From positions 5,146,001 through 5,210,000 of the forward strand of contig NZ_CP074371.1 of the NCBI RefSeq assembly GCF_018362975.1: DNA of 64,000 bases, written 5' to 3'. Made by a program: the position numbers and the translations under genes. Shown in pieces: positions 1 through 64,000 of this stretch. A model generated the notes under the pieces. The model did not search any database, was not told the DNA's origin, and was given only the letters and a program-made list of their open reading frames with translations. Within the stretch, counting starts at the first letter, position 1. Every line of letters starts with the position of its first letter. The stretch comes from Nocardia tengchongensis (GTDB lineage Bacteria; Actinomycetota; Actinomycetes; Mycobacteriales; Mycobacteriaceae).

Positions 1-1
1 T

Positions 2-376
2 ATCGAGCCGGCGAAGGTGATCGAGCTGCGACGGCTCGGACGTGAACCCGTCTCGCTCGACCAGATGGTCGGCGATGAAGGCGAGACCCGGCTCTGTGAC
101 TTGATCGAAGATTCCGATGCCGTTGTCGCCGTTGAAGCCGCGTCCTCTGGTCTGCTCCAGGAACACCTGCACTCGGTGCTCGAGACGCTGACCGCGCGTG
201 AAGCGGGCATCATGCGCTTGCGCTTCGGCCTGGTCGACGGGGAGTCCCGAACTTTGGACGATGTCGGGAAGTACTTCGGCGTTACGCGGGAACGGATTCG
301 GCAGATCGAATCGAAGACCATGTCCAAGCTCAGTCATCCGTCGCGCTCGCATGCGCTTCAGGGCTATCTCGACTGA
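2..376 (+). CDS. Principal-type RNA polymerase sigma factor, C-terminal part (cut by window edge)
   Basis: The reading frame is open from base 2 and has no start here, so the gene begins outside the window. What remains covers the end of sigma region 3 and all of region 4. The ARE(A)GI..LRFGL stretch, the helix-turn-helix [18 protein letters not shown] and the terminal HPSRS...YLD match SigA/SigB/HrdB-class sigma factors, which recognise the -35 element of housekeeping-type promoters. I cannot tell SigA from SigB because regions 1-3 are missing. No gene follows within 500 bases. Confidence 0.9.
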
Positions 377-908
377 TCGGTCGGCGCGGATGGTACGGGG
401 CGAGCGAAATCCGCGCCGAGCGACGAAGAACCTTGCGGGCCTACAGGCTGTTGTCCTGAGGCGCAAAGGTTTATGGAGGTTGGAGAAGTCAGGCGAAGCG
501 GATGCCGTGCATGGTATTGCGTGTCGTGTGCACCGAGATCCGGCCGGGCCGCCGCTTCATGCAGGCTCCCGTCTGCTGTGGACGAGCTGCAGATACGCCA
601 GGATCCATCGGGATACGCGGGCAACAACTGCTGGAATTCAGGGCTGACGAAAGCCTCCTGCAGCGCCTTGACCGATTCCCCGGCAGCGACATTGGTCAGC
701 AGCCGCTATCGGATCCGCTTCAGCATCGAGCAGATCGGTGTCGGATGACGGCACGGACGGATCGCGCAATCACAGAAATTAGTGCTACGTCACGTAAGGA
801 ACGTCCTGATACGCAGGGCGTCCCGCCTCGTGAAAGTGCATACCTGATCTTCGGAATACCGTGCTCGCTGTGGTGTCCGTCGCTCAGCTTCTTGCTCAGG
901 GCCGTGGC
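377..908. other. Intergenic stretch with a possible degraded gene fragment
   Basis: No intact gene is recognisable. On the minus strand about 590-706 encodes a piece (around VSPEFQQLLPAYPDG) that resembles the C-terminal half of ABM-fold monooxygenases, including the protein at 4894-5262 (TPEFQEMLSKYPES). It has a stop upstream and no plausible start, so at most it is a remnant. Confidence 0.3.
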
Positions 909-2970
909 CTATTGGGTTGTGCCGGTTGATTCTTCGGTGCTCGTCTGTAGGGGACTGGAGGCTGGGTTTCTTTCCTGGAGGCCGGGCAACAGGGTTCGTG
1001 CATGTTCGGTCGGGCCGACCGGCTGTGCGGGTTCGAGGTCATTCGAGGGCGGCGGGCCAGGGGTTAGCGCGGCTATGAGCGTACGTGGAATGAGAACGAT
1101 GGCTCTGACGCCGCCGTGGTCGGATTCGGTCAATCGAACCGAGATATCGTGTCGGGCACTGAGTTTGGCGACGACGAACAGGCCGATTCGGAGTTCTGAT
1201 GTCGATGCGGCGACGCCGAAATCTGGTGGGTTGCGAAGCATTTCGTTGGCTCGCTGCAGGTCCGTAGCTGTCATTCCACCGCCCTGGTCGTTGAGTTCGA
1301 CGACGATGCCCTTGCCGACGAACTTGCCGGTGACCTCCACCGGCGACGGGGACGGTGAGAAATGTGTCGCGTTGTCGACCAATTCGGCAACCAGGTGGAT
1401 GAGGTCGGCTACGGCGCGCCCGGCGATTGATACCGCGGGCATCCGGGTGGTTCGAACGCGGGTGTAGTCGAGAGATTCACCGACGGCGCTGCGCACCAGG
1501 TCGAGCAGCGGGACGGGACGCCGCCACTGCCGGCTTGGCTGGCCGCCGGCGAGCACCACGAGATTCTCCGCGTTGCGTCGCTCGCGTGTGGCGAGGTGGT
1601 CCAGCTTGAAGAAGATATCCAGCAGGGTGGGGTTTTCTTGGCGCCCTTCGGCTTCATCGAGTATCTCCAGCTGCCGGTGAGTGATCAATTGGCTGCGGTG
1701 GGCGATGTTCATGAAGACCGCTCGCACGCCGTCTCGGGTACGGGATTCGGTGACCGCTGCTGACACCGCGGCGGTGTAGGCCTGGTTGAAAGCCTCGGCA
1801 ACTTCACCGACCTCGTCGCGACCGAAATCCAGCGAACCGGCTCCATTGTCGATGTCTCCGGGTAGCCCTCGGCTGAGGCGCTGGATGGTGTCCGGCAGCT
1901 TTTCCTCGGCCAAGGCCAGCGTTTCCGCGCGCAGTCGCTGAAGTCGACGGGTGAGCCGATTTGCGAGCCACAGCGATGAGAGGAAGGCGGTCATCGCGAG
2001 GGCCAGTACTCCAGCATCGGCGAACAGAGAGTTCCGCGACGTTTGGGCCGCGACGTCGTTCGCGACCTGGCTCGCATACTTGTTCTGCGCCTGCCACAGC
2101 GCCAGTAACCGACTCTGGACTCGGTCGATGCTGTCTTGCCAGGTATTCGTCGCGGACGTCGATGCGACCCCCGGTTTTGTCGGGCGCCCAGTGCAGGACG
2201 AAGTCCTCCATTGCGGAAAGCTGCTGCCACTCGGATGTCGAGATGAGTTTCTTCGCGCTCGCTCCCCGCTCGCCTCCCAGGTCGTTCACCAGCTGGGGGA
2301 GCTCGGTGCGGTAGTAGCCAACCATGTCGCGGTACTCGGTGACGAGCGCATCGGGAAGTTCGGCGCCGCGGAGCGCGACGAGCCCGAGCGTGCTGCTGCG
2401 CGACATTGCCTCGGCCGCGCGTAGCACACGCACCTCGTTCGCGAATTCGATCGCGACCTGGGAGTCGGGTGCCGACCTTCCGATGAGCTGCGTACCGAGG
2501 GCTACGCCTTCCAGTAGTCCGCTGTAGACGCCGTATACGTCGGCGATGGGCAGCGTGCCGGCATCGATTCGGTCCCGGACGGTGGGAAGCTGGGCTTTGA
2601 CAGCGTCGAATCGGTTGGTGGCCAAGTCCATGTGGCCGATGGTTGTCTTCATGAGAGCGGATTCGAGAGATGTGAGCTGCGCAAGCGCCGTGTCCAGCCG
2701 TTTGCGCGCCTGACCGAGGGCCAGCGGATCGGGCCGGGTGGTCGTGAGCCGCATCAGTGACAGCAGTCTCTCCCGCTGGATCGCGTCGATCATGTCGCCT
2801 GCTTGCTGATTGGCATCCGCCAGCACCGATGACCAGGTCTTGACGTTCTCGCCTTGCTGTAGCAGATATCCCGCGATGGTCAGCCCGGTCGCGAACAGCG
2901 CCACGCTCGGGATAAGTGCGATTGCGAGGATGCGTGTTCGGATTCCGGCCTTCGGTCTCGGCATCGGCAA
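909..2970 (-). pseudogene. NIT-domain (nitrate/nitrite-sensing) histidine-kinase-like sensor, frameshifted
   Basis: The N-terminal part (ATG at 2970) has a membrane helix (ILAIALIPSVALFATGL) and a long helical extracellular NIT domain. The C-terminal part in the next frame has a second helix, a HAMP-like linker, a dimerisation segment (FMNIAHRSQLITHRQLEILDE) and an HATPase domain with the N box (ELVDNATHFSPS) and G box (NDQGGGM). The two frames join cleanly if the run of five C at 2168-2172 is one base too long. The family includes the CvnA kinase-like subunits of streptomycete conservons, but the roadblock, DUF742 and GTPase partners are absent. It may be a true pseudogene or a sequencing error. 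Confidence 0.8.
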
Positions 2971-3399
2971 ACCGTAACGAGTCTCTTATGCGCTTCACGC
3001 ACGATCTTCTGCGTAGCGGAACTTGCTTGGGTAGAAGGCATTTGGTGTGTTTTCGAAATCGTGTGGGGCGCGGGTGATCGGGTGCAGGAACCGAGTCGCG
3101 GTATTGGGGAAGGGCTTGCGCGGAGAGGTGGTCGGTGTCACACTCATGAACACCGTTCCGCATAATGCAACGTTCAGTAGATTCAGGAAGGCGTTGCCCC
3201 ACAGTCGGAACGGCGCAGCGCGCGGTCGTCGGCCGCGTGTGTCCACTCACTCCTCCAGTCGAGCTGCCCACGGTCGCTATTCGCGCACAGGCGAAAACTG
3301 GAGAAATCGACGTCCCTTCTAGTCGGCGATGTCAAAAGAGGCATGCCTCGGGTAGCAGCCGGTTGTCCAAGGCATGCCATACCACCAGAAAGAACCACG
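2971..3399. other. Intergenic region between divergent sensor and MFS genes
   Basis: About 430 bases separate the leftward sensor gene from the rightward transporter gene. No coding frame in it looks real. It presumably carries both promoters, but I could not identify convincing -35/-10 boxes. Confidence 0.4.
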
Positions 3400-4848
3400 A
3401 TGTCTGAAACGATCCAGCCTCCTCCGACTGTAACCGGGATCGCGCCAACGCGTTCCGGCGGAATCCCATTGATGCTCGCATTGATCCTGCCCGCCCAGCT
3501 ATTGACCATCAGTGGCATCGCCGGAGGCGCGTCACAACCGCACATCGTCGAATTCTTCCGCACCGGTCACATCGTCTGGTTCAACCTCGTCACGCTCCTG
3601 GTTTCGCTGTTCAGCCTGCCGTTCGCGGTGAAATTCGGTGAGATTTACGGAAAACGCCGTGTGATGCTGATACTTGCCGCTGTCGGCATTGTGGGGGACG
3701 TCATTTCGGCATTGGCACCGAGTTTCATGGTGCTGCTGCTCGGACGTGCGATCGCGGGGTTCTACGGTCCGATCGTCGCGCTCGTCCCCGCCTGCATCCG
3801 GGACTGCTTCCCGGCGAAACGTGTCGCTATGGCCTATGGGGTGGTGATGGGCTCGGTCGGTGTCGTGATTCTCGTGAGCCCTGTAGTGGTCGGCGATCTG
3901 ATCGATTCCTTTGGATGGCGCGGTGCGATGTGGTTGCTGACCGGCCTGACCGTTGTCGCCATCGGCATGCTCGCCATAATGCCGGAGACCCCGCGCCGTG
4001 GTCGCTTCGGATCGGAATTCGACTGGGCCGGAGGGTTTCTACTCGGCATCGGGGTCACGCTCATGGCATATGGGGGAGGAAATATCTACAGCTTGGGGTG
4101 GGGCGCTTCCCGGACCGTGTGGCCGCTACTCGTGGGCCTGCTGGCTCTCGCGGCTTTCGTGCCGGTGGAACTCACCACCGCCAGTCCGATCGTCGACCTG
4201 CGCATGCTGGCCCGACGCCCGGTCGCCGTAGTGATCGTTACCGCTGCGTTCGTTCAGTTCGCATTCATCATTTCGCCGCTCATCTTCTCGTTCCTGGCCC
4301 AGTACCCCAGAATTCCTCTGGTATCCGATGGATTCGGCTGGACGGCAACTCATTACGCCCTGGTCGGCATTCCCGCTGGCGCGGCCACTGTCGCTGCGGC
4401 CGTGGTGACCGGGGCTCTGCTGAAACACGTCGGGCCCCGGCCACTCTGGCTGATCGGTGCAGCGCTGTTGGTAATCGGATTGCTGCTTTTCGGTCAGTAC
4501 CACCGTGATACCGCACAGGTCGTCGTCTCCTCGGTGGTGGTGGGGCTCGCGGGCGGCATTGTGATGACCTGCGGCACTGCGATGGTCGTCTCGGTGGTCA
4601 CCGCCGAGGAGCAAGCGACGGTCAATGGCATCGCCTACATGGCGCTGCAGGTTATCGGAGGCTTTGGCTACCAGGTGTTGTTCACCGTGCTCGCCGCGCA
4701 CCAGGTTGTCATGCAGGGCGTTCCGTTCTATCGGGACGCCGGGTACGCCGACGCCTATCGATTGCTCGCCGGGATCGCCGGGGCTGGCCTGCTGGCGGCG
4801 CTGTTGCTGCCCCGCATCCGGCGGCCCTCGGATGCGCTCGTGAACTAA
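3400..4848 (+). CDS. MFS transporter (DHA2/EmrB-like exporter)
   Basis: A 482-residue membrane protein with about 14 hydrophobic segments and a cytoplasmic loop of the GEIYGKRR type after helix 2, typical of the major facilitator superfamily. The length and the motif near helix 5 (GSVGVVILVSPVVVGDLI) suit the 14-helix drug:H+ antiporter group, so proton-driven export of a small organic molecule is likely; the substrate is unknown. I chose ATG 3400, preceded by AGAAAG, rather than an in-frame ATG 57 bases upstream. The ABM-fold gene follows after 45 bases and is probably co-transcribed; such pairs often deal with aromatic or antibiotic-like compounds. Confidence 0.85.
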   Translation: MSETIQPPPTVTGIAPTRSGGIPLMLALILPAQLLTISGIAGGASQPHIVEFFRTGHIVWFNLVTLLVSLFSLPFAVKFGEIYGKRRVMLILAAVGIVGDVISALAPSFMVLLLGRAIAGFYGPIVALVPACIRDCFPAKRVAMAYGVVMGSVGVVILVSPVVVGDLIDSFGWRGAMWLLTGLTVVAIGMLAIMPETPRRGRFGSEFDWAGGFLLGIGVTLMAYGGGNIYSLGWGASRTVWPLLVGLLALAAFVPVELTTASPIVDLRMLARRPVAVVIVTAAFVQFAFIISPLIFSFLAQYPRIPLVSDGFGWTATHYALVGIPAGAATVAAAVVTGALLKHVGPRPLWLIGAALLVIGLLLFGQYHRDTAQVVVSSVVVGLAGGIVMTCGTAMVVSVVTAEEQATVNGIAYMALQVIGGFGYQVLFTVLAAHQVVMQGVPFYRDAGYADAYRLLAGIAGAGLLAALLLPRIRRPSDALVN

Positions 4849-4893
4849 CTATCAACAGTCTCGAATCAGTTTCGATCAGAAAGGGAAATGCTC

Positions 4894-5262
4894 ATGCTGA
4901 AGCTACTCGAATTGGATAAGAACACCACGTTCTTTCAGCAGCTCGCCTCGCAAGAGGAAGGACCGATTGTCCTCGTCAATGTGTTCCACGTCGAACCGGA
5001 AGACGAAGCGGACTTCCTGCGGTTGTGGAAGGAAGACGCCTCCTTCATGCTGAGCCATGGCTGCATCTCGGGCCAGCTGCACAAGGGGATCGCGGGCAGC
5101 GGCAGTTACATCAATGTCGCGGTCTGGGAGAGTACACAGAATATGGCGCGGGCGTTCCAGACTCCGGAGTTTCAGGAGATGCTCTCGAAGTACCCCGAGT
5201 CCTGCACTGCTTCGCCGCACATTTACAAGAAGCTCGCTGTCCCGGGAATCTGCGTCGCCTGA
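4894..5262 (+). CDS. ABM-fold (antibiotic biosynthesis/heme-degrading-like) monooxygenase
   Basis: A 122-residue protein with one ferredoxin-like alpha/beta ABM domain (IVLVNVFHVEPEDEADFLRLWKED ... AFQTPEFQEML). Relatives oxidise quinols, polyketides or heme without a cofactor; none of these activities can be assigned here. ATG 4894 is preferred over ATG 4888 because AAGGG at 4881-4885 then lies at a normal distance of eight bases. It sits 45 bases behind the MFS gene and ahead of a strong terminator. Confidence 0.7.
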   Translation: MLKLLELDKNTTFFQQLASQEEGPIVLVNVFHVEPEDEADFLRLWKEDASFMLSHGCISGQLHKGIAGSGSYINVAVWESTQNMARAFQTPEFQEMLSKYPESCTASPHIYKKLAVPGICVA

Positions 5263-5279
5263 CGCGCGGTGATCATGAA

Positions 5280-5318
5280 GCCGGCCGGGTCGCTGTCGAA
5301 GCGACCCGGCCGGCTTTT
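5280..5318 (+). terminator. Rho-independent terminator
   Basis: A perfect 15-base stem (GCCGGCCGGGTCGCT with its complement) and five-base loop followed by TTTT. It lies 18 bases after the ABM gene and ahead of the convergent ligase gene. Confidence 0.9.
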
Positions 5319-5354
5319 GATTCCCGGTGGGCGGGCTCGTAGTCCGGGCGCGAC

Positions 5355-7331
5355 CTAGTGTGGGGTCGTGGTCCCAGTCCGACGGCTGAAGCGCGTGTAC
5401 CAATCGAGCAGGATCGGATCGTCGACAGCGCTGCGCTCGATTACTCGAGCCGGATCCGCACCCTGCAGTAGCTTCTTGATGGGAATCTCGAGCTTCTTGC
5501 CGGTACGCGTATGCGGGATGCCCGGCGCCGCGATGATCTCGTCCGGGACGTAGCGAGGCGAGAGTTCTGAGCGGATCGTGGTGTTGATCCGCTCGATGAG
5601 CGCGGAATCGACTTCGTAGCCTGCGGCGGGGACGACGAACAGCGGCATCCAGTATCCGCCGTCGGGTTGCTCGGCGCCGATGACCAATGCCTCGGCGATC
5701 TCGGGGAGTTGCTCGACAAGCTGATAGATGTCCGCACTACCCATGCGGATGCCGTTGCGGTTCAAGGTGGCGTCGGAGCGGCCGTGTACGACCATGCTGC
5801 CGCGATCGGTGATCGTCACCCAGTCACCATGGTGCCACACCCGCGGGTACTTATCGAAATAAGCTCTGCGGTAACGGGATCCATCCGGGTCATCCCAGAA
5901 CGCCACCGGCATCGACGGCATCGGTTTCGTGATGACCAGTTCGCCTACTTCGCCGCGCACCGGCGCCCCGTGCTCGTCCCAAGCATCCAATGCCACACCG
6001 AGATAGGGTGCGGACATCTCACCGGGCCAGACCGGAACCGTGCGCACGCCGCCTATGAAGGCCGACACCACATCGGTACCGCCACTGATGGGCGCGATAT
6101 GGATATCGGGCCCGACATTGTCGCGCAGCCATATCGACGACTTCACCGGTAGCGGAGCGCCCGTTATTCCTATGGTTCGCAGGGCCGAGAGATCGTGCTC
6201 CGCCCGGGGCGTCACTCCCGCCTTCATGCATGCGAGCACGTAGCCGGGACTGGTACCCACGACGGTTGCCCGGATCCCAGCGGCCTTCTCCCACAGTGCA
6301 TCCGGCGTCGGATACGCTGGACTGCCGGGATAGCAGACGATCGTGGCGCCGACCAGCAGCCCGGCGATCTGATAGTTCCACATCATCCAGCTCGGGCTGG
6401 TGTACCAGAAGAACGTGTCGTCGGGACCGATATCCGACTGCAGAGAAATGGCTTTCAAATGCTCCAGGAGCACGCCACCGTGGCCGTGAACTATTCCTTT
6501 CGGTAGTCCGGTGGTGCCGGAGGAAAACAAGACCCAGAGTGGATGATCGAAGGGGACCCGGATCGTTTCCAGGGATCCGCCTCGACGCGTGATCGCCTGC
6601 CAATCCAGCGTGTCGGGAACCTCGTGCCCGAGCTTTGAAACTGCGATGGTGGCTCGCAGTTCCGGCAGTGCGGCGCGCAGTGTCGCGATGTCGGCACGCT
6701 TGTCATGGGGCCTTCCGCCGTACCGGTACCCGTCTGACGTGATGAGCACGGCAGGGCGGAGTTGGCCCAGCCGATCCAATGCCGCCTTGGCCGAGTAATC
6801 CTGTCCGCAGGCGCTCCAGACAGCGCCGATGGCAGCCGTTGCCAAAAAGGCCATCACCGCTTCGGGTATGTTCGGCAGGTAGCCGACTACTCGGTCTCCG
6901 GCGCGAACGCCTAGGGATCGCAGGGTCGTTGCGAGCGCGGCCGTGCGGCCCAGCAGTTCATCCCAGCTCAGTCGGGCTGCCGGACCGGTCTCGTCGATCG
7001 ACACGATGGCCGGTCGGTCTGTGCGGGCCTGGCGGACCACCTGATCGACGTAATTGAGTCGAGCGTTCGGAAACCATTGCGCACCTGGCATTTCGGCTTG
7101 TGACAAGACTTCGCCCGGTGCCGGGCCGAGGTCGAAGTACTGCCAGACCGACTCCCAGAACGCCGGTACGTCGCCGACCGACCACCGCCAGAGAGAGGAA
7201 TAGTCCGGTAGTTCGATGCCGGATCGAGCTGCGACGTACCGTGCGAAATCGGTGACATGCGCCTCGGTCAGATCGCGATTGGATGGGATCCATTGGGGCC
7301 GATTGGAATCGACCGCACATTCGGTGCTCAT
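5355..7331 (-). CDS. aacS: Acetoacetate-CoA ligase (acetoacetyl-CoA synthetase)
   Basis: A 658-residue adenylate-forming enzyme of the ANL superfamily. The N-terminal cap (FWESVWQYFDLGP, MPGAQWFPNARLNY), the phosphate-binding motif LFSSGTTGLPKGIVHGHGG and the C-terminal K-loop (RTGKKLEIPIKKLLQG) match acetoacetyl-CoA synthetases in order and length. It converts acetoacetate, ATP and CoA to acetoacetyl-CoA. ATG 7331 has AAGG seven bases upstream. It lies 17 bases downstream of the FAD hydroxylase gene and is probably in its operon, so it may activate a keto acid released during ring degradation instead of acetoacetate itself; the context, not the sequence, suggests that. Confidence 0.9.
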   Translation of the reverse strand: MSTECAVDSNRPQWIPSNRDLTEAHVTDFARYVAARSGIELPDYSSLWRWSVGDVPAFWESVWQYFDLGPAPGEVLSQAEMPGAQWFPNARLNYVDQVVRQARTDRPAIVSIDETGPAARLSWDELLGRTAALATTLRSLGVRAGDRVVGYLPNIPEAVMAFLATAAIGAVWSACGQDYSAKAALDRLGQLRPAVLITSDGYRYGGRPHDKRADIATLRAALPELRATIAVSKLGHEVPDTLDWQAITRRGGSLETIRVPFDHPLWVLFSSGTTGLPKGIVHGHGGVLLEHLKAISLQSDIGPDDTFFWYTSPSWMMWNYQIAGLLVGATIVCYPGSPAYPTPDALWEKAAGIRATVVGTSPGYVLACMKAGVTPRAEHDLSALRTIGITGAPLPVKSSIWLRDNVGPDIHIAPISGGTDVVSAFIGGVRTVPVWPGEMSAPYLGVALDAWDEHGAPVRGEVGELVITKPMPSMPVAFWDDPDGSRYRRAYFDKYPRVWHHGDWVTITDRGSMVVHGRSDATLNRNGIRMGSADIYQLVEQLPEIAEALVIGAEQPDGGYWMPLFVVPAAGYEVDSALIERINTTIRSELSPRYVPDEIIAAPGIPHTRTGKKLEIPIKKLLQGADPARVIERSAVDDPILLDWYTRFSRRTGTTTPH

Positions 7332-7347
7332 CTCGTGCCTTCTCAGC

Positions 7348-8550
7348 TCAGGCGTAGGTGGGGGAGTAGGCCCAGAGCCAGTCGGTGTATTTGTAACTGG
7401 CTGTGTCCCTGGTGCGGAACAGCTCGTTGCGTGCGAGCCGGGCGGTTCCGTCGAAGTGCCAGAGCTCGCCCCACATCCGGCCGGTGGTGAGGATCCGATT
7501 GCATCGAGGGGCTCGATGTTTGTTGACCTCGGCCAGGATCAGGGGCCACCCTTCGGCGCCGAGGCTGGGGTAGCGGTGTGCGGCGTGCTCCGCGATGTAG
7601 TCCGCGTCCTCGATGGCCATCACCGCGCCGGAGGCCAAATACTGGAGCGGCGGGTGTGCGGCGTCGCCCAGAAGGATGAGTCGTCCGTTGACCCAATTGT
7701 CGATCGGTTCGCGGTCATACATCGGCCACCAACGGTCCGTCCACAAATGCTCGATACCATCGCGCACGCTCTGATGGCAGCGGGCAAAGGCGTTCGCCAG
7801 CTCATCCGGGCCGCCCCACTCCGCGGCTCCGCGCGTGAATCCGGGAGATTCGAAGACGGCCACCTGATTCAGCATGGTGCCGCCGCGCAGCGGGTACTGG
7901 ATGAAGTGACAGCCGGGTCCGATGTAGCCGACAACGTCGTCGGGATCGTAGTTGACGTCCACTTCGTCGACCGGGAAGGTGCCGCGGTAGGCGACGTAGC
8001 CGGACGCGACCGGAACGTCCTCCGAGATCTGTTGACGCAGTGTGGATCTCAGGCCGTCCATGCCCAGGACGACATCCGCCTGCCAGGTCCTTCCGTCGGC
8101 GCTGGTGACGATCGCACGGTCACCGTCGGTCACCGCCGACTGCACGGTGACGCCGGTGACGAGATTCGCGCCGGCTGCCCGCGCAGCATCGACGAGCAGG
8201 CGGTGCAGATCGCTGCGGTGGATCACGAAGTATGGTCCGTCGTAATGTGCGCGGAAAGCGTTGCCCAGATCGATGGTGGTGAGCACCTCGGCGGTCAGCG
8301 CGTCACGAAAGACGAGGTTCTTCGGTCGCACGCCCTGAGCGAGAGCCGATTCCAGCAGACCCCATTTCGACAGAATCCGCGACCCGTGCGGCCCGATCTG
8401 CAATCCGGCGCCGACTTCGCCGAATTCCGGTGCCTGTTCGAGAAGGGTGACCTCGGTGCCCTTCCGTGCCAGTGCGAGCGCGGCCGCAACGCCTCCGATG
8501 CCGCCACCGACAACCACGATTTGTGCCTTGTTCAGATCAGTCCTGTCCAC
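7348..8550 (-). CDS. FAD-dependent monooxygenase, 3-hydroxybenzoate 6-hydroxylase-like
   Basis: About 400 residues. It has the N-terminal FAD fold [17 protein letters not shown], the DG motif ([13 protein letters not shown]) and the GD motif ([18 protein letters not shown]) of class A flavoprotein hydroxylases, closest in type to salicylate/3-hydroxybenzoate 6-hydroxylases. Such enzymes use NAD(P)H and O2 to make gentisate. I prefer GTG 8550, with AAGGG eight bases upstream, to a GTG at 8598. Divergent from the IclR gene and facing the gentisate dioxygenase genes, it fits the first step of this pathway. Salicylate 5-hydroxylation is an alternative the sequence cannot exclude. Confidence 0.82.
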
Positions 8551-8591
8551 ATCGTCAACCCTTGCCGGGCCGGATGCTGCAGGACAATAAT

Positions 8592-8609
8592 ATTCCACTA
8601 TGCAGAAAT
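8592..8609. promoter_or_regulatory. Candidate IclR operator, copy 1
   Basis: ATTCCACTATGCAGAAAT matches copy 2 (9420-9437, opposite orientation) at 16 of 18 positions. Both contain the imperfect dyad ATTCC...AGAAAT. It lies between the hydroxylase and the regulator and overlaps the upstream ATG (8600), which argues for a later start of the IclR gene. Confidence 0.6.
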
Positions 8610-8623
8610 CGAGTCATCGACCG

Positions 8624-9415
8624 ATGATCGAAAAGCCCGCTTACATGCTGGAATCAGTCGACAATGCATTGCGACTGGTGCAATTGCTGCGTGATGTCGG
8701 AGCGGTGCGCTTGAGTGATGCCGCCGCCGAACTCGGGGTCGCGCCGTCGACCGCGCACCGCCTGTTCGCGATGCTGCTGTACCGAGGATTCGCTGTCCAG
8801 GACGAGGCTCGGAGGTATCACCCGGGACCGGCGATGGGCGCCGGTCCGGCGCGACGTGGCTGGACTCGGGAATTCACCGAGCTGTCCCGCCCGCACATGG
8901 AGGCGCTCGCGAGCCGGTGCGGGGAAACGGTCAACCTGGTGATCCGAGTTGGGACGCAGGTGCGATTCCTGCTGTCCGCCGAATCGAACGAGATGTTGCG
9001 GGTCGGCGACCGTCAAGGGCAGGTGCTCGATGCCGAGCGCACGGCCGGCGGCAAGATCCTGCTCGCGGAATTGCGCGAGGAGATACTGGCTCAGCTGTAT
9101 CTGCGACCGCCCGACTGGCCCGAGCAGGACACGACCCCGGGGGACCGTACGATGCCGCCGGAGCAATTCGAGGCCTTCCTCCGCGAACTCGCGGGTTGTC
9201 GGCAGGCCGGCTTCGCGATCAACCTGCAGCAGACCGAAGTCGGCATCGCCGCCTTCGGCATGGCGGTCCGGAACCATGCCGGCAGCGCGCTCGGTGCGAT
9301 CTCGGTATCGATTCCGGTGGTGCGGTACCAGCAGCATCTCCGTGGGCCGCTCATCGCGCAGATGCAGAGCGCGGTCCGGGGTATCGAAGCGGACGTCGGC
9401 GATATCGAGGTCTAA
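8624..9415 (+). CDS. IclR-family transcriptional regulator (gentisate cluster)
   Basis: A winged helix-turn-helix (LSDAAAELGVAPSTAHRLFAMLLYRG) near the N-terminus is followed by the IclR effector-binding domain (GETVNLVIRVGTQVRFL, TAGGKILLAEL), in a family length of about 263 residues. IclR proteins commonly control aromatic catabolic genes in response to the ring compound. The gene is divergent from the hydroxylase and directly upstream of the ring-cleavage operon. I chose ATG 8624 because the operator-like site covers ATG 8600; no strong ribosome site decides it. Confidence 0.85.
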   Translation: MIEKPAYMLESVDNALRLVQLLRDVGAVRLSDAAAELGVAPSTAHRLFAMLLYRGFAVQDEARRYHPGPAMGAGPARRGWTREFTELSRPHMEALASRCGETVNLVIRVGTQVRFLLSAESNEMLRVGDRQGQVLDAERTAGGKILLAELREEILAQLYLRPPDWPEQDTTPGDRTMPPEQFEAFLRELAGCRQAGFAINLQQTEVGIAAFGMAVRNHAGSALGAISVSIPVVRYQQHLRGPLIAQMQSAVRGIEADVGDIEV

Positions 9416-9419
9416 CTTC

Positions 9420-9437
9420 ATTTCTGCAGAGAGGAAT
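9420..9437. promoter_or_regulatory. Candidate IclR operator, copy 2
   Basis: ATTTCTGCAGAGAGGAAT is the reverse-complement counterpart of copy 1 with two mismatches. It is placed about 90 bases before the gentisate dioxygenase start. Confidence 0.6.
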
Positions 9438-9528
9438 GATCTGCCGTGCGTGTGATCGGTGCGGATAGCGTGGCCGCAAGGGGGATTTGTGCGGCTGTTA
9501 CCGCTCGATCGCAAGGAGTTCCGCAGAC

Positions 9529-10611
9529 ATGACCGCTGCTGAGCAGTCCTCGGACTGGAAAGACCTCGAACTCGAACGCCTCTATATCGATTTCGCCGAG
9601 GAGCATCTCAACCCGCTGTGGACGCAACTCGGCGACCTGATGCCGATGGTTCCCACCTCGCGCGCGTTACCGTTCGTGTGGCGTTGGTCGAAGTTGTACC
9701 CGCTGGCGGCTCGGGCTGGTGACCTGGTGCCGGTGGGTCGCGGCGGGGAGCGCCGGGCGATCGCACTGGCCAACCCCGGCCTGGGCGGCGTCCCGTACGC
9801 GACTCCGACGTTGTGGGCGGCGATCCAGTACCTCGGCCCGAAGGAGGTCGCACCCGAACACCGCCACAGCCAGAACGCATTTCGGTTCGTCCTCGAGGGC
9901 GAGGGGGTGTGGACCGTAGTCAACGGCGATCCGGTTGCGATGCGCCGCGGTGATTTCCTGCTCACTCCGGGCTGGCACTTCCACGGCCATCACAATGAAA
10001 CCGATCAGCCGATGGCCTGGCTCGACGGACTCGACATCCCGTTCGCCCACTACATGGACACCGGGTTCTTCGAATTCGGCTCGGACAACGTCACCGATGA
10101 CGCCACACCTGACATTTCGCGTGCGGAGCGGCTCTGGTCGCATCCGGGGTTGCGTCCCTTGGTCGGGCTCGAGACCACCGCGAGTTCGCCGATCGCGGCG
10201 TACCGGTGGGAACACACGGACCGCGCCCTCACCGAGCAGCTCGCGCTCGAGGACGAGGGATATCCCGCCACCGTCGAGCCGGGCCACGCGGCCGTCCGCT
10301 ACACCAATCCGACCAACGGCGGTGACGTGATGCCGACCATTCGCGCGGAGTTCCACCGGCTGCGCGAGGGGACGCGAACCCGTCCTCGCCGAAACGTCGG
10401 TTCGGCCGTGTATCAGGTTTTCGAAGGCACCGCGCGCTTCCGTCTCGGAGACCAGGTGCACACGGTGCATCAGGGCGATCTGATCACGGTCCCGTCGTGG
10501 ACCGAGCTGTCGATCGAATCCCAGTCCCCACTGGACCTTTTCGTGTTCTCGGACGCTCCCATCATGGAGCGCCTGCATCTTTCCCGTTCGCTCACCGTCG
10601 AAGGAGCATGA
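9529..10611 (+). CDS. Gentisate 1,2-dioxygenase
   Basis: A 360-residue bicupin protein. The first cupin carries the iron-ligand pattern PEHRHSQNAFRFVLEG and GWHFHGHHN; the second is at FRLGDQVHTVHQGDLITVP. Length and order match gentisate dioxygenases, which open gentisate with O2 to maleylpyruvate. ATG 9529 has AAGGAG ten bases upstream. It heads a compact operon with the FAH hydrolase (6 bases further) and maleylpyruvate isomerase genes. 1-Hydroxy-2-naphthoate dioxygenase is a near relative, but the neighbours favour gentisate. Confidence 0.92.
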   Translation: MTAAEQSSDWKDLELERLYIDFAEEHLNPLWTQLGDLMPMVPTSRALPFVWRWSKLYPLAARAGDLVPVGRGGERRAIALANPGLGGVPYATPTLWAAIQYLGPKEVAPEHRHSQNAFRFVLEGEGVWTVVNGDPVAMRRGDFLLTPGWHFHGHHNETDQPMAWLDGLDIPFAHYMDTGFFEFGSDNVTDDATPDISRAERLWSHPGLRPLVGLETTASSPIAAYRWEHTDRALTEQLALEDEGYPATVEPGHAAVRYTNPTNGGDVMPTIRAEFHRLREGTRTRPRRNVGSAVYQVFEGTARFRLGDQVHTVHQGDLITVPSWTELSIESQSPLDLFVFSDAPIMERLHLSRSLTVEGA

Positions 10612-10617
10612 TCCTCA

Positions 10618-11454
10618 ATGAAACTGGCAACCCTCCGTCTGCAGGGAACCACGGTCGCCGTCCGCGTCGATGATGAACGGACGGCGACGGTGATCGGGGG
10701 CTACCGCGACCTCTCCGCACTGCTGGCCGAGCCCGACTGGAAGTCCATCGCCGAAGCGGCGAATGGTGCGCAGGCCACTGGGATGACCGTCGATCTCTCC
10801 TCTGCGGATTACGCGCCGGTCGTGCCGCGGCCGGGCAAAGTTATCTGCGTCGGACTCAACTACGCCTCGCACATCGCCGAAATGGGCCGGGACAAACCCG
10901 AATACCCGACCCTGTTCGCGAAATTCGCGGAATCGCTGGCCGGACCGTACGACGACGTCGTGATCCCGGCCTACGCTGCAGGGGCCCTGGATTGGGAAGC
11001 CGAGTTGGCAGTCATCATTGGCAAGCGCGCGAGGCAGGTATCCGAGGACACGGCATCGGAGTACATCGCGGGCTATTCCGTTGTCAACGACTACACCATG
11101 CGTGACTATCAGTTCCGGTCGATCCAGTGGGATCAGGGCAAGTGGTTCGAGAAGGCCACCGGATTCGGGCCGGTGCTGGACACCGACTATGTCCCGGGTA
11201 CCAGGATTGAGGCACGACTCGACGGAGAGCTGATGCAGTCCGCGACAACCGATGATCTGGTCTTCGAGCCTGCGCGGCTGGTTCACTACGTCTCCCAGAT
11301 CGTGACCCTGCAGCCCGGTGACGTGATTTGCACCGGTACGGCCGGCGGGGTTGGGCACGCCAGGAAGCCGGCCCGCTACATCCAGGACGGGGAGACGATC
11401 GAAATCACCGTCGAGGGAATCGGATCGGTCCGGAACAAGACCATCATCAAGTAG
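10618..11454 (+). CDS. Fumarylacetoacetate hydrolase family protein, probable fumarylpyruvate hydrolase
   Basis: A 278-residue FAH-fold enzyme. The lid/active-site segment ICVGLNYASHIAEMG, the metal ligands in DWEAELAVIIG and the NDYTMRDYQ segment are all present, with the typical C-terminal GDVICTGTAGGVG. FAH enzymes cleave C-C bonds of acylpyruvates. Between gentisate dioxygenase and maleylpyruvate isomerase the expected substrate is fumarylpyruvate, giving fumarate and pyruvate. The gene starts six bases after the dioxygenase stop. Confidence 0.9.
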   Translation: MKLATLRLQGTTVAVRVDDERTATVIGGYRDLSALLAEPDWKSIAEAANGAQATGMTVDLSSADYAPVVPRPGKVICVGLNYASHIAEMGRDKPEYPTLFAKFAESLAGPYDDVVIPAYAAGALDWEAELAVIIGKRARQVSEDTASEYIAGYSVVNDYTMRDYQFRSIQWDQGKWFEKATGFGPVLDTDYVPGTRIEARLDGELMQSATTDDLVFEPARLVHYVSQIVTLQPGDVICTGTAGGVGHARKPARYIQDGETIEITVEGIGSVRNKTIIK

Positions 11455-11465
11455 GGCCGCCGAGA

Positions 11466-12182
11466 ATGGATTTCGCAGCACTGCCGTTGCCTGAACGGCT
11501 GCTGATCACGCAACGCGGAACGGCATTCTTCGCACGCCGTCTCTCCGAACTCACCGACGACGAGCTTGACGGCGATACACTGCTGCCAGGATGGACTCGG
11601 CGCCATCTGGTGGCGCACGTCGGCTACAACGCGGCGGCTTTGTGTCGACTGCTGGACTGGGCGTCGAGCGGTGTCGAGACGCCCATGTACGAATCAGCGG
11701 AGCAGCGCGGGCGGGAAATCGATGAGGGCGCCACCTTGCCCCCGGCCGCGATCCGAAACCTCTTCACCCACACCGCTGCTCGTCTCGCCGAGCGATGGCG
11801 GAGTATGCCTGCCAGCGCGTGGGATTCGCTCGTTCGAACTGCTCAGGGCCGTACGGTGCCGGCATCCGAGACAGCCTGGATGCGCACTCGGGAGGTGTGG
11901 ATCCACGCCGTGGATCTCGGCAACGGCGGTCGATTCGGCGAGTTTCCGGATGTGGTACTCGATGGTGTGCTGGCCGATGTCGTGACCTTGTGGCGGGCCC
12001 GGGACCGTGGTGCGGGCCTATCGCTGTGTGTCGATGGTCGGCCCTCGATCGAAATCCAGGCATCCGAGCCGACCACGACCAGCGTCTCCGGCCCGCTTGC
12101 CGCCGTGGTCCGCTGGGCTACCGGCCGCGGAGCCGTCGGCGTGGATATCAAGGGCGAGGAAACTTCCCCTGCTTGGCTCTGA
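11466..12182 (+). CDS. Mycothiol-dependent maleylpyruvate isomerase
   Basis: A 238-residue DinB-like four-helix protein with LLPGWTRRHLVAHVGYNA at residues 39-55 and TREVWIHAVDLG near 139. The metal set H51 plus E-x3-H corresponds to the zinc ligands known for the corynebacterial enzyme. The C-terminal domain (about 170-235) is the usual sterol-carrier-like cap. It isomerises maleylpyruvate to fumarylpyruvate using mycothiol, the thiol of actinomycetes. ATG 11466 lies 11 bases after the FAH gene; it is the last gene before a strong hairpin. Confidence 0.9.
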   Translation: MDFAALPLPERLLITQRGTAFFARRLSELTDDELDGDTLLPGWTRRHLVAHVGYNAAALCRLLDWASSGVETPMYESAEQRGREIDEGATLPPAAIRNLFTHTAARLAERWRSMPASAWDSLVRTAQGRTVPASETAWMRTREVWIHAVDLGNGGRFGEFPDVVLDGVLADVVTLWRARDRGAGLSLCVDGRPSIEIQASEPTTTSVSGPLAAVVRWATGRGAVGVDIKGEETSPAWL

Positions 12183-12215
12183 ACCCACACCCGTCGGCGT
12201 TAATGTCACATGACG

Positions 12216-12256
12216 AAAGGCTGGTTACAAGGATTCGATCCTTGTAACCAGCCTTT
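12216..12256. terminator. Bidirectional hairpin terminator
   Basis: A perfect 19-base inverted repeat (AAAGGCTGGTTACAAGGAT and its complement) with a three-base loop lies between convergent operons. The outer AAA/TTT pairs give a short T run on both strands. Confidence 0.85.
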
Positions 12257-12303
12257 CAAGGTTTGACCGGTCGTGATTGCGGGTTCGGCAGTCGCGTCGG
12301 ACC

Positions 12304-12855
12304 TCAGGGCGACACGCTCGAGTGCAGAAGACGCGAATTCAGGGGCAGGAGTTCCGCTAGCTGGCATTCCCCTTGGGCCGGATCGCCATTCGGCTCGTAG
12401 TTGAGCGCCAATGCGGGGATGTGGATGCGCATCTCCCGCAACCAGGTTTCGATGATGTGGACGACCGATGCCGATCGTCCCTCCGTGACGATCGGCATGG
12501 TCGACCACTGCTCGTCGGGCAAGGTCAGGACGAGGTCGGCGAACCTGTGCACCGCCTGCTCGACGTCGGTGATGATGACCGCGCCGGGACGGGTGGCTTC
12601 CCGGTCGATCTCGCGCGACCGTTCGAGTGCGTTCCCCCGGAGATCACCGGCATCGGTGGAACCGGTGAGCAGAATCCCGGACAAGAAGTCGCTGCCCCTC
12701 GCGATGTGGGCCGCGACGTGGCCGTAAGACCAGCCCGGATGACCGCTGTCTGCGCTGAAATCGCAGTCGCCGTCCCAGAGATGCGCTGCCATCCGGTCGA
12801 TTCGGTCTACTTCTTCACTGATCGCCGCACGTAGCTGGTGCCGGTCCGCCGTCAT
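12304..12855 (-). CDS. Maleylpyruvate isomerase-family protein (MDMPI N-terminal domain only)
   Basis: A 183-residue DinB/MDMPI-fold protein with HPGWSYGHVAAHIARG and the E-x3-H ligand pair (LREMRIHIP), so the metal site looks intact. It lacks the C-terminal cap domain of the neighbouring 238-residue isomerase. It ends the leftward operon, and its start lies within a base of the aldolase stop. It probably performs a mycothiol-assisted isomerisation on a different ring-cleavage product; that is inferred only from context. Confidence 0.75.
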   Translation of the reverse strand: MTADRHQLRAAISEEVDRIDRMAAHLWDGDCDFSADSGHPGWSYGHVAAHIARGSDFLSGILLTGSTDAGDLRGNALERSREIDREATRPGAVIITDVEQAVHRFADLVLTLPDEQWSTMPIVTEGRSASVVHIIETWLREMRIHIPALALNYEPNGDPAQGECQLAELLPLNSRLLHSSVSP

Positions 12856-12856
12856 C

Positions 12857-13546
12857 TCAGTCCTCGATATCGGAGCGCCGCACCAGATACTGCCATCCGG
12901 CGTCGAGCTGCGTCGGATTCCAGATCTGCTCGCGCTTGAAGCGGGTCTCCGCTTCGTCGGAGGCGGTCTGCGGTCCTCCGGCTGCGTCGGCGAGAAGTTG
13001 TGTGCGGCAGGCACGTTCGAGCAGAACCGCATACATGACCGCGGTTCCGATATCGGGGCCTACGGTAACGGCTCCGTGGTGGGGCATCAGAATGGCGTTG
13101 GCGTCACCGAGCTCCTCGGCCAGGGCCCGGCCGAGATCCTGGGTCGCGATCAACGCGCCGGTGACCGTGAATCGAGGCAACTGCGGGTACGTGAACGGCA
13201 CGGCGTCGTGGGAGATGGGCAGTAGATCGCGCTGCAACGAGGAGAATGCGCTGAGTGCGGGCGCGTGTGTGTGCACGACAGCGCCGATATCCGTACGACG
13301 GGTGAGGATCTCGGTATGGATCGGGAATTCCAGATGCCGCTTGCCGGTGCCTGCGAGGACGTCGCCGCCCTGCGAGACCAGAACGACGCGGTCGGCATCG
13401 ATCTCCTCGAATCCGTAACCGGAGGCCTTCATCCAGGCGCCTTTACCGTCCGGGTCGCGGACCGAGGCGTGGCCCCAGACCATGTCGGACAAGCCCGCGG
13501 TGGCGAGGGCGTGGCTGGCGTGAATGACATCGTCGACGACGCTCAT
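12857..13546 (-). CDS. Class II aldolase/adducin-family protein
   Basis: A 229-residue single-domain class II aldolase. Zinc ligands are visible in VVHTHAPALSAFSS (about residue 90) and the distal LMPHHGAVTVG motif. The family includes L-fuculose-phosphate aldolases and decarboxylases of aromatic or hydroxy acids. With a ferredoxin/reductase pair upstream and isomerase-like protein downstream, a role on a ring-fission product or aromatic acid is plausible; the substrate is unknown. Confidence 0.85.
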   Translation of the reverse strand: MSVVDDVIHASHALATAGLSDMVWGHASVRDPDGKGAWMKASGYGFEEIDADRVVLVSQGGDVLAGTGKRHLEFPIHTEILTRRTDIGAVVHTHAPALSAFSSLQRDLLPISHDAVPFTYPQLPRFTVTGALIATQDLGRALAEELGDANAILMPHHGAVTVGPDIGTAVMYAVLLERACRTQLLADAAGGPQTASDEAETRFKREQIWNPTQLDAGWQYLVRRSDIED

Positions 13547-13590
13547 CTATGAGAGTCCTTTCTGCTGTGGTGGTTTCGGATCGCGCTGCG

Positions 13591-13923
13591 CTACTTATCG
13601 GCGAGGGAAGTGACCAGCGTGGTATCCACGCCGACGGAGCCGAGGCCGATGGACCCACCGGGATCGCCGAGCGCTTCGTCCCGGCCGGGCAGGGGCAATG
13701 CGAAGAACGCCGCGCTGTCATCCCGCCATGTCGGGTCCATGATGTCTTTGGGGGCCATGATCGCGGAGACGGGGCACTCGGTCAGGCATGCGGCGCACTC
13801 GATGCACTCGTTCGGGTTGATGTAGCGCTTCGTCAATCCTTCGTAGATGCAATCGACCGGGCACACATCGACACAGGAGCCGTCGAGTTCATTGATGCAT
13901 TTCTCGTTGATTACATAGGCCAT
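13591..13923 (-). CDS. 7Fe-8S-type ferredoxin (FdxA-like)
   Basis: A 110-residue ferredoxin with two cluster motifs: KCINELDGSCVDVCPVDCI and CIECAACLTECPVSAI. The spacing is that of actinobacterial FdxA proteins, which carry one 3Fe-4S and one 4Fe-4S cluster. The extended C-terminal tail is usual for this type. It is encoded 13 bases after the ferredoxin reductase, so the two form an electron-transfer chain for an unknown oxygenase. Confidence 0.92.
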   Translation of the reverse strand: MAYVINEKCINELDGSCVDVCPVDCIYEGLTKRYINPNECIECAACLTECPVSAIMAPKDIMDPTWRDDSAAFFALPLPGRDEALGDPGGSIGLGSVGVDTTLVTSLADK

Positions 13924-13936
13924 GTGGGCTTTCCTT

Positions 13937-14926
13937 TCACTGCGCCGGTTCGGGCAGCTTCTCGCTGGAGTGACCAGGGAACAGCTGTTCGTCCGGATGC
14001 AACGTGACCGCGATGTTGTTCACGGCCGTCGCAGCTTCGCCGAATCCCACGGCGATGAGCGCCACTTTGCCGGGGTAGGTGGTGATATCGCCGGCGGCGT
14101 AGACGCCGGGGCGGCTGGTGGCCATATCCGTGTCGACCGCGATCTGCTTGCCCGAGAAGGTGATTCCCCATGAGAGGAGACCTCCCAGCGACGCGATATG
14201 ACCGAGGGCCGGCACCAGCAGAGTCGCGGGGATCCGTTCGGTGGTGCCGGAGGCGCAATCGCGGACGGTGACGGCTTCGAGTGTGGTGTCCCCGTGGACA
14301 TGGCTGATCTCACTGTTGATCAGCACGCGGGTCGCGCTGGATCTCAGCGCGGCGACGGAACTTTCGTGTGCGCGGAACCGTGCACGGCGGTGCACGACGG
14401 TGACCGACCGCGAATGCCCGGCGAGCGCGTTGGCCCAATCCACCGCGCTGTCACCGCCGCCCACGATGACCACGTCCCGATCGGCATAGGTGTGGGGCGC
14501 CTCGAGGACATGTTCGATACCGGTGCCGGTGTAGCCGTCCAGGGCCGGGAGCGGCCGCGGAGTGAACCGGCCGATACCGGCGGTGAGCAGGATGGCGTGG
14601 GCGTGGATGCTGTTCTCGTTGGCCGTGGTGACAACGAAGCTGCCGTCGGGCATTTCGGCCAGCCGGAGTGCTTCCTCACCGAGAACGACCGTGGGGTTGG
14701 CGGTCATGGCCTGCTCGGTCAGCCGGGCAACGAGTTCGCGACCGGTGACCGCCGGGAATCCGGCGATGTCATAGATGTTCTTTTCCGGGTACAGGGCCGC
14801 GGTCTGTCCGCCCAGATGGGGAAGGCTGTCGACCACGGCGACTGCCAGCCCGCGCATGCCCGCGTAGTAACAGGCGTACAGGCCGACCGGGCCGCCGCCG
14901 ACGATCAACAGGTCTGTTTCGAGCAT
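13937..14926 (-). CDS. Ferredoxin-NADP+ reductase, thioredoxin-reductase-like type
   Basis: A 329-residue two-dinucleotide-fold flavoprotein with FAD motif LLIVGGGPVGLYACYYAG at the N-terminus, NADPH motif VVIVGGGDSAVDWANAL at about 155 and the C-terminal GVYAAGDITTYPGK. It lacks the CxxC disulphide of true thioredoxin reductases, which marks the YumC-type ferredoxin-NADP+ reductases. It likely reduces the adjacent ferredoxin. The gene begins a few bases after the TAXI-like gene. Confidence 0.9.
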   Translation of the reverse strand: MLETDLLIVGGGPVGLYACYYAGMRGLAVAVVDSLPHLGGQTAALYPEKNIYDIAGFPAVTGRELVARLTEQAMTANPTVVLGEEALRLAEMPDGSFVVTTANENSIHAHAILLTAGIGRFTPRPLPALDGYTGTGIEHVLEAPHTYADRDVVIVGGGDSAVDWANALAGHSRSVTVVHRRARFRAHESSVAALRSSATRVLINSEISHVHGDTTLEAVTVRDCASGTTERIPATLLVPALGHIASLGGLLSWGITFSGKQIAVDTDMATSRPGVYAAGDITTYPGKVALIAVGFGEAATAVNNIAVTLHPDEQLFPGHSSEKLPEPAQ

Positions 14927-14932
14927 TCCGGG

Positions 14933-15951
14933 TCAACTCCAGATGAGAATCTGTCCGTCGCCGGTGTCTCCGGCCAGGTCCGCATAGGCTCGAATCGCGC
15001 CCGGGTGCAACGGAATCGGCGTGTCGGCCATCGCCACGGGATCGACCGGATAGGTGACGGGCGAGTGGTCAGGTGGGAAGTGGGTGTACTGGGATTCGAG
15101 TGCCCGCCGCGTTTTGACCATGCACCAGGTCGCGAGATAGGCCACGTCTTCCGGAAGATCGTCCCGGCACACGATCGCGAAATCCGCGAAGTTCAGCGTC
15201 GTCAGCGGTTGCTCCAGATCCGGCAGATATCCCGCGGCCACCTCGGCCGTCGGCCAGCCGATCGCGGCGAATCCATCGAATACCTTTGTGCCCCAGTCGA
15301 GATAGCGCACCGGCCGTTTGCTGTTGATGCGTTGCCAGGCCGGAGTGTTGATCGCTTCGTGGATCAGGACGTTCGCCTCACCCGTCGCGAATCGGTGGAT
15401 CGCCGGGAACGGGCGCTCGGAGTAGAGGAATCGGGCTCCCGCGGCCGTAGCGAATCCGGGTCGGCACCGGCGAGCCGCAATCCGTGGTGGGCTGCCCATC
15501 CGATGAGATTGACACCGTCGTCCTGGGAGGTGGCGATGACGAGACGGTCGGCAATCGCCGCCAGATCCGACACCGACCGCACCGGCAGGTCGGCATCGAC
15601 GGCGACCACGAGCCGATCGGCCTGCCCGATCACTCCCAGCGCGCGAAGATTGGGCTGCGCGGAGCGACCGCCAATGGACGCATCGCCGTCGTACAACGCA
15701 CGCACGGCGGGCGTCGGCGTGACGATCGTGACGTCCACCTCGCCGGCCTGGAGGGCATCCAGCTGATCGGCGCCGCCGCGCCCTGACCAGATCCCGAAGC
15801 GAGAGCCCTCGGGGCAACGGTCGCCGAGCTCCTGCGCGATCCATCCACAGATGCGATGCATATTCGCCTGACCCCAGTCGCCACGGAACTGCAGCTGGAT
15901 CGGCCGGTCGAGTGTGGGCTGCGCGGATTCCGCGCCGAGTTGCGAGCTCAT
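14933..15951 (-). pseudogene. TAXI/NMT1-like solute-binding protein, frameshifted
   Basis: The first frame (ATG 15951) gives a periplasmic-binding-protein lobe (FGIWSGRGGADQLDALQAGEVDVTI, typical of TAXI proteins). The second lobe continues in another frame from about 15440 (RFLYSERPFPAIHRFATGE to GQILIWS). Adding one base to the CCC run at 15438-15440 restores a protein of about 339 residues. Unlike usual TAXI proteins it has no signal peptide, and no TRAP permease gene is nearby, so it may be a cytosolic ligand-binding protein. The frame break may be an error. Confidence 0.7.
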
Positions 15952-15952
15952 G

Positions 15953-16219
15953 TCAGGCGGTCGCCTGGTTCAGCTGCGCCGCATCGAATTCGACGTCGAT
16001 CTCGGTGACCGTGTCGACCGGGAAACCGACACGTTCGAACTCCGCGCGTACCGCGTCCTCGGAGTCGGCTTCGTAGACGGTGGCGATGTAGCCGGAGTCG
16101 CTGTTGGCGAAAAGGTGCCGGAACGTAGCGTGCACGCCCTTCGCCACCTCCGGGCCGTACGCCGCGACCTCCTCCTCGGAGATGCCGGGTGCCTGATGGA
16201 TGCTCAAGAACAAAGACAT
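15953..16219 (-). CDS. Small DUF4242-like protein
   Basis: An 88-residue protein beginning MSLFLSIHQAPGISEEEVA. The ferredoxin-like fold pattern and YIATVYEADSEDAVRAEFERVGFP resemble DUF4242 proteins, one of which binds nickel; this similarity is modest. GAAGGAAG lies upstream of ATG 16219. It heads the leftward operon and ends one base before the start of the TAXI-like gene, so they are translationally coupled. Confidence 0.6.
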   Translation of the reverse strand: MSLFLSIHQAPGISEEEVAAYGPEVAKGVHATFRHLFANSDSGYIATVYEADSEDAVRAEFERVGFPVDTVTEIDVEFDAAQLNQATA

Positions 16220-16268
16220 GATCTTCCTTCGAAATTGGGGGGAGGATTCCCGGTATGTGTCATTCCGG

Positions 16269-16281
16269 GGAACAGTGTTCC
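16269..16281. promoter_or_regulatory. Candidate IclR operator in the divergent promoter region
   Basis: GGAACAGTGTTCC is a perfect 13-base palindrome 50 bases before the leftward operon. Its TGTTCCG half recurs directly after the -10 boxes of the IclR gene (16468-16474) and of the cupin operon (17499-17505). The remainder of 16220-16572 holds no gene. Confidence 0.5.
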
Positions 16282-16438
16282 GAATGATGCCATGATGTGA
16301 GTCACAGATCAAGCCTGTCGGCATGGTTGCCCGGGATGGTCACATAGCAGGTGAGACGCTGAAATTCACCGCGTGTCAAGGAGTGCGCGCGATTCGACGC
16401 ATTGGCGCCGTGGGTTGCGGGCGGTGAGAGCAGACAAT

Positions 16439-16474
16439 TTGATCGAGCGCAAGATCGGCGGCTACTATGTTCCG
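16439..16474 (+). promoter_or_regulatory. Promoter of the second IclR gene
   Basis: TTGATC (16439-16444), 18 bases, TACTAT (16463-16468), immediately followed by GTTCCGT, part of the shared candidate operator. Confidence 0.45.
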
Positions 16475-16572
16475 TACAGAGGATCACTAGCCCTCATTGC
16501 GGAACACGCGGTGCGGTCATCCTCGCAGTCGATGGCGAAAGGTGGTGTGACCGGGTGGGATACCGTATAGCA

Positions 16573-17409
16573 ATGAGTTCCGAGGGGATCGATGGCTTTG
16601 CGGGCGAGGCGACGTCGAAAGCGTTGGGCAGGTCTGCTGACGACGGCGCGGGGGAGCGTCCATCGGGGATGATCGGTGCGGTCGACAACGTGCTGCGGTT
16701 GTTGGCGCTTTTCAACGAGAGTCCGAAGATCCGGGTCAATGAGGCCAGCCGGGCCATGGGATTGTCGCGTTCGACCGTCCATCGGATGCTGACGACGCTG
16801 AGCTATCACCAGTTCGTGGAACAAGACGAGTTCTCCCGCGCGTATCAGCCGGGGCCCGCGCTCATCGATATCGGCCTGGCTGTGCTGCAGAACATCGAAA
16901 TCCGCGTCGTCGCCCGCAATGCGCTTCTACGCCTGCGTGATGAAACCGGCGAGACGGTCCACCTGGGTCTCCAGCGCGGCGCGGAGGTCGTGTTCATCGA
17001 CAGCGTCGAAAGTCAGCAGACCGTCCGCACCGGCAGTCGCATCGGGTGGACGCTGCCGTCGCATGCCACCGCGGCGGGCAAGGCCATGCTGGCCCAGCTC
17101 GATGAACGGGAGCTCGACAAGATCTACCCGGACGAGGCGCTGGAGTCGGCGACCGCCGCGACCGTACGCACCAAGTCCGAGCTGCGGGATCAGCTCGAGG
17201 AGATTCGCCGACGCGGGTACGCGGTCAACGACGGGGAAAGCGAGCCCGATGTCGGTGCTGTAGCCGCCGTCGTCTGTGACCGTGACGGACGGGTGCGTGG
17301 AGCGATATCGGTCACGGCTCCGCGTGTGCGGGCCGACGTCGAGTGGGAGCGAGAGGTGGGTACGGCCGCGATGCGGACGGCCAAACAGCTCGGAGCCAGC
17401 TTCGGCTGA
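16573..17409 (+). CDS. IclR-family transcriptional regulator
   Basis: A 278-residue protein with an IclR winged helix (NEASRAMGLSRSTVHRMLTTL) at about residues 50-70 and the effector domain (GETVHLGLQRGAEVVFIDSVES, LPSHATAAGKAMLAQL). ATG 16573 is preferred; the frame is open upstream but non-protein-like. It is divergent from the ferredoxin/aldolase operon and precedes the cupin pair, and candidate operator half-sites occur at all three promoters, so it likely controls both units. Confidence 0.88.
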   Translation: MSSEGIDGFAGEATSKALGRSADDGAGERPSGMIGAVDNVLRLLALFNESPKIRVNEASRAMGLSRSTVHRMLTTLSYHQFVEQDEFSRAYQPGPALIDIGLAVLQNIEIRVVARNALLRLRDETGETVHLGLQRGAEVVFIDSVESQQTVRTGSRIGWTLPSHATAAGKAMLAQLDERELDKIYPDEALESATAATVRTKSELRDQLEEIRRRGYAVNDGESEPDVGAVAAVVCDRDGRVRGAISVTAPRVRADVEWEREVGTAAMRTAKQLGASFG

Positions 17410-17427
17410 CCGCTGCCTCGATCGGTT

Positions 17428-17461
17428 GCCCTGGGACACGACCTGTGTCCCGGGGCTTTTT
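17428..17461 (+). terminator. Rho-independent terminator of the IclR gene
   Basis: Stem GCCCTGGGACAC with GTGTCCCGGGGC, five-base loop, then TTTTT. Confidence 0.88.
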
Positions 17462-17468
17462 CTGTTTC

Positions 17469-17505
17469 TTGCCTCATCTCCGCCGTCGCTGCTACAGTTG
17501 TTCCG
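17469..17505 (+). promoter_or_regulatory. Promoter of the cupin pair
   Basis: TTGCCT (17469-17474), 18-base spacer, TACAGT (17493-17498) followed directly by TGTTCCGT, as at the IclR promoter. Confidence 0.4.
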
Positions 17506-17663
17506 TGATGTGGGTCACCGTCACGCATGATGACACATCGAGAGTGTCGGTTTCGATCACATCCTGTCCCTATGAGGGTTCTCCAGGGATCGCGGGCTTC
17601 AGCCCGATCGTTGCCCGGGTGTCGAAAACCCGGGGTTCACAAAGTGCATGAGGAGTCGAAGCA

Positions 17664-18404
17664 ATGACCGAAGTTGTCGAGGCGGTGAGGATTCCGGAGC
17701 TGAGCGCGACTCGGCGAATCTCCGGCCCCACCGGTACGAAGGAGCCGCTCAAGGTCAGCGTCTATGAGCGCATGGCCAAGGCTGCGGCACAGCTGATGCC
17801 GCTGTTCCCCTATGACGATGCCGGGTCGGTCGTGCCCTGCGGCGCGGTGATGTGGGGTGGGCCGGACAAGAGTCACGGCCACTTCTTCCATGCCAACACC
17901 GTGTCCGAGGTGGCGGTCACCTACGGGTCGAATGAGGCCATGCTCGACAGTGGTTCGATCATGGCGACTCAGAAATACCACGGCGTCAACTCGTTCCTGC
18001 GGGACGAGAAGAATCCGGAGGCGTTCGTGCTCGTCACCGTCACCCAGGTGCAGTCCACGGAGGCAGGGCAGGAGGAGGCGATGGTCGCCAAATGCCAGAA
18101 GTGCAAGAAGGAGATCGTGCGTCACGCGTACTCCGCTGCCGCGGAAGGCGCTCCGGACTTCGATCCGACGCAGTTCGGCGGCAAGGAAGACGATGTGGTC
18201 CGGCAGTTCTCGACCATGGTCGGTTCGGCGGAGTTCGCGGTGATCCGCAACTCCGAAGAAGGCCGGACCTGTAAGAACTGTGGTCATGTCAATCCGCCGC
18301 ACAATATTGAGGCGTGGCGGTGGGCGAACATGGTGGGCCAGACCCGGGTCGCCAATGACGCGCACCGAGCGCTGCGGGCGGCTGCGAAGGAGGCGAACCT
18401 CTGA
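17664..18404 (+). CDS. Cupin/zinc-ribbon protein, 3-hydroxyanthranilate dioxygenase-like, subunit A
   Basis: A 246-residue protein. The central segment GHFFHANTVSEVAVTYG has the H-x5-E metal pattern of 3-hydroxyanthranilate 3,4-dioxygenase cupins. The C-terminal part carries CQKCKKEI and CKNCGHVN, a rubredoxin-like zinc site also found in bacterial 3-hydroxyanthranilate dioxygenases. GAGGAG precedes ATG 17664. Its TGA overlaps the ATG of the next gene by one base (TGATG), so the two products are made together and may form one enzyme. The substrate is unknown. Confidence 0.6.
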   Translation: MTEVVEAVRIPELSATRRISGPTGTKEPLKVSVYERMAKAAAQLMPLFPYDDAGSVVPCGAVMWGGPDKSHGHFFHANTVSEVAVTYGSNEAMLDSGSIMATQKYHGVNSFLRDEKNPEAFVLVTVTQVQSTEAGQEEAMVAKCQKCKKEIVRHAYSAAAEGAPDFDPTQFGGKEDDVVRQFSTMVGSAEFAVIRNSEEGRTCKNCGHVNPPHNIEAWRWANMVGQTRVANDAHRALRAAAKEANL

Positions 18405-18967
18405 TGGGACGTCGCCGTATGCTGTCGGCCTTCAAGACCGCGGCCGAAATCGGGAACTACGCGGACCTCGCAGTGCTGCCGCTGGACGTGGATCCGCAGG
18501 TCGCCCTGTCCAGAAACTGGCTGCCGCAGCCGTTTTACCACCTCTACAGCCATGACACGGTGATCGCGCAGCTGTCGGGCGGTTCGGTGATCCGGATGCA
18601 CGACAGCTCTGTCAACTATTTCACCCTGACCACGGGTGACAACGTTTATGTTCCGGCCGGGACGCCGCATCGCATCGAGCCGGTCGAAGAAGGCGTGATG
18701 TTGTCCTATGTCCCGCTCGAGCTCGGCCTCGAGGGGGCAGTCTGGTACTGCTCACACTGTGATGCGGAGCTGTATCGGCTGGAATGGGAGCACAACAACG
18801 ATGCTGAGGCCAACCGCGTGTACGCGACGGCGTGCGCACGCTTCAACTCGGAGGAGGAGGCGCGTACGTGTCATGAGTGCGGCACCGTCGCCGACGAGGT
18901 AGATCTCGCGGCCCTCGGCTGGACCGGTCTGGTCGTCTCAGAGCCCGCTGGTTCCGCGACCGCGTGA
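18404..18967 (+). CDS. Cupin/zinc-ribbon protein, 3-hydroxyanthranilate dioxygenase-like, subunit B
   Basis: A 187-residue cupin. The barrel segment FYHLYSHDTVIAQLSGG ... LTTGDNVYVPAGTPHRIEP is followed by WYCSHCDAELY and TCHECGTV, the C-terminal CxxC...CxxC iron/zinc site of bacterial 3-hydroxyanthranilate 3,4-dioxygenase. The usual second-ligand glutamate is not in its normal place; His and Asp (SHD) stand near it. It is translationally coupled to subunit A. A heteromeric ring-cleavage dioxygenase is my inference. Confidence 0.65.
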   Translation: MGRRRMLSAFKTAAEIGNYADLAVLPLDVDPQVALSRNWLPQPFYHLYSHDTVIAQLSGGSVIRMHDSSVNYFTLTTGDNVYVPAGTPHRIEPVEEGVMLSYVPLELGLEGAVWYCSHCDAELYRLEWEHNNDAEANRVYATACARFNSEEEARTCHECGTVADEVDLAALGWTGLVVSEPAGSATA

Positions 18968-18994
18968 AACGTGGGTGGGTAGGCGCGGGACGTC

Positions 18995-19755
18995 TTATCC
19001 GCGATGCGGATTCGGCTGCGGGACCGTGGTGCGATGCTGATCGATCAGCCGCATTGCCCGCGGCCGATCTCTCGCCGCGAGGGCGTCCACGAGCTCTTCG
19101 TGTAGGCGGAGACGTGCGGAGATGTAATCAGACAGCGAGTGCTCATGGGCCGGCTGCACCGACACGGCGTGTGACTCGACGACCTCAAGCAGGCTCAGAT
19201 AGATCGAGCGCATCAAGGTATTCGGGCTGACCTGTGCTATCGCGGCGTGCAGTGCCCAGTTGGCGCGGACGAAGTCCATTGGCAGGCGGTCCTCGGCGGC
19301 TTGTCGCATCGCCGAAAGGATTTCGCGCATGCCGGAGATGTCACGCGCCGAGCTGTGCTCCAGGGCGTCGTCGATGAGTAGCGGGTCCAGGGCGTCGCGG
19401 ATACGCATCGCATCGGTGACATCCGCCTCGGCGGCGTTTAGTGCGAGGAGTGAATTTCCGAGTCTCACAAGCGGATTCGGACTCGCTGCGAACACGCCTC
19501 CGCCGGGTCCGGAGCGGACGGTGATCACCCGCGTGCCTGCAGGATCCGGAGTGCTTCGTTGAAGGTGCCCTTCGCGACTCCGCACCGTCGTTGCAGCTCC
19601 GCCTTCGTTCCCAGATGTGTTCCGGCCGAAGCATTTTCGGTCAGTTGGGCGATGACCTCGGCGGCCCGCTCGGTGCGCGTGCCGCGCCCGCCCCTGGTCA
19701 TCTGGTCGGCCAGATCGGTCACTGCGTCCTGCTTCCTGTCGCGTAGGTACGGCAT
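18995..19755 (-). pseudogene. GntR-family (FCD domain) regulator, frameshifted
   Basis: The first frame (ATG 19755) encodes a GntR winged helix (LGTKAELQRRCGVAKGTFNEALRILQARG) and then stops. The next frame continues with VITVRSGPGGGVF and a complete FCD ligand-binding domain to 18995. One extra G in the GGG run (CCC at 19528-19530 on the + strand) would give an intact protein of about 253 residues. It is divergent from the MhpA-like operon, which it probably regulates. A sequencing error is as likely as a real lesion. Confidence 0.8.
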
Positions 19756-19791
19756 CCCGCCTGATCAAACGTAATCAATCCATCCGGTGAC

Positions 19792-19852
19792 TTGACATGC
19801 CGCCCATCCCGGACAATTCTAATCCTATTAATCATGCTCAATAGGGCTCAAT
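19792..19852 (+). promoter_or_regulatory. Promoter and candidate GntR operator of the hydroxylase operon
   Basis: TTGACA at 19792-19797 is a good -35 box; AT-rich TTCTAAT/CTATTAAT follows. GCTCAAT occurs as a direct repeat at 19836-19842 and 19846-19852, one helical turn apart. Confidence 0.4.
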
Positions 19853-19887
19853 CATTGCCCGTCGGGTATCTCCCGTAGCGAGGATCC

Positions 19888-21504
19888 ATGCAGAACTCAC
19901 ATCACGACGTGGTGATTGTCGGTGCCGGTCCGGTCGGTTTGGCGACGGCACGAATGCTCGGGCAGCTGGGGCACGACGTCGTCGTGGTCGAACGCTGGCC
20001 CGAGCCCTATCCGCTGCCCCGCGCGGTGCATTTCGATGACGAGATCGGTCGCGTGTTTCAGTCGATGGACCTCACCGACGAGATCAAGGCCATCACCGAA
20101 CCCGTGCCGGACTTCTACGAATGGCGCAATGCCACAGGTGACGCACTGCTGCGCATCGACTGGTCGGGGACCGGCCCGAACGGGTGGCCGACCGCCAATT
20201 TCTTTTCCCAGCCTCAGCTCGAACAGGTGCTGGCGCGCGCCGTCGATTCCATGTCCACCGTGGAGCTGGCACGCGGCCTGGATGTCATCGAGATCGAGGA
20301 ACACGAGGATCGGGTGGTGGTCTCGGCCGGTGACACCCAGGTGGTGAAGCCAGGCCAGAACGTTCCGCCCACGCAGGTCACGCGAACCTTCACCGCGCGA
20401 TACGTCATTGGTTGCGATGGTGCGAACAGTTTCGTGCGCAGCCGGATGGGCGTCGAGATGGAAGACGACGGCTTCTTTTTCGATTGGCTGATCGTGGACA
20501 CCATCCCCACTGACAACCAACAGTGGCAGCCAATGAACTGGCAGCTGTGCGATCCGGTTCGCCCGACCACGATCGTTTCCGGTGGGCCTGGGCGCCGGCG
20601 CTGGGAGTTCATGCGGTTGCCGGGTGAGGATTCCGCCGAACTCGGCACTACCGCGACAGCGTGGAAGCTGCTCCGGGAATGGGGCAGGACCGAGGAGAAC
20701 ACCCGTCTCGAGCGGCACGCCATGTACACCTTCGCCGCCCGCTGGGCCGAGCGCTGGAACAAGGGGCGACTCGCCATCGCCGGGGACGCCGCGCACCAGA
20801 TGCCTCCCTTCGCAGGGCAGGGCATGTGTTCGGGACTCCGTGACGCGGCGAATCTGACGTGGAAGTTGGATCTTGTACTACGAGGGGTCTCGGAGCCCGC
20901 CCTGCTCGACACCTATACCAGCGAGCGCAGCCTGCACCTTCAGCACGCGATCGCGATGTCCGTGGAGCTCGGCAAGGTGATCTGCGTGCTCGACCGTGAG
21001 CAGGCGGCACAGCGGGACGCCCGCATGATCGGCGGCCATGCCGATCCGGCAAAGGTGCTGCCGGTGACGGCCCGCCCGGTCTTAGGCAGCGGAGTCGTTC
21101 TCGCCGACTGCGCGCTGGGCGGAACCCTGGCCCCGCAGTTCGCCGTCGAGGTCGATCGCGCACCGCACTTGCTCGACATCGCGACGGGTGCGGGTGCGGT
21201 GCTGCTGCTGGCATCCGACCAGCGCGCCGAGCAGTTGCTGGGCGCATCGCTGCGGCGGTCGTTCGCGGCGTCCGACATCATCGCGATATCGGTTGCGGTG
21301 ACCGGCAATCCCGACCTCCGGGACTTCACCGGCGAGTGGGGACGCTGGTTCGACGCCAACGGCGTTGCGGCGGTGCTGATCCGGCCCGACCACTACATTT
21401 TCGGCGCCGCCCCGGGCTTGGACGGCGCGGCGGAACTCGCTGCCTCGTACACGACCCACTCGCGTACCGGTGTCGTCGCCGCTCCGGCCCCCGGTGCGGC
21501 CTGA
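19888..21504 (+). CDS. FAD-dependent phenolic hydroxylase, MhpA-like
   Basis: A 538-residue class A flavoprotein hydroxylase with VIVGAGPVGLATARMLGQLGHDV at the N-terminus, CDGANSFVR (DG motif) at about 175 and LAIAGDAAHQMPPFAGQGMCSG (GD motif) at about 295, plus the C-terminal thioredoxin-like domain of this subgroup. It is of the type that hydroxylates 3-(3-hydroxyphenyl)propionate and resorcinol-like rings with NAD(P)H and O2. Following genes encode an FAH hydrolase and an extradiol dioxygenase, so its product is probably a catechol for meta cleavage. Confidence 0.88.
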   Translation: MQNSHHDVVIVGAGPVGLATARMLGQLGHDVVVVERWPEPYPLPRAVHFDDEIGRVFQSMDLTDEIKAITEPVPDFYEWRNATGDALLRIDWSGTGPNGWPTANFFSQPQLEQVLARAVDSMSTVELARGLDVIEIEEHEDRVVVSAGDTQVVKPGQNVPPTQVTRTFTARYVIGCDGANSFVRSRMGVEMEDDGFFFDWLIVDTIPTDNQQWQPMNWQLCDPVRPTTIVSGGPGRRRWEFMRLPGEDSAELGTTATAWKLLREWGRTEENTRLERHAMYTFAARWAERWNKGRLAIAGDAAHQMPPFAGQGMCSGLRDAANLTWKLDLVLRGVSEPALLDTYTSERSLHLQHAIAMSVELGKVICVLDREQAAQRDARMIGGHADPAKVLPVTARPVLGSGVVLADCALGGTLAPQFAVEVDRAPHLLDIATGAGAVLLLASDQRAEQLLGASLRRSFAASDIIAISVAVTGNPDLRDFTGEWGRWFDANGVAAVLIRPDHYIFGAAPGLDGAAELAASYTTHSRTGVVAAPAPGAA

Positions 21505-21543
21505 GGACCTGACCCAACCACTATTTCTAGGAGAACTGTTTCT

Positions 21544-22416
21544 ATGCTTATCGCGAACATGCACGGTCGCGGAGTCTTCGTGCTCGGCGACAACGGCGCC
21601 GAGAAAGCGGCGGAAATTGCGGCCGTCTCGGCAGGACGTTTCGGTCCCGAACCGGCGCAGATCTTTGCCCGATGGGACGAGTTCAAGGAATGGGCGGCCA
21701 CGGTCTCCGCCGAGACTCTGGACGCGCATTCCTTCCAGCTGAATCGCGCGTTGCTGGGAGCTCCCTCTCCGGCGCCCCGGCAGGTTTTCGCGGTGGGACT
21801 GAACTACCGGGCACACGCCGCGGAATCAGGATTCGATGCACCCGTACACCTTCCGCCGGTCTTCACGAAATACGTCTCCAGCTTTAGTGGTCCCGACTCC
21901 ACAGTGGTACTGCCCAAGGGTGGAAACGTCGACTGGGAAGTCGAGCTCGTCGTCATCATCGGGCGGGAGTTGCACCGTGCCGAGCCGGACCAGGTCTGGG
22001 AATCGGTGGCCGGACTGACAGTCGGCCAGGACATCTCGGAACGGGTATCGCAGTTGCGGGGCCCGGCTCCGCAATTCGGCTTGGGCAAGTCGTTCCCGGG
22101 ATTCTCCCCGCAGGGACCCTGGCTCGTCACACCCGATGAGTTCGAGAATCCGGATGACCTGGAGATCGGCTGCTCCATCGACGGCGAGGACGTCCAGAAG
22201 GGCCGTACCCGTGATCTGATTTTCCCGGTACCCCAGCTCATCTCGGGACTGTCGCAGATGGTCACGCTGTACCCGGGCGATGTGGTGTTCACCGGGACTC
22301 CGGCAGGGGTCGGTGTCGGCCGGGAGCCGCAGCGGTTCCTGCGGCCGGGTGAAAGCCTGAACAGCCGGATCGAAGGCATCGGGACGTTGCGTCAGACGTT
22401 CGTAGCCGCCGAATAA
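21544..22416 (+). CDS. Fumarylacetoacetate hydrolase family protein
   Basis: A 290-residue FAH-fold protein with VFAVGLNYRAHAAESGF, the ligand segment NVDWEVELVVIIG and the C-terminal GDVVFTGTPAGVGVG. In meta-cleavage pathways such proteins act as oxo-dienoate hydratases/decarboxylases or acylpyruvate hydrolases. It stands between the MhpA-like hydroxylase and the extradiol dioxygenase and is presumably in their pathway; the exact step is open. Confidence 0.85.
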   Translation: MLIANMHGRGVFVLGDNGAEKAAEIAAVSAGRFGPEPAQIFARWDEFKEWAATVSAETLDAHSFQLNRALLGAPSPAPRQVFAVGLNYRAHAAESGFDAPVHLPPVFTKYVSSFSGPDSTVVLPKGGNVDWEVELVVIIGRELHRAEPDQVWESVAGLTVGQDISERVSQLRGPAPQFGLGKSFPGFSPQGPWLVTPDEFENPDDLEIGCSIDGEDVQKGRTRDLIFPVPQLISGLSQMVTLYPGDVVFTGTPAGVGVGREPQRFLRPGESLNSRIEGIGTLRQTFVAAE

Positions 22417-22427
22417 GGAATGGGATC

Positions 22428-23353
22428 ATGGCACTGCACGGACTGGGCAAGGTCACCATCGGTGTCCCCAACCTGGATGAAAACATAAGCTATTACACGG
22501 ATTTCGGGCTCGAACATCTCGGCTCGGGCCGGTTCGCCACGGTCAACGGCGGCGAACAGCTCGAACTCGTGCACGCTCCGCGGCGGCGCCTGATCGAACT
22601 GTCGATCGCCGCCGACGATGCGGACGATATTGGTTCGGTCGCAGGCAAACTCGACGGTCTCGGAATCGCCGTTCAACGGGAACCGGATTCTGTGCGAACC
22701 GTCGAGCCGGTCACCGGAACGGTGGTTCGAGTCGCGGTCCGGCCCCGGGTTGTCGTAGAGCCTCCCGTACCGGCGACGCCCCACAACGGGCCCGGGCGAA
22801 TCGACCGGTGGGGGCGGGCGCCGTTCATCTCCCGCACGGACCGGGTGCGGCCACGCAAGCTCGGGCACGCGGTGATCGGCACCACGGATCTCGAGACCAC
22901 GATGCGGTTCTTTGTCGACGGTCTCGGATTCAAGGTCAGCGACTACATGGGCGACAAGGCCGCTTTCCTGCGGTGTTCCATCGAACACCACAATGTCCTG
23001 GTGATGGCCGCCCCGGTGAATTTCATGCATCACACCAGCTGGCAGGTCGACGATATCGACGAAGTCGGTCGTGGTGCGTTCACGATGCTGGAGGATCACC
23101 CGGAACGGCACATCTGGGGACTGGGACGTCACTATGCCGGCGCCAACTTCTTCTGGTATCTCAAGGATCCCGCGGGCAACTTCTCCGAGTACTACTCGGA
23201 CATGGACACATGCCCGGAGGACGAGCTGTGGAGCCCGACGTGCTGCACGGGCTGCAGGGTCTGTACTCGTGGGGGCCGCCTCCTCCGCCGTCCTTCCTCG
23301 AACCCGATGACCTCGCCGCACTGATGACCGGTGCCCACTCCACGAAGGGATGA
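22428..23353 (+). CDS. Extradiol ring-cleavage dioxygenase, VOC family (C-terminus frameshifted)
   Basis: Two VOC modules. The catalytic module has the His-His-Glu iron triad in LGHAVIGTTD, HHTSWQVDD and NFSEYYSDMD, as in 2,3-dihydroxybiphenyl/catechol 2,3-dioxygenases. The original frame runs to 23324 with an unnatural Cys/Arg-rich tail. Adding one G to the GG at 23230-23231 gives LWEPDVLHGLQGLYSWGPPP and a natural end at 23353 (about 308 residues). The active site lies before the break, so the enzyme could work even if the lesion is real. Confidence 0.82.
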
Positions 23354-23356
23354 TTG

Positions 23357-23662
23357 ATGAACCTCGCTCACGTCGTGGCTTTCGGATTCCGTGATGACCT
23401 GCCCGAAGAGCTGATGGCGGCGCTGGAGGAGGGCCTCGATGCCCTGTCGTTGTCGCTACTGGGTGTCGTGTCCTATCGGCACGGGCGCGACATCGGCTTG
23501 CGACCCGGCAATGCGTCGTACGCGGTGACCGCGGTATTCGACAGTGAGGATTCGCTTGCCGCATATCTCGAGCACCCGGATCACCTGAGTCTGGTGGAAC
23601 GACTCCGTCCATTCGTCGAAACCCGTTCCGCGGTGCAGTTCCGGTCGCCCGGCGCCGCCTGA
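23357..23662 (+). CDS. Dabb (stress-responsive A/B barrel) protein
   Basis: A 101-residue dimeric alpha/beta-barrel protein: AHVVAFGFRDDLPEELMAALEEGLDAL at the start and YAVTAVFDSEDSLAAYLEHPDHLSLVERLRPF in the middle are standard Dabb features. ATG 23357 follows GAAGGGATGA. Family members in catabolic operons can be cyclases or small helper enzymes; no function can be assigned. Confidence 0.75.
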   Translation: MNLAHVVAFGFRDDLPEELMAALEEGLDALSLSLLGVVSYRHGRDIGLRPGNASYAVTAVFDSEDSLAAYLEHPDHLSLVERLRPFVETRSAVQFRSPGAA

Positions 23663-23691
23663 TCACCCGAAGGACTGGGAGGAAGCCTCGC

Positions 23692-24366
23692 ATGGAAATC
23701 ACTCACTACGGCCACGCGTGCGTGTACGCCGAGATCACCGCCACCGACGGTGCATCGCGCCGGGTGTTGTTCGACCCAGGCACCTACTCGCGCGGTTTCG
23801 AGCAGCTCCGCGATCTCGATCTGATCCTGATCACGCATAGCCACCCGGATCACCTTGATCCCGGCAGGTTTTCGCAGCTCCTCGCAGACAACCCGGACGC
23901 CGAACTGGTTCTCGGCGCGCACAGCGCGGGGATCCTGGTGGAGGTGGGACAACGGGATGTGGTGGAGTCGCGCGGTCATGTCGTGCGACCGGGCGACGAA
24001 CGGTCGGTCCGGGGAATCGATATCAGCGTCATCGGCGGTGAACACGCTTGTATCCACTCCGCGCTGCCGCCGTCGGACAACCTCGGGTTCATCCTCGGCG
24101 GCGGCCTGCTCCACCCCGGTGACGCTTTCGACGATCCTGCGCGACCCATCGATGTGCTGCTGCTGCCCATCGGCGGTCCGTGGATGAAGATCGGGGAGGG
24201 CATCGACTACCTGCGTGTTGTCGCACCACGGGTAGCGATTCCGATCCACCAGGCCGGCCTGGCAGAAATTCATCAGAACATGCACTGCGGGCTGCTGAAG
24301 AGTCTCGCGCCGGATGGCACCGAGATTGCGGTACTCGAACACGGTGTGCCGCAGCATATTTCCTGA
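23692..24366 (+). CDS. Metallo-beta-lactamase-fold hydrolase (UlaG-like)
   Basis: A 224-residue MBL-fold protein starting at its first strand (MEITHYGHACVYAEI). The metal motif THSHPDHLD is at about residue 49, a further His in GGEHACIHS, and Asp in LLHPGDAFD. Such enzymes hydrolyse lactones, thioesters or similar esters. It closes the rightward meta-cleavage operon before a strong hairpin. Confidence 0.85.
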   Translation: MEITHYGHACVYAEITATDGASRRVLFDPGTYSRGFEQLRDLDLILITHSHPDHLDPGRFSQLLADNPDAELVLGAHSAGILVEVGQRDVVESRGHVVRPGDERSVRGIDISVIGGEHACIHSALPPSDNLGFILGGGLLHPGDAFDDPARPIDVLLLPIGGPWMKIGEGIDYLRVVAPRVAIPIHQAGLAEIHQNMHCGLLKSLAPDGTEIAVLEHGVPQHIS

Positions 24367-24458
24367 TCATTCTGTCCTCTGACTACGCCGGCCGCTGGGA
24401 TGCCGCCCGAATCCCGGCTGCGGCGTACTGCCCGGGCTTCGGATGCGTGCCCGGGTAG

Positions 24459-24505
24459 CGGGGCCCGCTGAAGAGACTTTCAGTCATACTCTTCAGCGGG
24501 CCCCG
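24459..24505. terminator. Bidirectional hairpin terminator
   Basis: Perfect 17-base arms (CGGGGCCCGCTGAAGAG and complement) separated by 13 bases, between the convergent MBL and mycothiol dehydrogenase genes. Confidence 0.85.
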
Positions 24506-24524
24506 TACTGCTTTGGCCCTGCTA

Positions 24525-25610
24525 TCAGAGCACCACTACCGATCGCAGCACGTCACCGTGGTGCATCTTGGTGAACGCCGCCTCGACCTCGTCGAGCGCG
24601 ATGGTCTCCGAGACGAACCCGTCCAGATCCAGCCGGCCCTGCTTGTAGAGCTCGATCAGGTACGGGAAGTCGCGCGAGGGCAGGCAGTCGCCGTACCACG
24701 AGGACTTCAACGAGCCACCGCGCGAGAAGAAGTCGATGAGCGGCATCTCCAGGGTCATGTCCGGGGTCGGCACCCCGACCAGCACCACGGTGCCCGCCAG
24801 ATCGCGCGCGTAGAAGGCCTGCTTCCAGGTCTCGGGGCGGCCCACGGCATCGATCACCACGTCCGCGCCGAAGCCGTCGGTGAGTTCCTGAACCCGTTCC
24901 ACCGCATCCTCTTTGGCGGCGTTGACGGTGTGGGTGGCGCCGAAACCGGTGGCCCACTCCAGCTTCCGCTCGTCGAGGTCGACCGCGACGATGGTGGTCG
25001 CGCCCGCCAGCTTCGCGCCCGCGATGGCGGCATTGCCGACACCGCCGCAGCCGATCACCGCGACCGAGTCACCGCGGCTCACGCCACCGGTATTGATGGC
25101 CGCGCCCAGGCCCGCCATCACGCCGCAGCCCAGCAGGCCCGCCGCGGCCGGGGAGACGCTCGGGTCCACCTTGGTGCACTGCCCGGCGTGCACCAGGGTC
25201 TTCTCGGCGAACGCGCCGATACCCAGGGCCGGGGTGAGCGGCGTGCCGTCGGTCAGCGTCATGGGCTGCGCGGCATTGAAAGTGTCGAAACAGTACTGGG
25301 GCTTGCCCTTCCGGCAGGCACGGCACGAACCGCAGACCGCGCGCCAGTTCAGGATGACGAAATCGCCCGGCTCCACATCGGTGACGCCCTCGCCCACCGA
25401 TTCCACGATGCCGGCGGCCTCGTGTCCGAGTAGGAAGGGGAATTCGTCGTTGATGCCGCCTTCGCGGTAGTGCAGGTCGGTGTGGCAGACGCCGCAGGCC
25501 TGGACCCGCACCACGGCTTCGCCGGGCCCCGGGTCCGGGATCACGATCTCGGTGACTTCCACGGGAGCGTTCTTCGAGCGTGCGACAACGCCGCGCACAA
25601 TTTGGGACAC
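24525..25610 (-). CDS. mscR: S-(hydroxymethyl)mycothiol dehydrogenase (NAD/mycothiol-dependent formaldehyde dehydrogenase)
   Basis: A 361-residue zinc alcohol dehydrogenase. Catalytic zinc residues are in [15 protein letters not shown] and [11 protein letters not shown]; the structural zinc is in [15 protein letters not shown]; the NAD fold is [15 protein letters not shown]. The sequence corresponds along its length to actinobacterial MscR. It oxidises the formaldehyde-mycothiol adduct, so it detoxifies formaldehyde. GTG 25610 with AAAGGG six bases upstream is preferred to an open extension to 25778. Its place next to P450 genes fits formaldehyde release by O- or N-demethylation. Confidence 0.92.
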
Positions 25611-25807
25611 GGAAGACCCTTTCTCGTTAACGGTCGATACCGGTCCTCGTTGGGCCGGGAAGGATTCGTTGGAAAAGTATGTAATCGGATGATTTCCGAG
25701 CGAGATTGATGCACCGTTATGGGGATGCTCAGGACAGAATATAGTACGTATACATCCTATTTCGATAGTGGGCTGCAAGGCTCAGCGGCTGATCAGGAGA
25801 GCACAAC

Positions 25808-26653
25808 ATGCGGCTGGTTTCGTACGACGACGGTCGAGCAGGTCAGTTGATCGGGGAGGACGAGATCGTCCCACTCGCCGGAACCATGCGGAGCGTGATC
25901 GAACGCTGGGCCCGGGACGGTGCGCGACCGACCCCGTTGTACGACGAGGTGATCTCGCTGCGCGATGCCGAATTGCGGACTCCTGTGGCGGATCCCTCGA
26001 AGATCATCGCCGCGCCCGTGAACTACCGGGACCACCAGGTCGAGATGAATGTCGATGCCCAGGTCGGTGCACTGGGTTTCTTCCTCGAGGCACCGTCGTC
26101 ATTGCTCGATCCGGGCGGCACGATCCAACTGCCCTATCACGATCGGCGGTTCGACCAGGAGGGCGAGCTTGCGGTCATCATCGGCCGGACGGCACGCATG
26201 GTGGGCGAGCGCGAAGCTCTCGAGTACGTGTTCGGTTACACGGGGCTGCTCGATATCACCATGCGCGGAGGGGAGGATCGCTCGACTCGGAAGTCATTCG
26301 ACACCTTCACCCCCATGGGGCCGGTGCTGGTGACCGCCGATGAGTTCGGTGACCCGGGCAATGTCGAATTGCGTTGCTGGGTCAACGGTCAGCTGCGCCA
26401 GCACGCGAACACCGCGGACCTGATCTGGAGTGTGGCCCAACTGATCTCGTATGCCTCGTCCGTAACCACCCTCTACCCCGGCGATATCGTCACCACGGGC
26501 ACACCCGCCGGTGTCGGGCCGATCCAGGCGGGCGACGATATCCGGCTCGAGCTTTCCGGCATCGGCCTTCCTCTCACGGCCCGAGTGGCTGCGGACGACA
26601 CGATCGCGTGCCCGACCTCGGGCCGCGATCGACGCCCGGTCGCTCCCGCCTGA
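25808..26653 (+). CDS. Fumarylacetoacetate hydrolase family protein
   Basis: A 281-residue FAH-fold protein with IIAAPVNYRDHQVEMN, the metal segment FDQEGELAVIIG and GDIVTTGTPAGVGP. AGGAG precedes ATG 25808. It is the third FAH paralogue in 16 kb and is divergent from mscR across about 200 bases that contain the near-palindrome GTACGTATAC (25754-25763), a possible MarR site. The substrate is unknown; an acylpyruvate-like ring-cleavage product is likely. Confidence 0.85.
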   Translation: MRLVSYDDGRAGQLIGEDEIVPLAGTMRSVIERWARDGARPTPLYDEVISLRDAELRTPVADPSKIIAAPVNYRDHQVEMNVDAQVGALGFFLEAPSSLLDPGGTIQLPYHDRRFDQEGELAVIIGRTARMVGEREALEYVFGYTGLLDITMRGGEDRSTRKSFDTFTPMGPVLVTADEFGDPGNVELRCWVNGQLRQHANTADLIWSVAQLISYASSVTTLYPGDIVTTGTPAGVGPIQAGDDIRLELSGIGLPLTARVAADDTIACPTSGRDRRPVAPA

Positions 26654-26737
26654 GATGGGAAGGATGTGAGCAGCGGCGACTCCGGTACCGGATCCCCGTA
26701 GACTCCGGATCGGCGAGTAGAGGATTGCAGAGGCGAG

Positions 26738-27715
26738 GTGGTGGGCCGTCTCGCCGGAACGGAAGGTACGAGGGTGCGAGCGGGTGGGCCGCCTGCGCTG
26801 ACGAGCGCTCCGGGACATCTCATTCGGCGTGCTCAACAAGCGCATGTCGCGGTGTGGCAACACCTCGCCCCCGAGCTGACCTCCCTCCAGTACGGCGTAC
26901 TCCTGGTGTTGGGACAACAACGGGAAGCCGACCAGCGGACTGTCGCCGAGCTGATGTCGCTGGACAAGGCGACCGCCGCGGACATTCTGCGTCGACTGGA
27001 GCGAAAGGGCTTGGTGGCCAGGCACCGCGATCGCGCCGATGGCCGGAGGATGCTTGCTCGGCTGACCTCCGATGGCCGGACCGCGCTGTTGACCGCCGCG
27101 CCAGCCGTGGTCGAGGTACAGGACCGGCTGCTGCAACCGCTGTCCTTCGATGATGGTGAGCACCTGCTCGGGCTGCTTCGTGAGGTCGCCTACCGCGGTG
27201 AACCACCCAGCGGCACCGCGGATATCGCGGTGAATGCGCCGGTGCCCGGATGGCCGTTGCGTCTGCCCGCGCTGCGGTTGCACACAGCGCCGGGACATCT
27301 GATCCGGCGAGCGCAACAGCTCCACACCCTGTTGTGGACGGATCTGGTGTCGCCCGTGCTGACGTCCGTTCAATACAGCGTGCTGCTGGTGCTGGACGGA
27401 CATCCTGCGACCGACCAGCGCATGCTGGGGCGTCTCGCCTCTCTCGACAAGTCGACAGGCGGTGACGTTCTATCCCGTCTGGAATTCCGCGGGCTCGTCC
27501 TCCGCACCCGCGACGCGGTGGATACGCGCCGAAACATGGTGCGGCTCACGACGGAGGGGCATCGCGAGCTGCTGGCGCACGCGCCCTCGGTACGGCAGGT
27601 GCAACAGGAACTACTCCGTCCGCTGACCGCCTCGCAGTCGCAGCTCTTCATCGAACTGTTGCAGCAATTGACCGGAACAGCGCAATCGGAAGCGGTGCGG
27701 CGCAGGCCGAACTGA
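26738..27715 (+). CDS. Tandem MarR regulator (two MarR domains in one chain)
   Basis: A 325-residue protein made of two similar MarR halves. Each begins with APGHLIRRAQQ (about residues 24 and 184) and contains a winged helix: VAELMSLDKATAADILRRLERKGLV in the first and LGRLASLDKSTGGDVLSRLEFRGLV in the second. MarR proteins normally dimerise, so this is a natural single-chain pseudo-dimer. GTG 26738 or 26741 could be the start (GAGG just upstream). It may control the neighbouring FAH, mscR or P450 genes. Confidence 0.85.
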   Translation: MVGRLAGTEGTRVRAGGPPALTSAPGHLIRRAQQAHVAVWQHLAPELTSLQYGVLLVLGQQREADQRTVAELMSLDKATAADILRRLERKGLVARHRDRADGRRMLARLTSDGRTALLTAAPAVVEVQDRLLQPLSFDDGEHLLGLLREVAYRGEPPSGTADIAVNAPVPGWPLRLPALRLHTAPGHLIRRAQQLHTLLWTDLVSPVLTSVQYSVLLVLDGHPATDQRMLGRLASLDKSTGGDVLSRLEFRGLVLRTRDAVDTRRNMVRLTTEGHRELLAHAPSVRQVQQELLRPLTASQSQLFIELLQQLTGTAQSEAVRRRPN

Positions 27716-27893
27716 CCGTGGCGGTCGTTTCGCTGCCGAGCTGTCCTGCGCTTTCTGCACAGCGGAACGGCATTGCCCCTCTGTAGTGGCGTCGCCCACA
27801 GTTCTTGGCAAGGGTCGCATCAATCGATCCAGATGTGACGGCGCCAACGCCCGTCTCCAAAATCTCTCTATCGCACCTCAAATGGAGGCAATG

Positions 27894-28457
27894 ATGCCCA
27901 GTCTCGAACCGTCTGTGGCGGAAATTCAAGAGGCGATCGTCGAGCTGCTGCGCGCCGAAGAGATCGGGACCCTCGCGACCATCGATTCCGAAGGGCGTCC
28001 GTCGGCGTCGTACATGCACTTCGCGAGTGATGGGCTCGTCGTCTACACGCATACCTTCAGCTACACCCGCAAGCACCTGCAGATGCAGCAGAATCCCAAC
28101 GTCAGCTACACAATTGGCTATTTGCCGCCCGAGGGCTACTCCGGTCGACGAGAAACCCGCTATCTACAGATCCAAGGGCGCGCGACTCTTGTGACGGATC
28201 CGGCGGAGATCCAGCGGGTTGTGGAAGTCAGCTTGGAGCAATTTCCCTGGGCCGCCGACACATCCATGTACGACAACATCAAGGTCCCCGACCAGGGGCA
28301 GCAGGTCTTCTATCGCATCGAGCCAGTCGAGGGATTGTGGTCCGACAATCGCATTCGGCTGCTCTGGCGAGTCCTGCTCGAATTCGGGGACGGTGGCAAG
28401 GCCATCGCCAATGTCGAAGATTACAACGTCGTGGTCGGTCGGCGAGCTCGCCGATAA
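27894..28457 (+). CDS. Pyridoxamine 5'-phosphate oxidase-fold flavoprotein
   Basis: A 187-residue split-barrel protein of the PPOX class (IGTLATIDSEGRPSASYMHF near the N-terminus, YLQIQGRATLVTDPAEI in the middle). Members bind FMN or F420 and reduce diverse substrates, or bind heme. ATG 27894 lies five bases from GGAGG at 27884-27888. It precedes the P450 electron-transfer genes; its role there is not evident. Confidence 0.78.
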   Translation: MPSLEPSVAEIQEAIVELLRAEEIGTLATIDSEGRPSASYMHFASDGLVVYTHTFSYTRKHLQMQQNPNVSYTIGYLPPEGYSGRRETRYLQIQGRATLVTDPAEIQRVVEVSLEQFPWAADTSMYDNIKVPDQGQQVFYRIEPVEGLWSDNRIRLLWRVLLEFGDGGKAIANVEDYNVVVGRRARR

Positions 28458-28571
28458 CCGCCGGACGGAACGCCGGCGCTACTGCGGGACCGGCAGATCG
28501 AAGATTGCAGTCTGAGTAGGAGTTGTGATGGGGCAGAAGAGGTTTCACCAGTCCACCGGGCTGGTGGCATC

Positions 28572-29747
28572 GTGAGTGGCGGGCGTCGCATCGTGGTCGT
28601 CGGAGGATCCCAGGCGGGTTGCGCCACGGCTGCGGCCTTGCGGCGGTTCGGGTTCGACGGCGAGATCACCGTTATCGGCGACGAACTGCACCGGCCTTAC
28701 GCCCGGCCGCCGCTGTCGAAAGGTATCCTGGGTGGAACCGAGCCCGATGACAGTGTATTTCTTTCTACCGCTGACGATCTCGACATTGTCGGGGGTGTCC
28801 GGGCGGTCCGGCTCGATGTCGTGCGGAAACGCGTCGAACTGAGTGACAAAGACTGCATTCGATACGACGGCTTGGTCGTCGCGACCGGCGCCCGGGCTCG
28901 CCGATTGTCGCAGTACGCCGACGAGATCACCCTGCGCACGCTCGACGATGCGATCCAACTCCGCGAACGCTTCGACGGTGCTCGGGAGGTTGCGGTCGCA
29001 GGCGGTGGCTTCCTCGGCTTCGAGATCGCCTCGACCGCAGCGAGTCTCGGCAAGGCGGTCACGGTGGTCGATCAGATCGCCCCATTGGCAGGCCGTCTCG
29101 GCCCACTGTTGTCGGACATTGTGTTGATCGCCGCCGCCGAGGCGGGAGTGAAAGTTCGTGTGTCCACAGGCGGCGTGGAGCTCGGGCGGAGCGGGCACGG
29201 GGGTGATCGTTTGCAGTCGGCGGATGGAGCCGTCCTCGCCGAAGCCGACGTGGTCGTCACTGCGGTCGGTGACGTTCCGAACGTGGAGTGGCTGCGCGGC
29301 AGTGGAATTGCCTTGAACGGCGGCGTAGTCGTCGACGGGGACTGCCGAGTCTCCCCGGATATCGTCGCGGCCGGCGATGTCACCAGCGCCCCCGGTGTGG
29401 GTGGCCGATACGGACGCACACCGCACTGGTGGAATGCGTCAGAACAGGCGACGACCGCGGCCGCGACCCTCCTCGGCCGTGAGCCGGACACTTGGCCGGG
29501 CAGTCGGGTGCCGTTCTTCTGGACAGAGGTTTTCGGGCTGCGTATCCGACTCGCGGGGCACCTGCCTCCGTTCGGTGAGCCCGTCGTGATCGGAGGATCG
29601 CTCGCGGATCGGAGCGTTCTGCTGGCCTGGTCACCGCCCGATGGAGGCACGGGCATCGGTACCGCCGCGGCGGTGAACTTCCCGATCTCAGCGCCGAAAC
29701 TCATCCGGCTCGCAGAAGATCCGACCGCTCGAGGAGGTCCGCGGTGA
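28572..29747 (+). CDS. NAD(P)H:ferredoxin reductase for P450 (putidaredoxin/rhodocoxin reductase type)
   Basis: A 391-residue FAD enzyme with VVVGGSQAGCATAAALRRFGFDG at the start, RPYARPPLSKG, the NADH motif VAVAGGGFLGFEIASTAASLG at about 140 and AAGDVTSAP near 270. This is the reductase class that passes electrons through a ferredoxin to cytochrome P450. Its stop overlaps the start of the first P450 gene (GTGA), confirming one operon with both P450s and the 3Fe-4S ferredoxin. Confidence 0.92.
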   Translation: MSGGRRIVVVGGSQAGCATAAALRRFGFDGEITVIGDELHRPYARPPLSKGILGGTEPDDSVFLSTADDLDIVGGVRAVRLDVVRKRVELSDKDCIRYDGLVVATGARARRLSQYADEITLRTLDDAIQLRERFDGAREVAVAGGGFLGFEIASTAASLGKAVTVVDQIAPLAGRLGPLLSDIVLIAAAEAGVKVRVSTGGVELGRSGHGGDRLQSADGAVLAEADVVVTAVGDVPNVEWLRGSGIALNGGVVVDGDCRVSPDIVAAGDVTSAPGVGGRYGRTPHWWNASEQATTAAATLLGREPDTWPGSRVPFFWTEVFGLRIRLAGHLPPFGEPVVIGGSLADRSVLLAWSPPDGGTGIGTAAAVNFPISAPKLIRLAEDPTARGGPR

Positions 29748-30928
29748 GCACGCCCGTCGGCTCGATTCCACGTTCCGATGTCGATCTCTTCTCCGAAGCG
29801 GTCATGGCCGCTCCCTACTCGCAGTTCCGCGCGCTTCGTGATGCGGGACCGGTGGTCTACCTGGATCGACATGATGTCTTCGCCGTGGCCCGCTATCAAG
29901 AAATCCGGCACGTGCTCCGTGAGTGGAAAGCCTTCTCCTCCGCGGACATTTCCTTGAACAAGCCGTTCAACGATTACATCGGTGAGGGCATCATCCGGGC
30001 GGATCCTCCGGTCCACGAAGCCCTCCGTGCTGTGCTGTCCGCCCGGCTGGCGCCACATGGGGTGCGCAGTCTGGAGCCCGAAATCAACAGGCGCGCTGAG
30101 GAGATCGTCGATCATCTACTCGCCCAGGGGTCGTTCGACGCGGTGACCGATCTCGCGCGCCGCTTCCCGGTCGAGATCGTGGGCGACTTCATCGGATTGC
30201 CGAAGTCCGGTCGGGAAGCGCTGCTCGAGTTGGTCGATGCGAACTTCAATTGCTTCGGCCCGGAGAACGACCGGACTCTCGCGTCGTTCCCGAGGCTGGC
30301 GGAGCTCGCCGCGTACGTGATGAGCAGCGCCCGCCGAGAAGATCTGACGGAAGGGAGCATGGGCCGGGCGGTGTACGACGCCGTCGATGCCGGCCGGATT
30401 CCGGCCGAGGTCGCACCGTGGCTGGTGATGGCCTACGTTACGGCGGGGATGGACACCACCGTGCATGCGCTGGGACATATGGTCTGGTTGCTGGCCGAGC
30501 ATCCGGATCAATGGAACATGTTGCGGGGCAACCCTGCTCTCGTCCCGCAGGCGTTTCGAGAGGTCCTGCGTCATGAATCGCCGGTCCAGGTCTTCGGGCG
30601 CACCGGGCGCATCGATTGGGAGATCGAGGGCGTCACGGTACCCGCAGGCGCACGCCTGGCGGTGCTGTACGGCTCCGGGAATCGAGACGAGCGCAGGTGG
30701 GCCGATCCCGACCGCTTCGACGTCCAGCGCAGCAATGCGGACCACCTGGCGTTCGGCTATGGCCTACACGGGTGCGCGGGTCAGGCCCTCGCGATCCTCG
30801 AAGGCGAAGCGATCCTGCGCGCACTGCTCGCCAAGGTCTCACATCTAGAGGCCGGCACACCGGTCCGCCACTTCAACAACGTTCTGCGCGGCCTCAAGTC
30901 GTTGCCGGTCACCGTGACCGGCAACTGA
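29744..30928 (+). CDS. Cytochrome P450 (CYP199-like, aromatic acid demethylase type)
   Basis: A 394-residue soluble P450 with the I-helix oxygen-binding motif VTAGMDTTVHALG, ExxR in EVLRHE and the heme loop FGYGLHGCAGQA with the cysteine ligand. The N-terminal region (FRALRDAGPVVYLDRHDVFAVARYQEI) resembles CYP199-type enzymes that demethylate methoxybenzoates. Close linkage to a formaldehyde dehydrogenase and to hydroxybenzoate enzymes supports O-demethylation, but this is inference. GTG start, 4-base overlap with the reductase. Confidence 0.88.
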   Translation: MSTPVGSIPRSDVDLFSEAVMAAPYSQFRALRDAGPVVYLDRHDVFAVARYQEIRHVLREWKAFSSADISLNKPFNDYIGEGIIRADPPVHEALRAVLSARLAPHGVRSLEPEINRRAEEIVDHLLAQGSFDAVTDLARRFPVEIVGDFIGLPKSGREALLELVDANFNCFGPENDRTLASFPRLAELAAYVMSSARREDLTEGSMGRAVYDAVDAGRIPAEVAPWLVMAYVTAGMDTTVHALGHMVWLLAEHPDQWNMLRGNPALVPQAFREVLRHESPVQVFGRTGRIDWEIEGVTVPAGARLAVLYGSGNRDERRWADPDRFDVQRSNADHLAFGYGLHGCAGQALAILEGEAILRALLAKVSHLEAGTPVRHFNNVLRGLKSLPVTVTGN

Positions 30929-30987
30929 CATCGCTCGGCGGCCCAGATGCTCGACCCGCATTCTCGCGGGTGATCGAAAGGAACGAC

Positions 30988-32190
30988 ATGACAACTCCCG
31001 TGGATTCGGATGAATTCTTCGATCCGCTGAATCCCGCGCACATTCCCGATCCCGATGACTTCATGGCGGCATCCAGAAGAGGATGTCCGATCGGGAGGGT
31101 CAGCGAAATTCTCTATACCGCGAACACCGATGACCTCGTCCGCGCGGTATTCGATGACACCGAGCACTTTTCGAGCCGCGGCAACTTCACGGTGGGCGCC
31201 GAGGACGTGCGGACACCCGTCACCATGATTACCCAATCAGACGAACCGGAACACGGGGTGCTGCGCGCCAGGCTACTGAAGAACCTGGCCCCGGCGCGTC
31301 TGCGGAACCTCACGCCCGAAGTCGAAGGCATTGTCCGCGACGCGATCTCGGAGCTTCCCAGCTTCGGTCGCGTCGACATGTACACGGACTACGCGCATTT
31401 TATCCCCGCCGCCGTCTTGTATGCCCTGATAGGCATCCCGAAGCCGGCCTGGCGTGAAGTCCAGGGGTGGGCCGACGCCATCGTGAGCGTCGTTCCGGAA
31501 CCGGTGGACGGACTGCCGGAGTTCGCTTCGCTGATGGGGTTCCTGGCGCAACTTGTCGAGATGCGTCGATCGCATCCGGATGATCGTCACGAGGATGTAC
31601 TGGACAACCTCTGCTTCGCCGAACCCGGCGAGGCGGAACTGCCGACGCTCGATGTCGTATGCCATGTCTTCCAGCTCGTCGTGGCCGCGACCGACACAAC
31701 CCGCGGGCTCATCGCCAACTGCCTGTACCGCCTGCTCGAGAATCGCAGTGCCTGGGAAGCCGTGGTGGCCGATCGATCCTTGCTGCCGAACGCCATCGAG
31801 GAATCATTGCGCATGGATTCGCCCGCCCAATTCATGGTCCGGTCGGTGCTCGAGGATGTCAGCCTCGACGAATGCCCCATTCCAGCGGGTAAGAAGCTCT
31901 ATCTGAACATCCAATCCGCCAACCACGATGAGAAGCGGTGGGGTGAGGATTCGCGAACCTATCGGATCGATCGACCGGACTCCGCCGCGCACTTGGCATT
32001 CGGACGTGGAATCCACACGTGCATCGGGGCTCCGCTGGCGCGGATCGAGGCCCGATTGGCGATCGGCGCGCTCATGGACGCCCATCCGGCGATGCGGCTG
32101 ACACCGGATGCGACGTGGGAGAAATGTGACGGGATTCTGACTCGGCGGGTGAAGTCCGTTCCGGTCTGGATCGATGGGAAGGAGATTTGA
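30988..32190 (+). CDS. Cytochrome P450
   Basis: A 400-residue P450 with I-helix VVAATDTTRGLIAN, ExxR in ESLRMDS and heme loop FGRGIHTCIGAPLAR. AAAGGAA precedes ATG 30988. It is only about a quarter identical by eye to the first P450, so it is not a recent duplicate. Its TGA overlaps the ferredoxin ATG (TGATG); this P450 and that ferredoxin are probably the natural pair. The substrate is unknown. Confidence 0.9.
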   Translation: MTTPVDSDEFFDPLNPAHIPDPDDFMAASRRGCPIGRVSEILYTANTDDLVRAVFDDTEHFSSRGNFTVGAEDVRTPVTMITQSDEPEHGVLRARLLKNLAPARLRNLTPEVEGIVRDAISELPSFGRVDMYTDYAHFIPAAVLYALIGIPKPAWREVQGWADAIVSVVPEPVDGLPEFASLMGFLAQLVEMRRSHPDDRHEDVLDNLCFAEPGEAELPTLDVVCHVFQLVVAATDTTRGLIANCLYRLLENRSAWEAVVADRSLLPNAIEESLRMDSPAQFMVRSVLEDVSLDECPIPAGKKLYLNIQSANHDEKRWGEDSRTYRIDRPDSAAHLAFGRGIHTCIGAPLARIEARLAIGALMDAHPAMRLTPDATWEKCDGILTRRVKSVPVWIDGKEI

Positions 32191-32384
32191 TGAAGATCGA
32201 ACTTGATCGAAACCGATGCGAAGGCCACGCCATGTGCGAGGCCGCAGCGCCTCGGTTCTTTTCGGTGGATGACGAGGGTGATCTGACGATCCTTCAAGAG
32301 GAGGTGTCGGAGTCGGAGAAGTCGGCGGTGAACTCCGCTGTGATCAGCTGTCCAGTGGCAGCGTTGAAACTGTTGTCACCGTAG
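32190..32384 (+). CDS. 3Fe-4S ferredoxin of the P450 system
   Basis: A 64-residue ferredoxin with CEGHAMCEAAAP and the distal SCPVAAL: three cysteines in CX5C...CP arrangement with His/Ala in place of the fourth, the signature of single 3Fe-4S ferredoxins that serve actinobacterial P450s. ATG 32190 overlaps the P450 stop; a TTG one codon upstream is less likely. Confidence 0.92.
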   Translation: MKIELDRNRCEGHAMCEAAAPRFFSVDDEGDLTILQEEVSESEKSAVNSAVISCPVAALKLLSP

Positions 32385-32504
32385 GAGTTACGGCGCGTTG
32401 GACGCGCGCATCATCGGGTCCCGGGCACCCGGGCCTGGGTACGTGATGGATGCGGTCCGGGTGTTGGGGCGTCACGCTCCTATGGGCGGTGGCACACTGG
32501 CCGG

Positions 32505-33713
32505 ATGATCGACGAGACCACTGCCCTCATCGCGGCCGTCGCCGACCGCTTCGAGACCCGGCTGGAGAGCCTGGAGTTGGAGATTGCCGAGGCGGTCGTG
32601 GCGGAGGTTCCGGCGGCGGCCGCCGACCCCGCGGCGGCCGTCAAGGTGCGGGTCGGCATGCGCGCCAATCTACGGCGGCTGCTGGCACTGGTGCGTGATC
32701 ACGACGACCGCTTGGCGCCCGATGTGCCGCCGGAGGCGCTGGAGAATGCCCGGGAGCTGGCGCGCAGGGGCGCCGGTGTCGAGGTGGCGTACCAGGTGCA
32801 CCGGGTGGCGCAGCGGGTGATCTGGCGGCGCTGGATGGACGACGTCGTCGATGTCGTCGGCTCGTCACGTCATCTGATCTCAGTGCTGGACCGGTCGTTG
32901 CAGGTGCATTCGAGCTATGTCGATCACGTGCTGAGCGAGTCGCTCGCCGAACTGCAACGCGAACGTGACGCCCTGCTCGGTGGCGATCTCGCGCGGCGCG
33001 GTGAAATCGTCCGGTCGATCCTCGCCGGTGGGCTGCCCAACGACGGATTGCTTGCACGCCGGTTGCGCTACGACATCTACGGCCGACACACGGCTATGAT
33101 TCTGTGGACCGCCGATGACGCCGAAGCCGATCTCGGTTCTGCCGCAATGCAATTGGGTCGCATAGTCGGCACGCAGTCGCCGCTGACGGTCGACGCGGGC
33201 ACGGACGTGCTGTGGGTATGGATCGCCACCGACTCGCCAATTCCGATCGCGGACGCGGGCATCGATCCCGCGCTGCGGGTTGCGATCGGTTCAGCCGGGG
33301 GCGGGGTTTCGGGCTTCCGTAACAGTCACCAGGACGCCATGTCGGTCTATCGCCTGCTCGCAAGCAACCCGGCGGCGAGCCGGTCGGCGACCTACAGTGA
33401 GGTCGAGGTGGCGGCACTGTTCGGTGGCGACGCCCGCCGCGTCCGGCAGTTCGTCACGTCCACCCTCGGCCCGCTTGCCGCAGATTCGCCAGGGGCGCAA
33501 CGGCTTCGGGAGACACTGCGCGTCTTTCTCGCAGAGGCGGACAACGCGCCGAAGACTGCGCGGAGGTTGCATACCCACCGCAACACCGTCCTGCAGCGGA
33601 TCGCCCGAGCAACCGAACTGCTGGGCTACTCACCGGGCGAACGGCGCTTGACGGTAACGCTCGCCCTGGAACTCGACCGCTGGGTGCGCCCACCGGAACC
33701 TCAGTCCGACTGA
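32505..33713 (+). CDS. PucR/CdaR-family transcriptional regulator
   Basis: A 402-residue protein with an N-terminal helical RsbR/RsbT-co-antagonist-like region (TALIAAVADRFETRLESL, AYQVHRVAQRVIWRRW), a GGDEF-like middle and the PucR C-terminal helix-turn-helix (FLAEADNAPKTARRLHTHRNTVLQRIARATELLG). These proteins often activate adjacent metabolic genes. A strong palindrome lies eight bases after its stop, between it and the sulfatase gene. Confidence 0.88.
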   Translation: MIDETTALIAAVADRFETRLESLELEIAEAVVAEVPAAAADPAAAVKVRVGMRANLRRLLALVRDHDDRLAPDVPPEALENARELARRGAGVEVAYQVHRVAQRVIWRRWMDDVVDVVGSSRHLISVLDRSLQVHSSYVDHVLSESLAELQRERDALLGGDLARRGEIVRSILAGGLPNDGLLARRLRYDIYGRHTAMILWTADDAEADLGSAAMQLGRIVGTQSPLTVDAGTDVLWVWIATDSPIPIADAGIDPALRVAIGSAGGGVSGFRNSHQDAMSVYRLLASNPAASRSATYSEVEVAALFGGDARRVRQFVTSTLGPLAADSPGAQRLRETLRVFLAEADNAPKTARRLHTHRNTVLQRIARATELLGYSPGERRLTVTLALELDRWVRPPEPQSD

Positions 33714-33720
33714 CCGCGGA

Positions 33721-33769
33721 TATGTGCCACGGCACATACACTGCCGGGGCGATGTGCCGACGCCCATAG
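33721..33769. promoter_or_regulatory. Paired operator upstream of the sulfatase gene
   Basis: TATGTGCCACGGCACATA (33721-33738) is a perfect 8-base inverted repeat. GATGTGCCGACGCCCATA, a weaker copy, starts 30 bases later, about three helical turns. PucR is the obvious candidate to bind it. Confidence 0.6.
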
Positions 33770-33849
33770 CGGTGCCGGTAGCAGGTTCCTAGCCTGGCCA
33801 CGGCAACGACCCATGCTGGTAATCCCGGCCCGACAGAGAGCAGCCGACA

Positions 33850-35490
33850 GTGGCGTTCAACAGGCGTGGACTCTTCGTGGGTGGTGCGGCCATGACGGCC
33901 GCGGCCACCGCGATGACGACCCGGGGCGCGGGTCGCGCCCGTGCCGACACCAATCCGGATAAACCCAACATCCTGATCGTCGTAGTGGACGAAATGCGTT
34001 CCCCGCAGTGGTTTCCCGATCAGGCCACGCTGAATTCGATCCTGCCGAACACCGCACGGATTCGTCGCGGCGCAGTGTCGTTCGAACAGCACTATGCCGC
34101 GGCCAACGACTGCACTCCCGCCCGCGGCACCATGCTGACGGGTCTGTACGCGCACCAGACCGGATGCCTGCTCACCTCCCAGGCCACCTTGCCGTCGCAG
34201 TTCCCGACCTGGGGTTCGATGATCCGTGACCAGGGTTATCAGACCTGGTGGTGGGGCAAATGGCATCTGGGCCATGACGGTGACACCAGGCCGAGTGCCC
34301 TGGAGGACTACGGCTTCTCCGGCGGCACCTACCCGTCGCCGAACGGCGGGCCCGGACAGGGGATGCAGATGGATCCCAAGATCGTCGACCAGTTCGTGGA
34401 CTGGTTCGACACCGCCGCGGCCAACCAGCCGTGGTGCACCACAGTGTCGCTGATCAACCCGCACGACGTGCAGTGCTGGCCACGCTGGACGCGACAATTG
34501 CAGACGCAGAGACAGATTCCGCGGTGGATGACCGCCCCGCCGCCGAATTTCGAGTCACTCGACCAGCTTTCGCGCAAGCCACGCTTGCAGCGCGCCCTGA
34601 TCGACATCTCGGCGATCGCCTTCGGGATCGCTCCCTACGGCACCCCGGACGCCGCGGACCAATGGACCGCGCTGCTCAATCTGTATCTGTGGCTGCAACA
34701 ACAGGTCGACCTGCAGATCGGCCGGGTGCTCGACGCGCTGGAGGCCCGCCCGGACGTCGCCCGCAACACCGTCATCGTGTTCACCTCCGACCACGGCGAC
34801 TACGCGGGCTCGCACGGCCTGCACGGCAAGGGTGGCGCGGCCTACGACGAGGCGATTCGGGTGCCGCTGTACGTGCACGACCCACGCGGCTACTTCAGCC
34901 CGACCGACGGCACCGGCCTGCGCGGGCAGCTGACCTCGAGCGTGGATCTGGCTCCGCTACTGCTGACGATCGCGACAGGCGGCGGCGGGTGGCGTGGTGA
35001 CGACCAGTACGCGCACCTGACCGGCCGCTACGACCTTGCCGCCATGTGCCGCAACGCTTCAGAGCCGGGGCGGCCGTGGATCGCGCACACCACCGACGAG
35101 AATTCGATCGAGGAAGCCGCGGTCCTGTTCGAACAGAGCGCCCCGGGGCATGTCGTCGCGGTTCGCACCGCCGAGGCGAAATACGCGTCCTATTCACACT
35201 GGGTGCCCGGTGAAGTACGCATCGACACCGGCCGGGACCAGGAGTACGAGCTCTACGACTACTCGACCCGCGACGGCGCGCTGGAACTGGACAACCGTGC
35301 CGGTGACGCCGGGCCGCTCCGCGACCGCATGTCCGCCTTGCATGCCCACGCCATCGATTCCGAACTGCACCAACCGCTTCCAGCGGCGTTGCGCGCCGCG
35401 CAGGACCAGGGTTGGGCCGATTACCAGGACGCCGTAAGCAAACCGATCGGTGAACAGCTCTTCGGGCCCGTCCTCCACGGCGGTGGCTAG
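33850..35490 (+). CDS. Tat-exported sulfatase
   Basis: A 546-residue sulfatase-family enzyme. The N-terminus (FNRRGLFVGGAAMTAAATAM) is a twin-arginine signal. The formylglycine site CTPAR is at about residue 94, the first metal segment is ILIVVVDEMR, and the distal metal segment is FTSDHGDYAG. It should hydrolyse a sulfate ester outside the membrane after Cys-to-formylglycine conversion. GTG 33850. Only this enzyme and the PucR gene stand between the P450 operon and the terminator, so it may release an aromatic substrate from its sulfate ester; speculative. Confidence 0.88.
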   Translation: MAFNRRGLFVGGAAMTAAATAMTTRGAGRARADTNPDKPNILIVVVDEMRSPQWFPDQATLNSILPNTARIRRGAVSFEQHYAAANDCTPARGTMLTGLYAHQTGCLLTSQATLPSQFPTWGSMIRDQGYQTWWWGKWHLGHDGDTRPSALEDYGFSGGTYPSPNGGPGQGMQMDPKIVDQFVDWFDTAAANQPWCTTVSLINPHDVQCWPRWTRQLQTQRQIPRWMTAPPPNFESLDQLSRKPRLQRALIDISAIAFGIAPYGTPDAADQWTALLNLYLWLQQQVDLQIGRVLDALEARPDVARNTVIVFTSDHGDYAGSHGLHGKGGAAYDEAIRVPLYVHDPRGYFSPTDGTGLRGQLTSSVDLAPLLLTIATGGGGWRGDDQYAHLTGRYDLAAMCRNASEPGRPWIAHTTDENSIEEAAVLFEQSAPGHVVAVRTAEAKYASYSHWVPGEVRIDTGRDQEYELYDYSTRDGALELDNRAGDAGPLRDRMSALHAHAIDSELHQPLPAALRAAQDQGWADYQDAVSKPIGEQLFGPVLHGGG

Positions 35491-35520
35491 GAGAGTTTGT
35501 GGACGTGGCCGAAGCCCAAC

Positions 35521-35564
35521 GCATGTCGGCGGGAGCCGGTTGGTGTCGGCTCGCGCCGACATGC
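35521..35564. terminator. Bidirectional hairpin terminator
   Basis: GCATGTCGGCG (35521-35531) pairs with CGCCGACATGC (35554-35564), with an inner GAGCCG/CGGCTC stem. It lies between convergent sulfatase and LLM genes. Confidence 0.75.
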
Positions 35565-35568
35565 GATG

Positions 35569-36558
35569 TCAGCGGTGGTCCGCAGGCTCTGGGCCGATCG
35601 CGGGGAGGACCTGTTCGGTGAACAGTCGCAGCATTTTCCAGCCCTGGTCCGGCGGAATCCCGCCGGCGAGGGGGTTGATGACGATCTGGTCGACGCCGGT
35701 GGCGATGGCGGCCAGACATTGCTCCGGAGTGAGGATTTCGACCGCGCCGCTGTGGCGTAGCTCGTCGAGGGTGATGATGTCCTCGTTCGGGCGGGGGACG
35801 CCGCCGGTTTTCCAGGAGGCGTACTCGGCGGCCTCGGTCAGCAGGTGGGGGCCGAGTTCACGCCAGGCGGTGTCGGGGTCGGGGTGGACGAGGGTGGTGG
35901 TGTTGCCACGGGCGGGACGATAGACGAAACCGCTTGTGCCGTGCCGGAGGAGTTCGTCGCGGTAGAGCTGCTCGAGCTTGGGCATCGGCATCGGCGGGTA
36001 GAACGGCAGCCCGTAGCGGGCTGCGCGTCGGGCCGCGGCGGCGCTCATCCCGCCGATGAACATGATCGGATGCGGCTTGGTGAACGGTTGCGGGGTGACC
36101 TGCACGGTGTGGCCGTTGCGTTCGAACGGTTCCCCGCTCCATGCCTTCGTCAGGATGTCGAGGCAGGCGTCCATGGTCTTGCCGCGCTGTGCCCACTGCC
36201 GGTCCAGCGCCCGGTACTCCGCTTCCCGATAGCCCATTCCGGCGACGAAGCTGAACCGCCCGCCGCTGAGGTTGTCCAGCACCGCGATGTCCTCGGCCAG
36301 CCGCACCGGATCGTAGAGCGGAACCAGCAAGGCGGACACATTGATTCGCACTCGATGTGTGCGCCCGGCAATGGCGGCCGCCAGGATCAACGGCGACGGC
36401 AGCCAGCCGTTGCGCGCGAGATGATGCTCCTCGCACGCCACAGCGGTGAATCCGTGCGCGTCGGCGTAGGCGGCCATGTCCAGCGCCGCTCGATACCACG
36501 ACATATGTTCGGCGCCAGGGGTATTGGTCATGGTCAGCCGCAGTGCAGTCACCACCAT
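35569..36558 (-). CDS. LLM-class (luciferase-like) flavin-dependent oxidoreductase
   Basis: A 329-residue TIM-barrel monooxygenase: FTAVACEEHHLARNGWLPSPLILAAAIAG near the N-terminus, LDNLSGGRFSFVAGMGYREAEY at about 95 and FTKPHPIMFIGGMS at about 165. Members use FMNH2 or F420. ATG 36558. Substrate and cofactor cannot be told; the tail (PLAGGIPPDQGWKMLRLF) is usual for actinobacterial paralogues. Confidence 0.88.
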   Translation of the reverse strand: MVVTALRLTMTNTPGAEHMSWYRAALDMAAYADAHGFTAVACEEHHLARNGWLPSPLILAAAIAGRTHRVRINVSALLVPLYDPVRLAEDIAVLDNLSGGRFSFVAGMGYREAEYRALDRQWAQRGKTMDACLDILTKAWSGEPFERNGHTVQVTPQPFTKPHPIMFIGGMSAAAARRAARYGLPFYPPMPMPKLEQLYRDELLRHGTSGFVYRPARGNTTTLVHPDPDTAWRELGPHLLTEAAEYASWKTGGVPRPNEDIITLDELRHSGAVEILTPEQCLAAIATGVDQIVINPLAGGIPPDQGWKMLRLFTEQVLPAIGPEPADHR

Positions 36559-37028
36559 AAGCGTTGTCCATCCTTGGTCTGTGAGGTCGATGAAGACCTT
36601 GCGGGGTCATCGAGGTACGAGTGGTACGTCGGAGCGCGGCCGGAGTCGCTCGGCGGTGCTGAGCAGCTCGATCAGATCTGCCCGGGCGAAACCCGTGGCG
36701 TCCGTCTCTGCTACCCGCATCGTTCATCACCTTCACATAGATGGTCCCGCTTCATACGATCAGTAGATCGAACACAACTCTAGACATGTGTACATGTCAT
36801 CGCCAGATTGGTCGGGCGGGAGCTCTCGTGCCAGGGGCGGATGCGCTGCAACATGATTCGCTGCAGAGCTACCTGAAATACACTCTTGTCGTCAGCCTTC
36901 TCGGACTCGCCCTCATCTCAACTTTCACGGCTAGCGTTGGAACTGGTTGTTCTGCCGGGCACCCGGTTTGTCGCCTTGCTTGTTGACGAATTTCTTTGCA
37001 GCACAGCGACACATGCATCAATGTGGTG
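36559..37028. other. Intergenic region upstream of the LLM gene
   Basis: No convincing gene. GACATG-TGTA-CATGTC (36783-36798) is an inverted repeat that could be a TetR- or MarR-type operator. The frame of the next gene stays open to 36869, but the part beyond 37029 looks non-coding. Confidence 0.35.
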
Positions 37029-37819
37029 CTAGCCGGGGATGTAGGAGGCCAAGGAGTCGGGGTAGGGCGCCATGCCCATGACAGTGAGTCCAGCAGGTTG
37101 CGTTTGAGTGTGCGTGCATCGCGGGTGTCGCCGGGGCGTTGCGCGAGGGCCTCGCGGACCATCTGCACGAATCGCCAGCGGGTGACACCGAAGGCGACGA
37201 GTAGTTCGCCGGCGCTGGCGCCGCCGGACGGGGCCCGTTGGATGGCGAACTCAACCACGGATCTGGCGTCGGTGTCGAGTGATTTGTTCGCCGCCAGGAA
37301 ATCGCAGTATGTCATCGACGAACGAACCCATCCAGGGTCGTGGGTGGTGTGTGTGGCGGGGGAGGTCACCGGCTGTGGGTTGTTCGGGGCATTCGCGGGC
37401 GGGGTGGTGGCGTGCGGGGGCCGTGGATCGGTGGTGTCGATGGTGAAGACCGGGAATTGGTCCTCGGGCGGGTCGGGTTCGTATCGGACGCGGATCGGCT
37501 GGTCGGATGGTGGTGGGAGTTCGCCGTCGATGGTGGAGTAGATCCAGGGGCCGTCGTCGAGTTCGACGATGGCGACCGTGGACTGTTCCCAGGTTCCGAT
37601 GTTCGAGGGGTGGTGCGCCACCTTCCATGACACGATCGACCCGGTGCCCGTGGAGGGTACCCAGTCCAGGGTGGTGGCTCGGCACGATGAGCAGGTTTTG
37701 GTCATTGGCGCGACCAACGTTGCACAGTTGGTGCAACGCCGGATCATCAAGGTCGCACCGCCGTGGCGCCCGGAGGGGGCGTTGAGGTGTCGTGGGTTCT
37801 CCGGCTTGTGGTCGAACAT
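37029..37819 (-). CDS. DUF35-type zinc-ribbon/OB-fold protein with a C-terminal helical domain
   Basis: Residues 25-60 have the rubredoxin-like pair RRCTNCATLVAP...CSSC, followed by an OB fold (GTGSIVSWKVAHHPS, PWIYSTIDGEL): the DUF35 arrangement of acyl-CoA/thiolase partner proteins. A Pro/Thr linker leads to a helical DUF3263-like domain (FGVTRWRFVQMVREALAQRPGD). Read as given, the frame runs to 36869 with an implausible tail. Adding one base to CC at 37090-37091 gives the natural end VMGMAPYPDSLASYIPG at 37029. ATG 37819 has GAGG seven bases upstream. No thiolase gene is adjacent. Confidence 0.6.
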
Positions 37820-38333
37820 CGCAATCCTCGCCAGTTCTTGCCTGCGCTGTCACTGATGAGCCTGCATCGTGGAGGACTCTGCCCGCGACGGCCGAACTGC
37901 CCACGACATACCTGTTTCCGGCTGTCGGGCCCTGCAGAGGCACCGGTCGGCAAGGGTTGTCACCTTGTTCAGCGATCGGCGCGCCGAATTCCCTCGGACG
38001 TAGCTGCCGGGAATCCCGTGCGCGGCCATATCGCATCCAGGGCCCGCCGGATCCATCCGTCGACGGCGTCATCGACACTGGTGCTCTCGCATGCCGTAGC
38101 GCGAGCGGCCACTGGCGTAGCCGTGTGGACAGTCGGCGACAGCGGCGGCGAGCCAGTGCGGCCGCGGCCGCGGATGAGGCGCTGACCAGCGATACGGTTG
38201 TCACAGCACAGATGATGACTCGACGAGCGAGCTCGCTACCTATTTCCAGGGACCCGCGCGACCTTGTTGTGGCGGCAGATGGTCCATGGGGACCAGGGAT
38301 ATTCTGAGTTGGGAATGCGTCTGTGGGACGGCG
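37820..38333. other. Intergenic region between divergent genes
   Basis: About 510 bases with no recognisable gene on either strand; it presumably holds the promoters of the DUF35-type gene and pknK. Confidence 0.4.
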
Positions 38334-41300
38334 ATGGTTGAGAATGATCCGCTCGAAACGCAGCGTGATGTCGGTGTGGATGTCATCACGGAGCTGAGTG
38401 CGGCCGGTTTCGAGGACGCCGAGGAGATCGGGCGGGGCGGATTCGGTGCCGTATACCGGTGCACTCAGATTGCGGCGGACCGCGTGGTGGCGGTCAAGGT
38501 CTTCACCGGTGAGCTGGAGGAGAATCGGGAACGATTCTTCCGCGAGCAGCATGCGATGGGGCGACTCACCGGGCACCCGAATATCGTCAGCATGCTCGCG
38601 ATAGGTGAGACCGGATCCGGTCGTCCGTACCTGGTGATGCCGTACTGCTCTCGAGGCTCTCTCGACGCACGGATCCGGCGAGATGGTCCGCAACCCGTTC
38701 CGGAAGTGCTTCGCCTCGGCGTGAAAATGGCGGGAGCGCTGGAAAGCGCGCATCGTCTGGGCGTTCTACACCGTGATGTCAAACCGGCGAACATTCTGTT
38801 GACCGATTACGGCGAGCCGGCGTTGACAGATTTCGGGATCGCCCATATCACTGGCGGATTCGAGACGACATCGGGCGCGATCACTGGTTCGCCAGCCTTC
38901 ATCGCGCCGGAGGTCCTCGGTGGACAGCCGCAGAGCCCCGCCGCGGACGTGTACGGGTTGGGGGCTACGTTGTTCTGCGCCCTGACCGGGCACGCGGCGT
39001 TCGAACGGCGCAGCGGGGAGCAGCTCGTAGCGCAATTCGTACGAATCACGAGCCATCCGCTTCCGGACCTGCGCGAGTCCGGCTTACCCGAGGACGTCTG
39101 CTCGATTATCGAGGAGGCGATGGCTCGTGACCCGTCCGACCGCCCCACGGTCGTCCGGTTGGGCGAGCAGCTGCGGCGCATCCAGTTCGATCACGGTTTC
39201 ACTGTCGACGAGATGGCGCTGCCGACTCGGCCGGAGCCTGTCCTTGATGCTGTCGCGGCTTCGGAACCGGATGCTGTCGCGGCTTCGGAAGACTCAGTGT
39301 CACAAGGAGTTTCCCGCGTCCACGGTGGCAGGCTGCGTGCGGGTATGGGAAATCTGCCGTTGGAGTTGACAAGTTTCGTCGATCGGCGGACCCAGCTGTC
39401 GGAGGTCAAGAACATGCTGTCCGGGTCGCGTCTGGTGACGCTGACCGGGATCGGCGGAGTCGGCAAGTCCCGGCTCGCGCTACGTGTCGCCCACAAGATG
39501 CGCAGCAAGTTCGCGAATGGGGCGTGGCTGATCGAATTGGGTGACCTGACCGACGCCGCGTCGCTGCCCGATGTCGTTTCCGCAGCCTTCGGTGTGCGGG
39601 ACCATGGGGGTGGACCGGCGCTCGACACTTTGGTGGAGCTTTTGACCCCATACGATGTGCTGCTCGTATTGGATAACTGCGAGCACATGATCGACGCGGT
39701 CACGAGCCTGTCCGAAACGCTGATGCGAGCGTGTCCGCGCCTGCGGATTCTGGCCACAAGTCGCGAGGCTCTCGGGATCGGCGGGGAAACAGTCTATCCG
39801 CTACCGCCGCTGGAGATTCCCGATCCGGCCGTCGAACCGAAGCTACGGGCGGCGGCGCGCTACGACGCGGTGACGCTGTTCGCTGAACGGGCTGCCGCGG
39901 CGGTGCCGGGGTTCGAGGTGACCGACGACAACAGGCTGACCTCCGCGAGGATCTGTTCCAGGTGCGAGGGTTTGCCGCTGGCGATCGAGTTGGCCGCGGC
40001 CCGGCTGCGGACAATGTCGGTCGAGGAGATCCTGTCCAAGATGAACGACCGTTACGCGCTGCTGACCCGGGGCAGCCGGGGTGCTCCGAAGCGGCAGCAG
40101 ACGATGCAGTACTGCATCGACTGGAGCTATGACCTGTGCACACCTGATGAACGGCGATTGTGGCGCCGGTTGTCTGTATTCGCCGGTGGTTTCGAACTCG
40201 ATGCGGCCGTGCAGGTGTGTGTCGATGGAGCGAGCGAGTCGGAAGTGCACGATGCGATGGCGGCGCTGCTGGACAAGTCGATCCTCTCCCGCACGGAAGT
40301 GACCGGTACTGTGCGCTTCGGGATGCTCGAAACGGTACGGGAATTCGGGCGGGAGAAGGCTGAAGAGTGCGGCGAATATCCGGACCTGCGCCGGCGGCAT
40401 CTGGACTGGTGTACCGGACTGGTAGAGGAAGCGGATTCGGAGTGGATCGGTCCGCACCAAATGAAATGGTTCGAGCGCCTGGAGCGAGAGCTGCCAAATG
40501 TGCGGAAGGCGCTGGAATACAGCCTGTCCCAGCCCGACAACCGCGCGCTGCGAATCGTGCCCTGCCTATTCCTGTTCTGGTTCTTGCGCGGGCGGCTCAG
40601 CGAGGGGCGGCGGTGGTATGAGCGCGCCCTGGTTCAATCGCCAGGCGGCCGACCCGAGGACCGGGCCAAGGCGCTCTACGCGACAAGCTCCATGGCAGCG
40701 GTGCAAGGCGATATGTCCACCGCTGTCAGCCGGCTGTCAGAGCTTCGGACACTGGCCGAGAAGACGGCCGACCGGCTGATCACAGCGCTGCTCGCCCACG
40801 TCGAGGCGAACCACGCTTTCGCCAGTAGCAACGCTGATATGACTCGTACGGTTGACCGCTTGGTCTATGCGATCGGCATCTACGAACAGACCGGTGATCT
40901 CGGATTGCAGTTGTACGCCCGTATCGCGCTGGGATGGGCCTATGTGCTGAACGGAGATACGTCGCGAGCCGCTGCCTGTCACACGAAGGTTCTCGAGATC
41001 ACCAAATCGGCGGGCGAGATGATCTATCGGTCGTGGGCGTTGTGGGGGATCGGATTCGCTGCGTGGCGAGACCACGAGCCCGACCGCGCCACGCGTGCAC
41101 TCGGAGAAGGTATTCGATTGGCCCATATGTTGACCGATCCACTCGTCGCCACGGGTTGTCTGGATACCCTGGCCTGGATCGCTGCCGAGAAGCATGACGC
41201 CCACCGTGCAGCTGTTCTGCTCGGCGCTGCGGATGCGTCGGGACGCATCGCCGGCAGCTCCACCTCATACATCTTTCGCGCTCTGCACACCTATCGTGAC

Positions 41301-41648
41301 CAGTGCGAGCGGAGCAGTCGCCAGTCACTCGGTGCGCGTGCGTTCGACATAGCACGTCAGGAAGGTGCATCGATGAGTCTCGATGCCGCGGTCGGGTTCG
41401 CACTCGGCGAGCAAGTCGAACCTGCCTCGTCGCTTCCGCATTCGTCCGAGAGCCTCACCGCGCGCGAACGTCAGGTGGCGGCCCTCGTCGCCGAAGGCCT
41501 GACCAACAAGGCGATCGCTGACCGCCTGGTGGTTTCGCCGCGCACCGCGCAGGGACACGTCGAACACATCCTCTCCAAGCTGGGGTTCACATCGCGCGCT
41601 CAGATCGCGGCGTGGGCAGCAGCCCAGGCGCACAACACACTCGAATGA
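38334..41648 (+). CDS. pknK: Serine/threonine protein kinase PknK with ATPase and LuxR domains
   Basis: A 1104-residue protein. The kinase domain (residues about 30-290) has IGRGGFGAVY, VLHRDVKPANILL and DFG; a linker leads to a P-loop ATPase of the STAND/MalT-like type (GIGGVGKSRLAL near 378, LLVLDNCEHM, ILATSREALG), then a TPR-like helical region and a C-terminal LuxR helix-turn-helix (LTARERQVAALVAEGLTNKAIADRLVVSPRTAQGHV). This order and length match mycobacterial PknK (about 1110 residues), which links phosphorylation to transcription. ATG 38334 starts at the conserved DPLETQRDV; ATG 38286 is possible. It stands alone. Confidence 0.92.
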   Translation: MVENDPLETQRDVGVDVITELSAAGFEDAEEIGRGGFGAVYRCTQIAADRVVAVKVFTGELEENRERFFREQHAMGRLTGHPNIVSMLAIGETGSGRPYLVMPYCSRGSLDARIRRDGPQPVPEVLRLGVKMAGALESAHRLGVLHRDVKPANILLTDYGEPALTDFGIAHITGGFETTSGAITGSPAFIAPEVLGGQPQSPAADVYGLGATLFCALTGHAAFERRSGEQLVAQFVRITSHPLPDLRESGLPEDVCSIIEEAMARDPSDRPTVVRLGEQLRRIQFDHGFTVDEMALPTRPEPVLDAVAASEPDAVAASEDSVSQGVSRVHGGRLRAGMGNLPLELTSFVDRRTQLSEVKNMLSGSRLVTLTGIGGVGKSRLALRVAHKMRSKFANGAWLIELGDLTDAASLPDVVSAAFGVRDHGGGPALDTLVELLTPYDVLLVLDNCEHMIDAVTSLSETLMRACPRLRILATSREALGIGGETVYPLPPLEIPDPAVEPKLRAAARYDAVTLFAERAAAAVPGFEVTDDNRLTSARICSRCEGLPLAIELAAARLRTMSVEEILSKMNDRYALLTRGSRGAPKRQQTMQYCIDWSYDLCTPDERRLWRRLSVFAGGFELDAAVQVCVDGASESEVHDAMAALLDKSILSRTEVTGTVRFGMLETVREFGREKAEECGEYPDLRRRHLDWCTGLVEEADSEWIGPHQMKWFERLERELPNVRKALEYSLSQPDNRALRIVPCLFLFWFLRGRLSEGRRWYERALVQSPGGRPEDRAKALYATSSMAAVQGDMSTAVSRLSELRTLAEKTADRLITALLAHVEANHAFASSNADMTRTVDRLVYAIGIYEQTGDLGLQLYARIALGWAYVLNGDTSRAAACHTKVLEITKSAGEMIYRSWALWGIGFAAWRDHEPDRATRALGEGIRLAHMLTDPLVATGCLDTLAWIAAEKHDAHRAAVLLGAADASGRIAGSSTSYIFRALHTYRDQCERSSRQSLGARAFDIARQEGASMSLDAAVGFALGEQVEPASSLPHSSESLTARERQVAALVAEGLTNKAIADRLVVSPRTAQGHVEHILSKLGFTSRAQIAAWAAAQAHNTLE

Positions 41649-42263
41649 ATCGACAAGCGGCGACCGACACCGTCTCCTGAACTCCGCCCCCTCTTACCCG
41701 CTTTACATAGTCGAGCGGGTGAAGGATCGGGGTTCCTGTCCTCCGCCACGCTGTTCCGCATGCTCGTCGCGCTGCTCGACGGCAAACGCGCCGATCTCGT
41801 CGCCGAGGCGCTTAGGAAATGAAGGTCCCAATGAGACGAGCCATTTCATATCGGGGCTGAAGAATGTGGGAACCTGCAGGTCACGGCGGTGAGATATGAA
41901 GCGGTAATCGGGGACCTACACGAACACGGCCGAGGTGGGTGGGCATCATGCGGTGAGGCCCGCCGGGCGGTCGTCTTCAGGTCCCGAATCTCCGGTGGCC
42001 GTAGATGATTCGATGACCTGGCCGACGATGGCATTGCGGCCGCGCACCAGTTTCAGCCCGGCGCTGGCGTCGCTCTATGCGAGCAGGTGCGCGGACCCGA
42101 GACCGAGAGTGCCCCCATGAGCATGGGCGATTCGTGGACCAGATCGGTCAGCGTCACCGGAGCCGACCTCACCCAAGGGCTCGTACACGATCAGTTCGTA
42201 ACCGCTTAGACGGTAGGGCGGCGGCTGCCCTGCTATCGTGCTCCCGGCTATGTGGCTGTGGAT
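41649..42263. other. Intergenic stretch with a possible gene remnant
   Basis: No whole gene. At 41715-41822 (+) a frame reads SGFLSSATLFRMLVALLDG and ends in KRADLVAEALRK and TGA; its composition is protein-like but it has no start and I do not recognise the family. Confidence 0.25.
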
Positions 42264-43079
42264 TCACGCTCCGCGTAGCAGGGCGGAATAGACAGTCAGT
42301 CCCGGCCCGAACGCTATCGCCACCCCGTACTGGCCGACGGGCAGTGGCGTGGTGTCCTGTAATGCGTTCATTACCTGGATGACCCCAGCGGATGAACAAT
42401 TGCCGTAGGCGTCGAGCACGGTGCGCGACACCGCGACGGCGTCGGAATCGAGCGCAAGGCACTCCTGCGCGGCATCGATGATTCGTTTGCCGCCGGGGTG
42501 GACGGCCCACCAGTGCACGTCGGTGGTTTCGAGGCCGTGTGGTGCGAGCAGAGCGTGGGTCGCTCCCGGCACCGCGCAGGCGAGTGCGTTGGGAACTTGC
42601 GGCGACAGGCCCATGCGGAAGCCGGACTCACCGATCTCCCATGTCATGTAATCCTCGTGCTCGATGTCGGTGGCTGCCCGGATATCGACGATCTCCAGTC
42701 CTGGGCCGGTGCCGGCGCCCGGCTCGATGACCGTGGCCGTCGCCGCGTCGCCGAACAGCACCGACACGACGACCTGGCTGATGTCGTAGGGCGGGGGTTG
42801 CACGTGCAACGACGACAGTTCGATGTTCAGCAATACCGCCGGCTGATCTCGGCAGCGGACGAAGTCCGAGCACACCATCAAACCGGGGATCGCGGCAAAA
42901 CACCCCATATGGCCCACCCAGACTCGTTGCACGTCCGCTGGCATACCGATACCGCGGGCGAGCCGGGTGTCGATGCCCGGCGCGCAATACCCGGTCGACG
43001 ACACCATGGACAGCAACCCGACCTCGGCCGGTGGAATACCAGCCCGATCGAGAGCAGTGGTCACGGCAGCCTTGCCGAG
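42264..43079 (-). pseudogene. Type III polyketide synthase (chalcone synthase-like), N-terminus missing
   Basis: The C-terminal two thirds of a type III PKS. The catalytic triad is complete: Cys in VGHMGCFAAIPG, His in WAVHPGGKRI, Asn in DAYGNCSSAG. The frame starts after a TGA at LGKAAVTTALDRAG, where homologues already have roughly 90 residues, and there are only about 35 bases to the next gene, so the N-terminal thiolase segment is absent. GTG 43064 could start a 266-residue product, but a functional enzyme is unlikely. Confidence 0.75.
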
Positions 43080-43116
43080 TCAAATCCTGGCCGGGATCCG
43101 ATCCTGACACCAGTCT

Positions 43117-43446
43117 CTAACTAGCCGATGAGCGACGGAGGTATGTGGGGGTCAGCTTGATGTATTGCTGGCGCCTGAACATTGCGTAGTACAGCGCAGT
43201 GAGGGTGTTGGCGCCTGGTTCGCAGTACAGCTGGCGGGTCTCATCGGTTGCGAGGTCGACGGTGACGGTCGGCGACGTCCCCCAGTCGAGCTTGAGTTGG
43301 ACCTGGTGGCTGCCATGGTCCACGCTGATGGTGAGCATCTCGCCACGGCCGATGTGACCTACTTTGCTGCCGTCGATGAACACGTGGTACTTGCACAGAA
43401 GGTCCACATATCCGCCAGGACGCCACTGAACAGTGATTTGCGCCAC
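43117..43446 (-). CDS. Small beta-rich protein of unknown function
   Basis: A 109-residue protein without signal peptide. Segments such as VDLLCKYHVFIDGSKVGHI and GEMLTISVDHGSHQVQLKLDW alternate hydrophobic residues and look like a PEGA/Ig-type beta sandwich. The C-terminus is basic (KLTPTYLRRSSAS). I do not recognise a named family. It sits just upstream of the truncated polyketide synthase, possibly at the point where that gene was broken. Confidence 0.55.
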   Translation of the reverse strand: MAQITVQWRPGGYVDLLCKYHVFIDGSKVGHIGRGEMLTISVDHGSHQVQLKLDWGTSPTVTVDLATDETRQLYCEPGANTLTALYYAMFRRQQYIKLTPTYLRRSSAS

Positions 43447-43531
43447 ACGCTCGGACTAGTTCGATCTTGGTGGGGATGGTCGTTCTGGCTCATTGTTCAT
43501 CGCGGGTGCCCCGTGGCCGCACAGTAATCGG

Positions 43532-45585
43532 TCAGGGTCTGACCACGTAGACCGCACTGTCGTTGTAGTCGACGAGGTAGGCGGCGCCGGTGCCAGGGTC
43601 CACCGCGGCCGACGCTATAGCCCGGCCGGACCCGGGGATGGGGGTTACCTTGTGGGTGTCGGCGTCGATCGCCACCGGCGTCAGGTCGCTCGTGTTCGGG
43701 TCGTTGGTCGCCGCCAGCACCCCGACGTAGACGATGCGTCGATCCTGGTCAATGGCAATCATGCTCGGGCGGTGGACGGGGATGGCGCCGGTGACCCGGT
43801 TCGTGTGGGTGTCGATCGTCCATATCGAGTCACCCACGTTGTTCGCGACGTAGAGGGTGCCGGAGCGATGGTCGAGCGCAAGGCCCAGTGGCCCCTGGCC
43901 CACCGCGACGGTTGCGGCCACGGTGTTGGTCGACACGTCGATCACCGACACGGAGTTGTCGCCGTCCATACCGACATAGAGCCGCGAGCGATCAGCGTCG
44001 AACACGACCTCGATCGGCCGGATGCCCACCCCGACGGTGGCGGTCACGGCACGGGCGCGGGGGTCGATCACCGACACCGAACCCGGCTTCGACGCCACGC
44101 GTGGACCGGTCTGGCCCTCTGCGAGCGGATCGAGGGTGACGTTGGTTACATACACCAGATGGTGTGGGGGTCGACCGCAATTTCGTCCGGGTTGGCCCCG
44201 ACGGCGATGGTCGCGGTGACGGTGTTGGTGTTCGCGTCGATCACGAACACCTTGCCGGCGTCGGCGTAGTCGGTCACGTACACGGTGCGGGTTTGCGGGT
44301 CGACCGCCACACCCTGCGCGCTCGGTATGTTTCCGATGGTGGCGGTGACAGCGAGGGTGGTGCCGTCGAGAATGGAAACGGTACCACCGGTAGTATTCGC
44401 GACGTACACGTTGTGTGTCGTGGCATCGACTGCGACGCCCTGCGGGTTCTTCCCGACGGCGACCGGGCTGACAGTGAAGGCCAGCGAGCCGTGAGGTGGC
44501 GGTTTCGGCCATATCAGGACCACAGCGACCGCAGCGATGATCGCGACCGCCGCGGCGGCAACCGCGAGCAACCGGCGGTGGACGCGGCGCTTTCGGACCG
44601 GAGTCCCCGGCACCACCGCCGGCTTCATCGTGCTCGCATGCTCGGCGCCTCCGACTGCCGGGATGCCCTCCGTCATCATCTTGGATTTCGGCGGTGCGGT
44701 CGGCGATGAGACGGTCGCGGTGAGCTCCTTCGATGCCGCCGCCAGCGTGTCGTTAGCGGCAGCGGCCAGCTCACCACAACTGGAGTACCGGCCTTCACGG
44801 TCCTTGGCCAGGGCGCGTTCGACGATCGCATCGAAACCTTCGGGCACACGCATTTCGCAGTGCTGGCTGGGCTTCGGGATCGGCAGGCTCAAATGCCCGT
44901 ACATCAGCTGCGCGGGGGTGCTCCCGGGATACGGCAGAGCCCCGGTGAGCATCCGGTACAAAGTCGCACCCAGGGAGTACACGTCGACACGGTGATCGAT
45001 CGTCGCACCGATATCGAATTGTTCGGGCGCGGCATACTGCAGACTCGCCAGGAGATTGCCGCTGCGAGTCAGGCCGCAGGTTTCATCGAGAGCCTTGGCG
45101 ATACCGAAGTCCGCGAGCACCACCCGCTCGGGTTCACCGCGCGACGCGTCGGTCAACAGGATGTTGGCCGGCTTCACATCACGATGCAACACCCCGTGCC
45201 CGTGGGCGTAATCGAGCGCAGCCGCGGTCTCGGTGATGATCCACACCGCCCGCGCGACCGGCAGCCCCCCATCCCGTAGCAGCTCGGCCACGTCGCAGCC
45301 GTCGACATACTGCATCGCGATCCACAGCTGACCACCCTCGTTGCCGCGGTCGTAGACGGTGACGATATTCCGATGGTCCAGCCGGGCAGCGGTATCGGCC
45401 TCTCGCAGGAACCGGGCACGCACATCCTCGTCATCGGTCAGAGCACGGTTGAGCACCTTCAGAGCGACCAGGCGCGGCAGATTCGGATGCTCAGCCAGAT
45501 ACACCGTGCCCATACCACCCGCACCAAGCCGACGCAGGATCCGATAACCGGCGAACACTCCCCCCGACTCCAACGAAGCGCCCAT
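43532..45585 (-). CDS. Membrane Ser/Thr protein kinase with extracellular YVTN beta-propeller (frameshifted)
   Basis: From ATG 45585: kinase domain (residues about 10-275) with LGAGGMGTVYLAE, VLHRDVKPANILL, ADFGIAKAL; a juxtamembrane linker; one membrane helix (AVAAAAVAIIAAVAVVLIW) at about 375; then YVTN repeats (GVAVDATTHNVYVANTTGGTVSILD and similar). The first frame stops at 44146; repeats go on in another frame to 43532. Lengthening the GGGGG run at 44166-44170 by one base restores about 684 residues. The layout is that of PknD-like receptor kinases with a propeller sensor. GGAGGGG precedes the chosen ATG. Confidence 0.82.
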
Positions 45586-46073
45586 CGCTGAGGACCCCTC
45601 CCTTCCGGGAACACCCTCAATCCGACACCCGACCAGCAAACACCCCGCCCGCTATTCGGGCACCCGAACTGGCAACAGAACCTCTCAATAAGCATAGGCG
45701 CGGACACCGGCCATACGAGATCTCGAACCGGTCGACCTGCTCAAGTCGGAGACGGTGCCGGTGCCGCCTCGAGATCGATCCCCCGGCCACATCGCCCCCG
45801 CTGGCTGGTGACCGGTCATGGCACACGCCCTGATACCTCAGGCGGCACCGCGGGGTGCGCGGTCATCGGATCGTCACCGCCCACAGCGTCGGTACTGACC
45901 GGACTCACGTTCCTCGTCATGGGCGCAGGATGGGTTCACGGCACGAACACGCCGCTGATGTCCTCGAAGGGGAATCTTGGAATATTCGACGTTGTACGAC
46001 TGGTTTGCATTCGGCTGAACCTTATTTAGCCTGTCGTCCGCTCTGGCACTGCCGGGGACGATAGCCTCGAGCT
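45586..46073. other. Intergenic region between divergent kinase and hydrolase genes
   Basis: Nearly 490 bases, no gene seen on either strand; presumed to contain two divergent promoters. Confidence 0.4.
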
Positions 46074-47417
46074 ATGGGCCGCATCTACAGATTCCTGGCC
46101 GGAACTGCGGCGATATCGATGGTCGCTGGGAGCGTTTTCGCCGGGGGTGCGCAGGCCGCGCCCGCCGAGCAGCTGTCGTGTGAGGTGTCGTCCGGGCGGG
46201 ACCCGGAACGGGCGGCTCCGGAACAGGTTGGACTGGATTCGGGACTGCTCGCGGACGCCTTGAGGTTCGCCAGTGGGCGTAATCGGTTGAATGTGCAGGT
46301 GTTCCGGCACAACTGCCTGATCGGTGAGGGGCCGACGAACAACGAGACCGGCAATGTCGCGTGGAATATCTGGAGTGCGACGAAGAGCGTTGTCTCACTG
46401 CTCGCCGGAATAGCCTGGGATCAGGGGAAACTCGATCTCAAGGCGCCGATCGATCGGTATCTGCCGACCGGGCTCGGTGATGAGCAGCATCGGTCGATCA
46501 CCGTGGAGAATCTGCTGACCGAATCGTCCGGCCTGGCGGCCGATATACTTACCGAGGGTATCACCGGGGTGATTCCGATCGATCCGAATGGTGCCGTGCA
46601 GGCGCTCGGGGTGCCGTTGGACAATCCGCCGGGTGCGGTATTCAGCTACAGCGAGCGCGATGTCGATCTGCTCGCCTATGTCATCGAGTTGGCTATCGGC
46701 GAGCCATTGCAGCAGTTCGCGCAGCGTGAGCTTTTCGATCCGCTCGGCATCGAACGCGGTGATTACTACTGGGCGCGCGATCGCGCCGGGCACACCTACG
46801 GTTATGCCCATCTGATGATCCCGCCGAACGATTTCGCGAAGCTCGGTCTGCTGGTGAGCGATAACGGGCGCTGGGGCACACGGCAACTCGTCTCCGAGAC
46901 TTATCTGCGCATGGCACGCCAGCCGTCACCAGCGAACAAGTGCTTTGGCTACCTGCTCTGGATCGGCCTCGGATGCGAAGAGTCCCAGGACTTCCAGCCC
47001 GCTGACGTGTATTTCATGGTCGGACTCGGCATGCAGAACGTCTTCATCGTGCCGAGTCTGGATTTGACGGTGGTGTGGACCGGACTCTTCGGAAGTGTCA
47101 GCAACCAGGGCATTGACGCGGCCCTGGAGGACACCACGGAGCTGGCGCACGAATTCTTCCGCAGATTATTCGCGGCATTCCAAGACCATCTGGTGCCCGA
47201 TCCCGGTCCGTACGTCGAACCGCCGCTGCGCGCGGATCCGAGCCTGGATACGAATCTGCTGATCGCGGTCTTCGGCCTCGGGCCCGCGGCATATCCGGGC
47301 TGCAATGTCTTCAGCTGCCTGAACTACCCGTTGGCACCGCCGTTCGCGGATACCGCGCCGGGCTGCGTCATTCAAGCCTGCCTCGGTCCGGACCCGCGCA
47401 CGCCCGGCATCCGCTGA
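46074..47417 (+). CDS. Secreted serine hydrolase of the beta-lactamase/penicillin-binding family
   Basis: A 447-residue protein with a signal peptide (FLAGTAAISMVAGSVFAGGAQAA). The catalytic SxxK is in WSATKSVVSLLAG at about residue 105; the second motif position reads YSERD at about 195. This matches class C-like esterases and D,D-peptidase relatives (Pfam beta-lactamase). The C-terminal 90 residues, rich in Pro, Gly and paired Cys (CNVFSC, CVIQAC), are an extra tail typical of secreted actinomycete forms. The natural substrate is unknown. Confidence 0.85.
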   Translation: MGRIYRFLAGTAAISMVAGSVFAGGAQAAPAEQLSCEVSSGRDPERAAPEQVGLDSGLLADALRFASGRNRLNVQVFRHNCLIGEGPTNNETGNVAWNIWSATKSVVSLLAGIAWDQGKLDLKAPIDRYLPTGLGDEQHRSITVENLLTESSGLAADILTEGITGVIPIDPNGAVQALGVPLDNPPGAVFSYSERDVDLLAYVIELAIGEPLQQFAQRELFDPLGIERGDYYWARDRAGHTYGYAHLMIPPNDFAKLGLLVSDNGRWGTRQLVSETYLRMARQPSPANKCFGYLLWIGLGCEESQDFQPADVYFMVGLGMQNVFIVPSLDLTVVWTGLFGSVSNQGIDAALEDTTELAHEFFRRLFAAFQDHLVPDPGPYVEPPLRADPSLDTNLLIAVFGLGPAAYPGCNVFSCLNYPLAPPFADTAPGCVIQACLGPDPRTPGIR

Positions 47418-48231
47418 ATCACATGCCGAAGAAAGGGATATCGCCTTCCTTCGCGCCGCGCGCGAAGAAATGGTCACCCACTGTTGTGGTCGCGAACCTC
47501 GACACACTGGCGGTGCCGCGCCGCGCATCCGACAAGAGCGCAAACTCAGTCATGACATCTATTCTGCCCGTTGAGCTTTCACTCAGGCCACCAAATGCAC
47601 GAGTGCCTATGTCCTAATCTACGGGCATACGGGTTAGCGCCGAAGTCAGCCGAACACGCACGCGGACCGACTACCCCACTGACCGAGCCGGGTCTTCGCG
47701 CGGGCCGCCGAAACGGCTGAGCCCCCACCCGGGAACCGGATGGGGGCTCAGCAGAGTCTCTACCAGCAGCGATGCACGCGCTGCCCTACTTCTTCGCAGA
47801 GGCTAATCCGCTTCGGAATTCGACCCCATTGACATCCAATATCTGCAAGTCAAACACCCTGCCCAGCACTCGGACCGCGTTCCGAAGCCGTACAACCTCA
47901 GCGCCTGGGCGATCCAGCTGCCGCCGGCCAACGCCCTGTAACTAGCCGAATGCAGTGTGTTGCTGGCGCGGGTGTGACAGCCATGAGTGGCGGTGGGTTG
48001 CCGATCTCCTCGATCGGTCAGGCGGTGTGGTCGGCTTCGGGCGGCGTGATTCGGGGTATGTATGCCGTCGCGACCGTGGTGACGGTGAACAGGGCTGCGA
48101 GACAACACCATCCGACAGATCCGGGTGCTGCGAGGATAGCGCCCGGCCATGAGGGGACTGTGGGTGACACGATTCTTACCCGCGTCTCACCTGGCGAAAT
48201 AAAGCCGTTGCGGCTGGTGACGCGGTCCTTA
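47418..48231. other. Gene-poor region before the IS5-family element
   Basis: About 810 bases. It holds a lone terminator (47716-47752) and a short protein-like frame at about 47810-47941 (+) ending PYNLSAWAIQLPPANAL and TAA, without a start: likely the tail of a lost gene. Confidence 0.35.
47716..47752. terminator. Lone hairpin terminator
   Basis: GCTGAGCCCCCA and its perfect complement with a 13-base loop, about 300 bases from any intact gene end. Confidence 0.6.
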
Positions 48232-49098
48232 GAGCTCCTAACAGGTTCGGTCAGTTGGCGTCGGGTTGCGTTGCAGTGCAGGATGTTTCGTTGTGGCAGC
48301 ATCCTGGATCGTGGATGACGAGTTGTGGGCGGTAATCGAACCGCTACTGCCGGTGAAACCGGCCGGGACACCAGGACCGCCACAGATGGACTCCCGTCTG
48401 GTGCTGCAGGGGATCTTGTTCGTGCTGATCACCGGGATCGGATGGGAAGACCTGCCCCAGGAGCTGGGTTTCGGGTCCGGAATGACGTGTTGGCGCAGGC
48501 TGCGGGACTGGCAAGCCGCCGGGACGTTCGAGCAGATCCATCAAGCCGTCCTCGCCCGAGCCCATTTCGCCCGATTGATCGACTTCGACCGGGTCATGGT
48601 CGACGGTTCGCACGTGCGGGCGAAAAAAGGGGCGCCGCAACAGGTCCCAGCCCGGTCGACCGCGCCAAAACCGGTTCCAAGCACCACATCCTGACCTGCG
48701 CGAACGGATTCCCGCTCGCCGTCGCACTGTCCGCGGCCAACGTCAACGATCACCTGATGTTGCCCACACTGCTCGACCGGGTCCAGCCCCTGCGCGGGCG
48801 TGCGGGCCAACCCCGACGCCGGATCACCAACCTGATCGCCGACAAGGGATGCGACTACCCCAGCGTCTATTCCGAACTGCGGCAACGACATATCACCGGC
48901 TACATCGCCCGACGCGGCACCCGCGACAAAGTCACCGCCGGCCGCTGGATCGTCGAGCAAACCTTCGCCCTGCTTCACCAGTACCGGCGACTGGCCATCC
49001 GATGGGAACGCCGCACCGACATCCACCACGGATTCCTCGACCTCGCCGCAGCACTCATCTGCTGGCGACGACTCAGCAACCGAACCCGATAGGAGCTC
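48232..49098 (+). mobile_element. IS5-family insertion sequence (IS427-like), complete
   Basis: An 867-base element bounded by imperfect inverted repeats (GAGCTCCTAACAGGTTCGGT against GAGCTCCTATCGGGTTCGGT) and flanked on both sides by TTA (48229-48231 and 49099-49101), a three-base target duplication. It contains one transposase in two frames. Perfect ends and duplication point to a fairly recent insertion. Confidence 0.9.
48293..49092 (+). CDS. IS5-family transposase made by -1 frameshift
   Basis: The first frame (GTG 48293, to 48694) has the N-terminal DUF4096-like domain (WIVDDELWAVIEPLLP) and VMVDGSHVRAKKG with the first catalytic Asp. The second frame carries TGPSPVDRAKTGSKHHI, LIADKGCDYPSV (second Asp) and RWIVEQTFALLHQYRRL (Glu). 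They join at the slippery run AAAAAAG (about 48626-48632), where a -1 slip gives DGSHVRAKKRGAATGPSPVD. Programmed frameshifting of this kind is known for the IS427 group, so the break is functional, not decay. Confidence 0.88.
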
Positions 49099-49339
49099 TT
49101 AGGATCGGCTACCCGCTTCGGGAATCTTCCTGCGCCGTGCGCGGCAACCTGGCACGTAACATCTCAACGCTGGTACATGTTGTCACAGGCGAGCGTGACC
49201 CGACCGCGAATACCGGTCCGGCCCAACGGATACATCAGCTGGATCAGACCGATCAACGAACTCATGCGTCATCCGATGGCGTCGATGGATCCGCGGCCAT
49301 TACTGACATCGTCGACACCAAACGAACCTGGTGGGGAGG

Positions 49340-49519
49340 TTAGGCCGGGGGAAGATAGCTCCCCAGCCGGGTTGCGACGAGCACGGCGAACGTGCAGGGA
49401 TCCTCGTCCTGGTAGTTGGTATTCGTCACCGTGAATACGACATTGGCGTTCTTGGTCGCGAGTTGGAGTGCGCACATGAACTGGTGGCTGCGGCCTTTGA
49501 CGTGCACCGGACCAGGCAC
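49340..49519 (-). pseudogene. C-terminal fragment of a DUF3558-like exported protein
   Basis: A frame of 59 codons from GTG 49519: KGRSHQFMCALQLATKNANV, VFTVTNTNYQDEDPCTF and VATRLGSYLPPA. The Cys spacing and LP-ending tail recall actinobacterial DUF3558 lipoproteins, but the signal, lipobox and N-terminal half are missing. It lies between the IS5 element and lsr2 and is probably a remnant. Confidence 0.4.
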
Positions 49520-49597
49520 TGACCGTGCGGGAGTTCACCGGAAGGATGGCTTGCAGAAGCTGCCTGCAGACCCGAATCTGCAGGCAGATTGGGTCTG

Positions 49598-49933
49598 CTA
49601 CTTGTCGGCCTTGTTGTACGCCGCCAGGATATCGGCGGATACCCGTCCGCGGCTGGACACTTCGAAGCCGTTCTTCCGCGCCCAGTGGCGAATCGCCTGG
49701 GTCTGCTCGCGATCGACAGTAGGCCGAGACTTGGTGCTGGTCGTCTTTGGCGCGCGGCCGACCCTTCGGGCGTGCTGGGTCCACTGTTCAAACGTCCCGC
49801 GTATTTGTGCTGCGTTGAGCTTGGACAGGTCGATCTCGTAGGCCACACCGTCGACAGCAAAGAGCACTGTCTCCTCGGCGGTGGACTTGCCGTCATAATC
49901 GTCCACCAGCTCGACGACAACCTTGCGTGCCAT
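49598..49933 (-). CDS. lsr2: Lsr2 nucleoid-associated xenogeneic silencer
   Basis: A 111-residue Lsr2 protein: dimerisation domain MARKVVVELVDDYDGKSTAEE...FAVDGVAYEIDL, and the C-terminal AT-hook-like DNA-binding domain (QTQAIRHWARKNGFEVSSRGRVSADILAAY) with the RGR tripeptide that enters the minor groove. ATG 49933. Lsr2 coats AT-rich foreign DNA in actinomycetes. A copy within an IS-rich region is probably accessory; whether the genome has another lsr2 cannot be seen. CACTA-ATG-TAGTG (49954-49966) overlaps its promoter region and may be an operator. Confidence 0.92.
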   Translation of the reverse strand: MARKVVVELVDDYDGKSTAEETVLFAVDGVAYEIDLSKLNAAQIRGTFEQWTQHARRVGRAPKTTSTKSRPTVDREQTQAIRHWARKNGFEVSSRGRVSADILAAYNKADK

Positions 49934-50219
49934 GAAGCAGCCTTTCCACTTTGCACTAATGTAGTGATACAGAAGCGTAGTTGACCTCGTCACAGCGATA
50001 GTTCCTGGCCTGATCAGGCAGACCGCAGCCCTCTCGGAACACCACGTCGGCGGCAGCGCTCGCGATCGTGGAATTCGGTCGACGTGGTACTGCGATGCTC
50101 GTTAGACTTCCCGCTGGGGGCTGAAAAGTCTAGTGCGCGAATGACCTGACCCCATGATTTCGGTCCGGCGTGTGTGAGAGCCTTGCGGCCCACGAAGTGG
50201 GCAGGAAGGCTCGAAGACC

Positions 50220-50501
50220 ATGGCAACCCGCAAGAGGCACACCCCCGAGCAGGTCGTGCGCAAGCTGAGCGAGGCCGATCGACTGCTGGGTGAGGGCAAA
50301 GAGATCGCCGACGTGTGCCGGACCCTGCAGATCACCGAGGCCACCTACTACCGGTGGCGCAACCAGTTCGGCGGACTCAAGGCCGACGACGCCAAACGGT
50401 TGAAAGACCTCGAACGCGAAAATTCCACTCTCAAGCGACTTCTCGCCGAAGCCGAGCTGGAGAAGGCGGCGTTGAAGGAGATCGCCAAGGGAAACTTCTA
50501 G
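50220..50501 (+). CDS. IS3-family transposase OrfA
   Basis: A 93-residue helix-turn-helix and leucine-zipper protein (HTPEQVVRKLSEADRLLGEG, ATYYRWRNQFGGL, LERENSTLKRLLAEAELEKAAL). It binds the IS ends. Near its stop the heptamer GGGAAAC lies in the frame needed for -1 slippage into OrfB. Confidence 0.92.
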   Translation: MATRKRHTPEQVVRKLSEADRLLGEGKEIADVCRTLQITEATYYRWRNQFGGLKADDAKRLKDLERENSTLKRLLAEAELEKAALKEIAKGNF

Positions 50502-50524
50502 ACCCGGAACGCCGGCGGGCGGCC

Positions 50525-51331
50525 GTGGCGCACCTGATGCGCGTGCTGCAGGTCAGCGAACGGTTCGCCTGCCGGGTCACCGGGCAGAATCGAAGCACCC
50601 AACGCCATCCTCCGGCCGCCACGACTGCCGCGGATCCCGATGCAGCGCTGCGTGATTGGTTGCGTAATTGGGCGAAAGCGCATCCACGCCAAGGTTTCCG
50701 CCGCGCCTACCACGATGCCCGCGGCGAGGGCTGGACGGTAAACCACAAGAAGATCCAACGCCTCTGGCGTGACGAGGGACTTCGAGTGCCGCAGCGGCGC
50801 CGCCGGAAACATCTGGGCATCACCACTGCCACGACGGTGACCGCGAACGCGCCGAATCGGGTGTGGGCAGTGGATTTCCAGTTCGACGCCACCGACGACG
50901 GGCGCCCGGTCAAGATCGTGTCGATCGTCGACGAACACACCCGTGAATGCCTCGGCGGCCTGGTCGAGCGGTCGATCACCGCCGATCGGCTCATCGACGA
51001 GCTCGACCGCATCGCCGTCGACCGCGGCTATCCGGCCGCTCTGCGCTGCGACAACGGACCCGAACTCGCCTGCGCGGCGATGGCCGATTGGGCCGGGGAA
51101 CGGGTCGGTCTGGCGTTCATCCCGCCTGGTCAGCCCTGGCGCAACGGCTACATCGAATCGTTCAACGGCCGCCTGCGCGACGAATGCCTCAACATCAACA
51201 GCTTCTGGTCCCTCACCCATGCCCGCGTCGTGATCACCGACTGGAAGGACGAATACAACCACCGCCGAAGACATTCCGCACTGGGCTACAGCACCCCAGC
51301 CGGATACGCTGCAACCTGCATCCACCGATAA
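50525..51331 (+). CDS. IS3-family transposase OrfB (integrase catalytic domain)
   Basis: The frame continues from OrfA after a -1 slip at GGGAAAC (about 50490-50496); GTG 50525 is the first internal start. The HTH_21-like region (HPRQGFRRAYHDARGEGW) is followed by an rve catalytic domain with Asp in VWAVDFQFDA, Asp in RCDNGPELA and Glu in NGYIESFNGRLRDE: the complete DDE triad. The active product is the OrfAB fusion, so the element looks functional. Confidence 0.9.
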   Translation: MAHLMRVLQVSERFACRVTGQNRSTQRHPPAATTAADPDAALRDWLRNWAKAHPRQGFRRAYHDARGEGWTVNHKKIQRLWRDEGLRVPQRRRRKHLGITTATTVTANAPNRVWAVDFQFDATDDGRPVKIVSIVDEHTRECLGGLVERSITADRLIDELDRIAVDRGYPAALRCDNGPELACAAMADWAGERVGLAFIPPGQPWRNGYIESFNGRLRDECLNINSFWSLTHARVVITDWKDEYNHRRRHSALGYSTPAGYAATCIHR

Positions 51332-51570
51332 CCGGCTCTCACACCCGCTGGACCGAATCACGGGGTCCGTCAGCTGTCTGGGTCGCAGAGCATTCCGGCG
51401 GAAGTCCGGGATGACCGCCCTCCGTATCGCTGTGACTGTCCTGTCAGCGCAGTATCTGCGGTGGGAGGGGTTGGACTGGGTCCATCGGTGCTGTGCTGAA
51501 TGATGCTGTGAGATCTGACCAGGGCCGAGTGGGCATCATTCTCCAATGAGCAACTACAACAGAAAGTTGG

Positions 51571-52014
51571 CTATAGAACGGTCCAACAGACCGCGAGCTT
51601 TTCCTCGACAAGGACTCTCAGCAGCGGATTCCGGGCCAGCTTGGCAAATTTCGGACGTCGCGCGCGCTGATAGGCCCGATGATCGGCCATGGCCGCGCGA
51701 TAGGCCGTTCGTCCGCCGTTACGGGCTACTTCTCGTGCGATAGTCGACGGCGAACGGCCCAAAGTTGCGGCGATCTCCCGGGCAGACCGACCCTTTGCCA
51801 GGCCGCGAGATATCTCCTCTCGCTCGGCCATCGTCAAGCTCTGGATGCGCCGCCGTGACGGCGGCCTGCGGATCCCTCCGGTCTGCGAGAGGAACCGCCG
51901 GACGTGTTGCAGTGGCATCTCGAGGGATCGAGCTATCGCACTGAACGACTCGCCAGCCCGCCACCGGCGCCACAACTCATCCTGACGAGCAGCCGACATT
52001 CCGTAATCCCGCAC
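51571..52014 (-). pseudogene. IS30-family transposase, N-terminal remnant
   Basis: 147 residues with the two helix-turn-helix regions of IS30 transposases (RQDELWRRWRAGESFSAIARSLEMP; LTMAEREEISRGLAKGRSAREIAATLGRSPSTIAREVARNGG). IS30 enzymes have about 350-450 residues; here the frame ends before the catalytic DDE domain, which is not found downstream. A dead fragment, left by deletion or a later rearrangement. Confidence 0.85.
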
Positions 52015-52930
52015 CTAAACCTCCACGCCGACATGATCATCCACGCGGTGATGCAGCGATCCCTTGAACCCACCAGAGGCAGTTAGACGTCCTCGATCGC
52101 TGATGGCGGTGATCGCCATATGGAGAGGCAGCGCAGTGAAGGGCGTAGAGTCGAACACTCGCGGAACCGGCAATCGCGAATTGCCAAGCCTTGTCGGTGG
52201 TGTCGATGGCAGCCGGAGGGACAACAACGTTTCGGCGCCAGTTCGCCTGTCATCCTGGCTGTGGGAGCCTGTCGCGGCGACTGAAGGTCGAGGCAATTCG
52301 TTGTGATCGGTGTCAGGAAGGGCGCTTTCGAGATGGCTGCGACTGGTGGTTGGAGTCGATGAGATGTCATCCCGGACGTTGCGGGGCGAGCTCGGAGGTC
52401 GAAAGGTCGAAAATTCATGTGGAATATCAGGTTGGTCGGTGGAAGCCATGGCAACTGGCACCTCGGTGAGGGTTGAGACTCGGTAGTCCCCTTTGCCTAT
52501 GGAAGCGCTTGATCGGTCTGGATGGAAATATGTATGCCGGATAGCGACATGAGCGAGATTCGTGTAGAGCGGTGCTGCTGTTCGCTGTCTGGCATGTGTG
52601 CCCAGGCGACACTGTTGTGACTGTAGCCCGAGCGATCAGCGCGTCGGCGGTTGAAGTTCCGCCGACGCGCTGTCGGTGGGATATCGAAGCCAATGCCTCG
52701 GCCGCTGAAGTAGCTCACTAGCCGGCGTATGCGATAGGGGAGGGATCCACCGCAGGCCGGTAGCTCACTTACAAGCGGACAAGCGCTTGTTCAGTCGCGA
52801 ATTGTGCTTGCATCACTGTCGTCTAACATTTGCTGGCGACCCAAATGTCCGGTAGTCGCCGATTGTGCGTCGACTATTGTGATGTAGGGCACATTGATGC
52901 TCGACATGCATTAGATAGTGGCCTGGGTGG
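52015..52930. other. Gene-poor boundary between IS cluster and the 53-64 kb module
   Basis: About 900 bases without a recognisable gene. It contains a strong hairpin at 52638-52671 and little else that I can interpret. No tRNA or clear attachment-site repeat was found. Confidence 0.4.
52638..52671. terminator. Hairpin, possible terminator
   Basis: AGCGCGTCGGCGG and its perfect complement with loop TTGAAGTT. No T run follows; the XRE gene ends 260 bases to the right on the minus strand. Confidence 0.5.
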
Positions 52931-53761
52931 CTACAGCGGATCGGCATGGGATTCTCTGTAGGCGTAGCAAACGCGAATATCTCGAGTGTCGGAGACCTCG
53001 GCGATGTCGATGCTGATGGAATACGGATCGCCGGTCTCGGGATCGCGCAGGTGAGCCAGCTCGTTGGGTTGGCGAGCGTAGGCGACGCGGATGCTGCTCG
53101 TCCAGATTCGGCTGAAATCGCGGTCGCGTTTGAGCTGGTCGAAGAGTGTGACGGCGCGGTGGCTCGCGCGGTAGTGGCCAAGTGCGCCGCGGAGCATCGC
53201 CACGTGGAAGAGCGCCTCCTGCTCCCATTGGAGTGTCACATTGGTCACTCCGCGGGTGTTGTTCGATCTGGAGAAGAACCAGGTAGCGACGTTGCTGTTG
53301 GCTTGATCGAGGCCTGGTAGGGCACGGTGGAAGCTCTTGTTGGCCGATAGGACGTTCCATAGAGGATCGGTGTATACGCAGATCACACCAGTTCTATCTA
53401 GCTGCTCGAGTGTTCTTCGCCGGCTAGGAGTGTCGATGCGCTCGCGGAGCTCGCTAACGGAGGCCAGGGTTGCTGGGGGTTGCCAAAGCTCGAGGGTGTG
53501 TCGGGCTTGCATGGGGCTCATGTCGTATCCGGTGATCAGCCGCAGGACCATCTCGCGTCCGGGGACATACCCGCGATCGATCTTGTTGATGTAGTCCTTG
53601 CTGATATGGGTGCGGTCTGCTGCCTCCTCTCGGGTGAAGTTGCGGTCTTCCCGAACTCTTTGGAGCCATCGGCCCAGGCTGGGCATCTGAAGGTCGGCCG
53701 GCTCGCCTTGGTGGCTGACGGGTAGTTGCTGGTCGAGATTTCTTCCAGGAGTCGGACGCAT
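52931..53761 (-). CDS. XRE-family regulator with MmyB-like ligand domain
   Basis: A 276-residue protein. The helix-turn-helix (LGRWLQRVREDRNFTREEAADRTHISKDYINKIDRG) lies at about residues 29-64. The rest matches MmyB-like regulators: YTDPLWNVLSANKSFHRALPGL, NNTRGVTNVTLQWEQEALFHVAMLRGALGHY. These bind small lipophilic ligands. GGGGAGAGG lies just before ATG 53761. It is divergent from the rightward module; repeated TGGTAA/TTACCA dyads between them are probably its operators. Confidence 0.88.
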   Translation of the reverse strand: MRPTPGRNLDQQLPVSHQGEPADLQMPSLGRWLQRVREDRNFTREEAADRTHISKDYINKIDRGYVPGREMVLRLITGYDMSPMQARHTLELWQPPATLASVSELRERIDTPSRRRTLEQLDRTGVICVYTDPLWNVLSANKSFHRALPGLDQANSNVATWFFSRSNNTRGVTNVTLQWEQEALFHVAMLRGALGHYRASHRAVTLFDQLKRDRDFSRIWTSSIRVAYARQPNELAHLRDPETGDPYSISIDIAEVSDTRDIRVCYAYRESHADPL

Positions 53762-53962
53762 GTCCTCTCCCCCCTTGTCTGCGGTTGTCTTCTAGCGAAT
53801 GGCTAAATGGCTCAGTTCCCCCTAGAGCCGGGACCGTTCCTACCAGGGATCTGAGGGTCTCGGCAACGAGGATTTCGCCGTGGGGATTGCGGGACGTTTG
53901 CGATTGTGGCAGGCATGCAGGGGGTCGTCGAGTTGCGATCGGCCGTTTTGAGGGGCAGTGGA

Positions 53963-53977
53963 GGTAATTGTCTTACC
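53963..53977. promoter_or_regulatory. Candidate XRE operator 1
   Basis: GGTAA-TTGTC-TTACC, an inverted repeat with a five-base spacer in the divergent region between the XRE regulator and the rightward module. The rest of 53762-54124 holds no gene. Confidence 0.55.
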
Positions 53978-54032
53978 AATTGCTCGCGATTTGGCTGCAT
54001 TTGAAGCGCGACGGGTTGGTAAGAACCTTATC

Positions 54033-54049
54033 TGGTAAATCTCTTACCA
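54033..54049. promoter_or_regulatory. Candidate XRE operator 2
   Basis: TGGTAA-ATCTC-TTACCA, a perfect six-base dyad with the same five-base spacer, about seven helical turns from operator 1. A lone TTGGTAAG half-site lies at 54016-54023. Confidence 0.6.
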
Positions 54050-54124
54050 CTAATGACTGTGGCGCGGAGTGGCTTTCGAGGTTTTGATGGTGCTGTAAGT
54101 GAAACCACTACGAAAGGTAACCTC

Positions 54125-54232
54125 GTGGATCCGATGGCAATCCTGTCCTACTTGAACCTCGGTTCGTCGATCGCGTCGAATGGTCTGAATCTCTTGACCC
54201 AGCTCTTCTCGATCGTGGGACAGTTCCTGTAA
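54125..54232 (+). CDS. 35-residue hydrophobic/amphipathic peptide
   Basis: GTG 54125 follows GAAAGGTAACCTC, a plausible ribosome site; an in-frame ATG at 54134 would give 32 residues. The product starts MDPMAILSYLNLGSSIASNG and ends LLTQLFSIVGQFL. It has no charged residue after position 2, no Cys, and would form one short membrane or amphipathic helix. It is the first gene after the operators and is followed by a perfect hairpin, so it may be the most abundant transcript of the module. I recognise no family; small porin-like or holin-like peptides are analogies only. Confidence 0.55.
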   Translation: MDPMAILSYLNLGSSIASNGLNLLTQLFSIVGQFL

Positions 54233-54254
54233 GTCCCGACCTTGCCTGCCGGCG

Positions 54255-54282
54255 CTCCTGGCTGCAAATGTGCAGCCAGGAG
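54255..54282 (+). terminator. Hairpin (terminator or attenuator) after the small peptide gene
   Basis: CTCCTGGCTGCA and its perfect complement with an AATG loop. No strong T run follows, so partial read-through into the next gene is possible. Confidence 0.7.
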
Positions 54283-54354
54283 GCCTGGCTTCAGCTTTCG
54301 AACAGTATTCGATTCTGGGCGTATGCCTTCTTCTGATGAAGGGCTATCTTAGGA

Positions 54355-55254
54355 ATGTTAATTCCAGAAAATTGTGATGCCCGCAAAAGTTTGTCGACGA
54401 TGCACCGGGCCCGCGGGCCCCTGATCGTCCGCAGCGGGCGCTTCGTCATCGCGGGACTCGTTCCCGTCTCGATATTGCTGGGCGGGCCTGGTCACGCTCA
54501 GGGTGCCACTCCCGAGCAGATCTCCGATCAACCGGGCATCACCAGTCCCGCGCAGCCAGGAACGGTCGCTCCGGCACCTCCATCGCCGCCCGATGCGCAG
54601 GCGCCCCAGCCCGAACCGGCTGTTCCGCGGTACCCGGAGCAACCGCCCGAGGTGCGCAATGGAACCTCACCGAGGCCTGAGCCCTCCCCGGATCCTGCGC
54701 CTCGGGTTGATCTGCAGGACCTTCATCTGCCGGAGCCTGTACCGCCGGTGGCGCCAATCCAGCCACCGGACAACACGATCAGAATCGGTGAGTGGCAGGC
54801 CCCGTCCCCGGACTGGCTGCCCACGCAGGCGCGGGACTGGATCAACGACACGGCCGCCGGCGCGGAAGCCCAGGTCGCGACTGTATTGGACTCGGTGGGT
54901 TTCCCGGCCGGGCGCTCGGACCGTGTCAGTGGCGCGACCCTGGCAGGCGCCGGAGTCGGCGGGGCCGTGGGGGCGGTGGTCGCGGCCGGCCCGTTCGCCG
55001 CGGTCGGTGCGGTCATGGGCGGGCTCATCGGCGGCACGGTCGGTGGCATCGCCGGTGCCGCGGTGGGAACCCTCGTGCCCGTGCCGATTCTGGGGACTGT
55101 TACCTCAGGCGCCTTCGGGACGGCCCTCGGCGCCGCAGCCGGCGCGGCGGTCGGCGCGGCAGTGGCCGGAATTCCTGTCGGCTTTGTCGGCGCGCTGGCC
55201 GGAGGCACCGTCGGAGCGGGGTTCGGGGCCGGGGTTGGGGAGGGACAGCCATGA
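54355..55254 (+). CDS. Secreted Pro-rich protein with C-terminal glycine-zipper region
   Basis: A 299-residue protein with a signal-like N-terminus (FVIAGLVPVSILLGGPGHAQG), a Pro/Ala/Glu-rich stretch (about 50-140), a short polar segment with WQAPSPDWLPTQARDWIND, and about 100 residues of Gly/Ala/Val repeats such as GGLIGGTVGGIAGAAVG. Such glycine zippers pack into membranes or pores. ATG 54355 or 54400 may be the start. Its TGA overlaps the cutinase ATG (ATGA). No known family was identified. Confidence 0.7.
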   Translation: MLIPENCDARKSLSTMHRARGPLIVRSGRFVIAGLVPVSILLGGPGHAQGATPEQISDQPGITSPAQPGTVAPAPPSPPDAQAPQPEPAVPRYPEQPPEVRNGTSPRPEPSPDPAPRVDLQDLHLPEPVPPVAPIQPPDNTIRIGEWQAPSPDWLPTQARDWINDTAAGAEAQVATVLDSVGFPAGRSDRVSGATLAGAGVGGAVGAVVAAGPFAAVGAVMGGLIGGTVGGIAGAAVGTLVPVPILGTVTSGAFGTALGAAAGAAVGAAVAGIPVGFVGALAGGTVGAGFGAGVGEGQP

Positions 55255-56489
55255 GCCAACGCATTTCACGGATATCCGGCGGCACCGCAATAGCGCTCCT
55301 CTGCGGTGCAACCCTGGTCGGTGGATCGGAAACAGCAGCAGCACAGCAGGTCCCGATCGGCCCCGGCTGCCCCGCGCTCTACGCGCTCGGTGTTCAAGGT
55401 ACCGGCCAGTCCTCACCCTCGGCGAGTCTGACCGCAGACACCGGGGTGGTCGGTGCCCTGCTGGGCCCTGTGGTCTCAGCGGTGCCGACACTGGTACAAC
55501 GCAGCTACGTACCCTATGAGGCCGGCTTCGGTGGAGCCGTTCCCGGCGGTGGCGCGGACCCGTACTCGGAGTCACTGGATTCAGCTCTCACCGGCCTCGA
55601 TGATGCAGCGGCACGGGTGATAGCAGCCTGCCCGACCACGATGCTCGCGGTGGTCGGCTATTCCCAAGGGGCGCAGGCGGTAGCCGAGTTCGCGCAGACG
55701 GTCGGGGCGGGTAGCGGCCCCGTGCCTGCGGACCGAATCGCCGGAATCGCGCTGTACTCCAATCCAATTCGCTCGTCCGGTGAACCTGTCTTTCCAGGTC
55801 GTCCAGGGCAGGTGGTGCCTGATCCGGCGCCGGGCAACGCAGGGGCTGCGGTATCGGCAGTGCAGCTCACCAGCTCTGCCTCCACCGGTGCGGGAATCGC
55901 CGATGACGGTGCGACATACGGCGCGCTGACCGGACGCGTCGCCGACATCTGCGCCGACGGAGACCTGGCGTGTTCGGCACCGGACAACGCCGCAGTACTG
56001 CGTTTGGGTGCCGAACTCGCTGCTCAGGCCAACCTCAAGGACCCCATCTCGGCGATCGGATCGATTCAGTCCCTGCTCTCGGCGGCACTGGGTAATGCCT
56101 GGACAACGGTTTTACTAAATGACTTCCAGCTCGACGACGGCAATGTCGACTACACGCCGACACGCACGCTGGCACAACGACTGACCGACGCCACAGATCC
56201 TCGCATTCCTGAGCCCTCGCCAGAGGACGCCACCGCGGCGACGTCGCGATGGAACGAGATCACCGCCACCGTCGCCCAGAACCCGCTCGTCCTGCTGCCG
56301 AAACTCGTCTCGCAATTGTCCGGAGCGTGGGGCCAGTTCGCCGCTGACAACAGCGACCTGGTCAACCCCGCGGTCTGGATCCGATTCGCAGACATGGTCG
56401 CTCGCCACAACGGCTACGCCACCACCGGACAGCTGAACTCCGGGATCGCCTGGCTCATCGCCCTCGCGCACGACCTTGCGGGGAGCTGA
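55251..56489 (+). CDS. Secreted cutinase-family serine esterase
   Basis: A 412-residue protein with a signal peptide (GGTAIALLCGATLVGGSETAAA). The cutinase domain begins GCPALYALGVQGTGQSS; nucleophile elbow VVGYSQGAQAVAEF, the Asp in DICADGDLAC and the His in ARHNGYATTG form a full catalytic triad. Cutinase domains are usually near 200 residues; here about 100 extra residues (PLVLLPKLVSQLSGAWGQF) lie between the Asp and His. Mycobacterial relatives hydrolyse lipids and mycolate esters. It overlaps the preceding gene and is followed at two bases by a lipase-like gene. Confidence 0.88.
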   Translation: MSQRISRISGGTAIALLCGATLVGGSETAAAQQVPIGPGCPALYALGVQGTGQSSPSASLTADTGVVGALLGPVVSAVPTLVQRSYVPYEAGFGGAVPGGGADPYSESLDSALTGLDDAAARVIAACPTTMLAVVGYSQGAQAVAEFAQTVGAGSGPVPADRIAGIALYSNPIRSSGEPVFPGRPGQVVPDPAPGNAGAAVSAVQLTSSASTGAGIADDGATYGALTGRVADICADGDLACSAPDNAAVLRLGAELAAQANLKDPISAIGSIQSLLSAALGNAWTTVLLNDFQLDDGNVDYTPTRTLAQRLTDATDPRIPEPSPEDATAATSRWNEITATVAQNPLVLLPKLVSQLSGAWGQFAADNSDLVNPAVWIRFADMVARHNGYATTGQLNSGIAWLIALAHDLAGS

Positions 56490-56491
56490 CC

Positions 56492-57604
56492 ATGACCGAC
56501 TTCTACGCACTACTGCCTGCCGAGCACGGCGATCGCCCAGGTCAACTGCTCCGTACACAGGCCATCACCGTCCCGGGGCTCGATCACCGGACGAGAGCGT
56601 GGGGCATCATGTACGTCTCCAGCGACTCGCGCGGAGAACCGATCCCCGTCACCGGAACGGTGCTCTCCAAGACGTCGACGGCGCAGTCGCAACCGACGCC
56701 GATTGTCGTGTATTGCCCCAGCTTCCACGGACTCGGCGGCCAATGCGCTCCCTCCCAACAACTGCTCGCCGCCGGCGAACCACTCGACCAGATCCGTGAA
56801 GCCCTCGACCGGGAGTGGACCGTTGTTGTGCCGGACGGCGAGAACCTCGGCATCACCGGCCTAGGCCCGCACACCTTCCTCGCCGCCCGCGCGGCCGCGC
56901 ACGTCGCACTGGACCTGGCCCGAGCCGCCCAAGCGATACCGGAACTCGCACCGTCGCACACCTCGCGCGCACCCGTCGTGCTGTGGGGCTACGGCGACGG
57001 CGGCCGTGCCACAGTATGGGCCACCGAGCTCGCGCCGGAATACGCTCCGGACCTCGACCTGCGCGGAGTCGCGGCCGGTGCGGTCGTGACCGACCCCGGC
57101 GCGCTGGTCCGCACACAACACCACGGACCGTGGGCAGCGCTGGCGCTGGCTGGACTGATCGGACTTTCCCGCGCGTACCACCATCTCCCATTGCGTCATG
57201 TCCTTACCGAGGATGGCCGGCGGGTGGCACGACACGCTGAGCAGCTCAGCGCGGCAACGCTTCTCGCGCAGTATCGACAGCCGCTGCAACACTGGTGCGA
57301 GCGCCCGGACCCTTGGAACGACGCCATATGGCGCTTCGTCCTGACTCGCGAAAGCCGAAGCAGCGCAGCAACTCCCGCCGCACCTGTCCATCTGTATCAC
57401 GGCACCCACGACCCGATCGTGCCGGTTGAATCCGGCGGCGAACTGTTCATCGAATATCAGCGCCGAGGCATCGAGGTCAGCTGGCGCGAATACGACGCCA
57501 ACCACCTCCGCACTGCCGTCGACAGCACACCAGAAGTCGCCGACACGCTCGCCAGCTTCCTGCGTCGGCCACCGACCCACGACGGGCCGCTACCCGGCCC
57601 CTAA
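56492..57604 (+). CDS. Lipase-like alpha/beta-hydrolase without catalytic serine
   Basis: A 370-residue protein of the secretory lipase (LIP) family without an obvious signal peptide. The usual elbow WGYSQGG is WGYGDGGRATVWATELAPEYAPDLDL here: the nucleophilic Ser is Gly, and Gln is Asp. The acid (HGTHDPIVPV) and the His (YDANHLRTA) are kept. It is therefore either a pseudo-enzyme with a binding or structural role, or a hydrolase using another residue. It sits between two cutinase-like genes in the same operon. Confidence 0.8.
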   Translation: MTDFYALLPAEHGDRPGQLLRTQAITVPGLDHRTRAWGIMYVSSDSRGEPIPVTGTVLSKTSTAQSQPTPIVVYCPSFHGLGGQCAPSQQLLAAGEPLDQIREALDREWTVVVPDGENLGITGLGPHTFLAARAAAHVALDLARAAQAIPELAPSHTSRAPVVLWGYGDGGRATVWATELAPEYAPDLDLRGVAAGAVVTDPGALVRTQHHGPWAALALAGLIGLSRAYHHLPLRHVLTEDGRRVARHAEQLSAATLLAQYRQPLQHWCERPDPWNDAIWRFVLTRESRSSAATPAAPVHLYHGTHDPIVPVESGGELFIEYQRRGIEVSWREYDANHLRTAVDSTPEVADTLASFLRRPPTHDGPLPGP

Positions 57605-57661
57605 CGCTCGAGCGCGACGTTCGCGTTGTCGCCACACGCCCTCAGAGATCAGGAATGCGAG

Positions 57662-59198
57662 GTGAATCCTTTGTTGCACAGTTCACACACTCAGCTCACA
57701 CCCTTCGGCCGCACGGCCGCAGCTCTGGTCACCCTTGTGGTGACGATCGCGTTCGCATCGACCGGTTTGCTCACCCGCTCGCAAGCCGATGTCCCCGTCG
57801 ACAGCGCATGCCCCGCGCTGTACGTCTTCGGGGTTCAAGGAACAGACGAAGGCCCCTCCGACGCCGCACCGACCACCGACACCGGAGCCCTCGGACAATT
57901 CTTCTCCGCACTGATCGCAGCGGCCGGAGCCACCGTGCAGCGCTCCTACGTGCGCTACGGCTACGCCGACGACGGCACCGAGACGCCGTATCAGCAAGCC
58001 GTGACCGATGCTGCGGACCTACTCGGAAAGAACGCCGCCGAGATTGCCCAACGCTGCCAGGCCACTCGCATCGCCGCCGCCGGCTACGGACAGGGGGCCG
58101 CCGCAGTCTCTTCATTCGCTCACACCGTCGGCACGGGTGCCGGTCCCGTGGAACCGGACACCGTGGCGGGCGTCGCCCTGTTCGCCAACCCCGCCCGCGC
58201 CGACAAGGCTGTGCTGCCCGGCCGCCCGGGACAAACCACCCCGACCGCCGCGCCCGGCACCGCGGGCACCGCGGTCGCACAGATCACGCTGACCGATACC
58301 GGGACCAGCGGATCAGGAATCGCCAGCAACAGCGCTGTCGACTACGGCTCACTCGTTGGACGGGTCGCTGACTTCTGCACTCCAGGCGACCTGTCCTGTG
58401 ACTCCACTACCGATACACCGCTGACCAAGACTGTGAAAAACATTGCCGCACAGTCCGATACCAAGGACCCCATCACAGCCATCTCCACGATCGCGCAAGC
58501 ATTGGCGGCCACGGTGTGGAAGACCACCGTGGGGGTGGTCACCGAAGACCTCTCCGGCACGAGCTTGGATCAGCTGTCCTACCAGCCGACCAAAACGCTC
58601 GGACAGCGATTGGCCGAAGCATCAGACCCCAGCAACACCGATCCCCGGCATCGGTGACGCCCTCTCGGTGCTGTTCCGGCTGGGAACGATCGGACTCAAC
58701 ACCGTGGTCTCGGTCGCACAAACAGTATTCACCACAAGCACGATCAGCGAACTCGCCACCGTAGGTATAGCCGACCCGGTCGCCGCCCTGGCCGCACTCG
58801 GGGCGAAAGTCGTTGGCGCGGTAGCGGAATTGATTCCTCCGGCGACCGCACTGGGCTGGGTGAATCAAGCATTCACCGCCATCACAACCACAGTCACCAA
58901 CGACAACGACCTCTACAACCTGGCGACCTACACCCAATACAGCGACACCGCCGGACGACACGACTCCTACACCAGCGCTTCGGCCGACTCCTCCGGAACA
59001 GCCCCGCTCAGCGCCGCCGCCACATGGTTCGCCGCCCTGGCCCGCGATATCGCCGCGACCAACCCCGCGACGTCGCTACCTAAATCGGCCACACCGTCCA
59101 CCGGTGCGACACCGAGCGCCGCAACGCCCACACAGCCCTCGTTGCCCCCCGTCGCGACTCCACCGTCAGCGACCACCAGCAGCTCGCCTGCTCCCTAG
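57662..59198 (+). pseudogene. Cutinase-like protein without catalytic serine, frameshifted
   Basis: From GTG 57662: a membrane/signal segment (ALVTLVVTIAFASTGLLT), cutinase start CPALYVFGVQGTDEG, and the elbow AAAGYGQGAAAVSSF in which the nucleophilic Ser is Gly. The Asp segment DFCTPGDLSC and, in the second frame, the His segment AGRHDSYTSA remain. The frame breaks at the CCCC run 58643-58646; removing one C gives NTDPGIGDALSVLFRLG and an intact protein of about 511 residues with a Pro/Ser/Thr tail. The frame break may be an error; the Ser-to-Gly change is separate from it. Confidence 0.78.
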
Positions 59199-59200
59199 AC

Positions 59201-59273
59201 CCCTTCGGGCAGACGGTGGTCTCTGCGCCAGAGATAACCAGGCCAGTCCCTCGCGGGCCGTCTGCCCGAAGGG
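59201..59273 (+). other. Structured intergenic RNA element
   Basis: CCCTTCGGGCAGACGG and its perfect complement enclose 41 bases that hold a second stem (TCTCTG-CGC-CAGAGA). It lies between the cutinase-like gene and the next membrane protein gene. There is no T run, so it could be an mRNA processing/stability element or attenuator. Confidence 0.6.
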
Positions 59274-59311
59274 CCCCACTCCACATCACACAGCACAGGA
59301 GGTGAATTCCG

Positions 59312-60046
59312 ATGCCCCACAACACCACCACCGATTCGCGCACCCACGGCAACAGCGAGTGGGGCTGGCTCGAGAGCTCAATACCCACGGCATTACCCGC
59401 CCAGCCCAGCGCCCCGACCAACCCAGCCCGCGAGACCAACTCCGAATGGGGCTGGCTACCAGACGATCTGGATGCCGCGGCAACGCGCGATGAGTCGCGA
59501 GTGGACTTCGACGAGCGGCCGGTTTCGAGGACAGCACGCCTGCGATGGGTCGTTCCCATCGTGTCGATCCTGATTTCGATCTCGGTGATCATCTTTGCCG
59601 TCTTCGCCCTGGACGGCCGGACAGAGTCCACCGTGTCAGCGCCGCCGACCGTGACATCAAGTGCGCCGCCGACCCCAGCGTTGACCGGTGCCTGCACGGG
59701 CCTGAGCGCCACGACGGTCACCGCCGGCCCCGGTGGTCCAGCCAGCGTCACCGGCGTGATCGCCGCCTTCGAGTACGCCTACTACCAGCAGCGTTCGGCG
59801 GATGCAGCGCTGGCATTGGTCACTCCCGGAGCCGGGCTCGCACGCGATCCGCTCACCGCTGGTATCGCGTCCATTCCCGCCGGGACCACGCACTGCGTCG
59901 CGATCACACCGATCGCGGACGCCACGGCCAACGTGCACCTGGTCGAGCTGCACCCCGATCACACCCGAACGGACTACCTGCAGGTGGTCAACCTCCGCCG
60001 CACACGGGCAGGGCTGTTGATCGACAACATTCAGAAGCAGGGATAA
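59312..60046 (+). CDS. Single-pass membrane protein with repeated NSEWGWL motif
   Basis: A 244-residue protein. The cytoplasmic N-terminal region holds NSEWGWL twice (residues 14-20 and 43-49); a membrane helix VVPIVSILISISVIIFAVFAL lies at about 80-100; the extracytoplasmic part begins with a Pro/Thr/Ser linker and has one Cys pair (GACTGLS, THCVAIT). AGGAGG precedes ATG 59312. Bitopic proteins of this design occur in actinobacterial conjugation modules, but I cannot name a family. Confidence 0.65.
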   Translation: MPHNTTTDSRTHGNSEWGWLESSIPTALPAQPSAPTNPARETNSEWGWLPDDLDAAATRDESRVDFDERPVSRTARLRWVVPIVSILISISVIIFAVFALDGRTESTVSAPPTVTSSAPPTPALTGACTGLSATTVTAGPGGPASVTGVIAAFEYAYYQQRSADAALALVTPGAGLARDPLTAGIASIPAGTTHCVAITPIADATANVHLVELHPDHTRTDYLQVVNLRRTRAGLLIDNIQKQG

Positions 60047-60049
60047 CCG

Positions 60050-60712
60050 ATGCACGCCAACGTCATTCACCTCCACCGACCCGTCAGCACCGAGCCGGGA
60101 CGTTTCGAGCCAGATACCGTCACCGCGCCGACTCCGGACCGTCAAGCACCGGTTCGTTCGACCCCGCTGCCCACTACCGGCCCCTACCCGCCGCTGTTCG
60201 CCGTGCAAGGCGCACACGGGGGCGCCGGCGCAACCACGTTGGCGCACTGGTGGGCACCGGCAGCAGATACCGGACTGGCCTGGCCCGCCTCCCCACAGAC
60301 CACACAACGAGTAGTCGTCGCCGCACGCGACTGCCTACCCGGACTCACCGCCGCCGCGGATCGTCTTCGCGAATGGCATGCCGGACTTGCTCCCTCGGGC
60401 GTTACCGTCCTCGGACTGGTGCTGACCCCGGTCCGGCCTGGCCGCGTCCCCGCAGCGGTACGCCGCTATCGACGCATCGTCGCCGATCTGGTGGACGAGG
60501 CGATCTGGTCCATCCACTGGCACGAGGAGCTCCTCGTCTGCGACCTCGCCCAGCTGGCGCAATTCACCCCGAACGATCCCCCGCCATCCCGACGCGCAGA
60601 CCTCAGCAGCGCGGTGCCCATCGATGTGCACCAAGCGGGGACAGCGATCACCGCGCGGATCGCCGCCACTCGTCCGAAAACCGACCCAGACGTGTCCGGG
60701 GACCTTCAATGA
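60050..60712 (+). CDS. Degenerate P-loop protein (ParA/CpaE-like)
   Basis: A 220-residue cytoplasmic protein. FAVQGAHGGAGATTLAHWW at about 50-67 looks like a ParA/TadZ Walker A, but the key Lys is replaced by Ala (GGAGATT against GGxGKT/S). TVLGLVLTPVRPGRVP and RIVADLVDEAIWSIHWHEEL follow. It may bind but probably does not hydrolyse nucleotide. It starts three bases after the preceding gene, and its stop overlaps the next start (ATGA). A positioning or scaffold role is inferred. Confidence 0.6.
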   Translation: MHANVIHLHRPVSTEPGRFEPDTVTAPTPDRQAPVRSTPLPTTGPYPPLFAVQGAHGGAGATTLAHWWAPAADTGLAWPASPQTTQRVVVAARDCLPGLTAAADRLREWHAGLAPSGVTVLGLVLTPVRPGRVPAAVRRYRRIVADLVDEAIWSIHWHEELLVCDLAQLAQFTPNDPPPSRRADLSSAVPIDVHQAGTAITARIAATRPKTDPDVSGDLQ

Positions 60713-60999
60713 CGTTGCCACTGATGCTGTCCACCGTCGAGGTACTGGCTCAGCAGGTCCACATCACCCCCGAGCAACCACCCGGCGCCAACGGCCTGAT
60801 CAAAATTGTCAATTGGTTGTCCTGGTTCGTGATGCTCGCGGGAATCGCCGCGCTCATCTACGCCGGCGGCAAATTCGCCTGGGAACGCTGGCACGGCGGT
60901 GCGGTCGAAGCCCCCAAGATCGTCCTCGGTGCCCTCGTCGGCGGAATCATCGCCACCAGTGCAGGAACGATCATGACGCAGATCACGAGCGTGCAATGA
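60709..60999 (+). CDS. Small two-helix membrane protein, VirB2/TrbC-like in layout
   Basis: A 96-residue protein with helices IVNWLSWFVMLAGIAALIYAGG and IVLGALVGGIIATSAGTIMTQI linked by a short basic loop (KFAWERWHGGAVEAPK). Size and hairpin topology resemble pilin-like VirB2/TrbC subunits of type IV secretion systems; the sequence alone does not prove it. ATG 60709 overlaps the upstream stop. Confidence 0.6.
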   Translation: MTLPLMLSTVEVLAQQVHITPEQPPGANGLIKIVNWLSWFVMLAGIAALIYAGGKFAWERWHGGAVEAPKIVLGALVGGIIATSAGTIMTQITSVQ

Positions 61000-61117
61000 C
61001 ATCCCTGACGAAATCCACAGCCCGCGAACACCTTTCGATATCGAAGCCGCCTAGCGCGTGTATCGACGTCTCGGCCGAGAGGTATCACTTCGACGCGAAA
61101 TCCAAGGAATCAGCACT

Positions 61118-62057
61118 ATGACCCTGCTCGACCCCAGCGTATTGAGCGTTCACTCCACCGACGATCTCGAACTCGCCGCCACCCGGCTCGGCGCACCTGA
61201 TGCCGCAAAGACCGTCGTCTACGTCCACGGCCTCTTGAGCGACGGCAGCTACTGGTCGCCGGTCGTCGAACAGGTGCACCACCGTCTCGGCGACAACATC
61301 ACCCAGATCGCCTACGACCAGCGCGGCCACGGAATCTCCGGTCGACCCGACCGCCGCAGCGCCACCACGCTCCGTCATCTGGTCGATGACCTCGACGCCG
61401 TACTCGCGCACGCCAGCGGCGAGGTCATCCTGGTTACCCACTCCGCCGGGTCACTGGTCGCAGCCGCGTATGCGCAACACCACCCGACCCAAGCCTCGGC
61501 CCTGTCCGCGTTGGTCATCTTCAGCGGCGGCGGCGAGTTTCCCGAATTCCCCTCTCTCGCCACGCGTTACCGCGAACTGCCACGCCGGGTGCAGCGGCTG
61601 AGGCGAACCCGCCTCGACGCCGTGTCCGTCGCGATCATCGCCTTCTTCGAACACCGCTTCCGCGCTTTGAGTCGACGTCTGGGCTCCCGGGCACCACTGA
61701 TATGCGGCGCACGCCGCGGCGACCCGCGGGTCCTGGCCGACGTGCTCGCCGCCTACGGCGAGTTCACCCTCGACGCCGAGGCTGCCGCTCTGCTGCGCGG
61801 GATTCCGACCTTCGTGATCGCGGGCGAACGCGATCGGGTAGTCCCACCAGCCCAATCTGTTCGGCTGGCAGAACGCATCTGGGCCGACTACGAACTGGTG
61901 CCCGGCGCGGGCCACAGCCTCCCGCACGCAGAGCCCGGCCGGGCCGCGCGACGCGATCGTGCATGCCCTCGAAGCCGTCGCACGCAACGCCATCGACGAC
62001 ACCCTCGCCCGAGCCGAACGTGCCGCCACCGCAGCAGGAGACGAACCGTGGTACTAG
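61118..62057 (+). CDS. Alpha/beta-hydrolase (3' end frameshifted)
   Basis: A cytoplasmic alpha/beta-hydrolase of about 312 residues. The motif VVYVHGLLSDGSYW (oxyanion), the elbow VTHSAGSLVAAAYA with Ser present, Asp in AGERDRVVPP and His in GAGHSLPHAE form a full triad. As given, the frame runs through into the next gene. Removing one G at 61941-61943 gives RDAIVHALEAVARNAIDDTL and a TAG at 62057 that overlaps the next start. ATG 61118 has AAGGAA upstream. All catalytic residues precede the break. Confidence 0.78.
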
Positions 62058-62284
62058 CGAAATCCCTTCCGCCACAAGTCACGCAATTCCTCACACCAAT
62101 GCTGGGATGGCTCGCCTGGATCGTGCTGCTGCTGTGCATCGCGCGCACGATCTTTCTCGCCGGCCTGCTCGGGATTCGCATCTACCGAGAAGAAGCCACC
62201 GAAGGACTAGCCGGATCTCTGCTGGCCGCAGTCCTGGTCGGCTCCGCCAGCGGCATCGCCGCCGCGATCTACCCGACCCACTGA
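62048..62284 (+). CDS. Small membrane protein with two helices
   Basis: A 78-residue protein from GTG 62048: helices MLGWLAWIVLLLCIARTIFLAGL and GLAGSLLAAVLVGSASGIAAAIY separated by RIYREEATEG. It overlaps the restored hydrolase end by ten bases. Its layout mirrors the 96-residue protein at 60709; both could be small T4SS-type channel or pilin components. Confidence 0.65.
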   Translation: MVLAKSLPPQVTQFLTPMLGWLAWIVLLLCIARTIFLAGLLGIRIYREEATEGLAGSLLAAVLVGSASGIAAAIYPTH

Positions 62285-62303
62285 CGCTCATAAGGGGCGA
62301 GAA

Positions 62304-62942
62304 ATGCGCTATTCACCCTCGACGGTCATGGGCACACTGACCCTCAGCGCGGGTCTGCTCGGGTCGAGCATCCTGCTGGCAGGGTGCAGTCACCACAGCA
62401 CTGATCCGGTGCCCGGCACCGCCACGACCGCGAACATCGATGCTCCACCGAGCAACCTGAAAGCGAATGTATTTCAAGGAATTTCATTGCCAGGCGCGGA
62501 TCAGGGTCCACGAAACAACAGCGGCGCCGTGGTCAGCGGGTTCGATCGAAGTCCCGTCGGTGCCGCTCTGGCCGCGATCAACACGACAGTCCGGATATCT
62601 GTTGCGACGGACAGTGAATGGGCGCCGATCGGTCAGCGGATGCTCGCGTCAGGACCCGGTCGTGACGCCTGGGCGATCGCTCGATCGCAGATCTCCATCA
62701 CCGACCCCATTACTGCCAACGCACCGAGAATCGCTGGATACCGCGTCGCGACCTACACCGCGGATCGCGCAGAGATCGCCATTTTCACGATCCAGTCCGA
62801 TCAGTCGCTCACTCGGAACGCCGCAATTGTTATTTGGCAACTCGGTGACTGGAAGCTACTGCTTCCCAGCCAGCTCCAAACATCGCCTGTGCAAACGGTG
62901 ACCGCCTTGCCCTCCAATCTCATTCCGCTACCACTTCCATGA
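62304..62942 (+). CDS. Lipoprotein of the module
   Basis: A 212-residue lipoprotein: signal GTLTLSAGLLGSSILLAGC with lipobox LLAGC. The core has AVVSGFDRSPVGAALAAINT and IVIWQLGDWKLLLP. The same pattern (GVASGFADTPQGAALAACD, MAWSDGDWRVRVP) is in the next protein, so the two share a domain of an actinobacterial conjugation-type family (DUF8175-like, my assignment). Anchored on the outer face of the membrane. Confidence 0.65.
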   Translation: MRYSPSTVMGTLTLSAGLLGSSILLAGCSHHSTDPVPGTATTANIDAPPSNLKANVFQGISLPGADQGPRNNSGAVVSGFDRSPVGAALAAINTTVRISVATDSEWAPIGQRMLASGPGRDAWAIARSQISITDPITANAPRIAGYRVATYTADRAEIAIFTIQSDQSLTRNAAIVIWQLGDWKLLLPSQLQTSPVQTVTALPSNLIPLPLP

Positions 62943-62958
62943 GATGAGGACGCCGACC

Positions 62959-63762
62959 ATGAGCCTTCGACGTCCTGGACCCGTGCTGCCCATCGGAATC
63001 ACGGTCCTGATCATCACTCTCACTGTTCTCGCCGCAATTCGATACCACGGCAATTCCAACGATGGGTCAACACCGGCCGCGAAAATCACACCCCCGACGG
63101 CAAACACAACGACAGATTCCAGTTCGTCTCGACTGCCAACCACCGACATCTTCGGCAACAGGCTCGAAACCCCAGCCGATCCGGGAGGTGTTCCTCTTCC
63201 ACAGGAGCCGATGCTGCGGCCGAACCCGAATCGGCCCGACTATCTCACTGCGGCTCCTGCCCGAATGCAGTGGCAGCGCGGATGGGGAGGCGCGGCGCTG
63301 CCGATCTCCGGCAGCGACGGACCCACCACCATCGCGGCAGGAGTCGCTTCAGGGTTTGCCGACACCCCACAAGGCGCTGCCCTGGCCGCGTGCGACGCGA
63401 TCGCGCGAGCCCTGTCCGCGCCAGAAGAACTGTGGCGCAGCGTTGTACACCAGCGGTTCCTCAGCGGTGGTGCCGCCCTGACCGATCGCCTCGCCAGCAG
63501 CCGCCTCGAGACGCTCGACGCTGCGACCTATGTCGTCGTACCCGAAGGAATCCGGGTGCTACCGGGATATCAGCCAGATTTTGCCGTGGTACAGATCGCC
63601 GTTCGCGCGACCGGTGGATGGGCCTACGCGAACTGGCCAATGGCGTGGAGCGATGGCGACTGGCGAGTGCGGGTTCCCGATGACATCGAATCCCTCTGGG
63701 CATCCGCAGTTCCCGTCACCTCCCTCGCAGAGTTCGGTTCCTGGAAAGGAATTTCGCTATGA
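62959..63762 (+). CDS. Bitopic membrane protein sharing a domain with the preceding lipoprotein
   Basis: A 267-residue protein with one N-terminal helix (VLPIGITVLIITLTVLAAI), a Thr/Ser/Pro linker, and an extracytoplasmic domain with GFADTPQGAALAACDAIARAL and WSDGDWRVRVPD. ATG 62959 is preferred to 62944 because GAGGA lies eight bases before it. Its TGA overlaps the next ATG (ATGA). It resembles TcpC/DUF8175-like structural parts of conjugative machinery; no enzymatic motif. Confidence 0.65.
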   Translation: MSLRRPGPVLPIGITVLIITLTVLAAIRYHGNSNDGSTPAAKITPPTANTTTDSSSSRLPTTDIFGNRLETPADPGGVPLPQEPMLRPNPNRPDYLTAAPARMQWQRGWGGAALPISGSDGPTTIAAGVASGFADTPQGAALAACDAIARALSAPEELWRSVVHQRFLSGGAALTDRLASSRLETLDAATYVVVPEGIRVLPGYQPDFAVVQIAVRATGGWAYANWPMAWSDGDWRVRVPDDIESLWASAVPVTSLAEFGSWKGISL

Positions 63763-64000
63763 GCGGCCCGATTCTCCTCGCATATCCGGTCGCTGAGGCC
63801 GGTCCTTTGCATGACTCACCGGGACAGATCCTGTGCAACCTGCCGAATGTCGTAGGAGCTGTGTGCCAGTTGAAGAATTTCGGCGAAAAGGCCGTGGGAG
63901 CTGCGGGGAGCTCGGTCCTGAACAACATCGCCAACATGTTCGGAGAGGCGTTCGGCAACGCACTCCGGATGGCGATGACCTGGTGGGTCAGCCTACCTTC
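63759..64000 (+). CDS. Start of a large membrane protein (cut by window edge)
   Basis: ATG 63759 follows AAAGGAATTTCGCT. The first 80 residues (MSGPILLAYPVAEAGPLHDS, then CNLPNVVGAVCQLKNFGEKA, NNIANMFGEAFGNALRMAMTWWVSLP) are open to the end of the window. In other actinobacterial conjugation modules a protein with such an N-terminus is a polytopic VirB6/TrbL-like channel subunit; this is suggested by position and the amphipathic segments only. Confidence 0.6.
   Translation, partial: MSGPILLAYPVAEAGPLHDSPGQILCNLPNVVGAVCQLKNFGEKAVGAAGSSVLNNIANMFGEAFGNALRMAMTWWVSLP

Follow-up and report, generated by a model that had tools for sequence, protein, structure and literature searches.

The described systems closest to the locus examined here are the circular rhodococcal plasmids of the pVAPA/pVAPB, pREC1 and pKNR type. 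These share with it an HTH gene on the minus strand, a cutinase, a glycine-zipper protein, two VirB8-like proteins, a VirB6-like protein, SCO6880, a VirB4-like protein, a murein hydrolase, a TraM-recognition coupling protein and DUF4913. In pVAPB1593 the shared genes run in the same direction and in nearly the same order as in the Nocardia element, and both the plasmids (by PLSDB typing) and the element have a MobF relaxase. The plasmid pFiD188 was reportedly described by Francis et al. 2012. For pRErm46 and pFiD188, the plasmid cutinase is proposed or reported to aid conjugation in the available part of the source (PMC6794481), and that a cutinase may assist actinobacterial conjugation is already in print. 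The accounts of both plasmids, in the parts available, deal with neither pseudoenzymes, a lipoprotein VirB8, a glycine-zipper protein nor a taxonomic comparison.

Type IV secretion systems (T4SS) of SCO6880 type in Streptomyces, Arthrobacter, Micromonospora and others share SCO6880, VirB4-like, VirB6-like and VirB8-like proteins, DUF6668 and the coupling protein with the Nocardia element. Unlike the latter, the non-mycolate systems lack the cutinase, the glycine-zipper protein and the secretory-lipase-family protein (LIP), all absent in 72 loci. The Nocardia elements in turn exceed the rhodococcal plasmids by LIP, a second, dead cutinase and a 35-residue peptide, with LIP and peptide profiles each matching 0/15 mycolate-genus plasmid loci. 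A plasmid of Nocardia sp. NBC_01377 carries a live and a dead cutinase and no LIP match. Within the open-access literature, we found no description of the pseudoenzymes, the taxonomic switch or a Nocardia-wide T4SS copy.

Results

Organisation of the locus

The window, the whole 64 kb stretch that was analysed, spans 5146001-5210000 of the 8.0 Mb single-contig Nocardia tengchongensis genome. Its right end falls inside a conjugation module, with genes running rightward from 54125 past position 64000. The features are listed below; gene names that come only from reading the sequence are tentative assignments.

52931..53761, minus strand: regulator with HTH and MmyB-like ligand-binding domains, divergent from the operon (PF17765 E 3.5e-11, PF13560 E 2.2e-8)
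53972..54049: candidate operator, three CTTACCA sites (two plus, one minus) in 78 bp
54125..54232, plus strand: 35-residue peptide ORF at the operon head, GTG start, uncharged, amphipathic
54400..55254, plus strand: glycine-zipper protein (GZ), predicted exported, proline-rich, with a ~120-aa Gly/Ala glycine-zipper domain
55251..56489, plus strand: cutinase-family hydrolase (C1), predicted secreted (PF01083 E 6.3e-9)
56492..57604, plus strand: secretory-lipase-family pseudoenzyme (LIP; PF03583 E 1.5e-29), Gly168 at the nucleophile position, without signal peptide
57662..58657, plus strand: pseudo-cutinase (C2), first part (PF01083 E 2.4e-7), nucleophile elbow GYGQG
58668..59198, plus strand: C2, second part, a single ORF with 57662-58657 in relatives
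59312..60046, plus strand: single-TM protein (T59), conserved in mycolate-genus T4SS loci
60050..60712, plus strand: DUF6668-type T4SS protein by profile; no Pfam match of its own, same-place relatives annotated DUF6668
60709..60999, plus strand: VirB2/TrbC-like small membrane protein by position and profile; same-place Arthrobacter gene annotated TrbC/VirB2
61118..62284, plus strand: alpha/beta hydrolase (PF12697 E 3e-21), elbow VTHSAGS; the ORF continues into a second VirB2-like protein
62304..62942, plus strand: lipoprotein paralogue of the VirB8-like protein (B8a), LAGC lipobox
62944..63762, plus strand: VirB8-like protein (B8b), TM helix and NTF2-like domain
63759..65210, plus strand: VirB6-like polytopic membrane protein by profile, no Pfam match; crosses the window end at 64000

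The gene order and four-base overlaps at 55251/55254, 60709/60712, 63759/63762 and 65207/65210 confirm what a sequence-only reading of this stretch had described as consecutive rightward genes behind one regulator with repeated overlaps. A divergent HTH gene also lies upstream in other loci (G117, G072, G103 and more). CTTACCA has no further match in the 64 kb window; three matches per 64 kb are not unusual, their clustering is. An operator conserved across elements was rejected, as among 25 loci (some with short upstream sequence) the cluster is confined to the window.

This copy of the operon looks partly broken. Since relatives carry one ORF for 57662-58657 plus 58668-59198, C2 is split in the window: the counterpart is one ORF of 458-535 aa in four relatives, and P0242, the closest relative at 95% identity, is a single 511-aa protein. 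The alpha/beta hydrolase ORF corresponds to two genes in four relatives, encoding a hydrolase of 311-337 aa and a membrane protein of 77-78 aa; the nucleophile of the hydrolase is Ser in 21/25.

The transfer core

The core is that of an SCO6880-type conjugative T4SS. A VirB4-like ATPase (66982-68463; P-loop NGFGKSS), a TraG/VirD4 coupling protein (78994-80850; PF12696 E 7e-16, PF02534 E 4.8e-14) and a MobF relaxase domain of TrwC type (91256-94447; PF08751 E 6.9e-78) all lie within 31 kb right of the window end. The earlier proposal of a conjugation-type module was to count as refuted if some 30 kb of sequence held neither a conjugation ATPase nor a relaxase; both are there, and a conjugation-type T4SS is supported. 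The VirB4-like protein gave no Pfam match, and a chromosomal relative matches PF19044 at E 4.7e-5, below cut-off. Used as a query, it found matching genes on 469 plasmid records, among them 93 from Streptomyces, 52 from Arthrobacter, 21 each from Paenarthrobacter and Clavibacter and 15 from Curtobacterium; many of these genes are annotated as ATP-binding or lie in T4SS loci. A different, overlapping frame encodes the helicase C-part of the relaxase, and the relaxase gene is therefore probably incomplete. An NlpC/P60 peptidoglycan hydrolase (PF00877 E 2e-17) and an SCO6880-type protein, both right of the window, also belong to the core; VirB8-like, VirB6-like and VirB2-like parts are present by profile homology, the VirB8 fold assignment being weak. 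A tyrosine-recombinase-like gene (112144-112977) scores 21.3 bits, below the Pfam cut-off of 27.1. Neither the window nor the 50 kb after it contains a tRNA, and no integrase/att pair or element borders were found.

One predicted active and two predicted inactive hydrolases

C1 retains the Ser-Asp-His triad of an active PF01083 cutinase (S138-D238-H386), which is kept in 120/120 C1 relatives among the matches listed; C2 does not. The elbow motifs read GYSQG in C1, GYGQG in C2 and GYGDG in LIP. By sequence, the solved structures closest to C1 are Rv3802c (E 7.7e-17) and MSMEG_6394 (E 1.8e-15). Mycobacteriophage LysB resembles C1 in having a cutinase core whose catalytic Asp and His are separated by a long insertion. 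The linker of LysB-D29 runs from D166 to H240, where other cutinases have 12 residues, according to the available part of the source (PMC7022511). The Asp-to-His distance is 74 residues in LysB vs 148 in C1, whose sequence is closer to Rv3802c/MSMEG_6394. The LysB structure 3hc7 ranks 10 among the C1 Foldseek matches (E 3.7e-4); the C1 model was too weak (pLDDT 64.3) for a structural choice between Rv3802c-like and LysB-like, which was dropped.

LIP has neither the Ser nucleophile nor the signal peptide of an active PF03583 secretory lipase. Among the matches listed, its nucleophile is absent in 120/120 relatives (Ala 89, Gly 31) and an N-terminal hydrophobic stretch is found in 0/120, which sets LIP apart from an ordinary exported lipase; that role was rejected. 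For C2, the nucleophile is missing in 109/120 relatives among the matches listed, including the best 93, with Ser in 11/120. Within the loci themselves, the nucleophile is Ser in 1/31 genes for each protein (L084 for LIP). The description of a pseudo-cutinase and pseudo-lipase in the sequence-only reading is upheld; of its "exported hydrolases", C1 fits as a predicted secreted cutinase and LIP does not.

Another 30 Nocardia loci of ICE type contain C1, LIP and C2 together, 29 of them in the order C1-LIP-C2 at the head; owing to this co-occurrence we do not regard the trio as chance. One locus (L084) has C1 and GZ turned round.

Glycine-zipper protein, peptide and paired VirB8-like proteins

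GZ contains 20 GxxxG motifs in its last 140 aa. Of 27 further ICE-type loci for which upstream sequence is available, 24 have an ORF homologous to the 35-residue peptide, 35 aa long in 23 and 33 aa long in one; the moment of the peptide is 0.348 vs a shuffle mean of 0.123. Its presence in plasmid or chromosomal T4SS was rejected, with no profile match in 15 and 60 stretches, respectively. The B8a lipobox pattern occurs in 32/35 Nocardia genes and its Cys is invariant in 8/8 aligned; hhalign relates B8a to the VirB8-like family at 99.9% (E 9e-32). The AlphaFold model of B8b (pLDDT 74.8) has NTF2-like top Foldseek matches, none at E 1e-3 or better, and was set aside as proof of VirB8, the fold being NTF2-like only.

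Distribution across mycolate and non-mycolate genera

In mycolate genera, this T4SS family is found together with cutinase, GZ, T59 and the lipoprotein VirB8 paralogue; in the non-mycolate members that were sampled, these four hardly occur. Genera are grouped by their usual classification as mycolate-bearing or not, and the survey covered T4SS loci other than mycobacterial ones. From 15 mycolate-genus plasmid loci, L103 (cut at the record start) was dropped, leaving 14 evaluable; the circular record of L103 has a cutinase match elsewhere, at 7324-8205. Genomic controls were 80 loci, all from non-mycolate organisms, taken as best matches to a non-mycolate VirB4 alignment query and not as a random draw. 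With the 19 shorter than 20 kb left out, 61 remained, each of which has both VirB4 and SCO6880; the full 80 contain no cutinase.

A cutinase accompanies the T4SS in 13/14 mycolate-genus plasmid loci vs 0/72 non-mycolate loci (0/11 plasmid, 0/61 genomic). The comparison with Nocardia, Rhodococcus and Gordonia plasmids suggested earlier shows the cutinase recurring before the T4SS in these 13, which come from Rhodococcus, Prescottella, Gordonia, Dietzia, Corynebacterium and Nocardia. The glycine-zipper profile, which misses Dietzia and C. mustelae and whose scores low-complexity make-up can inflate, matches 11/14 vs 0/72 (0/11 plasmid, 0/61 genomic). T59 is found in 12/14 vs one weak match in 11 plasmid and 1/61 genomic non-mycolate loci, and a second VirB8-like gene, which mostly encodes a lipoprotein, in 14/14 vs 1/72; one VirB8-like ORF is the state in 59/61 genomic and 9/11 plasmid non-mycolate loci. 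The C1 query returned 303 records, 300 in genera taken as mycolate-bearing, one in Cryobacterium and two in genera not named. The T4SS of Corynebacterium faecale is without cutinase, glycine-zipper protein or a lipobox in either VirB8-like protein.

A relaxase-free chromosomal T4SS in Nocardia

Nearly all Nocardia genomes carry a second T4SS, a relaxase-free one, with its VirB4 present in 114/118. In three loci, each read over 60 kb, it adjoins relA and includes the coupling protein, with no relaxase or integrase seen. After dropping 6 short loci of 53, 47 chromosomal loci were counted. The cutinase is intact in 36, all of which keep two or more VirB8-like ORFs; of the 11 without it, 10 keep one and G059 keeps two. 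Cutinase and lipoprotein VirB8 are thus lost together in 10/11 loci vs 0/36 of those with cutinase, while the genes between survive, and G049 holds remnants of both. By independent pairs the linked loss is not significant (3 pairs, p 0.25), and it was rejected as proof, there being too few independent events. Given these 11/47 losses and the C. faecale system, the cutinase is not always needed.

Discussion

We consider, at a probability of about 0.6, that the window end is the envelope-facing half of a mating-pair-formation operon of an integrated conjugative element, with an outer-envelope adaptation module. Cutinase, GZ, T59 and the lipoprotein VirB8 paralogue would form an outer-envelope extension of the T4SS. 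Once exported, C1 would cleave ester-linked mycolate-layer lipids where the cells mate, in the manner of phage LysB. B8a would be a lipidated version of VirB8, itself an inner-membrane protein, and would anchor the channel outward; GZ and the amphipathic 35-residue peptide may enter the mycolate bilayer or open it. C2 might be kept for lipid binding rather than catalysis, as scaffold, adhesin or limiter of C1, and LIP may work inside the cell as binding partner or chaperone. The sequence-only reading had likewise suggested that these hydrolases could act on a mycolate layer, an idea that is partly supported: the conjugative T4SS and the taxonomic tie, with cutinase and GZ beside it in mycolate genera and in none of 72 other loci, speak for this, while the apparent lack of LIP export speaks against. 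It had also held that the same hydrolases in chromosomal loci devoid of conjugation genes would count against it, which is partly the case: chromosomal cutinases occur without relaxase, but with VirB4 and coupling protein.

That near-universal relaxase-free version could mean that the T4SS serves mainly protein or lipid secretion, with conjugation secondary and the add-on exporting or processing lipids or an effector. We find this unlikely, as the element in the window has its own MobF relaxase domain and the available part of PMC6852188 calls R. equi plasmids with this class of T4SS conjugative. The hydrolases could also be cargo or degradative enzymes, acting on host plant cutin or storage lipids and merely placed before the operon; conjugative elements do carry cargo, and this genome is rich in cutinases, with 11 matches to PF01083. 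However, the hydrolases recur at the same point before the T4SS (another 30 ICE-type loci of Nocardia, 13 plasmid loci and 36/47 chromosomal loci), and chance cargo is unlikely given such repeated synteny. They are also absent beside the same T4SS in the 72 non-mycolate loci, and two are conserved with dead nucleophiles, which makes cargo improbable.

Simple decay of C2 and LIP would suit the split C2, the fused alpha/beta hydrolase ORF and the two overlapping frames of the relaxase gene. Both proteins are nevertheless kept across Nocardia with dN/dS of ~0.2, similar to T4SS genes (median over 23 pairs: C1 0.14, LIP 0.20, C2 0.23), and among the matches listed Asp is retained in 120/120 relatives of each and the LIP His in 117/120. 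Judged by these ratios, LIP and C2 are under purifying selection, and decay appears very improbable.

Beyond the envelope-adaptation reading of the locus, we tentatively suggest that mycolate actinobacteria added an outer-membrane stage to a one-membrane T4SS. The lipidated second VirB8, GZ, the porin-peptide-like 35-residue protein (presumably paralleling PorA/PorH), the LysB-like cutinase and two maintained dead hydrolases would then form a mycolate-crossing device, with a relaxase-free copy domesticated across Nocardia.

For the passage of conjugation machines through the mycolic-acid outer layer, a gene set present with that layer and not found without it names candidate parts, in order, and with these add-on genes beside the usual machine parts, DNA crossing of the waxy layer becomes a testable question. 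Two dead hydrolases kept genus-wide in a DNA-transfer operon would, if true, be an unusual use of pseudoenzymes, and a relaxase-free T4SS in nearly every examined Nocardia genome would mean that the biology of the genus includes a further secretion system.

A conjugation-type element with built-in hydrolases

The window covers bases 5146001-5210000 of a single 8.0 Mb contig, and the next 50 kb past its right edge was also examined, with window coordinates running on beyond 64000. Gene calls and Pfam scans gave the genes listed below.

Genes of the element (coordinates, strand where given, product)
52931-53761, minus: regulator (gene call and Pfam)
54125-54232, plus: 35-residue peptide ORF
54400-55254, plus: glycine-zipper protein (GZ)
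55251-56489, plus: cutinase C1
56492-57604, plus: PF03583 secretory-lipase-family pseudoenzyme (LIP)
57662-58657 with 58668-59198, plus: pseudo-cutinase C2
59312-60046, plus: single-TM protein (T59)
60050-60712, plus: DUF6668-type protein
60709-60999, plus: VirB2-like protein
61118-62284, plus: hydrolase and second VirB2-like protein
62304-62942, plus: first VirB8-like protein (B8a)
62944-63762, plus: second VirB8-like protein (B8b)
63759-65210, plus: VirB6-like protein
65207-66682: SCO6880-type protein
66982-68463: VirB4-like protein, reading frame still open further upstream
68611-69585: NlpC/P60 protein
70687-76541 (L009:16688 to L010:2542): ~300-aa proteins, about six, related to one another; the array separates NlpC/P60 from TraG
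78994-80850: TraG coupling protein
88827-91757, minus: helicase part of the relaxase, in a different frame
91256-94447, minus: MobF relaxase domain
97124-97642: SSB
97704-99440: ParB-like protein, score under the Pfam cut-off

The sequence-only reading had proposed a conjugation-type module and a rightward search for VirB4, a coupling ATPase and a relaxase. All three were found in the next 50 kb, together with the SCO6880-type protein. On its gene content (T4SS parts, coupling protein and MobF relaxase domain), the module is therefore of conjugation type. Three genes (C2, the alpha/beta hydrolase and the relaxase) look interrupted when compared with relatives or with a single frame, and uninterrupted C2 is known in relatives such as P0242, its nearest database relative. 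Either decay or sequencing error may be the source of these interruptions.

The ~300-aa array differs in copy number among other loci of this type, and the two of its proteins that were scanned gave no Pfam match. Cargo-like genes lie within the element at 82216-88611 (L010), including a PfkB-family kinase (PF00294, E 6.9e-18) and, as we presume from reading the sequences, NUDIX-like, radical-SAM-like and phosphotransferase-like genes.

Conservation across Nocardia

Searching 118 Nocardia genomes for VirB4 yielded two classes of matches. The window's class (ICE-type loci) comprises 53 rows in 45 genomes, its own row included, at 67-100% identity. A further 35 loci of this class were fetched (31 + 4), four of which lie on contigs that stop short of the hydrolases (L059, L060, L067 and L075), while a fifth, in genome G059 (L082), is a degenerate locus with no LIP. 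C1, LIP and C2 are all present in the other 30 and in the window, and gene order matches the window in 29 of the 30, C1 and GZ being inverted in L084.

Upstream sequence is available for 27 other ICE-type loci, and in 24 of them a relative of the 35-residue peptide precedes GZ, 23 of these relatives having the same length and one having 33 aa; the ORF is absent in L063, L076 and L085. Among the loci searched, this conserved amphipathic peptide occurs only in Nocardia ICE-type loci. Residues 4-33 of the window's peptide are uncharged and its moment was reached by 1 of 1000 shuffles, as against 4, 1 and 40 of 1000 for three relatives; pN/pS is 0.48 (24 ORFs). The peptide may resemble the corynebacterial PorA/PorH porin peptides. 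The window's only three CTTACCA sites fall within 78 bp (53972-54049) between regulator and operon, a cluster that is not conserved in the other loci examined.

Catalytic residues and selection

Residues were scored in 31 loci, the window and its 30 ICE-type relatives. C1 retains its nucleophile Ser and its Asp in 30/30 scorable loci (that stretch is missing from the L084 call) and its His in 30/30 (the L071 call stops before it). The C2 nucleophile is Ser in 1/31 loci (L077) and otherwise Ala, Gly, Thr or Arg, with Asp kept in 31/31 and the His position variable. In LIP the nucleophile position holds Ala in 23, Gly in 7 and Ser in 1 (L084), with Asp and His each kept in 31/31.

Database relatives were scored over the best 120 listed for each protein. 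Ser, Asp and His were each found in 120/120 for C1. LIP relatives have Ala (89) or Gly (31) as nucleophile, Asp in 120/120 and His in 117/120. For C2, the counts were Ala 61, Gly 41, Ser 11, Thr 4, Arg 2 and Glu 1, every Ser being at rank 94 or lower, with Asp in 120/120 and His in 93/120. Median dN/dS over 23 close pairs was 0.141 for C1, 0.198 for LIP, 0.232 for C2, 0.194 for B8b and 0.069 for VirB4, and 0.307 for B8a (22 pairs). The residue counts and dN/dS values indicate that the dead nucleophiles of C2 and LIP are widespread and that both proteins remain under selection. An N-terminal hydrophobic stretch was found in 117/120 best C1 relatives listed, in 73 of the 93 best for C2 and in 0/120 best listed for LIP.

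A 50-protein C1 profile matched Rv3802c first (5w95, E 5.5e-29), followed by MSMEG_6394 (3aja, E 1.6e-25). Foldseek with the C1 AlphaFold model, whose quality is low beyond the core (pLDDT 64.3), also placed Rv3802c and MSMEG_6394 first, with LysB-D29 tenth. The catalytic Asp and His of C1 are 148 residues apart. According to PMC7022511, the LysB pair is D166-H240, and other esterases and cutinases have 12 residues there; C1, like LysB, has a long Asp-His stretch. Together, the solved relatives and the Asp-His spacing make a mycolyl-ester substrate plausible for C1.

Mycolate and non-mycolate T4SS loci

Twenty-six plasmid T4SS loci, picked by name (15 from mycolate genera, 11 others), were scored with profiles made from the Nocardia genes. 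The 14 evaluable mycolate loci have a cutinase in 13 (missing in Corynebacterium faecale), GZ in 11, T59 in 12 and two distinct VirB8-like ORFs in all 14. The profile search of the 11 non-mycolate plasmid loci found no cutinase, GZ or LIP, T59 in one (E 7e-4) and one VirB8-like ORF in nine, with none detected in two. A genome scan added 80 loci, from organisms all taken as non-mycolate from titles, and counts use the 61 that span at least 20 kb. All 61 have VirB4 and SCO6880; none matched the cutinase, GZ or LIP profiles, and T59 occurs in one. One VirB8-like ORF is present in 59, two in one (Actinomyces, L200) and none in one.

The first VirB8 copy in mycolates is mostly a lipoprotein, with the lipobox pattern in 32/35 Nocardia genes and 9/14 plasmid loci, and an aligned lipobox Cys in three plasmid loci missed by the pattern (L032, L098 and L106). 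The second Nocardia copy has the pattern in 2/43. The first copy and the lone VirB8-like protein found in non-mycolates are homologues (hhalign 99.9%, E 9e-32). The second VirB8-like ORF of the non-mycolate Actinomyces glycerinitolerans (L200:5060-5836) also carries a lipobox-like VAGC.

Cutinases beside the T4SS on plasmids keep the GxSxG Ser in 12/13 loci, C. mustelae having GNSQG. The exception is the Nocardia sp. NBC_01377 plasmid, where a dead GNAHG protein adjoins the T4SS and a live GFSQG protein lies 13 kb upstream. Between the live and the dead member of this pair (L033:19902-21128 and 34516-36015) lie other genes, including several for oxidoreductases.

A second, chromosomal T4SS

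The chromosomal class of VirB4 is 56-59% identical to the window's, and 114/118 Nocardia genomes have a match to it at E 1e-240 or better. Of the other four, one genome is 85% complete, two are split into 1340 and 610 contigs, and the last, G044, is given as complete and has just a weaker VirB4 match (E 1.8e-135). A 298-genome draw of the order gave matches of at least 85% in 7 same-genus genomes and in no other among the matches listed; 37/298 had some match at 1e-40.

In three genomes examined over 60 kb each (G020, G104 and G067), the system adjoins relA (PF04607 in G020) and is flanked on the other side by what we take, from reading the sequences, to be PPIase and hisS genes. The locus comprises a cutinase, T59, a DUF6668-type protein, a VirB2-like pair, two VirB8-like proteins, a VirB6-like protein, SCO6880, VirB4, a murein hydrolase, a coupling protein and DUF4913; no relaxase or integrase was seen over the 60 kb. 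A relA match lies within the fetched stretch in 40/47 full chromosomal loci.

The cutinase is retained in 36/47 loci, all 36 with at least two VirB8-like ORFs; 10 of the 11 loci without it have a single one (Fisher p 2e-9, uncorrected for descent). Five of these 11, forming one clade, also lack the murein hydrolase, along with the greater part of T59. The fewest changes on the VirB4 tree are 5 for the cutinase and 4 for VirB8. The evidence for linked loss of the cutinase and one VirB8-like ORF is only suggestive, because the independent-pairs test has 3 pairs (p 0.25). Remnants show that the losses were separate and left the genes between intact: G049 retains cutinase ends and a B8a end. The window's own genome is among the losers at its chromosomal locus (G000:C1:6098081-6111711; relatives in G020, G104, G067 and others), and has a cutinase-T59-VirB2-like fragment near 6.378 Mb.

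Proposed mechanism

The proposal starts from the observed gene content, gene order, triads, lipoboxes and distribution. A helping role for a cutinase in actinobacterial conjugation is an idea already published (PMC6794481). In the window's element, C1 would cut lipid esters at the mating site and C2 would bind lipid with no cutting, while LIP may act inside the cell, and the lipoprotein VirB8, GZ and the peptide could build an outer stage.
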